Positions 1-44,242 of a stretch of DNA of 44,242 nt are shown piece by piece (the first letter of the stretch is position 1; the number at the start of each line of letters is the position of its first letter). The notes under the pieces were generated by a model that saw only the letters and a program-made list of their open reading frames with translations, had not been told where the DNA came from and searched no databases. This stretch comes from Candidatus Omnitrophota bacterium (GTDB taxonomy: Bacteria; Omnitrophota; Gorgyraeia; Zapsychrales; Zapsychraceae). The position numbers and the translations under genes were made by a program. The stretch covers positions 1-44,242 of the forward strand of contig JADFYJ010000019.1 in the NCBI GenBank assembly GCA_015233115.1, given 5' to 3'.

Positions 1-1
1 C

Positions 2-502
2 CAGGGTGGAGCTGATGTTGGGACTGCGAGCGGTTTCTCAACAGGAAATAATTTTAGAGTTGCAGGAGCCATTGTAGCCCGTAATTCAATAGAAGCAACT
101 TTGAATGGAGTAGGAGGCGCCGTCGACGGACAATTGTTTACGTTAAATCAGGGACCTGTGACCGCGTATAAAGTTTCACAGATGATGTCCCCTGAACGAA
201 CACAAACTGCCTTAGGCGTTCTGACGGTTGGCCTTAACGTCACACGGCAGGCGATGATTTATCAAAGAGTATTCAGCGGTGAATTATCCGTGGCTCAAGG
301 TCAAGCCGCCATACGGATTCAGACGGCGGGAGATGCGATTAGAGTTGGAGGTACAGGGTTATTGACGACCTTTGGGGCAGCGGTAGGTGGATGGCCAGGA
401 GGACTCGTTTTTGGTTTAGGAGGAGGAGCCGTCGTAAATATAATCGCAAATCATTATGAAAAACGTGCTTTTCAAGCTATTGGGGTTGGAGGAGATTATT
501 GA
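2..502 (+). CDS. C-terminal part of a large glycine-rich toxin-like protein (partial)
   Basis: The frame is open from the first bases of the window, so only the C-terminal ~166 residues are seen. A TTG at 101 is internal rather than a start. The end is glycine-rich and hydrophobic (VGGWPGGLVFGLGGG), followed by a short charged helix ending in KRAFQAIGVGGDY. Such Gly/Ala-rich membrane-like ends are common at the tips of RHS/polymorphic toxins, and the next gene is a small membrane protein placed like an immunity gene. A related tip fragment recurs at 1535-1678 before a paralogue of that small gene. No catalytic motif is visible, so the toxin call is an inference from context. Confidence 0.5.
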   Translation, partial: QGGADVGTASGFSTGNNFRVAGAIVARNSIEATLNGVGGAVDGQLFTLNQGPVTAYKVSQMMSPERTQTALGVLTVGLNVTRQAMIYQRVFSGELSVAQGQAAIRIQTAGDAIRVGGTGLLTTFGAAVGGWPGGLVFGLGGGAVVNIIANHYEKRAFQAIGVGGDY

Positions 503-503
503 T

Positions 504-995
504 ATGTTTAGAATAAAAATTGTGATAAAAATAATGTTTATAGCGTTTATATTATTAGTGTCATGCCTATCAATAAGTATAATGATTGACGATAAAAGCA
601 TTTCGATGATTGATAAATTAATAATATGTGTGATGAATATTTTGTTTTTAGGTGGCATATATGCACTGTTTACTGTCGAGTTAAGGGTTGAAAAAAATAA
701 AATTGTTCATTGTGGCGTTGGCTTTTTGCCTCGCGTGAAAGAACTGTATTGGCATGACATTGAAAAAATTGAAGGGGCCTATATTGTTTCTTTTGCACTT
801 TTAAGACTAATTCCATATAGCTCGTCGGACAAAAAAATATTGGATATCCCCATCGAGCTTTATCCGAAAAAAGCCATGGCCGAGATCCTCAACCACGCAC
901 CCAAAGATTGCCAGTTCCATTTTGACCGCTACATGCAAAAATACGTCGACAAAGTCAAAAAAGAAATGCAGCAACATTCCGCCAGTAATTCATAA
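504..995 (+). CDS. Two-helix membrane protein with PH-like domain, candidate immunity protein (copy 1)
   Basis: This 163-residue protein has hydrophobic segments at about residues 5-25 and 35-55, then a soluble beta-rich part (ELYWHDIEKIEGAYIV) resembling bacterial PH-like domains found in small membrane proteins. The frame is open further upstream to 456, but ATG 504 is chosen because a GGAGGAG ribosome site precedes it and it follows the upstream stop by one base. It is a close paralogue of the protein at 1679-2170: the last ~80 residues are nearly identical. Position directly after a toxin-like tip suggests an immunity role. Direct evidence of function is absent. Confidence 0.6.
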   Translation: MFRIKIVIKIMFIAFILLVSCLSISIMIDDKSISMIDKLIICVMNILFLGGIYALFTVELRVEKNKIVHCGVGFLPRVKELYWHDIEKIEGAYIVSFALLRLIPYSSSDKKILDIPIELYPKKAMAEILNHAPKDCQFHFDRYMQKYVDKVKKEMQQHSASNS

Positions 996-1073
996 TCCTC
1001 TCGATTGATTTTTCTCCAGGACTTGGCATTCAAGATAATATGGTGTTACAAGAATTTTGGGGAGATTAAGTAT

Positions 1074-1541
1074 ATGACCGAAAATGAAAAAGAATTCAAA
1101 ATTACTTTTTATAAAACCGTTTATTTTATAGTGTTTTTAATTTGTTTATGGTTTTCGATTAAATTTTTTCTTCTGTTTTTTCGGCATACTTTAAACAATG
1201 AAGATTTTTTAAATGCGTTTTTTGCTACAGCATTTTTGTTTTTCATTACGGTCGGAGGCATGTTCTTTATGCTTTACCTAGGCAGTACTCGCGTCGTGAT
1301 TACTGATGACGAGATGATTATTAAACGCCCGTGGAGAATCCAGAAGGTTAAATGGTCAGACGTGAAAAAAATCCGGCGGATTTTTGCGATTTATTCAGGA
1401 TATGCTTATTACATTTACACCGACAACAACAAATTCGTTTGGATTCAGGATATGTTTCAGAACATGAGCGAGCTGTTAAAACTCATCCAAGAAAAATCCG
1501 GGAAACATATCAAAGGAGAATTTTCGAAGGATAAGAATTAA
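1074..1541 (+). CDS. Membrane protein with PH-like domain, second candidate immunity family
   Basis: This 155-residue protein has two strongly hydrophobic helices (about residues 14-34 and 47-70) followed by a PH-like segment (VVITDDEMIIKRPWRIQKV, then WSDVKKI). It shares the architecture, but not obvious sequence, with its two neighbours. ATG 1074 is preceded by GGGGAGA at a good distance, so the longer frame from 1005 is unlikely. Its last codons overlap the region where the toxin-tip fragment begins. It may be an immunity protein for a different toxin tip that was once here; this is inference from the array. Confidence 0.55.
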   Translation: MTENEKEFKITFYKTVYFIVFLICLWFSIKFFLLFFRHTLNNEDFLNAFFATAFLFFITVGGMFFMLYLGSTRVVITDDEMIIKRPWRIQKVKWSDVKKIRRIFAIYSGYAYYIYTDNNKFVWIQDMFQNMSELLKLIQEKSGKHIKGEFSKDKN

Positions 1542-1678
1542 ATTTTGGATGGCTTGTAGGACATCCTGTACTCGGGGGCTTCGTCGGGAGTGTTGGTGGT
1601 GGTTTTATTTCTAATGGTGTTGCTGAATATTTTGAAAATAAAGCCTTTAAAGCAATCGGAATAGAGGGGGCGCCATAG
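1535..1678 (+). pseudogene. Orphan toxin-tip fragment (second copy of the C-terminal end)
   Basis: After a TAA at 1532-1534 the same frame reads 47 codons to TAG 1676-1678. The translation aligns with the C-terminal end of the first gene: FGWLVG, then a Gly-rich stretch, then ENKAFKAIGIEGAP against EKRAFQAIGVGGDY. There is no start codon or upstream domain. It ends one base before the ATG of the paralogous membrane gene, just as in the first copy. This is what an orphan C-terminal cassette of a polymorphic toxin looks like. Confidence 0.6.
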
Positions 1679-2170
1679 ATGATAAAAACAAAAATTTCCA
1701 TTCGTATTATTTTTATAGTCTTTGCAGTTTTGGTCTTAAGTTTAACAATATATTTAATGGTTGATAATAAAAACAACTCAATAACAGATCAACTAATAGC
1801 AATTTTGATGAATGCATTTTGCATGTTGGGTGTTTACGCAATATTTAATAATTATATTGAATTTGATAACATAAAAATTGCCTGTGGAGGGACGGGGGTT
1901 TTAAACCGTAAGAAAGAACTTTATTGGTATGATATTGAAAAAATAGAGGGGGCCTACATTGTTTCAGTTGCTCTTCTAAGATTGATCCCCTATAGCTCGT
2001 CGGGTAAAAAGACGTTAGACATCCCCATCGAAAGCTTTCCTAAGAAAGCCATGGCTGAAATCTTAAACCACGCACCAAAAGACTGTCAGTTCCATTTTGA
2101 TCGCTACACGCAAAAATATGTCGACAAAGTCAAAAAAGAAATGCAACAAAGCCCCGCCAGTTCGGCATAA
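1679..2170 (+). CDS. Two-helix membrane protein with PH-like domain, candidate immunity protein (copy 2)
   Basis: This is a paralogue of the 504-995 product with the same length (163 residues). The N-terminal membrane half is diverged, while the C-terminal half (EGAYIVS, LRLIPYSSSGKK, LNHAPKDCQFHFDRY) is nearly identical. ATG 1679 directly follows the TAG of the toxin-tip fragment, with GAGGGGG as ribosome site. Toxin tip plus immunity gene are thus duplicated as a unit. The PH-like fold is suggested by pattern only. Confidence 0.6.
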   Translation: MIKTKISIRIIFIVFAVLVLSLTIYLMVDNKNNSITDQLIAILMNAFCMLGVYAIFNNYIEFDNIKIACGGTGVLNRKKELYWYDIEKIEGAYIVSVALLRLIPYSSSGKKTLDIPIESFPKKAMAEILNHAPKDCQFHFDRYTQKYVDKVKKEMQQSPASSA

Positions 2171-2193
2171 CTCTTTCAGTAGACCTTCGAGTA

Positions 2194-2231
2194 AAGACAG
2201 ACACTTTTTTAAAAAAGGTGCATGTCTTTTT
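2194..2231 (+). terminator. Rho-independent terminator
   Basis: AAGACA and CACTTTTTT pair with AAAAAAGGTG and TGTCTT with little interruption, followed by a T run. It closes the toxin/immunity gene group. Confidence 0.7.
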
Positions 2232-2240
2232 GTAATGCCC

Positions 2241-2268
2241 CCATTACATAAGAAGTTTTAAGTTAATA
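2241..2268. other. Possible dif-like site (weak)
   Basis: Left arm CCATTACATAA, core GAAGTT, right arm TTAAGTTAATA: the same 11-6-11 layout as the sites in the island further right. It lies just after a terminator, as several island sites do. The core is unique, and the site stands outside the island, so chance similarity in AT-rich DNA is possible. Confidence 0.35.
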
Positions 2269-2374
2269 CCTTTTTTGTTCGTTTTCATCACTTTCTCTTC
2301 CTTCCCTTGATATAAAATTATATACTATCTCTATATCCCTAGTGTGCTGTTAATCCGGAGGGAAACTTAATCAC

Positions 2375-4057
2375 GTGCAAACGTCCTATTTAGGCCAACT
2401 GCTTGTTAATAAAAAAATTATTACGCCAGAGCAATCGGCCGCCGCATTAAATAAACAAAAATCAACAGGGCAGTTGCTGGGCGTTGTCTTGTTAGAGCTC
2501 GGTTTCGTCGATGAACAAAAAGTTTTTTTTCCGATTCTAGCTGAACAATGCGGAATTCCATATCTTGACCTTAATAATTTCATCATCCCTCGTGGTGTTA
2601 TTGAAAAAATTCCAGCGAAACTCGCTCTCCATTATAAAATCATCCCTGTTTCTTTAGACAAAAACCATCTTGTAATCGCGACAGCTGATCCTCTTAATAT
2701 ACAAATTTTAGATGAGATCGCAGCTGAAGCAGACTGCCCGATTAAAGCTGTCTTGTCGACGGAAAAAGATATTCTCGAGGCGATTCGAAAATTTTATGGT
2801 GTTGGCGCGGAGACGATAGAGAAAATGATGGGGTCCGCCCAACCGACGAAACAGCCAGAACAACTAGTCAGCCGTTTGGACGATCCCGGATCAGAAGCCA
2901 CCATCAGCCGATTTCTCAATCAAATATTAATGGAAGCGTATCAAAGCCGTGCAACGGATATTCACATCGAACCCTATGAAGATGAATTGAAAATCCGCTA
3001 TCGCATCGACGGGGTTTTGCATAATGCCAAAATTCCTCAAGACATCAAACACTTTAAAGATTCCATCGTATCGCGAATAAAAGTCCTGTCTAATTTAAAC
3101 ATCGCAGAACGTCGTACACCACAAGACGGGCGATTTAAAGTCCGTGCGGAAAATATCGATTTGGATTTGAGAGTTTCTTTTTTACCGACCCAGTTCGGTG
3201 AAGGTTTGGTTTTGCGCATTTTGAATACCGCCAAACTTTATTCGTTGGAAGATTTAGGCCTTCGCCCCGATGAGAAAACTATCTTAGAGACACTCATTAA
3301 AAAACAGCACGGAATCATTTTTCTAACCGGCCCAACAGGAAGCGGAAAGACAACGACTCTCTATTCCTGTTTATCGAAAATCAACACGGAAGACCACAAG
3401 ATCCTTACGATCGAAGACCCCATTGAATATCAATTGAAAGGGATCATGCAGATTCAGATTAATCCTGGCGTGGGATTGACTTTTGCTAAAGGGTTACGGT
3501 CTATGTTGCGCCATGATCCGGATATTATGATGATCGGTGAAGTCCGCGATACTGAAACCGCTCAAATCGCTGTTCAAATCGCGTTAACCGGACACTTGGT
3601 TTTTTCAACGCTCCATACTAACGACGCCGCAAGCGGTGTAGCCCGTCTTTTAGATATGGGCGTTGAACCGTATCTTATTACCAGCACCGTCGAGTGTTTT
3701 ATTGCGCAACGGCTTATCCGGGTGATTTGTCCGCATTGTAAACAAATCAGCAAAGAGCCGCTTGAAGGGTTTAAAGACCAAGCGGAGGGGAAGCCAGTTA
3801 TTATCTATGAAGGGAAAGGCTGCGAAAAGTGCAGCCATACTGGATTTTTCGGGCGCCAAGCTATTTACGAATTTCTTTTGATCGATGATCATATTCGAAA
3901 ACTTGTTTTAGAGCGGACCTCTGCCGAACGGATTCGGGAAGCAGCCATCATCAATGGAATGAAAACATTGCTACACTCGGGTTGGGAAAAAGTTAAAGCA
4001 GGCATTACGACCCCCCAGGAAATTTTAAGAGTTGCGTCTCAGGATAAAATCGATTAG
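2375..4057 (+). CDS. gspE: Type II secretion ATPase GspE
   Basis: This cytoplasmic ATPase powers pseudopilus assembly. It has 560 residues. The N-terminal ~150 form the T2SSE-N/MshEN-type domain. The ATPase core has Walker A GPTGSGKTTT at about 319-328, the IEDPIE and DPDIMMIGEVRD motifs, and His-box LTGHLVFSTLHTND. A tetracysteine zinc site follows (C452, C455, C483, C486), typical of GspE/PilB. Start is GTG 2375, with a GGAGGG site 12 bases upstream. It is the first gene of the secretion operon; gspF begins 3 bases after its stop. PilB is the alternative, but the downstream gspG-K set makes GspE clear. Confidence 0.95.
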   Translation: MQTSYLGQLLVNKKIITPEQSAAALNKQKSTGQLLGVVLLELGFVDEQKVFFPILAEQCGIPYLDLNNFIIPRGVIEKIPAKLALHYKIIPVSLDKNHLVIATADPLNIQILDEIAAEADCPIKAVLSTEKDILEAIRKFYGVGAETIEKMMGSAQPTKQPEQLVSRLDDPGSEATISRFLNQILMEAYQSRATDIHIEPYEDELKIRYRIDGVLHNAKIPQDIKHFKDSIVSRIKVLSNLNIAERRTPQDGRFKVRAENIDLDLRVSFLPTQFGEGLVLRILNTAKLYSLEDLGLRPDEKTILETLIKKQHGIIFLTGPTGSGKTTTLYSCLSKINTEDHKILTIEDPIEYQLKGIMQIQINPGVGLTFAKGLRSMLRHDPDIMMIGEVRDTETAQIAVQIALTGHLVFSTLHTNDAASGVARLLDMGVEPYLITSTVECFIAQRLIRVICPHCKQISKEPLEGFKDQAEGKPVIIYEGKGCEKCSHTGFFGRQAIYEFLLIDDHIRKLVLERTSAERIREAAIINGMKTLLHSGWEKVKAGITTPQEILRVASQDKID

Positions 4058-4059
4058 TT

Positions 4060-5295
4060 ATGTCTCCCCAATTCCATTATCAAGCAAAAAACGGTCCCAA
4101 TGAAATTGTTGAAGGGACCATCGACGCGGACAACTACGCCCAGGCTGTGAATGGAATTACTCTTAAAGGATTAACTCCAATCGAAGTTAAGGAAAGCGTG
4201 CTTGATTTTCCCTCGGAAGATAAAGCTTCTCGTAAAATATTATCGATATCCTTGACCAAAAAGATTTCTCTTAGCGAATTAGCTGTCTTCACTCGACAAA
4301 TGAGCAACCTTCTTGATGGCGCTGTCCCATTACTCAAAGCCGTCCAACTCATTGGAAACCAAACATCCAATAAAAAATTGAATCAGATTATCCATCAAGT
4401 TGAAGAAAATGTTCGAAATGGGTCGGCGTTTTCTGATGCGCTTGCCCAATATGAAAATGTTTTTCCATCGTATTATGTCAATACGGTTCGGGCTGGCGAA
4501 GTCGGAGGAAAGCTTGACGTCGTTCTTGGTAGGTTGGCCGGCTACTTGGAAAAAGAACAAGCAATTGCTGGGAAAGTAAAAGCCAGTTTAGCTTATCCCG
4601 CATTTGTTTTAGTGATCGGCTGTCTGACTGTTTTCGTTTTATTATCATTCGTCATACCGCGTTTGACTGTGATGTTTGAAGATTTTGACCAATCTCTTCC
4701 GCTTATGACGATCGTACTTATGCATATCAGCGGATTTTTCATGAAATTTTGGTGGGCGATGATTATCGCTCTTTTGGTTATTTTCAAATTTTTACACCAA
4801 TGGTCCCGCAGTGAAGCGGGGAAAAAATGGCTCGATACCTATCTTTTGCGAGTCTGGATTTTAGGCCCTTTCATCCAGACAGTCGAAATCGGTCGATTTG
4901 CCAGGACGTTTGGGACTTTAATCGAAAGTGGCGTGACCATCATCACCGCGTTAGAAACGGTTACGGAGACCGTCGGTAATTCTGTTCTAAAGGAAGAACT
5001 TTTACAAGTCTCATCGGAAGTCGCCCAGGGAACGTCGTTAGGTAATGCATTAAAACGCGATCCTTTTTTTCCTGAAATGGCTGTCGATATGATTGCGATC
5101 GGAGAAGAGTCCGGGCGCTTTGAAAAAGGTTTATACAAAATCGCTGACGTTTATGAGCAGGAATCAGAACGGATGATGAACACGGCCGTTTCTCTTTTAG
5201 GGCCGATCGTTTTAACTATCGTTATAATATTTGTCGGATTTATTATCATGGCCGTTATGTTACCTATTTTACAAATGAATCAACTTATCCATTAA
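4060..5295 (+). CDS. gspF: Type II secretion inner-membrane platform protein GspF
   Basis: This 411-residue inner-membrane protein couples GspE to pseudopilus assembly. It shows the duplicated GspF cytoplasmic domain (FTRQMSNLLDGAVPLLKAV near 90, and FARTFGTLIESGV near 285) separated by membrane helices at about 183-207 and 224-247, with a last helix at about 380-405. Length and layout are those of the family. It starts 3 bases after gspE. Confidence 0.95.
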   Translation: MSPQFHYQAKNGPNEIVEGTIDADNYAQAVNGITLKGLTPIEVKESVLDFPSEDKASRKILSISLTKKISLSELAVFTRQMSNLLDGAVPLLKAVQLIGNQTSNKKLNQIIHQVEENVRNGSAFSDALAQYENVFPSYYVNTVRAGEVGGKLDVVLGRLAGYLEKEQAIAGKVKASLAYPAFVLVIGCLTVFVLLSFVIPRLTVMFEDFDQSLPLMTIVLMHISGFFMKFWWAMIIALLVIFKFLHQWSRSEAGKKWLDTYLLRVWILGPFIQTVEIGRFARTFGTLIESGVTIITALETVTETVGNSVLKEELLQVSSEVAQGTSLGNALKRDPFFPEMAVDMIAIGEESGRFEKGLYKIADVYEQESERMMNTAVSLLGPIVLTIVIIFVGFIIMAVMLPILQMNQLIH

Positions 5296-5312
5296 TTATC
5301 AGGAAAAACATT

Positions 5313-5744
5313 ATGAAAATAAAAAATACAAAAGCGTTTACCCTCATCGAAATCATGCTGGTCGTAATCATCATCGGCGTCCTCGCTGCGATGATTGTTC
5401 CGAACCTGGTCGGGCGGGGGGAGCAGGCAAGGCTAGCTGCAGCTCGAGCAGACATCGACGGCAATCTCGTAACAGCCTTAGACCTTTATGAAATCGATAA
5501 CGGGAAATACCCGACAACGGGACAAGGTCTACCGGCTTTATCAATGAAACCCTCGGACGGCTCAGATAAATGGCGCGGACCATATTTAAAGAAAAAAAGC
5601 CTTCCTCTCGACCCGTGGGGAAAAGCATATGTTTATGTTTGCCCTGGTGTGCATAATCTGGAAAATTACGACCTGTCGTCATTAGGCCCTGACGGAATCG
5701 AAAGCGCGGACGATGTTACGAATTGGGGGGAGAGCAAAAAATAG
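5313..5744 (+). CDS. gspG: Major pseudopilin GspG
   Basis: This is the main subunit of the T2SS pseudopilus. It has 143 residues with a short leader and the class III prepilin motif FTLIEIMLV (Glu at mature +5), then a long hydrophobic helix. PTTGQGLPAL and WGKAYVYVCPG are characteristic of GspG. The residue before the predicted cleavage is Ala (KA/FTLIE), not the usual Gly. AGGAAAAAC precedes ATG 5313. It lies between gspF and the minor pseudopilins. Confidence 0.95.
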   Translation: MKIKNTKAFTLIEIMLVVIIIGVLAAMIVPNLVGRGEQARLAAARADIDGNLVTALDLYEIDNGKYPTTGQGLPALSMKPSDGSDKWRGPYLKKKSLPLDPWGKAYVYVCPGVHNLENYDLSSLGPDGIESADDVTNWGESKK

Positions 5745-5775
5745 TTGCTTAGCTCCCGCAAGTCGAGAATAAAAA

Positions 5776-6252
5776 TTGAAAACAAAATCCTCCTTTTCCC
5801 AATCTCCCGGTTTTACTCTCATCGAAATATTATTGGTCTTGGTTGTTCTATCCATTATCGTCGGATTAGCCATTCCGAATTTCAGCAATCTGCACCGACA
5901 ACTTTTGATTAAAAGGGTCGCTTATGAAATTTCATATTTGATGCAACGCGCTCAAACGCGCACGATGTCCCAAGGTTATGAGTTGCGAATAACATCCGAC
6001 GCGAATCGATCATCTTTTTGGATTGAACAAAAAAAAGATAATAGTTATACGCGGATGCCCGGAGAGCTCAACAGAACTGTTGATATTCCGCCTGAAATGC
6101 ACGTTGAGGCGGAAGGCCTGCCAATTTTGTTCTTGCCGAACGGGGGTATAAGCCAAGGCGAAATCTCCGTTTGCAATGAAGAAGAATGTTTCCTCGTTTC
6201 TACAAAAGTACAGTACGGTAACGTTAAAATATCGAAATGGTCAGCGAAATGA
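5776..6252 (+). CDS. gspH: Minor pseudopilin GspH/FimT-like
   Basis: This 158-residue protein has leader MKTKSSFSQSPG, then FTLIEILLVLVVLSIIVG (cleavage after Gly12, Glu17 as mature +5) and a beta-rich periplasmic domain. TTG 5776 is the only sensible start before the prepilin motif, and no strong ribosome site is visible. Gene order after gspG supports GspH. Its stop overlaps the next ATG (ATGA). Confidence 0.85.
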   Translation: MKTKSSFSQSPGFTLIEILLVLVVLSIIVGLAIPNFSNLHRQLLIKRVAYEISYLMQRAQTRTMSQGYELRITSDANRSSFWIEQKKDNSYTRMPGELNRTVDIPPEMHVEAEGLPILFLPNGGISQGEISVCNEEECFLVSTKVQYGNVKISKWSAK

Positions 6253-6644
6253 AAATCCGTAAAAATAGCCGATCCAAACAGGGAACTATTTTGGTTGAAG
6301 CGCTCATTTCCGTCGCAATTTTATCGGTCAGCATTGTTATCGTTCTCCAATCACTGACAGCGGCATCACGCGCTTCTTCCCGTGCTGAAACTTATATCGA
6401 AGCTTCGAATATTTTAGAAAATAACAGTTCAGTTTTTATTTTATCCCCTCAAATTCTTGTCGACGGGAAAGAAGTCCCAATAAAAGGTAACCTCCATGAC
6501 TATATTTTTCAGTTATCCCGCGGCAATAAACTTTTTGAAGAGAACGATGATTTACAGTCAATCCTATTGACGGTCACATGGGGAAACGGTCAGACAAAAA
6601 ACGATATCAGCTCCCAAACTCTTTATTATGCTAAAACACAATAA
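6249..6644 (+). CDS. gspI: Minor pseudopilin GspI-like
   Basis: The protein has 131 residues from ATG 6249, which overlaps the gspH stop by four bases; an in-frame ATG at 6237 is less likely. The prepilin motif is G/TILVEALISVAIL with Glu at +5, and the ASRASSRAETYIEASNILEN segment is typical of GspI. In other T2SSs GspI, J and K form the pseudopilus tip complex. Confidence 0.85.
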   Translation: MKIRKNSRSKQGTILVEALISVAILSVSIVIVLQSLTAASRASSRAETYIEASNILENNSSVFILSPQILVDGKEVPIKGNLHDYIFQLSRGNKLFEENDDLQSILLTVTWGNGQTKNDISSQTLYYAKTQ

Positions 6645-7380
6645 TCATATCCTTTTTATTTCAAATAAAAAGATCCCAGCAAAAGGTTTCACATTAATTG
6701 AAACCCTTTTAGGCTTATTAATTTTTTCTCTTATTATCGTGTGCGTTTATGGAACGCTAAAGACCGGGATAGATCTAAGCCGTCGTTTTGAAGATCAGAA
6801 AGATATTTCCCGACAGGCACAACTCGCGATGGACCTTTTTTCCCATGACATCGAAGCGTCAACTGTTTATGATTTTTCCAATTCTTACGCGGGTCATTTA
6901 TCCTTTGAAGGCCTTGATGAAAAATTGACGTTGATTTCCCGCTCTGAGGATACTTTAAAAGTGATTAGCTATTATCTTTCCCCGCCACAAAAGATCGAAA
7001 TAAAACAAACTGTCATCGGAAAACACTATCAACGAAATACAACCGTAACCCAAAGTAAACAGGAGAGCGCAATAACTCTCTGTTTAATAAGAGAAGAAAT
7101 GGATTTTATTGATTACATCTCCGGGGGTTTTCAGATGAACGGCCAAAAAGAAATACTTTTAGAGGGTATTCCAGAGAAGGGCGTACGATTTTCATATACG
7201 AGTCAAACAAATGACGAAGGGACAATCGTGTGGAAACAAGACTGGAAAGATTCAGAGCGCCCTCTTGCGGTCAAAATGGATGTGAAAATCGTTCGTAATG
7301 AAGACCAGGAAACCCAGACATTCGATTTTGAAAAAATCGTCTTAGTCCCGTCGGCAATCAAGATAAAACGAATAAAATAA
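6628..7380 (+). CDS. gspJ: Minor pseudopilin GspJ-like
   Basis: The protein has 250 residues. The prepilin motif G/FTLIETLLGLLIF has Glu25 at +5 after a 20-residue leader. The periplasmic part is beta-rich. The start overlaps the end of gspI by 17 bases, consistent with translational coupling, and gspK begins directly after its stop. Confidence 0.85.
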   Translation: MLKHNNHILFISNKKIPAKGFTLIETLLGLLIFSLIIVCVYGTLKTGIDLSRRFEDQKDISRQAQLAMDLFSHDIEASTVYDFSNSYAGHLSFEGLDEKLTLISRSEDTLKVISYYLSPPQKIEIKQTVIGKHYQRNTTVTQSKQESAITLCLIREEMDFIDYISGGFQMNGQKEILLEGIPEKGVRFSYTSQTNDEGTIVWKQDWKDSERPLAVKMDVKIVRNEDQETQTFDFEKIVLVPSAIKIKRIK

Positions 7381-8478
7381 ATGCTGCTATTATCCCATAG
7401 AAAATTCATAAGATGCCGCAATTTAAGAGCGAACGACTCTGGTATAATACTCATTGTTGTCTTATGGATTCTGGCGATCCTAAGTATTTTTGTTTTTATT
7501 GTCGGATGGGGGGCAAGAACCGAAATTTCTTATGCCAAGTATCGCGTTGCTAAAGTTAAAACAAAACAGTATGTGTGGGCAGGCATTATTTTCGGATTGG
7601 ATCAATTAACAAAAGATGTTTCCACGGAGAAAAACAAATTAAAATATTTTTGGTTTTCCAAAAATAATAAAGTTGCGCCGCAAAATCTTGCGACCAAAAT
7701 TTCCGTCGATACAGGATATTTTCAAATCGGTTATCGCACGCGACTGGCAGACAATGATCCGTATACCATTTATCAGGGGTTCCAAGATGAAACAGGCCGG
7801 ATCAATCTTAACGGGCTGACATTGAATAACTATCATGTCCTCGAGCAATTATTGATCATTTTAGGGTTTGATAATGCTGTTGCATTGAATGTCGCTGCAT
7901 CAGTTGTTGATTGGATAGATCGGGATAATACGCCCGCTGAACAAGGGCAGGGGGCCGAAGACAGCTATTACATGAGTCTTTCAAAACCGTATCATTGTAA
8001 AAACCTTCCTTTGGATTCGATTGAAGAGCTGCTTTTTATTAAAGGTATAACAAGCGATATTTTTCAAGCACTTAAACCCTATGTAACGGTTTTCCCAAAA
8101 TATAGCGGATTGCGAGAGAACTTTAATACAGCATCGGAAGAAGTCCTTAAAGCTTTGGCCAGGTCTGTGGTTGGCCCGCAAACGAATACAACCCGCGAAG
8201 ATGCTGATTCATTAGTTGGAAAAATTTTGGATTACCAAGAAGAATTATCGTCGCAATTCTCTAACAATGATAAAAAGATGGATTTCAATGACATTAAGTT
8301 GAACGCAAAAGAACAGGCGATATATTTAACGATTAACCCTTATCGCGCCATTCAACCAGGAGTCGTCCGGTTTGACATCCAAGGCGCTGAACCGTCGAGC
8401 CATGTTGAAACAAATATCGAAGTCGTTGTCGATCCTCAAACCTCAAACATTTTGTCGTGGCAAGAAACAACCCCTTAA
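7381..8478 (+). CDS. gspK: Minor pseudopilin GspK
   Basis: The protein has 365 residues, with leader to Gly21 followed by IILIVVLWILAILSIF. The usual Glu at +5 is replaced by Val, as is known for GspK tip subunits. ETGRINLNGL and VVDWIDRDNTP are family hallmarks of the calcium-binding alpha domain, and a helix-hairpin-helix-like LDSIEELLFIKG follows. ATG 7381 abuts the gspJ stop. Confidence 0.9.
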   Translation: MLLLSHRKFIRCRNLRANDSGIILIVVLWILAILSIFVFIVGWGARTEISYAKYRVAKVKTKQYVWAGIIFGLDQLTKDVSTEKNKLKYFWFSKNNKVAPQNLATKISVDTGYFQIGYRTRLADNDPYTIYQGFQDETGRINLNGLTLNNYHVLEQLLIILGFDNAVALNVAASVVDWIDRDNTPAEQGQGAEDSYYMSLSKPYHCKNLPLDSIEELLFIKGITSDIFQALKPYVTVFPKYSGLRENFNTASEEVLKALARSVVGPQTNTTREDADSLVGKILDYQEELSSQFSNNDKKMDFNDIKLNAKEQAIYLTINPYRAIQPGVVRFDIQGAEPSSHVETNIEVVVDPQTSNILSWQETTP

Positions 8479-8486
8479 CGCACGTT

Positions 8487-9923
8487 ATGGCTTCAAATAT
8501 TCGAACAGTCATTGAAATCACAGATACACACATCAAATTCCTTCAAGCTAAAAAAGGGAAGGGGAAGCTGTTGATCGTTGCGTTTGACGCTTCCCCGATC
8601 GAAGGGAAGCTCGACGGGGAGATTGAGGAAATAATTTTACAAATGGTTCAATCCCATACGATCGACCCAGAAACTTTCACCCTGGTCCTCCCGCGGCGAC
8701 TGGCGTCCGTAAAAAGATTGCGTCTCCCATCGATAACCGATAAGGAAATCAAAAAAATGCTGCCGATTCAAATCGGCCACATGATGCCCCATGTCATAGA
8801 GGATCTTATTTACGGTTATGAAATTTTGGAAAAAGAAGACGCCGGATATGTGAAGCTCATTGTTTATATTGTTCATAAGGACGTCACCCAAAAGTATTTT
8901 AATCTTTTTCAACGGACAAAAATTGCCCCCTCAAAATTTATTCTAAGTTCCCTTGGGATCGTTGAATGGTTTAATTTCCAAAGAAGTCAATTGGATATCC
9001 AGGCATCATTCCCAATATTGCTTTTAAATTTAGATTTACTTCACACGGAACTCTGTTTTATTCAACACCATCGCCTTCTTTTTTCCAGAAACATCCATCA
9101 AGGGTTAAAAGACCTGCGAAGTGATACTTTTATCAATTTCTTCGACCAGATCGAACTCAGTCTAAAACTATACCGCAAAGAACGATTCGGAGATGAAATC
9201 GGAAAAATATTCGTCGTTTCTTCTTTAAAAGAAATGACCGAGCTCGCCGGGACTCTCGAAAAACGATTCCATTTACCCATCGAATTTATTTCTCCAGTTG
9301 ATAACGTTTTTTCTTCAGGCGTTCCGATTGTCAACCAGATTAAAGAACACCCGGGATTATCTCTTAGTGTATGTTTGGGGCTTGGAGCGTCCGATTCAAA
9401 ATCGCTTGTTAATTTGATTGCGAAACATATCCGTGATGAAAAAATAGCCCATGGAAAACAAAAACAACTCTACCAATTTGTTGGCCTCACTTTTCTTGCG
9501 TTGTTTCTTACGGTCTGTATTGTTGGCCTGGACCTTGCGTTTAAAATGACAACTCTGAACAAAACAAATGAACGCATATCAGAGATGAATGCGGACACAA
9601 CAACTGCAGAAGCAAAAATTAATTTAGTAAAAAATGTCGAAGAACATTTTTCAAGAAGGATTTTTGTCCCTGCATTGATGGCGAAATTATATCAAGCGAC
9701 GCCTGAGGACATTACTTTTCGATCGTTCAATATCAATCAAACGGGAGATGTTGTTATCGGGGGATACGCTCAGTCTGGAACGTCTGTCAATCTATTCCAG
9801 TCACGCCTTGTAGCGTCGCCGGATTTCTCTGATGTTTCATTACAGTTTACGACGAAACGGAAGCTGTTTAACCAAGACGTTATCGAATTTAAAATTCAAT
9901 TAAAATTAAAAAGATCTCAATAA
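8487..9923 (+). CDS. gspL: GspL-like assembly protein (PilM-like domain fused to membrane/periplasmic part)
   Basis: The protein has 478 residues from ATG 8487; a GTG at 8457 lies inside gspK and is less likely. About 320 N-terminal residues have the actin-like cytoplasmic fold pattern of PilM/GspL. One membrane helix follows at about 330-352, then a coiled region and a ferredoxin-like periplasmic domain as in PilN/GspL. It should link GspE to GspM in the inner membrane. Confidence 0.8.
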   Translation: MASNIRTVIEITDTHIKFLQAKKGKGKLLIVAFDASPIEGKLDGEIEEIILQMVQSHTIDPETFTLVLPRRLASVKRLRLPSITDKEIKKMLPIQIGHMMPHVIEDLIYGYEILEKEDAGYVKLIVYIVHKDVTQKYFNLFQRTKIAPSKFILSSLGIVEWFNFQRSQLDIQASFPILLLNLDLLHTELCFIQHHRLLFSRNIHQGLKDLRSDTFINFFDQIELSLKLYRKERFGDEIGKIFVVSSLKEMTELAGTLEKRFHLPIEFISPVDNVFSSGVPIVNQIKEHPGLSLSVCLGLGASDSKSLVNLIAKHIRDEKIAHGKQKQLYQFVGLTFLALFLTVCIVGLDLAFKMTTLNKTNERISEMNADTTTAEAKINLVKNVEEHFSRRIFVPALMAKLYQATPEDITFRSFNINQTGDVVIGGYAQSGTSVNLFQSRLVASPDFSDVSLQFTTKRKLFNQDVIEFKIQLKLKRSQ

Positions 9924-9927
9924 TCCT

Positions 9928-10464
9928 ATGCGCCCATTAACGGATAGAGAACAAATCATATTCGGCATCTGTGTAGGAATCGTATCGATATTTATCACTT
10001 TGAACTTCGCGATAAAACCTTTGAAAAATAAATCACAAAATTTCGACCAGCAGATCGGACAAAATCAGCGCCTGTTGGAAAAAAACTCCCGGCTTATCCG
10101 GAAAGCCGATGAAGTTAAAGCGAAAGAGAAATATTATCTCGATATCTTAAGACAAGACGGAACAGATGAAGAGACCATGGCAAAAACGATTTCGAGTATT
10201 GAAAAGATTGCGACCCAGACCGATTTACATATATCTGAACTTAAGCCGAAATCAATGAAACGGCAAGACAACTTCAACCTGTTTTCTATTACGTTAACGC
10301 TTGATTCCTCACTTGTGAAAATATTAGAATTTTTAGATCTGTTGCAGAAGAAGCCGTATTATTTTAGTGTCGATGAAATGGATCTTACAAAGCAAATGGG
10401 GAATAACAGTTCGGATTTACACGTTAATCTAACTTTGTCGAAAATTCTTATCTTACATCCATAA
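9928..10464 (+). CDS. gspM: GspM/PilO-like inner-membrane protein
   Basis: The protein has 178 residues: an N-terminal membrane helix (about 8-28), a coiled coil (about 30-75), then a small alpha/beta periplasmic domain. Size, topology and place directly after gspL identify a GspM-type partner. Sequence alone would also allow PilO. Confidence 0.75.
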   Translation: MRPLTDREQIIFGICVGIVSIFITLNFAIKPLKNKSQNFDQQIGQNQRLLEKNSRLIRKADEVKAKEKYYLDILRQDGTDEETMAKTISSIEKIATQTDLHISELKPKSMKRQDNFNLFSITLTLDSSLVKILEFLDLLQKKPYYFSVDEMDLTKQMGNNSSDLHVNLTLSKILILHP

Positions 10465-10467
10465 CTT

Positions 10468-11295
10468 ATGAACTATTTATCAGCCTTTCATTTAGAACAA
10501 GAACCTTTTTCAACAAATCCTGACCCGGAATTTTTTTACAAGTCCGCTGGGCATATATCCGCGTTGAACCATTTAGAAATCGCCATTCGATTAAAACGCG
10601 GTCTCAGTTTAATTTTGGGGGACGTCGGGACAGGAAAAACGACACTGTGCCGGACTTTACTTCAGACATTCGAAGAAGAAGGCGACGATTTTATTTTTCA
10701 CATGATTCTCGATCCAACGTTTAAATCCGAAAATTTGTTTTACACACATCTGACAAAAATATTCGGGATATCGCCATTTTTCCGTTCCACCGTCGATCAT
10801 CGCGACGCTATCGAAAAGTATTTATTTAAAAAATGTGTCGATGAAAATAAGACGGTTATTCTTGTGATTGATGAAGGGCAGAAACTAAAAAAAGAACACT
10901 TGGAGATTCTAAGGACATTATTAAATTACGAAACGAACGACCGAAAATTGCTTCAACTTATTATTTTCGCGCAATTAGAGCTGATGCCCCGGCTCGAACC
11001 AATCAAAAATTTCGTCGACAGGATTATGTTGAAATATATGCTAAAACCTTTCGATGAGTATGAAACAGGACAGATGATCGAATTTCGTTTACGTAAAGCC
11101 GGATATGCAGCTCCAACGAGCCTGTTTTCATCTGATTCTATAAAAAAGATCTTTGAATATACAAAAGGATACCCGCGTCAGATTGCCAGAATTTGTCATA
11201 ACGCTCTTGAGCTATTGATCATGGAAGAAGGCCGCACTATCACGGCGGATATCATTGAAAAAGTCATCCGGCAGGACAAAGACTGGAATTGTTAA
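10468..11295 (+). CDS. ExeA/GspA-type AAA ATPase
   Basis: This 275-residue ATPase has the family opening FHLEQEPFSTNPDPEFFY, Walker A GDVGTGKTT at about 51-59, and Walker B VILVIDEGQ near 130-138. ExeA helps place the secretin in the cell wall in Aeromonas. This copy ends after the ATPase domain and lacks the membrane helix and peptidoglycan-binding region of long ExeA, and no exeB is present. Its TAA overlaps the next ATG (TAATG). Confidence 0.85.
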   Translation: MNYLSAFHLEQEPFSTNPDPEFFYKSAGHISALNHLEIAIRLKRGLSLILGDVGTGKTTLCRTLLQTFEEEGDDFIFHMILDPTFKSENLFYTHLTKIFGISPFFRSTVDHRDAIEKYLFKKCVDENKTVILVIDEGQKLKKEHLEILRTLLNYETNDRKLLQLIIFAQLELMPRLEPIKNFVDRIMLKYMLKPFDEYETGQMIEFRLRKAGYAAPTSLFSSDSIKKIFEYTKGYPRQIARICHNALELLIMEEGRTITADIIEKVIRQDKDWNC

Positions 11296-11894
11296 TGAAC
11301 AAAAACCTTGCTGCTGAAGAAAAACTCTTAAATCTTATCCGAAAAAAAAAGACCGTCAGCGCATCCGGGCAAAAATCAAAAACACAAGAGGGGAGATCTA
11401 CAGAAAAACCCGGTTTCATTCCTCTTTTTTGGATATGGATTAATAGAGTTTTATTGATGATCTCTATCATTTTGCTCGTCGTCATTTGTATTAAATTTTA
11501 TATCGAAAAGAAGGCCGCTTTATCCGTATCGGACATTTCTTCTCAAATGGCTACCTTGGATGAGAAAACCGATTTTGAGAGTGAAATTAATCAAACAACG
11601 AATGAAAATTTCGTAGGAGTTACTCAAAGAAGAGACATCTTTTCCGCAACCTTCGAACAAAAAAAGGAAGAAGCTGTGGCGCCCGTACAAGTGCCGCCAG
11701 CTTTTTCGGAACGCTATAAACTTGTCGGAATAATGCTCGATAACAATCCAACTGCGATTCTTGAAAATTTACAAAATCATAAAACGTTTTTTGTAAAAAA
11801 AGGACAAAACGTCGACGGTGCTATTTTAGAAGATATCAAAGAAAACCGTGTTATTTTTCGAGATCGCGATAAGGCGGTTGAGCTCGTCCGTTAA
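11295..11894 (+). CDS. gspC: GspC-like inner-membrane protein
   Basis: The protein has 199 residues from ATG 11295 (TTG 11289 is the alternative). It has a basic cytoplasmic N-terminus, a membrane helix at about 49-69, a linker, then a homology-region-like domain (RDIFSATFEQ; YKLVGIMLDNNPTAILEN; GQNVDGAILEDI). It has no PDZ domain. It is placed just before the secretin gene that it is expected to contact. Confidence 0.75.
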   Translation: MNKNLAAEEKLLNLIRKKKTVSASGQKSKTQEGRSTEKPGFIPLFWIWINRVLLMISIILLVVICIKFYIEKKAALSVSDISSQMATLDEKTDFESEINQTTNENFVGVTQRRDIFSATFEQKKEEAVAPVQVPPAFSERYKLVGIMLDNNPTAILENLQNHKTFFVKKGQNVDGAILEDIKENRVIFRDRDKAVELVR

Positions 11895-11985
11895 ACAATT
11901 TATATAGATATTTTCAATCAGTACTGCAAAAATACTGTAAAATACATCATCCAATACCGGCTCAACATTCAGCGTAAAGGTTTTT

Positions 11986-13545
11986 ATGCTAAAACGAAAA
12001 ATTAAGGTGCTCGCATATTCTGCCGTTATTGCTTTATCAATCCTAGTTGTTTTCAATAACATAGTCTTCGCTGAAGATGCCCCGTCTGCCGCCAGCCCCG
12101 CAACAATAATAGTCGAAAGCAAACCCTCGCCCATCATTGATGTTCTTGATTTTACTGAAGTCGAAATCGCGGATGTTTTGAAATTGATCTCACAAAAAGT
12201 TAGCCGTAATATTGCAGCTTCTCAAAACGTCAAAGGGCGTATAACTGTTTATCTGAAAGACGTCAGTGTTTTAGATGCTTTAAAAATTATTGTGGACTCC
12301 TACGGATGGGCTTTCGTTGAAGAGAAGGATATTATCAAAGTCATGACGGCGCAGGAGTATGAAGAAAAATTTGGACAAAAATTCGGACAGCTTTTTAACA
12401 CAAAAATTTACGATCTTAATTACGGCAATACTACAAGCATTTCCGCGCTTTTGACTCAAGTAAAAAGCCCATCTGGCAAAGTGCTCGTCGACGAAAAATC
12501 CAATACATTAATTTTGATTGATACCCCGGCAAAACTCTCGGAAATGGACGAGATGATTCATCGCTTAGATGTGCTAACCGTTACGGAAGTTTTTGCTTTA
12601 AATTATTCAAAAGCAAAAGACATTTCCACTGAAATTAGTCAGGTTTTGACGCCTTCTTTGGGAATGATTAAATTTGATGAACGATCAAACAGGATTATTG
12701 TCACCGACACGCTACAAGTCTTAAGACGAGTCCGGGATATCGTTCATGCCTTTGATGCGAAGCACAAAGAAGTTCTTATTCAAGCAAAGATTATTCAGAT
12801 CGTTTTAGATGACGCGCATAAAACTGGCATTGATTGGGAAGCGGTGATCTCGAAATTTAAAAAATTAACTTTTATAAGCGATTTTAATGTTCTTAGCAGT
12901 TCTGACAAAAGAGGGACGGTGTCTATCGGCACGTTATCCGACGACGATTTTACAGTGCTGATTGAAGCGCTCGATACGATCGGTTCAACCAATATTCTTT
13001 CCAGTCCGCGAATTACCGCATTAAATAATGAAGAAGCAAAAATTCTTGTCGGGTCAACGGAACCTTACGTGACATCAACGACGACTGTAGCGGCATCTGG
13101 CCCAGCAACAACTTCTGAAAGTGTCAATTTCATCGATGTGGGCGTTAAGCTTTTCGTTACGCCCACAATTAATAATGATGGATTTATAACGATGAAAATT
13201 AAACCGGAAGTAAGCTCTAAGACGGGAGATTTTCCAACCAGTAGTAATAATACCATCCCTATCGTTGAAACTTCCGAAGCGGAAACAAAAGTCATGGTCA
13301 AAGATGGTGTCACCATTATCCTCGGAGGGCTGATTAAAGAAGAAAAAATAAAAACAGATAAAATGGTCCCTATTTTAGGAAAAATCCCGTTATTAGGCGC
13401 CGCGTTTAAAAGCAACAGCGAATCATTGAAAAAAACTGAAATCGCAATATTTCTTAAGCCGACAATCATATCCGGCGATGTTAGTGAAAATGATATAAAT
13501 ACGACAGCACCCATCGGAAACGCCGCTCCAACCAACCTGCCATAA
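11986..13545 (+). CDS. gspD: Secretin GspD
   Basis: This 519-residue outer-membrane channel protein has a signal peptide (cleavage likely after VFA, residue 29), an N0/STN domain at about 48-118, and two N1-type repeats (about 128-195 and 198-260). The secretin domain includes KTGIDWEA, SSPRITALNNEEAKI, VGVKLFVTPTIN and the ILGGLIKEEK beta-lip signature. It is shorter than E. coli GspD (fewer N-repeats, no long C-terminal S-domain). A 91-base gap separates it from gspC; AAAGG precedes ATG 11986. Confidence 0.95.
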   Translation: MLKRKIKVLAYSAVIALSILVVFNNIVFAEDAPSAASPATIIVESKPSPIIDVLDFTEVEIADVLKLISQKVSRNIAASQNVKGRITVYLKDVSVLDALKIIVDSYGWAFVEEKDIIKVMTAQEYEEKFGQKFGQLFNTKIYDLNYGNTTSISALLTQVKSPSGKVLVDEKSNTLILIDTPAKLSEMDEMIHRLDVLTVTEVFALNYSKAKDISTEISQVLTPSLGMIKFDERSNRIIVTDTLQVLRRVRDIVHAFDAKHKEVLIQAKIIQIVLDDAHKTGIDWEAVISKFKKLTFISDFNVLSSSDKRGTVSIGTLSDDDFTVLIEALDTIGSTNILSSPRITALNNEEAKILVGSTEPYVTSTTTVAASGPATTSESVNFIDVGVKLFVTPTINNDGFITMKIKPEVSSKTGDFPTSSNNTIPIVETSEAETKVMVKDGVTIILGGLIKEEKIKTDKMVPILGKIPLLGAAFKSNSESLKKTEIAIFLKPTIISGDVSENDINTTAPIGNAAPTNLP

Positions 13546-13579
13546 AATTAGGATATTTTACCTTCCTTTAAATTTAATG

Positions 13580-13606
13580 TTGACATATAACGTTATACGT
13601 TATATT
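13580..13606 (+). promoter_or_regulatory. higBA promoter with operator palindrome
   Basis: TTGACA at 13580-13585 and TATATT at 13601-13606 form a sigma-70-type promoter with a short (15-bp) spacer. The spacer and -10 hold a perfect inverted repeat, TATAACGT-TAT-ACGTTATA (13586-13604). It is a likely operator for the HigA-type antitoxin, so autoregulation is expected. Confidence 0.65.
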
Positions 13607-13614
13607 CTTATATC

Positions 13615-13896
13615 GTGATAAAATCATTTAAAGATAAAGAAACCGAAAAAATTTATCATCGGATCTTTTCTAAAGAGCTGCCTGGAAGTATTCAACAAGT
13701 AGCTCTAAGGAAATTAAGAATGATTGACAGTGCAATTACTCTCGCTGATTTAAGGGTTCCGCCTAACAATCGGCTGGAAAAATTGAAAAGAGAGCGGAAG
13801 GACCAACACAGTATTAGGATCAATGACCAGTGGCGCGTTTGTTTTAAGTGGCACGAAAATGACGCCTACGATGTTGAAATCGTTGACTACCATTAA
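13615..13896 (+). CDS. higB: HigB-type toxin (RelE superfamily mRNA interferase)
   Basis: This 93-residue basic protein has RLEKLKRERKDQHSIRINDQ followed by WRVCFKW and VEIVDYH, the hallmark end of HigB/RelE ribosome-dependent RNases. The start is GTG 13615 just after the promoter/operator, so the leader is nearly absent. Toxin-before-antitoxin order is typical of higBA. Confidence 0.9.
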   Translation: MIKSFKDKETEKIYHRIFSKELPGSIQQVALRKLRMIDSAITLADLRVPPNNRLEKLKRERKDQHSIRINDQWRVCFKWHENDAYDVEIVDYH

Positions 13897-13908
13897 GGAG
13901 TGAGATAT

Positions 13909-14208
13909 ATGATTAAAAAATTATCGCCAATTCATCCAGGAGAAGTATTGAATGAAGAATTTTTAAATCCTCTCGGGATCAGCCAGAATAAAATCGCCAG
14001 AGATATAAAAGTGCCCCCGCGACGGATCAATGAAATCGTTTTAAAGAAACGCCGCATTACTGCTGACACGGCGCTACGGTTGGCATGTTACTTTAAAACA
14101 TCGCCTCAGTTTTGGATGAACTTGCAATCAGCTTTCGATTTAGATCTTGAGATCGATGAAGTAGGAAATCAAATAGTAAAAGAAGTTCATGAATATGCAG
14201 TAAATTAA
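13909..14208 (+). CDS. higA: HigA-type antitoxin (XRE family)
   Basis: The antitoxin has 99 residues from ATG 13909, preceded by AAGGAG. PIHPGEVLNEEFLNPLGISQNKIARDI and RRINEIVLKKRRIT form the helix-turn-helix of HigA/VapI antitoxins. It neutralises HigB and should bind the palindrome upstream of higB. Confidence 0.9.
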   Translation: MIKKLSPIHPGEVLNEEFLNPLGISQNKIARDIKVPPRRINEIVLKKRRITADTALRLACYFKTSPQFWMNLQSAFDLDLEIDEVGNQIVKEVHEYAVN

Positions 14209-14220
14209 TTAAGGAAAATA

Positions 14221-14251
14221 GGCCGGTTTAAAAAACTGGCCTTTTTGATTT
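14221..14251 (+). terminator. Terminator of higBA
   Basis: GGCCGGTTT pairs with AAACTGGCC across a 3-base loop (one G-T pair), followed by TTTTTGATTT. Confidence 0.85.
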
Positions 14252-14258
14252 ACTTCCA

Positions 14259-14286
14259 ACTCATCATAACGTATGTTATCGAGAGT
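14259..14286. other. dif-like site, core CGTATG
   Basis: Left arm ACTCATCATAA, core CGTATG, right arm TTATCGAGAGT. It follows the higBA terminator. The flanks (TTCCA before, TCA after) resemble those of the 15398 site. Confidence 0.65.
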
Positions 14287-14476
14287 TCACTGATTACGAT
14301 CTATTCCGTCCGTCGTATGTCCCGCTAGCACCACTATCCCACATTACAATACCCTCTGGAATTGACTTTTAATTTGGGGCAAAGACCCGCTTTGCCCCCC
14401 AACCCTTTAATTGATTGATCTCAAAAAGCTCAATGATTCAATTCAAAGACTCTTTCCACGAATAGCCAAATAGTTT

Positions 14477-14504
14477 TGTTCGCAAAATCTGTATTATGCG
14501 AACA
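14477..14504. other. Palindromic dif-like site, core TCTGTA
   Basis: Left arm TGTTCGCAAAA, core TCTGTA, right arm TTATGCGAACA. The arms are inverted repeats with one mismatch; the right arm read backwards (TGTTCGCATAA) is close to the E. coli XerC arm. It could instead be an operator for the next gene pair, 20-50 bases away. Confidence 0.5.
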
Positions 14505-14524
14505 TTTATAGTGAATGGTTTATA

Positions 14525-14569
14525 AAGTGGGAAATCCCACTTGACATATCATCCCACTCATGGTATTTT
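14525..14569 (+). promoter_or_regulatory. Promoter and operator of the AbrB-like/RelE pair
   Basis: TTGACA (14541-14546) and TATTTT (14564-14569) are spaced by 17 bp. An inverted repeat AAGTGGGA-AA-TCCCACTT (14525-14542) overlaps the -35, and another half-site TCCCACT lies in the spacer. This arrangement implies autorepression by the antitoxin. Confidence 0.75.
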
Positions 14570-14593
14570 TTTATTAACCAGAAGGGGGGGATT

Positions 14594-14995
14594 ATGACGG
14601 TATTAAAAATAAAACCACATGCGAAGGTAGCCGCCAAGGTTAGGGGCTTTAGATCTGTCGGCTTTAAACACACTCAGTCTTGTGAATGCGGGAAATTTGA
14701 AATAAAAAAAGATTTTAAAGCTTTAGATTCTCGAACAATTGATGCAAAAAGCCGGATTACTCTCTCGCCGACGTGGACAAAAAGCATAAGTTCGCGCCCG
14801 ATCCGGTCATTTCAAATATTTCAAAACGAAGATGGTGATATTTTGCTAAGGCCCGAAGTAACTATTCCGGCCCGCGAAGCCTGGATCTTTGAAAACCCTA
14901 AAGCATTAGCTAGTCTCGGGAAGGGCATCAAGGAAATCGACGAAGGGAAGGGGGAGGTTGTTAAAGATCTGGACGCCTTCTTGAAAAAAATATGA
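14594..14995 (+). CDS. Antitoxin with AbrB/MazE-like DNA-binding segment
   Basis: The protein has 133 residues with an excellent ribosome site (AAGGGGGGG). SRITLSPTW and the FQIFQNEDGDILLRP strand pattern suggest a swapped-hairpin AbrB/MazE-type fold in the middle (about 52-85). The C-terminal ENPKALASLGKGIKEIDEGK resembles toxin-binding tails of antitoxins paired with RelE-like toxins. A CECG motif near residue 30 is unusual. Its stop overlaps the next ATG (ATGA). Confidence 0.7.
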   Translation: MTVLKIKPHAKVAAKVRGFRSVGFKHTQSCECGKFEIKKDFKALDSRTIDAKSRITLSPTWTKSISSRPIRSFQIFQNEDGDILLRPEVTIPAREAWIFENPKALASLGKGIKEIDEGKGEVVKDLDAFLKKI

Positions 14996-15291
14996 TTTTT
15001 GAACTGGAATTCTCCCCAGAATCCAAACTTCAATTGGCAAACTTAAAGCACGATCCAGGATTAGAAAAACGTTATAAAGCAGTCAGCAAAGCGCTTAAAT
15101 ATTTAGAAACAAATCCGAAGCATCCGAGCTTGAACGTACATCCCTTCGAATCATTTTTAGGTCCTCGTGGCGAAAAAATTTGGGAAGCATATGCAGAAAA
15201 TAATACCCCAGGCGCGTATAGAATTTTCTTCTCTTATGGCCCGGGAAAAAGAATGATCAGTATTTTGACGGTAATCCCACACCCGGATTAG
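14992..15291 (+). CDS. RelE-like toxin
   Basis: The protein has 99 residues: FELEFSPESKLQLANLKHD at the N-terminus, the GEKIWEAYAE strand, then YRIFFSYGPGKRMISILTVIPHPD, a RelE/ParE-superfamily end with a terminal His. It overlaps the antitoxin by four bases. Likely an RNase toxin acting on translation. Confidence 0.75.
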   Translation: MIFELEFSPESKLQLANLKHDPGLEKRYKAVSKALKYLETNPKHPSLNVHPFESFLGPRGEKIWEAYAENNTPGAYRIFFSYGPGKRMISILTVIPHPD

Positions 15292-15358
15292 TGGAAAAAG
15301 GTAATTTTCTGCTCAAATGGCACTACAGAGCACGACTGTTGGTTTTACCCCTAAAAAA

Positions 15359-15387
15359 GGCTGGTTAAAACAAACCAGCTTTTTTTA
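15359..15387 (+). terminator. Terminator after the AbrB-like/RelE pair
   Basis: GCTGGTT pairs with AACCAGC across a 6-base loop, followed by TTTTTTTATTT. Confidence 0.85.
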
Positions 15388-15397
15388 TTTATCTTCA

Positions 15398-15425
15398 ACT
15401 TATCATAATGTATATTAAGATAAGT
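15398..15425. other. dif-like site, core TGTATA
   Basis: Left arm ACTTATCATAA, core TGTATA (same as E. coli dif and the 17147 site), right arm TTAAGATAAGT. The inverted repeat extends outward (TTCAACTTATC/GATAAGTTGAA). Confidence 0.75.
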
Positions 15426-15448
15426 TGAAAAGCTTTCCTCGACGGAAG

Positions 15449-15721
15449 TTACGATGAAAACGATATTTTCAAATTTTTCCGAAACGCCCTCGCAATTCTC
15501 GTTAATGTCCCAACATTGAAATTTTTATAATTTCCGCTCTCATAACGAACAATGGCCGTCCGACTTGTCTTCACTTTTTGGGCAAGTTCTAATTGGCTCA
15601 TCTTCGCCTTATGTCTTAATTCCGCTATTTGTTCTCCAATGCTCATATTTGCGGACGCTTCGTCGTAAACAGCTTTAAATTTTGAATTTTCCATTTCTTT
15701 ATCAAATATTGATTTGCGCAT
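15449..15721 (-). CDS. XRE-family antitoxin
   Basis: This 90-residue protein has a clear helix-turn-helix (MSQLELAQKVKTSRTAIVRY, about 41-60) in the C-terminal half and a degradable-looking N-terminal extension. It follows the toxin gene by 11 bases on the minus strand. It should repress from the palindrome at 16127-16148. The gene ends 24 bases from the dif-like site at 15398. Confidence 0.85.
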   Translation of the reverse strand: MRKSIFDKEMENSKFKAVYDEASANMSIGEQIAELRHKAKMSQLELAQKVKTSRTAIVRYESGNYKNFNVGTLTRIARAFRKNLKISFSS

Positions 15722-15732
15722 TTTTTGCCTCC

Positions 15733-16101
15733 TTATAAATATTCTTCTCGTATTTTTATCGCTTTTTGTAATTCATTTTGATCGAGTTTCTGTTTCTTTT
15801 TTGTGTGGCCTGATGTGATAATTATTTTCTGTCCGGAAAAAAAGAAGCAGAAGAACCGTTCTTTTTTGGGCTTAAAACAATATATTTTGTTCGCCCGATC
15901 CTCTATACGAAACTTCGTCTCATCATAAATATGACCAATATCCGCAATTCTTTTTACAAGAAATAATAAGCTCGCTCTTGTCGCATCGTTGCAGTCTTTG
16001 TAATAGTCATATACTTTCGAAGATTCATTGGTTTCCCCATGAAAAAAGACCGAATATCGTTCGCCAGAATATACAAGAAAATTTTCGTAATGAGCTGACA
16101 T
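15733..16101 (-). CDS. Gp49-like/HigB toxin
   Basis: The protein has 122 residues. KIYCFKPKKERFFCFFFSGQKIIITSGHTKKKQKLDQNELQKA matches the pattern of Gp49-like HigB toxins (beta strands, then G-x-x-KK-x-QK and an A-x-x-R-x-x-Y helix). It is paired with the XRE antitoxin downstream; the toxin is first in the operon. Confidence 0.8.
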   Translation of the reverse strand: MSAHYENFLVYSGERYSVFFHGETNESSKVYDYYKDCNDATRASLLFLVKRIADIGHIYDETKFRIEDRANKIYCFKPKKERFFCFFFSGQKIIITSGHTKKKQKLDQNELQKAIKIREEYL

Positions 16102-16126
16102 TTAATCCCGTCCTTTTTCTATTTAG

Positions 16127-16155
16127 AATGTATCATATTTGATACATTGTGTCAA
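16127..16155 (-). promoter_or_regulatory. Promoter/operator of the XRE toxin-antitoxin pair
   Basis: On the minus strand TTGACA (16155-16150) and TACATT (16132-16127) are 17 bp apart. A perfect inverted repeat AATGTATC/GATACATT with a 6-bp centre (16127-16148) covers the -10 and most of the spacer. Confidence 0.75.
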
Positions 16156-16158
16156 ACG

Positions 16159-17121
16159 TTAATAATTGACTTTAAAAGTGGGGGAGTCGGCCAGATTATT
16201 TCCACGCTTATCGTAAATTCTCGTCGTCTGGATGTTCGCGTGGCCAAGATAATCCTGGACTTTCCCCAAATCCGCATGATTGGTCAGGGTGTTAGTCGCG
16301 AACGTCGCTCGCAAACTATGCGGATGAAAATTTTCCGTGTTAATCCCAACAGCTCGAGCGTAAAACATGACGATTTCGTAAATCGCGTTGCTCGACATGT
16401 GTTTCACTTGCCCATCGCTGTCTTTGTGTCTCCTCAAGGCGCAGAAGAGGGGGGACTCTAAATCGTCCATCCGCCTGTCTTTTTCTAAATATGTGTGGAT
16501 CCGTTGTACCGTAAAAGGGTGGAGGGGAAGGTCCCGCGTTTTAGACCCTTTGCCTTTTACGCGTAAGTATGGCGCGCCTTGAACCGTATGAATACTGCTC
16601 ACTTTAAGGTCTTTGACTTCTGATCGCCGTAATCCGTGATATAAAAATACCGACAGAATCGCCCGATCCCGCAATCCTCGAATGGAAGAATCATCCGGCG
16701 CGTCAAGGAGCTTCTTGGCTTCGGTGTCGCTGATCGCGTCCGTTTTCCCGATGTTGGATTCAACTTTAGGACGCGTGATGTTCGTGCAGGGATTGTCTTT
16801 TAACGCGGATCGTTCACAAAAATATTTAAAAAGGGAGGAGACGGCCGACACTTTTCTCGAGATTGTCTCGTTGGTTAATTTTTGTTTTTTGAGATGTGCG
16901 ATCCATTCGGCAATGTGTTTATGCGTAACCCTGCGGTATTCTTCCGGATTTTTAATGCCGACAAAATTTTTGAATTCATTAACATCGAACTCGTACGCAG
17001 ACGCCGTGCGCTCGCTACGATTGCGCCGTTCTTTAATCCAATCGGTTTCCGGAGGAACATCTTTTAAGGTGTGATAGTCTTCTTTGTCGATTAGCCTTTG
17101 AGGGCTGGTTTCTTTGGGCAT
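16159..17121 (-). CDS. Xer-like tyrosine recombinase 1
   Basis: This 320-residue site-specific recombinase has a SAM-like N-terminal core-binding domain (about 30-115) and a C-terminal catalytic domain. All catalytic residues are present: R165 (GLRRSE), K191 (GKGSK), H268 and R271 (HSLRAT), H294 (LGHANIQTT) and nucleophile Y303. Its size is that of XerC/XerD. It is divergent from a paralogue whose start is 115 bases away, and a dif-like site lies between them. A housekeeping Xer role is possible, but the location in an array of dif-like modules suggests a dedicated module recombinase. Confidence 0.9.
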   Translation of the reverse strand: MPKETSPQRLIDKEDYHTLKDVPPETDWIKERRNRSERTASAYEFDVNEFKNFVGIKNPEEYRRVTHKHIAEWIAHLKKQKLTNETISRKVSAVSSLFKYFCERSALKDNPCTNITRPKVESNIGKTDAISDTEAKKLLDAPDDSSIRGLRDRAILSVFLYHGLRRSEVKDLKVSSIHTVQGAPYLRVKGKGSKTRDLPLHPFTVQRIHTYLEKDRRMDDLESPLFCALRRHKDSDGQVKHMSSNAIYEIVMFYARAVGINTENFHPHSLRATFATNTLTNHADLGKVQDYLGHANIQTTRIYDKRGNNLADSPTFKVNY

Positions 17122-17146
17122 GAAAGAATTGTATCACAAAAACCTT

Positions 17147-17174
17147 ACTGGTGATAATGTATATTATAATAAGT
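17147..17174. other. dif-like site between the two recombinase genes, core TGTATA
   Basis: Left arm ACTGGTGATAA, core TGTATA, right arm TTATAATAAGT. E. coli dif has the same core and the same ATAA/TTAT arm ends. It lies in the recombinase intergenic region, upstream of both genes. Confidence 0.8.
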
Positions 17175-17209
17175 TAATAAAGTTTGATTTTTTTAATAAA
17201 TTTTCGAGG

Positions 17210-17215
17210 TATAAT
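17210..17215 (+). promoter_or_regulatory. -10 element for recombinase 2
   Basis: A perfect TATAAT stands 22 bases before ATG 17237. The -35 is poor (TTGATT at 17184, spacer 20). The dif-like site lies just upstream, so recombinase binding could affect expression. Confidence 0.45.
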
Positions 17216-17236
17216 ATAACGAAACCCCGAGCAAAT

Positions 17237-18181
17237 ATGCTTAAAAATGCCCCTACAGCCCCGAACTTAGCTCTCTTAAGCCATGACCTAGTCAAATATT
17301 GGCTTAAGAACATCAATTCCGCGGCCTCAAGAAGCAGCAAACAAACGGATCTGATTCAGTTTTTTTCTTATACTAAAGTCAAATCTATTGATGATTTTAA
17401 AAATATTAAACGATCAGACATCATCGATTGGCGCGATTATTTGATTGGAGATAAAAAAAATCCTCGGTATGCACCGCGGACGGTTAAGCGAAGGATATCA
17501 ACTATCTCAAAATTTTTCGAATATCTTTGTGATCAAAAACTTGTCGAAACAAATGTTGTCCTTGGTGTTCAGCGGCCCAAATTAACAACAAGCGAAGGAG
17601 CAACGTCAATTATCAGCGATCGTCAAGCTAAAGACCTGCTGGATGCTCCAGATCCAACCACAATAAAAGGAAAACGTGATCGAGCGATCTTAGCGACATT
17701 TTTATATCATGCTTTAAGACGCTCCGAGTTATGTAAACTACAGGTTAAAGACATTCAGGAACGTGAAGGCATAAAACATTTCAAAATTTATGGGAAAGGT
17801 TCTAAGGAAAGATATGTCCCCGTCCACCCGACGGCGCTTACCCGAATTGCCGACTATTTAGAAACCGCTGGTCATAAAAATGAAAAAGAATTCGCGCTCT
17901 TTAGGCCTTTAAGCAGAAACATTCCATATCCAAGTAAAGGCCTCTCTCCTATCGCTGTTTATGATTTAGTTAAACACTATGGCATGAGAGTCGGGATTGA
18001 TGTTTCGAATATCTCTCCCCACTCTCTTCGAGCGACGGCCGCGACAAACACGTTATTGAATGGTGAAGATCTAAGGAAGGTCCAGCAATGGCTGGGGCAT
18101 GCGAATATTCAGACTACTGCGATGTATGACAAGCGGGACAACCGGCCGGAGGATTCCCCGACGTATCGGGTGAGGTATTAG
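17237..18181 (+). CDS. Xer-like tyrosine recombinase 2
   Basis: The protein has 314 residues from ATG 17237. The frame is open back to a TTG at 17114, but that extension would run through the dif-like site and promoter, so the later start is chosen. Catalytic residues are R161 (ALRRSE), K187 (YGKGSK), H262/R265 (HSLRAT), H288 (LGHANIQTT) and Y297. It is clearly paralogous to recombinase 1, especially in the C-terminal half (MYDKR, DSPT). A pair of different recombinases with one site between them parallels the XerC/XerD/dif division of labour. Confidence 0.9.
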   Translation: MLKNAPTAPNLALLSHDLVKYWLKNINSAASRSSKQTDLIQFFSYTKVKSIDDFKNIKRSDIIDWRDYLIGDKKNPRYAPRTVKRRISTISKFFEYLCDQKLVETNVVLGVQRPKLTTSEGATSIISDRQAKDLLDAPDPTTIKGKRDRAILATFLYHALRRSELCKLQVKDIQEREGIKHFKIYGKGSKERYVPVHPTALTRIADYLETAGHKNEKEFALFRPLSRNIPYPSKGLSPIAVYDLVKHYGMRVGIDVSNISPHSLRATAATNTLLNGEDLRKVQQWLGHANIQTTAMYDKRDNRPEDSPTYRVRY

Positions 18182-18194
18182 CTCTTTGGTTTGT

Positions 18195-18608
18195 TTATTT
18201 TTTTGAGGGAAGATCCTTAGTGCTCTTTCTAGCATATATTGGGACACTCGCTTCAACCCTTCCATCGACCACGATATCAACAACGTATTCACCTTCTTTT
18301 GGAAAAACAACACTTTGCCCATTTAACGCAAAAGAAAAAGAAGGTTTTGAAGATGATTCATTTAAAGCATTAACTGGGATATTTAAATCTACGTTCAATA
18401 ACTTTTTCCCGTCAGCATCTGAGAGAGAGAGAATTAATTTATGTGCACCTCCTTCTGCTCTTTCAAAAAGTAACCGTAAGGCAATACTCAATCTTGGCAT
18501 TTGGTAAGGAAACTGTGGAGCATTAATCGTGTCAAATGTTCTACAAAGGGATAAACACCCATTCTCCACCCAAGCATGCTCAGCTACAGCGGCTATTAAA
18601 ATTTTCAT
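18195..18608 (-). CDS. DUF6941-like protein of unknown function
   Basis: This 137-residue soluble beta-rich protein follows the pattern of the DUF6941 family as I recall it (a short N-terminal strand, CLSLCRTFDTINAPQFP, then a beta sandwich ending in EGEYVVDIVVDGR). AAGGAGAG precedes the ATG. It is convergent with recombinase 2 with a 13-base gap. Function is not known to me. Confidence 0.6.
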   Translation of the reverse strand: MKILIAAVAEHAWVENGCLSLCRTFDTINAPQFPYQMPRLSIALRLLFERAEGGAHKLILSLSDADGKKLLNVDLNIPVNALNESSSKPSFSFALNGQSVVFPKEGEYVVDIVVDGRVEASVPIYARKSTKDLPSKK

Positions 18609-18719
18609 TAAAACTCTCCTTGGTTAACAAATACCCACAGACGCTATATCACATACGGTCACGACTCTTAGTTAAAAGCCTTTTTTCGGGGATCAGTAGT
18701 CTGTAGTTGTCTTTGGGTG

Positions 18720-19190
18720 TTATTTGTTGCCATTTACAAAACGGTTGTCCCCTTGCCGAGATGAAGAGAGAAAACCTTCCTCCGCATTGTTTTGTACCAA
18801 ATTAACCGAAAAGTTGTGAGAATAAATATTTGTAATGCGCCTTAATTTTTCTTCTGCTTCCGCACCAGAAAGTTTTGCAACAACATACTGATTTAAGGAA
18901 ACGCCTTCTTTCGCAGCAACCTCAGCCAACCTCCGGTGTAATGACTTCGGAATACGAATGCGAAACTGACCGCTATACGTCTCCGCCACATCAGGATCTG
19001 GCAATTGCTCTCCCGTTTCTTGGAATGTCTTTAAGAAGGCCTGAATCGCAACGGAAGCTTCATGGAGCGCTTCTTCTTTCGTATCGCCAAACGCCATAAG
19101 TCCGTTGAAAACTGGCGATGTAGCAACAAAAGATTTGTCTTCCTCACTCCAAACAATATTAAGAGAGTATTTTTCTATATTATTATCCAT
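18720..19190 (-). CDS. hicB: HicB antitoxin
   Basis: The protein has 156 residues: an N-terminal partial RNase-H-like fold (YSLNIVWSEEDKSFVATSP, GDTKEEALHEA) and a ribbon-helix-helix/arc-like segment (FRIRIPKSLHRRLAEVAAKE, then GVSLNQYV) as in the long HicB class. It overlaps hicA by 8 bases. About 35 C-terminal residues beyond the DNA-binding part are of unknown role. Confidence 0.9.
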   Translation of the reverse strand: MDNNIEKYSLNIVWSEEDKSFVATSPVFNGLMAFGDTKEEALHEASVAIQAFLKTFQETGEQLPDPDVAETYSGQFRIRIPKSLHRRLAEVAAKEGVSLNQYVVAKLSGAEAEEKLRRITNIYSHNFSVNLVQNNAEEGFLSSSRQGDNRFVNGNK

Positions 19191-19476
19191 TTTCGCCCCC
19201 TCCTTCTTTTATCTTCTCCAACAAATCGTAACAATCTATAATTTCTAAAACTTTCCTTACTTGATATGGTTTTGCTTTCCCATCTTTAAATTTTTGAACA
19301 TTCAACATGCTATCAGTTATATTTTTTATTTCTGAATGTTTGTAAATAACGTGGGAAGAACCTCCCCCCGCGCGAAGAACATACCCTATTTTTTCAATAA
19401 GAAAACATAGATCATCAAAAGAAACATTCGCTTGTGAGTTTTGTGCTTGAAAATAAATTTTGGACTCTCTTTTCAT
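19183..19476 (-). CDS. hicA: HicA toxin (mRNA interferase)
   Basis: The protein has 97 residues with a double-stranded-RNA-binding-like fold. The catalytic His is H42 in GGGSSHVIYKH, the HicA signature. The N-terminus is a little longer than minimal HicA proteins. GAGGTGATGA precedes the ATG. It is first in the hicAB operon, just after its promoter/operator. Confidence 0.85.
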   Translation of the reverse strand: MKRESKIYFQAQNSQANVSFDDLCFLIEKIGYVLRAGGGSSHVIYKHSEIKNITDSMLNVQKFKDGKAKPYQVRKVLEIIDCYDLLEKIKEGGGENG

Positions 19477-19489
19477 TCATCACCTCAAA

Positions 19490-19549
19490 GGTACCATATA
19501 TGGAACCATTTTGCAAGTAAAATGATACCACAGGCGGTTCCATTGTCAA
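19490..19549 (-). promoter_or_regulatory. hicAB promoter and operator
   Basis: On the minus strand TTGACA (19549-19544) and TATCAT (19527-19522) are 16 bp apart. Near-palindromic GGTACC and GGTTCC elements recur, including an imperfect 18-bp inverted repeat at 19490-19507. These are likely HicB sites. Confidence 0.65.
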
Positions 19550-19600
19550 CAAAAAATATTCGCCTTGGCGGGACAACTTCTTTCAGTTTAGGGAGCCTTA

Positions 19601-19640
19601 AATAAAAAACCATCGCAGAACGTTACCCAAGCGAAGGTTT
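19601..19640 (-). terminator. Minus-strand terminator
   Basis: Read on the minus strand, AAACCTTCGC pairs with GCGATGGTTT (one mismatch), followed by TTTTATTT. It could end the YHS-gene transcript, which would then cross the dif-like site. Confidence 0.55.
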
Positions 19641-19648
19641 AAACTCTT

Positions 19649-19676
19649 AATCATCATAATAACCGTTTTGATAAGC
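19649..19676. other. dif-like site, core TAACCG
   Basis: Left arm AATCATCATAA, core TAACCG, right arm TTTTGATAAGC. The right arm matches those at 28647 and 29406. Confidence 0.7.
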
Positions 19677-19730
19677 AGATCCCCCAGACGAGCTATTAGT
19701 TGTGCTTGCTTTTTCGTGGGAAGATCACCT

Positions 19731-19871
19731 TTAACTTACATATAGTTCCGCATCTGCCTCAAATTTCTTTTTACATCGGTAAGAACACAGCTTATATTGT
19801 TTCCCTTTATGTGTAACAACCTTTTTAGGATTAACCTTCAAACCACATACCACGCATCTTTCATCCGCCAT
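19731..19871 (-). CDS. Small YHS-domain zinc/metal-binding protein
   Basis: This 46-residue ORF starts MADERCVVCGLKVNPKK and continues to KQYKLCSYRCKKKFEADAELY. This is a YHS-domain pattern: a CxxC pair, a central strand, CSxxCKxKFE and a final Tyr. YHS domains bind metal and occur in metal transporters, mercury proteins and stand-alone forms. GAGGAAAT precedes the ATG. It is the last gene of a short minus-strand group. Confidence 0.75.
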   Translation of the reverse strand: MADERCVVCGLKVNPKKVVTHKGKQYKLCSYRCKKKFEADAELYVS

Positions 19872-19918
19872 ATTTCCTCAATTCCCCGTCGCCCATACAA
19901 CTATTAATTGCGGTTTGC

Positions 19919-20056
19919 TCACCATGTTCGTTTCGTCTTTGAATGCGCAATTTCATTGAAACTCCAATCCTTCTCTTTCTTCTGGGGAGCAGCGCCTGTT
20001 GTCTCACTTTGGCGGGCATTGATCTTCTGCCTTGGTTTCTTACCTGACTTTCCCAT
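19919..20056 (-). CDS. Small basic hypothetical protein
   Basis: The product has 45 residues beginning MGKSGKKPRQKINARQ, with a lysine/arginine-rich disordered start and a C-terminal DWSFNEIAHSK. The ATG at 20056 has GGAGGG in front. The frame stays open to 20188, giving an alternative 89-residue form that would follow the upstream gene directly. No family is recognised. Confidence 0.4.
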   Translation of the reverse strand: MGKSGKKPRQKINARQSETTGAAPQKKEKDWSFNEIAHSKTKRTW

Positions 20057-20187
20057 AACACCCTCCATTTTTAATAACAATATACTGCCCTGACTAACTC
20101 GATCAGCCCGACCGTACACCATGACCACTTTTTCGGGGGAAGAACAAAATGTAAAGACCCTATACGCTCTCGTTTCGCCCACCATCA

Positions 20188-20634
20188 CTACAGCATATTT
20201 TCTATAGAAGCCCTTTTAGCGGCATACGCTTTACCCAAACCGTTTTCAATGGCCAGATCACAAAAAGAAAGAGCCGATTCATATTCACCCGCTTCGACAG
20301 AGATCGATATTCCCCGTTCGATAAAACGGAGTGAGGGCAGGTATTCTGTTAATTGGCGGGTATTTTTTCCCCGCGCTTCCTCCAAATATTCGCCGGCACG
20401 GTCTACCGCTTGTCGGCATAAGACAAGATCGTCGACCTGATAGGCGTCTTCGGCCAAAAGATCATAGATGAAAAACTTCACCGCGTTGGGGATCGAGTTA
20501 AACTTTTCGAGAAAATTCAGCAGATACCGTTTCCCGTTCTCCCTGCCGCCAATCAGTGCTTCGCGATGCCCTGCAAAAACATTTTCCAATATTTCATCCG
20601 GTTTTTTAACAGGCGGCCTTCGTCGATCCGACAT
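20188..20634 (-). CDS. Hypothetical helical-repeat (TPR-like) protein
   Basis: This 148-residue, almost wholly helical protein has EYESALSFCDLAIENGLGKAYAAKR at the end, resembling a TPR pair. The start ATG has AAGGGAAG in front and lies 7 bases from the dif-like site at 20642. No family is recognised. It leads a group with two small genes. Confidence 0.6.
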   Translation of the reverse strand: MSDRRRPPVKKPDEILENVFAGHREALIGGRENGKRYLLNFLEKFNSIPNAVKFFIYDLLAEDAYQVDDLVLCRQAVDRAGEYLEEARGKNTRQLTEYLPSLRFIERGISISVEAGEYESALSFCDLAIENGLGKAYAAKRASIENML

Positions 20635-20641
20635 GATCTTC

Positions 20642-20669
20642 CCTTATCATAATCACCGTTTAATAACCT
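20642..20669. other. dif-like site, core TCACCG
   Basis: Left arm CCTTATCATAA, core TCACCG, right arm TTTAATAACCT. It lies directly upstream of the 148-residue ORF. Confidence 0.65.
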
Positions 20670-20805
20670 ATTTTTCCGTCGGAAAAGAAAAACCCGTGCC
20701 CAGCATTTGCCAAGCGACGGTTTAAATTTTTTTCAATAACGTCTATTACGAACATAATTCACTATGTCCCATTATAAATGTCAATTTCAATGTTAACCGT
20801 CCGCC

Positions 20806-21072
20806 CTACCCCCTGTTTAATTTTTTGTAAACTTCGTCATCGTTACGTTTATCAACCAGCGCAATTTTAAGAGTGTTTTGTTCAACCCTATACACGATTC
20901 GGTATTCTCCAATATCCGCCCGCCAATAAGGATACCCGTGTAACGGTTTGGCGTCCCCTGGTTTTGGATCTTCCATGAGCGAGAAGATCTTCTTAACAAC
21001 CTGACGGAATTGTTTGGGGTCTAATTGGCCTAGAAAATTCTTTGCTTGATGTGTAAGGTCAAGAGAAAGCAT
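20806..21072 (-). CDS. relE: RelE/ParE-family toxin
   Basis: The protein has 88 residues. FLGQLDPKQFRQVVKKIFSL, then KPLHGYPYWRADIGEYRIVY, and a final LVDKRNDDEVYKKL are diagnostic of RelE. The start codon follows the antitoxin stop by one base. Ribosome-dependent mRNA cleavage is the known activity of the family. Confidence 0.9.
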   Translation of the reverse strand: MLSLDLTHQAKNFLGQLDPKQFRQVVKKIFSLMEDPKPGDAKPLHGYPYWRADIGEYRIVYRVEQNTLKIALVDKRNDDEVYKKLNRG

Positions 21073-21073
21073 T

Positions 21074-21310
21074 TTATTTGGACTTTAAAAACTCGGCGGA
21101 TTCTTTCTTCCCGATGTAACCTGTCTTCTCTGCTTTACTGGCCTTTTGAGCCCAGTAAGCATCTTCTAACGAAGTCAATCTTTCGTATTCTTTAGCAGAA
21201 ACCATGACCGCAACCGATCGTCCGGTTTTTTCAATAAACACGGGCCCTGAAATAGACTCTTCTAAATATTGCCCAAAATGATTTTTAATTTCAGTAGCTG
21301 TTATTTTCAT
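21074..21310 (-). CDS. Phd/YefM-type antitoxin
   Basis: The protein has 78 residues from the ATG at 21310 (GGGAGG upstream). The open frame to 21361 covers the promoter and is not used. ITATEIKNHFGQYLEES and VAVMVSAKEYERL are Phd/YefM hallmarks. It is first in the operon and the likely autorepressor. Confidence 0.9.
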   Translation of the reverse strand: MKITATEIKNHFGQYLEESISGPVFIEKTGRSVAVMVSAKEYERLTSLEDAYWAQKASKAEKTGYIGKKESAEFLKSK

Positions 21311-21332
21311 ATTTTTCTTACCTCCCGCAACA

Positions 21333-21361
21333 AGTATAGCTAAATTAGCTAAATTAGTCAA
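21333..21361 (-). promoter_or_regulatory. phd-relE promoter with direct-repeat operator
   Basis: On the minus strand TTGACT (21361-21356) and TATACT (21338-21333) are exactly 17 bp apart; the spacer is a direct repeat AATTTAGCT-AATTTAGC. Confidence 0.75.
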
Positions 21362-21389
21362 TATGATTAAATTGGGCTTTCTTTACTCT

Positions 21390-21417
21390 AATTCTCATAA
21401 TCTCAGAACTATGTTGG
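21390..21417. other. dif-like site with degenerate right arm, core TCTCAG
   Basis: Left arm AATTCTCATAA, core TCTCAG, right arm AACTATGTTGG. The left arm end plus core (CATAATCTCAG) is identical to the 21767 site, but the right arm lacks the leading TT. The stop codon of the next ORF lies inside it. Confidence 0.55.
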
Positions 21418-21735
21418 CTTTTGGACAACCGCGCGGCCATGCACACGCACCTGACCTCGCAGTGCAGCATACCCAGCCAGTTTCCTGGATAATGCCGACA
21501 GCATGTCCCTCTTCTTCACCGAAGTCGTCCTCTTAGTCGCCACCGAAAGAGCTTTCAAGCAGGGCGCAAAATCCTCAAAGGCAAAATGAACTTTTCTCCC
21601 ATCCCCGTCATCACCAGCCTTACATAAAGCAAGCACCACGCCCGTATCCGACGTCGCGGCCTTAAACAAGAGCCAGTATTCCTCGAAGGTTAGTGTAAAT
21701 GTAATACCGGGTTTTATTGCCTTTTTACTCATCAT
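21409..21735 (-). CDS. Hypothetical protein in a single-gene dif-like module
   Basis: This 108-residue basic protein has no family I recognise. The N-terminal half is FTLTFEEYWLLFKAA; the end is RVHGRAVVQKPT. There is no good ribosome site. A 16-codon ORF that starts at the ATG contributed by the dif-like site (21776) overlaps the start codon, so translation could be coupled. The gene is flanked by two sites with core TCTCAG. Confidence 0.5.
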   Translation of the reverse strand: MMSKKAIKPGITFTLTFEEYWLLFKAATSDTGVVLALCKAGDDGDGRKVHFAFEDFAPCLKALSVATKRTTSVKKRDMLSALSRKLAGYAALRGQVRVHGRAVVQKPT

Positions 21736-21747
21736 GCCCTGCTTGCC

Positions 21748-21900
21748 CTAACATGTTCCAACTCTGACTTTCCATAATCTCAGTTTTGTTAATCTTTTTG
21801 ATCCATTTTTCCCAATTATCAAAGAAAGATCTACTTCCAGATAAATTGAAAAGCCTTTGAGTAGGTGATAATTTTCAATTTTAATTTTAAATATTTTCAT
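21748..21900 (-). pseudogene. Truncated N-terminus of a RecF/SMC-like AAA ATPase
   Basis: Eight bases after the methylase stop, an ORF of 50 codons starts MKIFKIKIENYHLLKGFS and reaches VDLSLIIGKNGS, the classic opening of RecF/OLD/SMC-type ATPases. The next residues should be GKS of Walker A. Instead the frame runs into the dif-like site at 21767-21794 and ends after 15 unrelated codons. It is the third gene of the helicase-methylase operon, cut off at the site. Confidence 0.7.
21767..21794. other. dif-like site, core TCTCAG
   Basis: Left arm ACTTTCCATAA, core TCTCAG, right arm TTTTGTTAATC. It marks the break of the ATPase gene. Confidence 0.75.
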
Positions 21901-21908
21901 TTCTGATT

Positions 21909-24900
21909 TTAACCATTCCTCACGATTTTCTTTTCTTCTTCGGTTAAACCATAAAGATTAAATATCATTTCATTAATTCTATTTTCATAGACTGCAATAT
22001 CGACATCAAAATCTTTTTCTCTAACTTTTATTATATTTGTGACCATTTGAACAAAAGTTTTTTGATCTTTTTCTGGTATAACTTTAATAGGTATTTTTTT
22101 TAAGTCAGAAACTAAAACCTTAGGAAATAATTTCTTCTGTGATTTAGGATTTCTTTTATGATGAAGCCAAGTAATTAAAAAGGAATTTATAAAAGCGAGA
22201 ATATAATAGGGGTGTAATGAAGTTTCTTTTAATTTGATAGGAATAACGTCTCTGCTATGGTAAAGCTCAGCGTCACAGTAAGCCGCGACAATCTCTTTTT
22301 TCTTTCCACCTGTTATTTCCTGAACCAAAATTCTTTTCCCAACAAAATTATTTGGATCTCTCGAAGCAGCTAACCAGCTTCCATATTTAATCCACCGATC
22401 GCCTTTGAAATCTATACAGTATTTCTTTAAATCCCTACCGATTATTTCTGGCTTCCATTCCTGAGATAATTTAACGTTAGAATGATATGGTTTTTCTTCA
22501 ACCGTCTTTTTTGTATGTGTCCCACCTTCGGGTTTTACACCTTTTCCAACCTCATAGGGGTTATATCCTGAACATGGTTTAGAAAAGTCTTCTAAGGGAG
22601 ACGATTGATCCCAAATTTTCTGTATTATATTTGTGTCTGAATTATTTTCAAAAACTCCGATAAAATAATCGTTATTAATAAATTTCATTCTTGAATAGTC
22701 TACTAGCTTTACTGGAGTACTTGGAAAATTTTCAAGAGCATCAAAAACTTTAACATTAATAATGTCACAAGGGTTTCTTTGTATAAGCGAAATCAAATTA
22801 TTAACATCTGCGCCCATAAATATTTTTCCATCAAACCAACATATCTCTGAAATGTAATATTCATCCAGAATAAATTTTCTTAAAGCTTTAGCAGATGGAA
22901 TAGTCAACCATGTAACAGGAGCAATAAAAGACAAAACCCCTTTACCCGTAATCAATTTAATTGCCTTCTCATAAAAAAGTAGGTAGTGATCAAAACTTCC
23001 TTTTATCGTCTTAAAACTTTTTTTATAGGAATCTTTCAATTCTTTAGTATGTATCTGATGAAACCCATACGGCGGATTACCGATGACCACATCAAACCCT
23101 CCCTTTTCCTTAAACACTTCGCCGAAGTGCAGTTTCCATAAAAAGAATGGTTTGATATTGGCCTTTTTATGCTGACGAATACGTGTTAAAGCGTCTTCTT
23201 TATTTTGTTCTTTAAGCGTTGTTTCGATTAAATCCCATTCCAGTTCTTCAATGCGTTTTTTAAGCTGTTCTTTGCGGGTTTTGCTGACAGCGGAAGGAAA
23301 TTCGTCGTATAAACTTTGTAGTTCCTTGCGTCTTTCTTTTGCTTCATTTTGCATCTCAAAAAATGACAATTCATCATCCGCAACCAAAGAAGGCTGTTTT
23401 AACTTTTTAATTCTCTTATCAATTTTCCTAAGTTGCTCATCAAATAACTTTCGCTTATCCTTCGTCAGATTATTCTTTTCATTTAACAAAAACATTTCTT
23501 TACCCAATACGTCACGCTCTTTTTCAAGACGTTCAATATGCTTATGATTATCCAGCGCATCCTCGATCAATGATTCATCAAACAACTTAATTCCTTCAAA
23601 TTCTTCCAGAAGGCTGTTACCCTGCATGATCTTGTAATCCAAATTGGGCAATGGCTTGATTTCTTCCGTGTCCTCTTCATCCACAACCAAGGAAAGCCAT
23701 AGCCGCAGTTTAGCAATTTCAACCGCACCGGGGTCAATATCAACCCCGTAAAGGGAATGCCCGATAGCCTGAAGTTTAAAGTCATAGAGTGTTCGATCGC
23801 GTTTTGTAGAAAGATAATTAGTAAGGATATTGCGGGCACGAAAAATTTCATTCATCATGCCAACCAAAAACGCGCCAGAACCCACCGCTGGATCGCACAC
23901 CCGCACATCAGAGAGTTTTTGATCAATTTCTTTCGCGTTCGCGCGAATTGTCTCGCCAATGGCATGACGGTAATCACGGGTTTCTTTTCCTTCTTTAATG
24001 ATGCGCGCTTCATGTTCAATAATCATTTCACCGTGGCGAATAAATTCTTCCAGCTCTTTCCTGTTCACTTTCTCGCCACATTCGGTTGCCAGATAATTGA
24101 TCAAACTTTCCTGGCACATGTAATGCACAATTTGACGGGGCGTATAAAACGCGCCTTTGGATTTGCGATCTTTGACGCCCAAAAGATTTTCAAAAACTTT
24201 ACCGAGCATTTCAGGGTCAACGGCAACTTCTTTTTCCAACGGCTCATCTTCTTTAACCGTGAAATTAAAACGGTCAAAGACATCCAACACCCCTGTGCCA
24301 ATATCGCCTTGTTTGGTTTTTGTTTTATTTGAGAATAATTCGTTATCGAGAAGAATATCAGTCGTTTGCCATGAGTAGCCATTTAACGGTTCAAATAACC
24401 CTCCGTTAAGAAACGGAATGCGACATTGGAATTTATCCCAATACGCGTTCTGCCCCCTATCAGTTGCCAAAGCTTCGTAAAATAACGGTTCAAGCACGTC
24501 GTTAAAGAAGTTCTTATAATCAACGATTTCTTTATTAAATAACCGACGCAAAAAATCCTTATGCCCGGTTCCCCAAGATTCCCCCTTATCAGCGCCAAAC
24601 CAACCTTTTTTCTGTAGAAAATAAAGAAAAACAATCTGCCCAAGAAGTTTTTTGGCAAAATCAACCGTATCAACCCCGCACCGTTCGAAATCCGCTTTAA
24701 TTTTGGTATCGTTCTCAACATTGGCATCCAGAGATTCTTTAATTAGTAAATAAAGCTCGCGATAACGTTCAAAGAATTCTTGCGAAACCTTTTCGATATA
24801 AAATACTTCTTCAATATCTTTAAATGAAGGCTGATTAACATCCTGAGACAGAAGAGCAACCAATTGACGCTGGGCAGTGTGACTGTTTTCATGCTCACCG

Positions 24901-25367
24901 ACAAGGAATGAATAGCGCTTGGCAGGGGTAAAATCTTCTTTTGCTTTAAACGATCCCTTGTCCGTTTGCTCAAATGTGTATTCCATTTTCACAAATGAAA
25001 AACGCCAGTCCGCCGGATCCGGGGCAACAAAAGCTACCAAAGCGGCATCTTTCTCTCCACGGTCCTTTAAATATCTGGCGACAAAATTACGCTGTGCCGT
25101 TCTGGCTCGAACCAAAGACGTTTCTTTTTGCAGATATACAACAAGCATGTCCAGCACTTTGTCGCCCGCGTCTTTATACTGCCCCACACACTCGTAAGAT
25201 TTGATAAATTCCTTAAAACTGTCTTTGATGTATTGCCCGTGATAATGAAATGTTTTGGAAAAGTCAGTAGTGTGAAACGAGTTTTTCAGAAAGACGATCA
25301 ACTGATCTTTGTTAAACTCGCCTTGAAACGTATCCTGAATCAGTTTTCTGGCCTGGTCTTTATTCAT
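21909..25367 (-). CDS. Eco57I-like DNA methylase/restriction subunit
   Basis: This 1152-residue protein has adenine N6-methyltransferase motifs: motif I DPAVGSGAF at about 492-500 and motif IV NPPY at 764-767. The ~400-residue N-terminal part is helical, a ~150-residue charged coiled region splits the methylase (about 600-740), and the C-terminal part resembles target-recognition regions (GRDLKKYCIDFKGDRWIKYG). No nuclease motif is clear. It follows the PLD-helicase gene by 5 bases, so both are one operon. It should modify or recognise foreign DNA. Confidence 0.85.
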   Translation of the reverse strand: MNKDQARKLIQDTFQGEFNKDQLIVFLKNSFHTTDFSKTFHYHGQYIKDSFKEFIKSYECVGQYKDAGDKVLDMLVVYLQKETSLVRARTAQRNFVARYLKDRGEKDAALVAFVAPDPADWRFSFVKMEYTFEQTDKGSFKAKEDFTPAKRYSFLVGEHENSHTAQRQLVALLSQDVNQPSFKDIEEVFYIEKVSQEFFERYRELYLLIKESLDANVENDTKIKADFERCGVDTVDFAKKLLGQIVFLYFLQKKGWFGADKGESWGTGHKDFLRRLFNKEIVDYKNFFNDVLEPLFYEALATDRGQNAYWDKFQCRIPFLNGGLFEPLNGYSWQTTDILLDNELFSNKTKTKQGDIGTGVLDVFDRFNFTVKEDEPLEKEVAVDPEMLGKVFENLLGVKDRKSKGAFYTPRQIVHYMCQESLINYLATECGEKVNRKELEEFIRHGEMIIEHEARIIKEGKETRDYRHAIGETIRANAKEIDQKLSDVRVCDPAVGSGAFLVGMMNEIFRARNILTNYLSTKRDRTLYDFKLQAIGHSLYGVDIDPGAVEIAKLRLWLSLVVDEEDTEEIKPLPNLDYKIMQGNSLLEEFEGIKLFDESLIEDALDNHKHIERLEKERDVLGKEMFLLNEKNNLTKDKRKLFDEQLRKIDKRIKKLKQPSLVADDELSFFEMQNEAKERRKELQSLYDEFPSAVSKTRKEQLKKRIEELEWDLIETTLKEQNKEDALTRIRQHKKANIKPFFLWKLHFGEVFKEKGGFDVVIGNPPYGFHQIHTKELKDSYKKSFKTIKGSFDHYLLFYEKAIKLITGKGVLSFIAPVTWLTIPSAKALRKFILDEYYISEICWFDGKIFMGADVNNLISLIQRNPCDIINVKVFDALENFPSTPVKLVDYSRMKFINNDYFIGVFENNSDTNIIQKIWDQSSPLEDFSKPCSGYNPYEVGKGVKPEGGTHTKKTVEEKPYHSNVKLSQEWKPEIIGRDLKKYCIDFKGDRWIKYGSWLAASRDPNNFVGKRILVQEITGGKKKEIVAAYCDAELYHSRDVIPIKLKETSLHPYYILAFINSFLITWLHHKRNPKSQKKLFPKVLVSDLKKIPIKVIPEKDQKTFVQMVTNIIKVREKDFDVDIAVYENRINEMIFNLYGLTEEEKKIVRNG

Positions 25368-25372
25368 AATTA

Positions 25373-28300
25373 TTATCCTATAAAATACTCTGACAATACA
25401 ACTTCACGCGGTCCGGCTGTGCGCGCAGAAAATTCTACGGCATGTTCTTCCAGTAATTCTTCCGCAATGTTAACCTGCAAAATTGAAACCATCTTAACGG
25501 CATTGATTTCTTTCTTAATTTCTTTTTCTAAAAGCTGAAGAACTGTTTTAGCTATCTGCCGGGGGATTGCGCCCTCCTCCAAGCGTCTTATGACCGTCTT
25601 CAAATAACTTTCCTGTTCATCCGTTAACTGTCGTAAATCTTTGATAGCTTTGAGTAGTTTTAAGATTTTTGTGACAGTATCCCGTCCACCTTTGCCTTTT
25701 AATTCAACTGCCTCTTCCATGGTGGCGTAAAGAAACGCCTGTTTATTTTCTTCAAGACATTGATAAAAATGATCCGTTAGTTTCATTTTTTGTATTTCAG
25801 GTAAAGCCTGAAGCATTTTAGCCGCGGCAATAAAGTCAAGTTCGTCTGTCTTTTGCCCGTCAGTAATAAAAAACTTTTCTAGTTTTCCTTTACGAAAATA
25901 AGTTAGTAATTGATCGGCATGCGCCTTGACTTTGCGTGATGTGCGGCATTTTTGAGGCAAGCGTTTTATTTTGGCAAATAAATCCGGCTCCTGATCCCGA
26001 ATATCACGAATAACTTTAAGATAGGTTAAATCACTTTCATCAAGATTCTCTTCTCCGGTTAATGTTTCTTTTGACACCAAACGGCTGAATAGTTCATGAG
26101 ATTCAATCTCTTCTCCATCGGTTAACAGTTTTGCGTCAGCACCAAGCATTGAAATAAACGCGTTGATTTTGGCTTCAGCGGCTTCTTTAAGTTTGATTTG
26201 ATCATTAGATTGAACAGTAGGGAAAAAATTGAATGTGTAAATTTTATCAAACGTCGTATCAACGCGATTGATACGCCCCACCCTTTGCATCAATCGTGTG
26301 GGATTCCACGGAATGTCATAATTGATAACCACATTGGAGCGATGAAGGTTGACTCCTTCAGAAAGCACTTCGGTTGTGATAAGAATGCGATAATCGTTCG
26401 CCTGATGACGAACTTTTGCATCAAAATTATCCACCACTATCTGCCGAAAAGTGTTTGAAGTTGATCCCGTAAAGAGCAAAACCTCTTCTTTGAGTTCTTT
26501 TTGAATACGCGCGGAAATATATTCAGCGGTTTCTTTTGACTCGGTAAACACAATAAGCTTATTAGATTTCAAGACAGCTTTATTCTTTAAAGCATGGATA
26601 AATTCTTCGAGTTTCGGATCGCGTGTGATTTGCTTCCACAAAGATTGAATGTCTTTCAAAATTTTAAGATCATTTTTTAGGCGGTCATAAAACTCCGGTT
26701 TAAAATCCTTCGCGTCATAACGCTTAGCTTTTTCAGAATCAATTAATTCCTGAATAGCTTTGTCGTCATCAGATTCAATGAGTTCGAATATTTTGTTAAT
26801 ATATTTTTTACTGACATATACATTCCCATTCTCACACTCGGTGATAAATTTTTCATAGGAAATGATCGTTCGCTCAATTGTTTGTTTAAAAGCGTAAAAA
26901 CTGCTTTCCAGACGTTTAATAAACAAAATTTTGATAAATTTACCCATGTTTTTCTGAGCTTGTTCATCGGATTGTTGAATCTCACCTTTATAGAGGGTTA
27001 AAGGCATGTACCGTGCGTATGTAAATTTCTGCGCGATCAGTTCGATTGTATCGGTGAATATTTCATCTTCTTCATCGTTGAGTTGATAAAGCAAAGGCTT
27101 AGGCGAAGCGACATCTGGAAACTTCATGCCTTGTCGGGCCAGGTCATCGCCAAAAAAAGCCTCAATTTCTTTACGTGTACGCCGTACCATTAAATGCTTC
27201 AGTACTTTGTCACGAATCTCTCTTGCATTGGCTTTGGCGACTGCCATATATTCATCACGGTCACGCTTTCGATCAAGCTTCTTCAATTTTCTGTCTAATT
27301 CATTAAAGAACCGCTCAAGATCCGGAACGTTTGGAATTGTACTTTTGCGTGTATTTTGAAATAACTTTATTTGGCTAAGAATATCCAGAGGAGAATTGTT
27401 AAAAGGAGTGGCCGTAACGAGTATGACTCGTTTCCCTCGACAAATTTGCGCAAGTTTAGTATAAGTAACATTATTTTCCGAGCGAAAGCGATGCGCTTCA
27501 TCAATGATGATATTCTTATACTTCTCAACACCTTGCTTAATAAGTAAATCGAGTTTACCGATAGACTCATAATCAGCCGCTTCTTTAAAATCAGAAAACG
27601 CGTTAGGCCATGATCCAGGATTGCTTCTTTCTAAAAGCACAGGCGGAGCAAGAACCAGTGTGCGCCCATCACGAAGCTGACTAGCTAATAATGTCGCGAT
27701 ATATGTTTTTCCCAAACCCACAACATCTGAAATAAAGACCCCGCCATATTCTTCTAATATCTTTTTTGCGTTAATAACCGCTTGCTTTTGATATTCCAAT
27801 TCTTTATAGCTCTCAGGAATATATTTCATGATTACATCTTGCCCTTGAGCAAGGTCTTCCTTGAAATATTCATATAAAAACTTCAGATACAATTCATAAG
27901 GAGTAACTGAATCATTAAGCCATGTTCGATCATTGATTGTTTCAAGATATTTATCTTTAAGATCAACTGCATCTTCCCAAAGCTGATTGAATTTATCGTG
28001 TGCAAACTGATAATCCGCGCGATTTTTTAGCTCAACATTAAATTCAAGATTATCTATTAGTCCAGATTGTGTGAAGTTACTTGATCCCGTTATAACGCGC
28101 CCAGTATCACGGTCATCTTCCAAAAACGTCATAATATAAAGTTTGGCGTGAAGGGTTTTTGATGGATAGGCTTTGATTTCCAGCTTACCCGACCTAAGCC
28201 ATTCAATGAATTTTTGGATGCCTTTTTCAACTTGGACAGAATCATCAGATGTTTTAAGCTCTTCAGCAACAATGTCTCCGAATGTTTCTCTGGCTTCCGG

Positions 28301-28546
28301 ATGGCTAAAGTCAATTTCGTGCTGAGCTGACACAACTCGATCGTGTGTTTGTTTATCAGTATTTATTCCAATAAGGATACGAATTTTTTCAGTATCTTCC
28401 AAAGATGTGTAAAGGGCATGAAAACCGCTTGTATAAAAATAACCAACAAGTGCATCAAAAAAACGCGTGCTTTTAATCAGCACACGGAAGCGTTCGGCCA
28501 AATTTTTATTTTTTTCATTAGTGATAAAGGTTAAGTCAGAAGACAT
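25373..28546 (-). CDS. PLD-nuclease/SNF2-type helicase fusion
   Basis: This 1057-residue protein has an N-terminal phospholipase-D-like nuclease domain with a single HKD-type motif (H133-x-K-x-Y, then GSSNF near 154-158). A superfamily 2 helicase follows: Walker A GLGKT 277-281, DEAH 349-352, ATPFNNS, a C-terminal RecA domain with IVFTESKETAEYI, and motif VI MQRVGRINRVD. In DISARM and related systems similar parts are separate proteins. With the methylase downstream it forms a restriction-like antiphage operon. Start ATG has GGAGA in front. Confidence 0.9.
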   Translation of the reverse strand: MSSDLTFITNEKNKNLAERFRVLIKSTRFFDALVGYFYTSGFHALYTSLEDTEKIRILIGINTDKQTHDRVVSAQHEIDFSHPEARETFGDIVAEELKTSDDSVQVEKGIQKFIEWLRSGKLEIKAYPSKTLHAKLYIMTFLEDDRDTGRVITGSSNFTQSGLIDNLEFNVELKNRADYQFAHDKFNQLWEDAVDLKDKYLETINDRTWLNDSVTPYELYLKFLYEYFKEDLAQGQDVIMKYIPESYKELEYQKQAVINAKKILEEYGGVFISDVVGLGKTYIATLLASQLRDGRTLVLAPPVLLERSNPGSWPNAFSDFKEAADYESIGKLDLLIKQGVEKYKNIIIDEAHRFRSENNVTYTKLAQICRGKRVILVTATPFNNSPLDILSQIKLFQNTRKSTIPNVPDLERFFNELDRKLKKLDRKRDRDEYMAVAKANAREIRDKVLKHLMVRRTRKEIEAFFGDDLARQGMKFPDVASPKPLLYQLNDEEDEIFTDTIELIAQKFTYARYMPLTLYKGEIQQSDEQAQKNMGKFIKILFIKRLESSFYAFKQTIERTIISYEKFITECENGNVYVSKKYINKIFELIESDDDKAIQELIDSEKAKRYDAKDFKPEFYDRLKNDLKILKDIQSLWKQITRDPKLEEFIHALKNKAVLKSNKLIVFTESKETAEYISARIQKELKEEVLLFTGSTSNTFRQIVVDNFDAKVRHQANDYRILITTEVLSEGVNLHRSNVVINYDIPWNPTRLMQRVGRINRVDTTFDKIYTFNFFPTVQSNDQIKLKEAAEAKINAFISMLGADAKLLTDGEEIESHELFSRLVSKETLTGEENLDESDLTYLKVIRDIRDQEPDLFAKIKRLPQKCRTSRKVKAHADQLLTYFRKGKLEKFFITDGQKTDELDFIAAAKMLQALPEIQKMKLTDHFYQCLEENKQAFLYATMEEAVELKGKGGRDTVTKILKLLKAIKDLRQLTDEQESYLKTVIRRLEEGAIPRQIAKTVLQLLEKEIKKEINAVKMVSILQVNIAEELLEEHAVEFSARTAGPREVVLSEYFIG

Positions 28547-28619
28547 TTATTAATCTCCTATTAGTAATTGCATATCCACATAAACAAAAAACCAAAAGAA
28601 TCGATAATAATTTTCTCAT
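28536..28619 (-). other. Short leader-like ORF overlapping the helicase start
   Basis: 27 residues (MRKLLSILLVFCLCGYAITN...) look like a signal peptide with a lipobox-like LCG. It starts 11 bases from the 28630 dif-like site and its stop lies 9-11 bases inside the helicase gene. It could be a truncated lipoprotein start or a translational-coupling leader. Confidence 0.3.
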
Positions 28620-28629
28620 AAAACTCTCA

Positions 28630-28657
28630 ACTAACCATAATCTCAATTTTGATAAGT
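28630..28657. other. dif-like site, core TCTCAA
   Basis: Left arm ACTAACCATAA, core TCTCAA, right arm TTTTGATAAGT. The NUDIX stop codon begins on its last base. Confidence 0.75.
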
Positions 28658-29397
28658 TAAGTTCCCACTGATTCTTCCTCAATTTCCGTCGGAAGACCTC
28701 GTTTTGCAGAATCACCCCTAATCGCTTTTATATGATCATAATACGGACCCGGTGCATATTTATTGCATACGTCGATAACCTCTTTTAAATCCTTAGTGGA
28801 AAAACCGTGTTCCGGAACGACAAAATAAACCGTATGATCTTCACTACAAACTGTCCCGCGGTCAACCTCATAATACGGCAATCCATATTCTGAAATATTT
28901 AAAACATATCTGTCAACCGTCGGACTAACAGCTATCTTCTTCCATTTTTCGTATAACGGAATTTTTAGGCAGGCAAAGGTAAAAGCCTTTTCAATCAAGA
29001 TTTTTAAATTATCGAAAGGCAGAAACTTTTGCGCATCAATACTTCTCGTCCATTTATATTCCGTTATTTCCTTCCCATCGGGTTTAACGTCTTTTTCTTT
29101 TGTCTCGACTAAGAAATATACTGAATGCTTTTCAATTTCACTCCCCGCGCTCAAACCCTGATTGCTTTTCGCTTTATAGACAAGCTCTTCACGAAACCCA
29201 GTAATAAATGTTAGGTCCGTTAAACCTGTTTCTTCTCTTATTTCTCTTAAAGCGGCCTCTTTTTCGGATTCACCTGGTTCGATGTGACCTTTAGGAAATC
29301 CCCATTCTTAGTTTCTGTCGCTAAAAAGCGTCAAAAACATCGGGCACCTATTTTCTTTCCTAAAAATTATAGCGCCTGCTGAAATTTCTTTTTCCAT
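28657..29397 (-). pseudogene. NUDIX hydrolase gene with an internal in-frame stop
   Basis: From ATG 29397 the frame reads MEKEISAGAIIFRKEN, then TAA at codon 30 (29310-29308), then EWGFPKGHIEPGES and the complete Nudix box G-x5-E-x7-REIREETGL (codons 37-59), continuing without further stops to 28657. The intact part matches Ap4A-hydrolase-like NUDIX proteins (EITEYKW). About 105 extra C-terminal residues are of unknown type. A single substitution would restore it (TAA for TAT or TAC is likely). The start codon lies inside one dif-like site and the stop at the edge of another. Alternatives are a sequencing error, or expression only of a C-terminal piece. Confidence 0.8.
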
Positions 29398-29416
29398 AAT
29401 CTCAATTTTGATAACT
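29389..29416. other. dif-like site, core TCTCAA
   Basis: Left arm TTTTTCCATAA, core TCTCAA, right arm TTTTGATAACT. It supplies the ATG of the NUDIX gene on the minus strand (TTATGG). Confidence 0.75.
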
Positions 29417-29425
29417 CGAGCTTCA

Positions 29426-29453
29426 ACCTATTATAATCTCAGTTTTAGAAAAC
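29426..29453. other. dif-like site, core TCTCAG
   Basis: Left arm ACCTATTATAA, core TCTCAG, right arm TTTTAGAAAAC. Only 9 bp separate it from the previous site. Confidence 0.65.
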
Positions 29454-29543
29454 TATTTCTTCGTCGATAACAATTCAAGTCGTGATTTAAAATCCCTTGT
29501 CCCTAAATAAAAAATCCACGCATTAACCAGGCTCTGTCTGTTA
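29453..29543 (-). pseudogene. Frameshifted C-terminal end of the DUF262-HNH gene
   Basis: If one G of the GGGG run is skipped, QKG continues as NRQSLVNAWIFYLGTRDF and runs to TAG 29455-29453. CNxxKGNR is a usual HNH ending, and the stop meets the dif-like site edge, as in the NUDIX module. Confidence 0.6.
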
Positions 29544-31538
29544 CCCCTTTTGTAAATTACAATACCGATGACATATTTTGCCATTCTTAATAGTCGTCAT
29601 ACCACCTTCCGAAAATCTTTCTAAATGATCCACATGCGCGTCTTCGATAAAGGCAATATTCCCACCGCAATGGTAACAAACACCTTTACTGGCCTCATAA
29701 AGCGCCTTTTTTTCTTCAAAAGTATAAAGCCTTCTGTCTGTTTCAGGATATCCAACGATATCTCGTAGACGTTGCCACCATTTTTCTGTTCTTAGTTTTA
29801 CCCTTTGAGTATCGTATGTGCCTCGTTCAATTGACTCAATAAAAGACCTATCTTTAGTCATGAGTTCAATAAACGCATCTTTGATTACCGTAGCCTTTTT
29901 GGATATTACTCTTTTATCGTATTCAGTAAAACCATACATCTGGACATCAAAGATACCTTCGTTAATTTTATCCTCCCGGTATCCGTTTGCGTCTTCCTCA
30001 CCCCCGAGTTGCCATCTTCGGAAAGCGGTATCCCCAAATACCATTTGGCACAACTCTACAGATTTTTTGAAGAGATTCGTTTTCTCTTCTTTTTGCTTTG
30101 CGGATATTTCTCGGTTACTTTCCATATAATTATTCAAAAAACTAGTCAACGGTCCTTTATATTTTTTTTCCGTTAGATCCGTGAAAGCAAAAAAACGCAG
30201 TATTCTTTCCAAATCAACCATGCGATTATGAATTCCTCTAATCCCTTGCAATCTTTGAAAATCTTTGTTCTCAGCTAATTCTTTTAACAAATCATTGAAA
30301 CTACCTCGATATATGCAATTACGTAGTTCTTGCTCATTCAATTTAACGGAGCCCCTATTAAGTCTTTCAAAAATATCAAACTTAATATCCTTATGAGATT
30401 CCTTTAAAATCTTAATAACCCTAATCGGGTAATCTGCAATGGCATTTTGTAAATTCTCATCTAATTGAATATAAGATTTACCATTCAGCTCCTTAAGAAC
30501 TCTAAGCCCGGAGAGACTAAATCCCCCCTTTTTTGTAAAACTATAAAAAGTTAATAACCGCTGTTGACCGTCGACAACAAGCTCTTTCCCGCTATCTTCT
30601 TCAGCTGTGTAAATAACTGGAATGGGAACACGCAATAGAACCGATTCTATAAGCCTGCTTTTAAGCTTTGGCTTATTATCCCAAATGTAATATCTTTGAA
30701 AATCTGCCCGAGCAATAAGTCGACCTCTATCAATTTTCTCACAAAGCATCCTTATGGGAGGATCTCCAGGTTCTGTAATAATTTTTCTATCCTTTAGAGG
30801 AATATCAAAAAAGCCCTCTTCTTCAAGCCTCTCATCAAAATCAACATCTTCAGAAGACGAAACAACCTCTTGGTCGCTCCAAAGTTCCTTGACATGCACG
30901 TTATAAAAAAAGCGAGATAAGGATCTTAAATTCTTAAAAGGATATTCTTTCTGAAATTCTAAAATTGCTTTTTTGGTTAATACAATTTGCTCACCCCAAC
31001 TCTTCTGTTTCATGGAGGAAACTTGGCCCAACTCAAACACTTCAATAATCTTATATCTATGCGATAGAGAGAAGACACTTATGTTTTTCATAGGGTTATA
31101 TACAAACATTAAATCACTTATCATATTGGCGTTACTGCCGGTAAGCCTGTTTTTTTCAGTGTTAATAGAATAAAGCTTATTCAGCAACTCTATTTGCTCA
31201 TCATCAGAATTACAGCGTAGGATTGAAGTAACTAACTGATAAAGATTTTTATTCTCCTTAAATTCTTCGAAAATGCGTCTCCAGCTTCCTTGCGGGATAA
31301 GCACTTTCCCCGCTGGTTCAATACCTGTATCGCGGATACCTTTAGCGTTTGTATCTAAAAAACAAATATTATGATCCATGTCCTCTGGATCGAGTTTGCC
31401 TTTTGTCGGAAGGATCTCGTCCCAAAATTCCCTAAATTCCCTACTTTGCTCAGCCCAGGTCTCATTAGCTACATCTTGATCAAATTCTGATAGAAATTGG
31501 CCATACAACGCTTTTATGTTTTCATCATTAAAACTCAT
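29541..31538 (-). CDS. DUF262 (ParB/Srx-like) plus HNH nuclease, GmrSD-related
   Basis: The protein has 665 residues from the ATG at 31538 (GGAGGATAAG upstream). About 240 N-terminal residues are of unclear family. The DUF262 domain has DGQQRL at 323-328 and IFERLNRGSVKLNEQELRN. A C-terminal HNH has CYHCGG (from C621), DAHVDHLERFSEGG and CHRYCNLQKG. DUF262-HNH proteins such as GmrSD are type IV restriction nucleases against modified DNA. The protein ends abruptly after QKG; the +1 frame continues NRQSLVNAWIFYLGTRDF for 28 codons to a stop at 29453-29455. A one-base insertion in the CCCC/GGGG run at 29544-29547 would explain this. Confidence 0.85.
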   Translation of the reverse strand: MSFNDENIKALYGQFLSEFDQDVANETWAEQSREFREFWDEILPTKGKLDPEDMDHNICFLDTNAKGIRDTGIEPAGKVLIPQGSWRRIFEEFKENKNLYQLVTSILRCNSDDEQIELLNKLYSINTEKNRLTGSNANMISDLMFVYNPMKNISVFSLSHRYKIIEVFELGQVSSMKQKSWGEQIVLTKKAILEFQKEYPFKNLRSLSRFFYNVHVKELWSDQEVVSSSEDVDFDERLEEEGFFDIPLKDRKIITEPGDPPIRMLCEKIDRGRLIARADFQRYYIWDNKPKLKSRLIESVLLRVPIPVIYTAEEDSGKELVVDGQQRLLTFYSFTKKGGFSLSGLRVLKELNGKSYIQLDENLQNAIADYPIRVIKILKESHKDIKFDIFERLNRGSVKLNEQELRNCIYRGSFNDLLKELAENKDFQRLQGIRGIHNRMVDLERILRFFAFTDLTEKKYKGPLTSFLNNYMESNREISAKQKEEKTNLFKKSVELCQMVFGDTAFRRWQLGGEEDANGYREDKINEGIFDVQMYGFTEYDKRVISKKATVIKDAFIELMTKDRSFIESIERGTYDTQRVKLRTEKWWQRLRDIVGYPETDRRLYTFEEKKALYEASKGVCYHCGGNIAFIEDAHVDHLERFSEGGMTTIKNGKICHRYCNLQKG

Positions 31539-31605
31539 CTTATCCTCCAACTATTGTTTCATTCCTTGATAATTTGTTTTCGTAAAAACACTCTTATATC
31601 GTCGG

Positions 31606-31637
31606 ATAAAACAAAAAACCGGGCACAAAGTCCCGGC
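31606..31637 (-). terminator. Minus-strand terminator of the pbpC operon
   Basis: On the minus strand CCGGGAC pairs with GTGCCCGG (one bulge) across TTT, followed by TTTTTTGTTTT. Confidence 0.75.
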
Positions 31638-31764
31638 GTATTCACATTATAAAAATAAATATTTACCCAACTTTTTCAATTTAAAATTCTCCTAAACGAC
31701 AATTTTAAATAATGCGAAATTATAACATACTCTTTACAGCCCTACAACGACGCCAAGCATTTCC

Positions 31765-31884
31765 TCAGAACAACTTTTCTTGTGCCTCTGGGTAATCCTT
31801 ATTCTTCGATTTTCCCCCAGAATCAAGCAAACACCGCATCGCATTTTCCAATTCAAATCTTGCGTTCTGAAGTTTAAGCCTCAT
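31765..31884 (-). CDS. Possible small protein after pbpC
   Basis: This 39-residue ORF begins MRLKLQNARFELENAMR and ends in YPEAQEKLF, starting 7 bases after the pbpC stop. The composition is helix-forming and protein-like, but the ribosome site is weak. No family is recognised. Confidence 0.3.
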   Translation of the reverse strand: MRLKLQNARFELENAMRCLLDSGGKSKNKDYPEAQEKLF

Positions 31885-31891
31885 AAACCTA

Positions 31892-34003
31892 TCACCGAAC
31901 ATAAAAAGACACAGACGAGTTCCGCCCAAAATTATCCGCACAGGTAATTTGATACCGTCCGGGCGTCATGGGCAGAACAATCTTTTCGTAGGGCAGAGCT
32001 GTTTTGTAGAGCGCGCCATTCACAAACCAAAATAATCTCTCCGCCTCGCTTGCCACTTTAGCTTGTAAATTAATCTCACGAGCGCTACCTTGAATACCGG
32101 AAATAAAATATTCCGCTCCCCCGGCAGGTGAAACGATTTCAGGTTTCTTTGCCGGATCAATAAATGATCCGCGAGAGAAAGATTGTTTTGCCAATCCTGT
32201 CGTTTTGACCGACAGATTATCGCCGGCGACAACTATTACTGTATCCGGCTTGTCATACCAGACTAATGCCCTGTCTTCATAGATCCAGTCAAAAATCCGA
32301 GCCGCTAGCGGAGTAGCCACTTCTACACCAACTAAAACCTTTGATGACTTACCATCAAAATTCCCAAGCCAAACACCGACGGTAAACTCCGGATTATATG
32401 CAAACGTCCACGCATCACGCTGCCCATAAGATGTTCCCGTCTTAAAAGCGATCTTTGGGTTTGATTTTCCATTACTGTAAACGTTCGCCGCCTGAAAGCG
32501 GCTCGTATCCGCAAGAATATCCGTAACAACATAAGCGGCACCATCATTCAAAAGTCGTTTTCCTAATGCACCTGCATCATCTTCGATTACGGTAACTGGC
32601 TTATAAATACCCAGACGTGCCAACATCGCATATGCATTCGTTAAATCAAGCAATCGAACATCAGGCGAGCCCAATGTTAAAGAAAAGCCATACCGATCGG
32701 CGTCTGGTGAAATGGTCTTCAACCCCACGTCACGTAACAACTCATGCAAAACATGATAACCGACATCATCCAAAAGCTCGATGGCGGGAATATTCAAGGA
32801 ATCAACGAGCGCTTCACGAAGGCTTACTTTTCCCCTAAAAGTTTTATCAAAATTCCGAGGCAAGTATTCTGCATAACGCGAAGGCACGTCATCAAGGACA
32901 CTGCGGGTCGAATACCGCCCTGTTTGAAGTGCTAGAGCATAGGTGAATGGCTTCAACGTAGATCCCGGCGAACGAGGGCTTAATGCTCCATTTACCTGGC
33001 CGCCATCGGCCACTGAAGCGAAATTAGCTGAACCAACAAAGGCGCGGACCTTACCCGTTTTGTTTTCAATTACTACAATGGCCCCGTTTGTGACCCCTTG
33101 CCTGCGAAGGCGATCGACTGTTTCTTTAAGGGTTGCTTCGACAAAATCCTGCGTTCGTCCGTCGAGACTTGAACGAACAGCCTTCTCGCTTGGGTAACGA
33201 CTTTTAACATACAATGAAAAATGGGGCGCCTGCTTGGGGAATTCATAATGCCCGACAATAACCGGCTCATTTACAGCACTGGCATACGTCTTCGAATCAA
33301 TCACGCCTTGACGAACCATGCTTTGCAGAACCCTATCTCGACGGATTTTAGCGCGGTCCGGATAACGATCCGGGCGCAGACGTGACGGAGATTGTGGCAG
33401 ACCTGCGAGCAATGCCGCCTCTGCCAAGGTCAAGTCCCCCGGTTCTTTATTCAAATACCGAAGAGATGCCGCACGCACGCCATGAATATTCCCGCCGTAT
33501 GGAGCGAGCTCTAAATACATTTTTAGAATTTGTTCTTTACTGTAAAGCTGCTCCAGTTTTACCGCGTGAACCATTTCGATTATTTTATTCAAAAGGCTTC
33601 GCTTGCGGCCTTCAAGAATACGAATGGTCTGCATACTAATGGTTGAAGCTCCTGATATCTTCCGCCAATTTTTAATGTTAAGAAAGGCTGAACGAACAAC
33701 CGCCAACACATCCACCCCAGAATGTTTATAAAAATTGCGATCTTCGATGGAAAGAGTTGCCTGAATAAAACGATTATCAAGTCTCGATAACTCAATCGGA
33801 AGTTGCCAGCGGCTTTTATCGTTCAGGAAGGTATAAAGAAGCCTTCCATCTTTATCGAGAATTTCTGTCGAGTAGTGAATGTCTTTAATTGCCTGACGCG
33901 GGAAAGGAATAGCAAGAAGCACGATTCCGTAAACAGCTATCAAAGCTGCTACGACACCACCGCATGCCCACAATCCGATCTTTGCCGCCTTTAGGATTCT
34001 CAT
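31892..34003 (-). CDS. pbpC: Penicillin-binding protein 1C
   Basis: This 703-residue bifunctional peptidoglycan synthase is anchored by an N-terminal helix (about 10-32). The glycosyltransferase 51 domain has EDRNFYKHSGVD and STISMQTIR. The transpeptidase domain has SxxK S348-K351 (PGSTLKP), S402-L-N and K521-TGT. The C-terminal ~90 residues match the BiPBP_C module. Coupling to an alpha-2-macroglobulin gene upstream is the classical pbpC/yfhM arrangement. Its ATG overlaps the HNH gene stop (ATGA). Confidence 0.95.
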   Translation of the reverse strand: MRILKAAKIGLWACGGVVAALIAVYGIVLLAIPFPRQAIKDIHYSTEILDKDGRLLYTFLNDKSRWQLPIELSRLDNRFIQATLSIEDRNFYKHSGVDVLAVVRSAFLNIKNWRKISGASTISMQTIRILEGRKRSLLNKIIEMVHAVKLEQLYSKEQILKMYLELAPYGGNIHGVRAASLRYLNKEPGDLTLAEAALLAGLPQSPSRLRPDRYPDRAKIRRDRVLQSMVRQGVIDSKTYASAVNEPVIVGHYEFPKQAPHFSLYVKSRYPSEKAVRSSLDGRTQDFVEATLKETVDRLRRQGVTNGAIVVIENKTGKVRAFVGSANFASVADGGQVNGALSPRSPGSTLKPFTYALALQTGRYSTRSVLDDVPSRYAEYLPRNFDKTFRGKVSLREALVDSLNIPAIELLDDVGYHVLHELLRDVGLKTISPDADRYGFSLTLGSPDVRLLDLTNAYAMLARLGIYKPVTVIEDDAGALGKRLLNDGAAYVVTDILADTSRFQAANVYSNGKSNPKIAFKTGTSYGQRDAWTFAYNPEFTVGVWLGNFDGKSSKVLVGVEVATPLAARIFDWIYEDRALVWYDKPDTVIVVAGDNLSVKTTGLAKQSFSRGSFIDPAKKPEIVSPAGGAEYFISGIQGSAREINLQAKVASEAERLFWFVNGALYKTALPYEKIVLPMTPGRYQITCADNFGRNSSVSFYVR

Positions 34004-34314
34004 TTTTGCATCGCTTTCTTTACAATTGGAGCAACCGTATGCCTATTGATATTCCTTTTCTTGCAGTAGTCTGAGTTTAGCCAATCGAAAAGGAGTTTTG
34101 TGCCCTTGCTAGAGTTACATGCAGCACAACATCGAGCAATATTTTCAGGTGTGATGATGCTTGCGTCATTGATAATGTGTTCCCATGTCGCCAGAGACTT
34201 CCGAGAACTTCTAGCCGGAACAGCCTCGAGCAATTGAACACTACAATAAATACAAACTTTATCTCGAGCTCTAACTTCTTCTTCAAGCCATTTCGGAATA
34301 CCCCATCGATTCAT
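34000..34314 (-). CDS. HNH endonuclease-like protein
   Basis: The protein has 104 residues: CIYC, then TWEHIIND and NIARCCAACNSSKGTK, a complete HNH/zinc pattern with His in EHI and the final Asn. It lies between the macroglobulin gene (27-base gap) and pbpC (4-base overlap), so it is transcribed and probably translated with the cell-wall genes. This position is unexpected for a nuclease; it may be a selfish insertion. Confidence 0.75.
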   Translation of the reverse strand: MNRWGIPKWLEEEVRARDKVCIYCSVQLLEAVPARSSRKSLATWEHIINDASIITPENIARCCAACNSSKGTKLLFDWLNSDYCKKRNINRHTVAPIVKKAMQK

Positions 34315-34341
34315 AATATTTTCTGCCTGTTATTCTTAAAA

Positions 34342-37300
34342 TCAGTTTTCAGTGGTACTACTTTTTTTCAAGTTCTCTTCATATCCAATTTTCACTCTCC
34401 CCTGACCGCTAACACTAAAGATCGACGGATCGTACATCTCTTCAGCTTTGACCGCAGGCAGAACAAAATCGCCTTTAGTTACAGCGCGAATAATGTAACG
34501 GTAATGTTCAACATTTTTTACGCAATCAAGGAACAACACTATCCGGTCATCTCGAATATCCATATGAGCGAGATTGACCATATCATCTGTTCCCTCGTCA
34601 GTTTTTTCTGTTGTTTTAAGACGAGGATTTTCTATCTCAAACCCTGCCGGCAATAAGTCCTCGACAACAATATTGTTTAACCCAGCAGCGCCTTCAATAG
34701 CCAGATCAACGACTAACGTTTCACCCTGTTTAATTGTTTTAAGATCGACAGATTTGCCATCACGATCCAAAAGCGAACGGCGAACTTTAATGCCGCTATC
34801 CTTTTCCTGAGCCTGCTCTACTGTCGGCACGCCTTCAGATGTCCAATAGACATACGCCGTTCCTTTACCCATTACCGACACATCGAAGCTTTTTCCTTCA
34901 AGATCGATATCGGAAATTTCTAAAGGGTCGCGACTATTAAATTCAAGGACAACATCGCCTACTTTTACAGTACCGTTGAACTCAATGTTTTCTTGAGTAA
35001 AGTATTTAGCGTATTTTCCAAGAGCAATCATCGCCTGAGCATTTTCTTGCGTCGATGCCCACTGGCCATTTGTCATCGCCTTTTCAAGACGGGAAACCAA
35101 TACAGGAACCATCGGGCTTTGCGGCTCAATATCCATCGTCATTGACAAAGCAACAGCATTTTGTCGGACATACGACGACAACATCCCAGTCGTATTACGT
35201 TCAATTTTTTCTTCGGGAAAACCTTTACCGATAATTTCCTGAACGGCTTTTCTGTCACCCATAATATTCAAAGCCGCCGCTATAAAGAATCGTGTTTCGG
35301 CATTCATTGTGTCTTTCTTTTCCTGCAATCGTCTGATCCAAGATGCATTAACTCGCCCTCCTTTTGCTAAAACATAAACCGCGTATGACTTCAGCTCCGA
35401 AGGGCATTCCTCTTCTTTCTTTGACAGAAGGCTCTCAAGATAATTCAAAGCTAAAATCTTAGCGAATTGCGGAACTGGATATCCCGCCTTACTCGCTTCA
35501 ACAAGAAAGTCTGTCGCGTAAACACTCCCGAACGGGTATTCTTCTTTTTCTCCAGGCCACATCGCAAATCCACCCCAGAATGTCTGCATCGAAAGAGCAC
35601 GCTCGATCCCAGCATTCACATAGGAATTGATCGTGTCAGGGTTATATTTTTTGCTATCGATTGTCGAGGCGAGATCTCGTAGATATAAAAGCGGGAAAAC
35701 GCTCGACGTCGTTTGCTCTATACACCCATACGGATATTTAAAAAGATAATTAAGACCGCCAGACAATTTCAAGGTGGGCATACCGGAAACGATAAGCTTT
35801 GTCCGACTGGTTCCTTTCAACCATCCCGAAGGAACAGCGAATGATTTATTACTACCCGACGGAATTTCAACCACTCCGTTTACCGTCTGCCAACTTACCG
35901 GAGGACGGATAGAAATCTCCGTTGTGCTGGACGATTTTTCATTCCCTAATGTCGCAGTTATTTTTATCTCACCCTTTTGTGGTGTTGCTGGCGCCTTAAC
36001 TTTAAAATTCACAACGCCTTCTTTATTAGGTTCGATTAAGACGCTCTGCGTTTTATCACCTATTACAATAAAACCGTTTGACGGTTCGATACCGATGATA
36101 ACGTTACCTGCCTCTTTTGTCATATTGGAGACTGACACCGGCACAATAAACTCATCGTTCATTGCAAGAAATCGCGGCAAGAACGGATTAAGCACGAGAG
36201 GTTCAACAACCTTGACCTCTCCTGATTCTGACGTAAAATCGCCATCTCCAGCTCCGACAACAACCCATTTAAGCTTGCCGTTAAATTCCGGAACCGTAAA
36301 TTCGGCCTGTGCTTTTCCATAAGAATCCGTCACAAGCTGACTCTTCCATAAAGCAACGCTTGCCACTCGTTTGGCATTGACCGGATTAAAGTTTTTCGGA
36401 TTATATGCCCCGTCCCCAGATGGCGATGAATCCGATGTAGCTTTCTTCTCGTTAAATTCAGGCATTAAAAGCGCGTAGATATCACTGGTCGAAAGCCCAT
36501 CGGCTCTTTTGCCGTAAAAGAAGTCAAATGCATCCGGCGTCTTATATCCTGTCAAACGTAAGATGGCATCATCCACCAACGCCACAGAGAATTCCATCGG
36601 CTTCCCATGAACAGTCTGGATCTCAACTTTAACAGTCTCGTGAGGCCGCACACTTTCAGGAGCCTTTACCTCGACGGTGGTTTTGTGCGCGTCATTATTT
36701 ACAACAACAGGAATAAGCCCATAACCACGATGTGACGCCCACTGTTCTTCCGCCACGACAGGACGGATGACTGTAAGTGAACAATACGCATTCGGCGAAA
36801 AGTCTTTCGTGACAGGAATAAGTTCTTCCTGGGCGGAGTTGCCGACATCTACGGTCTTGCTCATAAAAACTTTATCCGTCGCACAGGTCAATAAACCTTT
36901 TCCTACAAACGGTGACTTGATTGTCAATTTAGCGGTTTCGCCTTCGGCATAAGATTTTTTATCAACAGCAAGGTCTATCCGATCCGGTCTTTCTCTTGAC
37001 CAACCATAAACCCCTGAGCCTTCCACAAAGACTTTCATCGACGCTGCGTGCGATTTATTTTGTGCTCCTTTTATGCGAACGACATAATCACCAGCCTCTT
37101 TTGGAATAAACGCAAAACTACCTGCACCATCATTTAAGGTAAGCTGCCGATGGTCAAAACAATCTTCGCGGCTTTCTGTGACCCATTGCCATTTTCCTTT
37201 CTCATCCTTTTTCACCATACTGTTCCAGATCACCTTACAAACATCCGCGCTCGCTTCAACTGCAGAAGCCTTTGTCCCATCGGGCGAAAGCGCAACATAA

Positions 37301-39219
37301 TCAAATTTCGCGTCCTGACCAACGGCTACATTGCCATCAAAATCCGACTTCAGCCCGAGATAATATGGATACACATCGACGGTTCTATCCTCATAAACGG
37401 AAGAGCCACGTCCGCCGATCTCTTCAGCTGTAATACGAATAGACATCTCAAGAGCTGACGGCGGCAACTTTAAATCACCCAGTTTGATTTCAAATGATGC
37501 GTTACCATTTTCATCAGACTTTTTAATCGCAATATATTCACGCTTAAATGAAAACGCCCGCGTATCGTCTGAAAAAGAAAATCCTTTATATTCCTTCGGC
37601 TCAAATTTCACTGCCTTAAGATTATAGGAAACATCGACATCTCTCTGCGCGGCCGGAGCTCCAAAGTTTTGTTGAACATTGACCTCGACCGGGATGGCTT
37701 CTTCCCTATTAAAACGTTTGTCTGAAATCTTCGCCGCAACCTTAAGGCTGTCGGGCATAAATTCTTCGACATTGATTTTTCCTTCTCCGATCGGCGTGTC
37801 ATTCCCCGGAACTTTGAGAAGAATTTTATATTCGCCGGTTAATGCGTAATTCGGAAAATCGATATCGACATCTGCTGTCCCAAAATTATTTAATACCGCG
37901 TTGTAATCGCGAAACTTCCTTCCATCCGGACGATTGATCTCAAAAATAACGGGAAAACTTTCCGGAGTTTTGACCCCTTGCGCCCTGACGATCGTCCTTA
38001 TGTGCGCTTTCTCCGCTGGACGGTAAACGCCCCTATCAGAATAAATGAATCCTTCATAACCAGCGCTCAAATAAGGACGCCCCTGAACGTCAAAGTCGGT
38101 TTCAGAAATCACATTGCTCCCGATCTCCAAAAAAGACAGGTCATTATCCGTGCTGACTGTGACGACAAATGGCTCGTGGTCTTTAGTGAAATCAACATCT
38201 TTAAAATGCATAAGCCCTTTTTCATCCGTTTTTCCTTCGACGATCAATTGGTTCGTTTTGGTAAAAACTTTGACTGTCGCTCCCGCAACAGGACTCGCTT
38301 CTTTAAGTGAATTCGCCCATACAAGAAGCTCTTTCGGTCCACGTTTATAGAGAATGCCGATGTCGGTTACCAAAACAATCTTGGAATCAGATCCAGCTTC
38401 ATCCGATGGGTCCTCGGCCTTGATGTAAAATAGCCCCTGATGTTTTTCCGGTAAAAGATTCTTAAAATCCAACTGGATTTCCGTCGGGATGTTGATATCT
38501 GCGCGAACCGGGATCTCTTTCTCAATAAGATCAATACCGATGTTTTCCGGCATCCAATAATCACTCGAATTATTTAAAAAATAGACGACGTTATTGTCAT
38601 AAAGATGACGAATACTCAGTTTAACCTTAGCCAGATTCGTAACCTCAAGCGGGATGATGCGACTTCCATTCAACCCAAGATACATGCCTGGAACTTTAAA
38701 CCGGATGGTCGGGTCGTAATCAGGCATAACAACATCTTGTGAAAAGCCTTCTTTAAGAACCGCGCCATCTTCAGCCTTAAGCCCTGGTAATATTTCCACA
38801 TGGTACTTTTGCCGCGGCTTGAAATCCCCCTTTATTTCCAACCCTTCATAATAATTCGCATCGACAAAATATTTTACCTCCGGTTTTATATCGACATAAC
38901 CTTTCACATCAACATTTCCCAAATTGGAATGCGTAAGTTTGACAATAATTGACACATCTGTTCCCGACGCTACTGGGTTAATTTCAGTAACAGTAAATTC
39001 ATTTGTGATAGCGTTAACAACGCCTTGAACATTGTTCGCTGTCTTCTGGAATAGATGCGTCAGCATTTCAACGCGAGCATTAATTGTTCTAAAAATACTC
39101 GAGCCTTTGGAAGCACCACCGCCTTCTAAAACATTCACGATTTTCATCAACCCGACGATATTGATCGTCGTGAACAGTAAAGTGATCCAAAACCATTTTT
39201 GCCGGTGAATGTTTTTCAT
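34342..39219 (-). CDS. Bacterial alpha-2-macroglobulin (YfhM-like)
   Basis: The protein has 1625 residues. The N-terminal anchor WFWITLLFTTINIVGLM is followed by repeated MG beta domains, an MG2-like PYLSAGYEGFIYSDRGVYRP segment, and a bait-region/ANA stretch. The thioester motif CIEQ is at 1166-1169 (YGCIEQTTS), so it can form the covalent protease trap; then the alpha/alpha toroid and receptor-like end. In E. coli the homologue works with PBP1C in periplasmic defence and wall repair. GAGGGAG precedes the start. Confidence 0.95.
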   Translation of the reverse strand: MKNIHRQKWFWITLLFTTINIVGLMKIVNVLEGGGASKGSSIFRTINARVEMLTHLFQKTANNVQGVVNAITNEFTVTEINPVASGTDVSIIVKLTHSNLGNVDVKGYVDIKPEVKYFVDANYYEGLEIKGDFKPRQKYHVEILPGLKAEDGAVLKEGFSQDVVMPDYDPTIRFKVPGMYLGLNGSRIIPLEVTNLAKVKLSIRHLYDNNVVYFLNNSSDYWMPENIGIDLIEKEIPVRADINIPTEIQLDFKNLLPEKHQGLFYIKAEDPSDEAGSDSKIVLVTDIGILYKRGPKELLVWANSLKEASPVAGATVKVFTKTNQLIVEGKTDEKGLMHFKDVDFTKDHEPFVVTVSTDNDLSFLEIGSNVISETDFDVQGRPYLSAGYEGFIYSDRGVYRPAEKAHIRTIVRAQGVKTPESFPVIFEINRPDGRKFRDYNAVLNNFGTADVDIDFPNYALTGEYKILLKVPGNDTPIGEGKINVEEFMPDSLKVAAKISDKRFNREEAIPVEVNVQQNFGAPAAQRDVDVSYNLKAVKFEPKEYKGFSFSDDTRAFSFKREYIAIKKSDENGNASFEIKLGDLKLPPSALEMSIRITAEEIGGRGSSVYEDRTVDVYPYYLGLKSDFDGNVAVGQDAKFDYVALSPDGTKASAVEASADVCKVIWNSMVKKDEKGKWQWVTESREDCFDHRQLTLNDGAGSFAFIPKEAGDYVVRIKGAQNKSHAASMKVFVEGSGVYGWSRERPDRIDLAVDKKSYAEGETAKLTIKSPFVGKGLLTCATDKVFMSKTVDVGNSAQEELIPVTKDFSPNAYCSLTVIRPVVAEEQWASHRGYGLIPVVVNNDAHKTTVEVKAPESVRPHETVKVEIQTVHGKPMEFSVALVDDAILRLTGYKTPDAFDFFYGKRADGLSTSDIYALLMPEFNEKKATSDSSPSGDGAYNPKNFNPVNAKRVASVALWKSQLVTDSYGKAQAEFTVPEFNGKLKWVVVGAGDGDFTSESGEVKVVEPLVLNPFLPRFLAMNDEFIVPVSVSNMTKEAGNVIIGIEPSNGFIVIGDKTQSVLIEPNKEGVVNFKVKAPATPQKGEIKITATLGNEKSSSTTEISIRPPVSWQTVNGVVEIPSGSNKSFAVPSGWLKGTSRTKLIVSGMPTLKLSGGLNYLFKYPYGCIEQTTSSVFPLLYLRDLASTIDSKKYNPDTINSYVNAGIERALSMQTFWGGFAMWPGEKEEYPFGSVYATDFLVEASKAGYPVPQFAKILALNYLESLLSKKEEECPSELKSYAVYVLAKGGRVNASWIRRLQEKKDTMNAETRFFIAAALNIMGDRKAVQEIIGKGFPEEKIERNTTGMLSSYVRQNAVALSMTMDIEPQSPMVPVLVSRLEKAMTNGQWASTQENAQAMIALGKYAKYFTQENIEFNGTVKVGDVVLEFNSRDPLEISDIDLEGKSFDVSVMGKGTAYVYWTSEGVPTVEQAQEKDSGIKVRRSLLDRDGKSVDLKTIKQGETLVVDLAIEGAAGLNNIVVEDLLPAGFEIENPRLKTTEKTDEGTDDMVNLAHMDIRDDRIVLFLDCVKNVEHYRYIIRAVTKGDFVLPAVKAEEMYDPSIFSVSGQGRVKIGYEENLKKSSTTEN

Positions 39220-39275
39220 TTTTCAACTCCCTCTAAAAATAAATATTAAATTTTTGCGCTTTAATAAACTTCTAC

Positions 39276-39926
39276 CTACTCCGATTGCCAAAATTTTTTC
39301 GTTTCAACATCCATGATCGTCAGACATCCCATGTGTCCAGCGCCGGTATCCATAGCCCAGACATTACAAAATTTCTTCGGCACATCTTCCCCAAACGTCG
39401 TCGTTGGCGTATGCCCAATAAAGATCTCGTCATATCCGCCGAACTTCCAATCAGGCGAAACATTGTGTAGATCCTGCGCCTGATTTAACAGCGTTCTGTC
39501 CCATAGTAACATTTGATTCGGCGTTTCCTCAACGGATCTTTCAGAATCAAATCCGCCGTGAACAAAAAGCCGGTTTTTATCTTTGTACCACAGCGGCGCT
39601 TTCGCAAATAACCGCATGTGCTCTTTTGGTAAACCCTGCCCTTTATAAGATTTGACTGTTTCCAGTCCACCGTTATCTTGCCAATCTTTACTGATTTGCC
39701 CGTAAAGATTCCACTCCATCGCCCACAGGTCATGGTTACCGAGAATATAGATTAGATTTCTGACGGTCAGTAATTCATCAACGCACTCTTTCGTATGCCA
39801 ACCGCGGTCACAAACATCACCAAGACAGATCAGGCGGTCCTTTTTTTTATCAAAGCCGCTTTTCTTGAAACACTCCAGTAACACCTTATGCGCGCCGTGA
39901 ATATCGGCAATGACGAAGGTTTTCAT
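39276..39926 (-). CDS. Serine/threonine-type metallophosphatase
   Basis: This 216-residue calcineurin-like phosphoesterase has metal ligands D8-x-H10, GDVCDRG (36-42), GNHD (63-66) and later His residues (FVHGG, GHTPT). It resembles PrpA/lambda-type protein phosphatases and ApaH-like enzymes. The gene overlaps the ADP-ribosylglycohydrolase stop by four bases and is the last of the operon. Confidence 0.9.
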   Translation of the reverse strand: MKTFVIADIHGAHKVLLECFKKSGFDKKKDRLICLGDVCDRGWHTKECVDELLTVRNLIYILGNHDLWAMEWNLYGQISKDWQDNGGLETVKSYKGQGLPKEHMRLFAKAPLWYKDKNRLFVHGGFDSERSVEETPNQMLLWDRTLLNQAQDLHNVSPDWKFGGYDEIFIGHTPTTTFGEDVPKKFCNVWAMDTGAGHMGCLTIMDVETKKFWQSE

Positions 39927-40696
39927 TCGGCCTTAAACATCTCGTAAAATTCGTTAATAATACTTTTTATATCTGTTGGCAGAAGGGCCATTGCTTTCTG
40001 AACCATATCATCTGGAATTTTTTTATAAAATGCCTGCGCGATGCCACCTGTAATCGCCCCCAACGTGTCGGTGTCTCCGCCTAAAGACACCACCTTACGA
40101 ATAGCATCTTCAAAATCCCGTGACTCAAAAAATGCAATCATTGAAACCGGTACCGTACCTTGGCATGTTTCGTCCATGCTGTGGTTGAAACGAAGGCCAT
40201 CAAACGTTCGATTTAAGTCATAAAAAAATCGCTTACTGATCTCTGTGCGAATAACATCCTTACTCTCCCCCTGTCTCCCCAACCATATGGCAAACGCCGT
40301 GGCCTGTGCACCTTTGATACCTTCCGGATGATTATGTGTACATTCCGCGCTGCGCTTAGCCTCATCGAGCACTTCCTTCTCGGAATTGAATGCAAAACCA
40401 ACCGGACTCACACGCATGGCTGAACCATTGCCAAAACTGTTATAAGGGCCCTTACGATGTCCTGAAAGCCAAGATTGAAACATTCCTCCATATCCAAGAT
40501 GTGGATATGCCTTTCCCCATTTAAGCATCGCCTTCTCATAATTACCGTCAGTCAAAATCGCTTCAGCAACTGCGATAGTCATAACCGTGTCGTCTGTAAA
40601 AAAAGCATTCGGAGGAAATAAAATAAAATCTTCCCCCATCGCTTCTCCAAATTCATAAACTGAACCAACAATATCTCCGATGATGGCGCCTAACAT
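39923..40696 (-). CDS. ADP-ribosylglycohydrolase (DraG-like)
   Basis: This 257-residue hydrolase removes ADP-ribose from targets. GDIVGS at 7-12, FTDDTVMT at 33-40 and GGDTDTLGA near 207-216 supply the two-metal acidic centre. It starts one base after the upstream stop. The coupled phosphatase suggests reversal of more than one protein or nucleic-acid modification; substrates are unknown. Confidence 0.9.
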   Translation of the reverse strand: MLGAIIGDIVGSVYEFGEAMGEDFILFPPNAFFTDDTVMTIAVAEAILTDGNYEKAMLKWGKAYPHLGYGGMFQSWLSGHRKGPYNSFGNGSAMRVSPVGFAFNSEKEVLDEAKRSAECTHNHPEGIKGAQATAFAIWLGRQGESKDVIRTEISKRFFYDLNRTFDGLRFNHSMDETCQGTVPVSMIAFFESRDFEDAIRKVVSLGGDTDTLGAITGGIAQAFYKKIPDDMVQKAMALLPTDIKSIINEFYEMFKAE

Positions 40697-40697
40697 A

Positions 40698-41402
40698 TTA
40701 CGTCTCCTTTAATGGGTTATATTCTAACTCTGTCATTTCGAATGTCCAAGCGACAGCCTCCTTGACCGTTTTCATCGTCGGAGGAACGCGCAAACAATAA
40801 AACGCACCAGTCGATGGGCATTTGACTTTAACTAAAAAAATAGGCTCTTCCTCCTGCTGCAAATTTACTGAAACAAGTTCTTGTTCGTCGTCTTTATGGA
40901 CAACTTCATGAGGCAACTGCTGCAAAAATCTTTCATATCCCAGATCCTCCAATAATATTCTGCGAATTTCAGCATTTCGAACAGTGATAATATGCTTAGC
41001 CTCGATAGCATCTAATCCCAATAAGTATTTCAAATGGTCAGGTATTTCTGTTTGTCTAAGTGAAAGCGTTTTGGAAATTAAACTACCGTCTTCGGAATAT
41101 TCTTTGCATATTCCATGAGGGAAGCCAAATCTGTATTGCCTTTGACTTTTAAGAATGCCATTTTCATACCAGTGCCTAATGATGCCGTGTAGACGTCCAC
41201 GAACATATGGTTCTTCGATCATTTTATTCCCATTTTCAAACCAAACTACACACTGCCCCTGTAAAGAGCCCTTTCGCAAAAGGTATCTAAATTTTAGACG
41301 GCCATTTGGATAATAGCTGATTGCATCGAATTCAACGGGCGATCTTTCGATATACTGAAGATCGCCATTAAACCAAGTATATTTTTGCTTAATCTCCAAC
41401 AT
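40698..41402 (-). CDS. MORN-repeat/YwqK-like protein with DUF6745-like C-terminus
   Basis: The product has 234 residues from the ATG at 41402 (GGGTGGAG in front; the longer frame to 41477 lies inside the upstream gene). The N-terminal half has MORN-type repeats (SYYPNGRLKFRY, VWFENGNKMIEE, HWYENGILKSQR, YSEDGSLISK) as in YwqK-family antitoxin-like proteins. The C-terminal PSTGAFYCLRVPPT and AVAWTFEMTELEYNPL resembles the DUF6745 end. Function unknown. Confidence 0.7.
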   Translation of the reverse strand: MLEIKQKYTWFNGDLQYIERSPVEFDAISYYPNGRLKFRYLLRKGSLQGQCVVWFENGNKMIEEPYVRGRLHGIIRHWYENGILKSQRQYRFGFPHGICKEYSEDGSLISKTLSLRQTEIPDHLKYLLGLDAIEAKHIITVRNAEIRRILLEDLGYERFLQQLPHEVVHKDDEQELVSVNLQQEEEPIFLVKVKCPSTGAFYCLRVPPTMKTVKEAVAWTFEMTELEYNPLKET

Positions 41403-41679
41403 TTCTCCACCCGTTTGGTTCATATTCTCTCTGTCGAATGACTTTGTATTGCCCAGGCTTGAATGCAATCGGCCCATGTTCTGGATGCTTTAAAATCGCA
41501 GGTCGGTCATCTGAAATACGAAAATAGAGAACATCATCCTTTTCATAAAGTTCTCCGTTATCAAGTTCATGCATATGCCCTGTTGTCTCTCCTTCTGCTA
41601 AAACTCGATGCGTCAACTTTACCGCCGCCACTGGGATTTCTTTCACTCTGATAATTAATAAATCACCTTGTCTTTTCAT
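41389..41679 (-). CDS. Hypothetical beta-rich protein
   Basis: This 96-residue protein, with KHPEHGPIAFKPGQYKVIRQREYEPNGWR at the end, resembles small proteins I associate with DUF6745 genes. Overlaps of 4 bases with the upstream gene and 14 bases with the downstream gene show a tight operon. Function unknown. Confidence 0.65.
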   Translation of the reverse strand: MKRQGDLLIIRVKEIPVAAVKLTHRVLAEGETTGHMHELDNGELYEKDDVLYFRISDDRPAILKHPEHGPIAFKPGQYKVIRQREYEPNGWRNVGD

Positions 41680-42593
41680 ATAACATCTCCTGTTCTTGGC
41701 GCTTCAGCATCTTCAAAAAAACACCCCTCTTCTTTGAAAAAATGTGTGTTCGCGATACCACAATTCATAAATTCATTCTTGATAATTCTGATATTGGTTA
41801 CTCCTTTATTTAAATCCGTCGGGAAATAATATTCTTCACGATAAAGCATCAAAATTTCATCGGCATAAGAAGACAAATCGCCTTCTTCTTTCGAAAAATT
41901 ATTTAAATGCGGAATTTTTTTATGATCTACTTCAAAAGCTCGAGAAGCCCAAAAAGTTGAAACAATCGGTATTTGATGTTTAAGAGCAATATTTTTTAAT
42001 TTCCTACAAAACCCTTCGACCTTTCTTCTCCTTTCCTTAGTTTGTTCGTAACCCACGCCTTCAATTTCCTGAAGGGAATCAATAATGACTAATCCGATCT
42101 TTTTTTTCGATATATAAAAAGCAATTTTCTCTTCAATTTGGCTAATTAATCGCGGCCGCTCTTCAACATACAGCTTTGCATCGGATAAAACGCCTGCTGC
42201 CGCTGTCAATTTAGGTATATTTGAAGAAGATACAAAACCGGTTCTTGCCTTTTGCATATCAACACGCGCCTGTGAAACGAGCAATCTTAATGCGATATCT
42301 TCTTTAGAGGAATCAAGTGAAAAAAATAAAACCGGAACATTTTGATAAATAGCTACATGTTTAGCCAAAGATAAAACAAAAGATGTTTTTCCCATGCTCG
42401 GCCTACCAGCAACGACAATAAAATGCCCCTTTTGAAGTCCTGAAATAAAATAATCTAAACTTTGAAAACCTGTAGGAATTCCTCTTATATAGCGCTTTTT
42501 ACTTTGCTTTTCCTCAATCGATTCCATCGCGCCTGTTATTAAATCTTTCATCTCATGAACTTGGAATTTATCTTTGAGCAATAAATCAAACAT
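41676..42593 (-). CDS. DnaB C-terminal-like (RecA-fold) ATPase without the DnaB N-domain
   Basis: The product has 305 residues. RGIPTGFQSLDYFISGLQKG opens a DnaB-helicase C-terminal domain; Walker A GRPSMGKTS is at 63-71 and Walker B GLVIIDSLQEI near 170-180. The ~100-residue N-terminal primase-binding domain of replicative DnaB is missing. It is probably a phage/plasmid-type or repurposed ATPase, not the housekeeping helicase. It overlaps the previous small gene by 8 bases. Confidence 0.8.
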   Translation of the reverse strand: MFDLLLKDKFQVHEMKDLITGAMESIEEKQSKKRYIRGIPTGFQSLDYFISGLQKGHFIVVAGRPSMGKTSFVLSLAKHVAIYQNVPVLFFSLDSSKEDIALRLLVSQARVDMQKARTGFVSSSNIPKLTAAAGVLSDAKLYVEERPRLISQIEEKIAFYISKKKIGLVIIDSLQEIEGVGYEQTKERRRKVEGFCRKLKNIALKHQIPIVSTFWASRAFEVDHKKIPHLNNFSKEEGDLSSYADEILMLYREEYYFPTDLNKGVTNIRIIKNEFMNCGIANTHFFKEEGCFFEDAEAPRTGDVI

Positions 42594-42813
42594 AATTACC
42601 TCCCTCAGATGGCGGGCGTAAATGCCGAATGATTCGGTTACGAAATGTTGCGCGGAATTTATTTCTCTCTTCTTTTTTGATCATCAGTCGTAAGAAGTCC
42701 ATCAAATCCGCACAACCCAACCGTTTTAAACTTTGATTGAGTTCTTTTTCTTCTTCTTCAGTAACTACAAATTGATAATATTTTGTTTTTTTCATAAAAG
42801 TATCCCCTGACAT
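42586..42813 (-). CDS. Small hypothetical protein with charged helix
   Basis: The product has 75 residues (69 if ATG 42795 is used; both have plausible ribosome sites). KKTKYYQFVVTEEEEKELNQ and LMDFLRLMIKKEERNK suggest a ribbon-helix-helix-like or helical adaptor. No family is recognised. Confidence 0.5.
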   Translation of the reverse strand: MSGDTFMKKTKYYQFVVTEEEEKELNQSLKRLGCADLMDFLRLMIKKEERNKFRATFRNRIIRHLRPPSEGGNYV

Positions 42814-42821
42814 TGAAACCT

Positions 42822-43082
42822 CTACGTTATCTCAAACGAAATCTGTTTTTCTTTAAATGGTTTCAGCGGTGACAAGAAATAAATCGCCGCTTGAACATCG
42901 ACATGTATCTTTTTTATTGCAGTTGAAAAATTTTTAACGCCAGAGGGATTGCTTTCAATAAATTTTTTACCAGGCCCCCGCAAACTATACAAATCTGCTT
43001 CTAATTTTGCGGCGTCATTAAGCAGACGGTAAACTCGCAAAAAATATCTGTCTGTTTTATTCAGCCCGCCGATTATTTTCAT
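42822..43082 (-). CDS. Small hypothetical helical protein
   Basis: The product has 86 residues from ATG 43082, chosen for its AGAGGA site; the frame is open to 43184 inside the upstream gene. Two helices (TDRYFLRVYRLLNDAAKLE and FSTAIKKIHVDVQAAIYFL) dominate. No family is recognised. It overlaps the zinc-finger gene by 26 bases. Confidence 0.5.
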   Translation of the reverse strand: MKIIGGLNKTDRYFLRVYRLLNDAAKLEADLYSLRGPGKKFIESNPSGVKNFSTAIKKIHVDVQAAIYFLSPLKPFKEKQISFEIT

Positions 43083-43398
43083 AATCCTCTTCCTCTTTAT
43101 CTGGAATATATTTGTTACACGGTTCGTATAAATAATTTGAACTGCAATACGGACAAATCTCACGATGTCGCCGGAAATAACCATCGTCCCGTTTCCACTG
43201 CCGATATATGGCGATGCATTGGCGGAATTTATCGCCCCGCTCTGCTTTTTGAAAATAACTTAACGAATCTATGGTCTCTGCTTTCTTCCGGATCCGTCCG
43301 AGGATCTCTTCTTTGGATACAAGCCACATCCCTGTCCCATCGCAGAATGGGCATGGTTCTTCTTTACGCTTAGGACCATATTCTGCTGGTTGTTCCAT
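43057..43398 (-). CDS. Small protein with two CxxC zinc ribbons
   Basis: The product has 113 residues from ATG 43398 (GGAGG upstream). CPFCDGTG near 16-23 is DnaJ-like; CPYCSSNY occurs later, giving a four-cysteine metal site. The middle is charged and helical. The longer open frame upstream is not used. No family is recognised. Confidence 0.6.
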   Translation of the reverse strand: MEQPAEYGPKRKEEPCPFCDGTGMWLVSKEEILGRIRKKAETIDSLSYFQKAERGDKFRQCIAIYRQWKRDDGYFRRHREICPYCSSNYLYEPCNKYIPDKEEEDYENNRRAE

Positions 43399-43418
43399 AA
43401 TTAACCTCCGCATTAAAA

Positions 43419-43685
43419 TTATCCGGCATGATACGCCCTTCCCGTATCTTTCGGGGGTTCTTTTTGACTTGCGGCTCCAGAAATCGACGTAAATATACAG
43501 ATTATTCCCCAAATAATGGCATCCAATCCCAAGCCAAAAATAAAACCGATCCCACCGCCAAACCAAGTGCATAAAAACGGAATTATCAAATACCACCAGA
43601 CGATCAATAGAACTATTCCCAAAGCAGCGGCTGCGATGGCCCCAACAATAAAAACGATCATGACAATCCCTGTAAAAAAATCCAT
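43419..43685 (-). CDS. Small membrane protein
   Basis: The product has 88 residues from ATG 43685 (GAGGTG upstream; GTG 43694 is the alternative). It has three hydrophobic stretches (about 3-30, 30-45 and 48-68), many Gly residues and a polar tail. No family is recognised. It lies in the same operon, 20 bases from the next gene. Confidence 0.55.
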   Translation of the reverse strand: MDFFTGIVMIVFIVGAIAAAALGIVLLIVWWYLIIPFLCTWFGGGIGFIFGLGLDAIIWGIICIFTSISGAASQKEPPKDTGRAYHAG

Positions 43686-43703
43686 TTTTATCACCTCAGC
43701 TTT

Positions 43704-44087
43704 TCATGACACGATCGCCGGATCTAACACTGACCGGAGAAATTCAATAACTGGGATTTTTCTCTCTCCGGCCGATTCCGCCAGCGAATTATCGAGTTCA
43801 TGCAAAATCTGCCAACCATCGACACGCCTGACAACAATATTTTCTTTCCGCTGGATCTCCGCCACACCTTCACTTATAAACATTGCTTTTTGAATTTCGC
43901 TAAGATCATTCCAATTAGCGTTCGTTATCTCATAACCGTTGTGTCTAGCCGTCTCAATCGGAAAAAAACTATGCTCGAATTCTGTTTCGTCCACTCCCGA
44001 ATTTGCACCCGTAGACGCAAACGTTTTTATTGATCCATAGACAAGAAGCACAACGGTTACGATCACGACGATATTGTTAATTTTCAT
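43704..44087 (-). CDS. Exported hypothetical protein
   Basis: The product has 127 residues. MKINNIVVIVTVVLLVYGSIKT is a signal peptide or anchor (possible cleavage after TFA). The remainder is soluble and acidic (GYEITNANWNDLSEIQKAMF). A very strong site (GAGGAGGGGG) precedes the ATG. It is the first gene of the minus-strand operon that runs to 39276. No family is recognised. Confidence 0.6.
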   Translation of the reverse strand: MKINNIVVIVTVVLLVYGSIKTFASTGANSGVDETEFEHSFFPIETARHNGYEITNANWNDLSEIQKAMFISEGVAEIQRKENIVVRRVDGWQILHELDNSLAESAGERKIPVIEFLRSVLDPAIVS

Positions 44088-44242
44088 ATCCCCCTCCTCT
44101 AAAAAGTTTCGTTAAACGGATTTTTCCAATAACGAAGGTTTTTCTTTTTTAGAGTCCAGGTTCCCCCTTCAACGCAGGACATGAAATAGTTTTAACTCAA
44201 ACAATTATTCTTTATGACCTCCTCCTTTTCGTTGTTTAATTT

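Follow-up and report, generated by a model that had tools for sequence, protein, structure and literature searches.

A divergent pair of Xer-like recombinases and a row of dif-like sites between defence operons in an Omnitrophota bacterium: a probable non-housekeeping cassette system

Two genes for Xer-like tyrosine recombinases, R1 and R2, lie divergently in a draft genome of Candidatus Omnitrophota, and the gap between them holds a site resembling dif of E. coli (site C). Is this an ordinary chromosomal dif with its recombinase pair, or a dedicated system of another kind? The whole stretch of DNA analysed, here called the window, is 44,242 nucleotides of contig JADFYJ010000019.1, and its features are listed in Table 1. 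The initial annotation had described two divergent recombinases around a 115-bp gap with a dif-like site, each paralogue keeping R-K-H-R-H-Y. Coordinates and alignment agreed with this. The start codons are 115 bp apart, with the R2 ATG at 17237; the R2 frame stays open further 5' (TTG 17114, ATG 17120), and aligned relatives begin near 17237. R1 and R2 share 40-43% identity, and the catalytic residues are invariant alignment columns in both (R2 numbering: R161, K187/K190, H262, R265, H288, Y297). Box II reads HxLRAT, not HxLRH; together with a strongly kept C-terminal tail, DSPT[FY][KR]VxY, it is a candidate family signature. Directly behind R2, on the opposite strand and after a 13-bp gap, lies a gene for a DUF6941 protein (18195-18608), a possible partner of the platform.

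Site C could be the ordinary chromosomal dif and R1/R2 its XerC/XerD pair, oddly placed: the core is the same as that of E. coli dif, two paralogues are present, and gene direction flips at the site. The initial annotation had made the matter depend on whether separate housekeeping xerC/xerD genes and a separate dif exist, and on whether the site lies at the GC-skew terminus beside the only Xer proteins. The assembly (37 contigs, 91% complete, 2.39 Mb) contains four genes with the recombinase domain. One of them, at C2:84236, is a separate XerD-type gene (TIGR02225, 388.8 bits vs a cut-off of 329.6), whereas R1 (187.7/184.1 bits) and R2 (157.8/167.1 bits) both fail the XerC/XerD cut-offs of 335/330. 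A separate dif of the usual form, CCTATAATATATATTATGTTAAC, was found at C35:118607. This type occurs about once per genome and is conserved in 28 of the 31 genomes of the GTDB family, with arms CCTATAA / TTATGTTAAC that differ from the arms of the window (ACTTATCATAA). Genes of the R1/R2 family, far from near-universal among relatives, are present in 3 of 384 genomes of the class, namely this genome and two relatives. In other contigs the GC skew is mostly +-0.12 to 0.2 and tracks gene direction; in the window it is near 0 in the left half, with its plus-strand genes, and about -0.16 in the right half, with its minus-strand genes. This reads as a single unchanged leading strand on both sides, with no strand switch at site C, and by this measure, in a fragmented assembly, the window is not a terminus. 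R1 and R2 are not housekeeping Xer proteins and site C is not the chromosomal dif; on the cut-off results, the skew and the separate conserved dif, we rejected the ordinary-dif reading and give it next to no probability.

Relatives of R1/R2 (42-49% identity) were found on 136 plasmid records, mostly from Pseudomonas, and the family occurs in at least 378 genome stretches from Proteobacteria, Verrucomicrobia, Chlorobi, Nitrospirota, Acidobacteria, Planctomycetes and others. In a quick tree with long branches, R1 joined the recombinase of G029, a draft assembly of a relative in the same GTDB family (branch value 99), and R2 joined that of genome G324 (100). All housekeeping Xer proteins fell outside the R1/R2 group (88 for the whole group, 99 for the housekeeping side). 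Sequence comparison places R1 and R2 in a non-housekeeping, plasmid-borne family apart from the housekeeping Xer proteins. A phage integrase identity was rejected, the best phage and viral matches having about 25-36% identity and falling outside the group. No transposase was detected among the open reading frames around R1/R2, which separates them from the resolution systems of Tn3-family elements (TnpI, TnpS/TnpT), nor in the annotated plasmid neighbourhoods of relatives apart from one IS5. The open literature that we searched, subscription journals and preprints aside, held no description of the R1/R2 family or of such a platform.

Nearly every family member stands as a lone gene, normally with one palindromic site (arm-ATAA-N6-TTAT-arm) upstream, and palindromic sites of the ACTTATCATAA type adjoin R1/R2 relatives on plasmids. 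Strong palindromic sites numbered 78 vs 1 in a reversed control, and in 56 of 79 loci a palindromic site lay no more than 1 kb upstream of the recombinase gene. The outer arms vary by locus (ACTATTG, GTGGTG, ACTCACG, ACCCATG and others) yet remain palindromic, as expected if a single protein binds both arms. The P. syringae-type site is found on about 100 Pseudomonas records, about one per plasmid, its apparent presence in 'two places' arising merely from palindromy; this frequency suggests that its plain role on plasmids is multimer resolution. Outside G029, G324 and Nitrosospira/Nitrosovibrio, most loci have one convincing site. The single gene with a single site mostly seen outside this lineage and Nitrosospira would, taken alone, suggest plasmid resolution only. 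A search of family loci for a second copy of the gene, and of 384 phylum and 384 class genomes, gave no other divergent pair. The pair with its shared asymmetric site was found in the window alone, and R1 and R2 possibly form a heterodimer.

What, then, is site C? Its core is exactly ATAA-TGTATA-TTAT, and the 14-mer ATAATGTATATTAT at 17154-17167, which has one exact copy in the window and one with a single mismatch (15405), is identical to the centre of E. coli dif. The outer arms pair at only 4 of 7 positions, unlike those of most of the family, around the usual ATAA-N6-TTAT core. The R2-side arm, AACTTATTATAA, matches the G324 arm at 11 of 12 positions; in the R1 direction the spacer is TATACA, as at the R1-like gene of G029. 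The left arm, TACTGGTGATAA, fits both reference arms poorly (8 of 12 to each). Because its arms belong to a different palindromic family (ACTTATCATAA and similar), site C is not specially E. coli-like by descent, and in this respect the initial annotation's wording, an E. coli-like dif site, is not supported.

Site C is also one of several such sites, a series that the initial annotation had overlooked (sites A, B and D to H in Table 1). Across the 2.39-Mb assembly ATAANGTATRTTA has three exact copies, each at this locus and in plus orientation (14266, 15405, 17154), and a reversed control pattern has none. AAAAYTGAGATTAT has exactly four copies in the genome, all at this locus and all on the minus strand; they represent the same site type, its spacer here being TCTCAR. 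To avoid circularity, we built a consensus, NACTTATCATAA-N6-TTATGATAAGTN, solely from sites of two other genomes. With up to 5 of 22 mismatches it matched the window six times (sites B, F, C, D and A, and position 26911), vs no match in a 348-kb control of the same genome. The 26911 match has five mismatches and lies inside a gene, and was not counted as a site. All eight sites (A-H) are intergenic in a region only 14% intergenic; AT-rich motifs do favour intergenic DNA, loose ATAA-N6-TT motifs being intergenic in 12 of 31 cases. The window sites are not uniform: some are degenerate, one core being TTTT in each of F, G and H, and the array may therefore be an old one that is no longer fully functional. 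Counts from a promoter and terminator scan did not exceed those in shuffled controls.

Table 1. Recombinase genes, sites and neighbouring genes in the window (positions count from the first nucleotide of the window)
Feature	Coordinates	Strand	Remarks
HigB toxin (PF05015) + HTH antitoxin	13615..14208	+	
Terminator-like hairpin GGCCGGTTT..AACTGGCC	14220..14242	+	immediately 5' of site A
Site A: AACTCATCATAA CGTATG TTATCGAGAGTT	14258..14287	+	match to other-genome consensus
Possible extra site (uncertain): TTGTTCGCAAAA TCTGTA TTATGCGAACAT	14476..14505	.	outer arms a perfect palindrome, one core mismatch
Two-gene TA-like cassette: 133-aa + weakly Gp49-like 99-aa proteins	14594..15291	+	between A and B
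Similar terminator-like hairpin GGCTGGTT..AACCAGC	15352..15387	+	immediately 5' of site B
Site B: AACTTATCATAA TGTATA TTAAGATAAGTT	15397..15426	+	1/22 mismatch to other-genome consensus
Gp49-like toxin (PF05973) + HTH antitoxin	15449..16101	-	between B and C
R1, Xer-like tyrosine recombinase, 320 aa	16159..17121	-	73-74% identity to G029 recombinase
Site C: TACTGGTGATAA TGTATA TTATAATAAGTT	17146..17175	+	between R1 and R2; two arms dissimilar
R2, Xer-like tyrosine recombinase, 314 aa	17237..18181	+	62% identity to G324 recombinase
HicA/HicB pair	18720..19476	-	between C and D
Site D: TAATCATCATAA TAACCG TTTTGATAAGCA	19648..19677	+	4/22 mismatches to other-genome consensus
Possible degenerate site (uncertain): CCCTTATCATAA TCACCG TTTAATAACCTA	20641..20670	+	
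ParE toxin + Phd/YefM antitoxin	20806..21361	-	
Site E: GACTTTCCATAA TCTCAG TTTTGTTAATCT	21766..21795	+	
Type IIG restriction enzyme-methyltransferase + HKD/PLD-SNF2 helicase	21909..28546	-	between E and F
Site F: AACTAACCATAA TCTCAA TTTTGATAAGTT	28629..28658	+	3/22 mismatches
165-aa protein without known family	28657..29154	-	between F and G
Site G: CTTTTTCCATAA TCTCAA TTTTGATAACTC	29388..29417	+	weaker
Site H: AACCTATTATAA TCTCAG TTTTAGAAAACT	29425..29454	+	weaker
GmrSD-type DUF262/HNH protein, NsnA/PD-T4-2-like defence protein	29541..31550	-	after site H

Site C lies in the promoter region shared by R1 and R2, and it might be the operator of a divergent promoter, serving autoregulation with no recombination there. 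Other promoter-like hexamers overlap it, though no more than chance expects. The same sites, however, occur away from the recombinase (A, B and D-H, position 833 of G029 contig C35, and Nitrosospira site 2), and sequence context changes at site edges. Regulatory and recombination binding can coexist, and we hold the operator-only reading to be very improbable.

The segments between the sites hold toxin-antitoxin, restriction and other defence operons. Between F and G, the non-coding stretch 29155-29387 resembles, as judged by eye, a decayed NUDIX (MutT-like) gene. A pair of genes for PBP1C and a bacterial alpha-2-macroglobulin adjoins the island at 31892-39219. PBP1C, on the right side, is missing from the 11 relatives searched, so that synteny revealed no clean empty site that would mark the left and right borders of the array; GspD is conserved.

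Relatives offered a view of what such sites do. In G029, contig C120 (5,340 bp) begins with AACTATTGATAAAATATGTTATCAATAGTT and ends with TTAGTTGCTATAATGTATATTATAGCAACTAA, a site at each end, and encodes a CBASS phospholipase, a cyclase, E1-E2 and JAB proteins together with an R1-like recombinase. The CBASS operon is of type II (L019, 62-4284), with E1-E2 split into consecutive open reading frames at 2023-3039 and 3040-3798. To the left C120 continues into contig C94 or C129, to the right into C35 or C36. Each of the four joins overlaps C120 by exactly 127 bp, a length that presumably reflects the assembler's word size, and the sequences diverge where the site ends on its outer side. These four joins indicate that the stretch bounded by the two sites exists in two copies, each with neighbours of its own. 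The two forks involve sites with different spacers, which leaves single-step cassette excision without an explanation. C94 (L180) is plasmid-like, with relaxase-like, replication-initiator-like and Fic-like genes and an AbiEi/AbiEii pair adjoining the site. C35 carries HicB-like, CorA-like and ClpB-like genes and a second perfect site at 833, about 700 bp on, with the HicB-like gene between the sites; C36 carries a phage-type integrase, then a tRNA-like sequence.

Nitrosospira gave a similar picture. At site 1 of N. multiformis (4 loci), identity was 23-40% over the 60 bp before the site, 97-100% inside it and 73-85% after it. At site 2 (5 loci) identity was 83-97%, both flanks being mostly at chance level, and a VapC-like block, 94.5% identical in two strains, stops at this site. 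A site in N. briensis (L063, 4151-4180) has one TACAGTTGATAA-type arm and another arm near TACCCATGATAA, as though a crossover between sites of two types had produced it. This junction evidence is comparative and comes from relatives rather than from the window's own array; the alignments and contig joins show that, in G029 and Nitrosospira, unrelated stretches of DNA meet exactly at family sites.

The same evidence bears on whether the locus is the remnant of an integrated plasmid, in which R1/R2 and site C merely resolved multimers, defence genes accumulated, and the other sites are chance or degraded sequences. On plasmids each record does have a single gene and a single site (136 gene records), and C94 has rep-like and relaxase-like genes. 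Against this, the independent consensus matched the window six times and the control not at all, the sites lie between operons, and junctions occur in G029 and Nitrosospira. The origin may well be a plasmid, yet the sites have later come to serve as joints, and we consider the remnant reading unlikely.

Modules of a known kind might also be moved by the host's own recombinases, with R1 and R2 as bystanders. The small pdif modules of Acinetobacter plasmids often carry TA genes between two-arm sites with a 6-bp spacer, and rearrange between sites of equal spacer (PMC13141974, PMC6449649). The window resembles them in having TA genes between dif-like 11-6-11 sites (PMC13141974), its modules lying between two-arm sites whose spacer is 6 bp long. 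In pdif, distinct XerC and XerD arms are present, C/D modules alternate, and host XerC/XerD act. In contrast, the arms here are mostly palindromic, as are most sites of the R1/R2 family, the window arms are unlike the dif arms of the GTDB family and the sites match the non-housekeeping family, and in other genomes a relative of R1/R2 has a site of this type immediately upstream. Here, moreover, recombinase genes lie inside the array, even within a cassette (C120 of G029). Movement by housekeeping Xer proteins is, in our view, a slim prospect.

The layout invites comparison with integrons, which likewise combine a recombinase and a neighbouring primary site with successive cassettes, set apart by sites, in which TA and defence genes abound. 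The initial annotation had proposed an integron-like platform built from Xer parts, and this describes the anatomy well. An integron identity was rejected: R1 (69.3 bits) and R2 (55.9 bits) scored far below the integrase_gron cut-off of 265, outside the range of IntI. The window sites look like short, double-strand, dif-like sites rather than the folded attC sites of integrons, which are imperfect hairpins with R and L boxes that fold from the bottom strand; an Rfam search gave no window match of any kind, and the sites are simple palindromes of 30 bp. Unlike integron cassettes, those of the window have their own promoters on either strand and are in some cases many kb long, and there are two recombinases. 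The locus works like Acinetobacter dif modules and is laid out like an integron, and falls outside the defining features of both.

Other Xer and recombinase systems are partial matches. As in XerS/difSL and XerH/difH, a recombinase gene adjoins its site in one module (PMC5357621); those proteins are housekeeping, of about 356 aa, with 31-bp sites, whereas the R1/R2 family (314-330 aa) is patchy and plasmid-borne, has a 12-6-12 palindrome and the DSPT[FY][KR]VxY tail, and occurs beside a normal XerD and dif. The window shares with XerC/XerD-dif two paralogues, a site with dissimilar arms and the spacer TGTATA, but its pair is linked and divergent around the site, and comes from two old plasmid-family lineages that elsewhere are single genes with their own palindromic sites. 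RIT elements and Tn554-type pairs also have several adjacent tyrosine recombinases; compared by gene order alone, they differ in being same-strand operons of the subgroups RitA/B/C or TnpA (PMC8138268).

Collectively, these observations favour a dedicated, non-housekeeping Xer-like system, in which R1 and R2 would recombine short arm-spacer-arm sites of 12-6-12 form. About eight such sites lie between TA, restriction and other defence operons, so that the operons would behave as recombining cassettes. We regard this reading as probable. The ancestral form would have been one recombinase with one palindromic plasmid site, whose probable task was to resolve multimers; on some chromosomes that site would later have turned into a joint for cassette exchange between replicons. 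Tyrosine recombinases act as four subunits on two sites, with the crossover inside the spacer. If R1 and R2 are active, as we infer, they may act together as a mixed tetramer in which R2 takes the right arm of site C, AACTTATTATAA, while R1 takes the left, though binding of R1 at TACTGGTGATAA is a guess. Most array sites have R2-type arms (8-12 of 12 positions), and R2 perhaps serves the array for this reason. Cassettes would move via paired crossovers between sites of equal spacer, equal spacers being favoured as demonstrated for pdif (PMC13141974). More tentatively, and with more doubt than belief, we raise the possibility of a third natural kind of cassette platform, self-contained and Xer-like, in which two single-recombinase systems, once separate, were joined at a hybrid site, and a heteromeric recombinase, independently reinventing an XerC/XerD-like division of labour, moves TA and anti-phage cassettes back and forth between chromosomes and plasmids.

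How bacterial defence genes gather and move is an open question that integrons, transposons and phage satellites cover in part. The locus has the appearance of an integron-like mode of collection that has not been described before. The family reaches across many phyla and plasmids, consists of a small recombinase and a 30-bp site at which unrelated DNA is exactly joined, and is accompanied by CBASS, AbiE, restriction and TA genes; it would offer defence genes a general route, and one that is simple to search for. The window itself offers a testable case of how a one-recombinase system can gain a second recombinase and an asymmetric site, a step that XerC/XerD must also have taken at some time.
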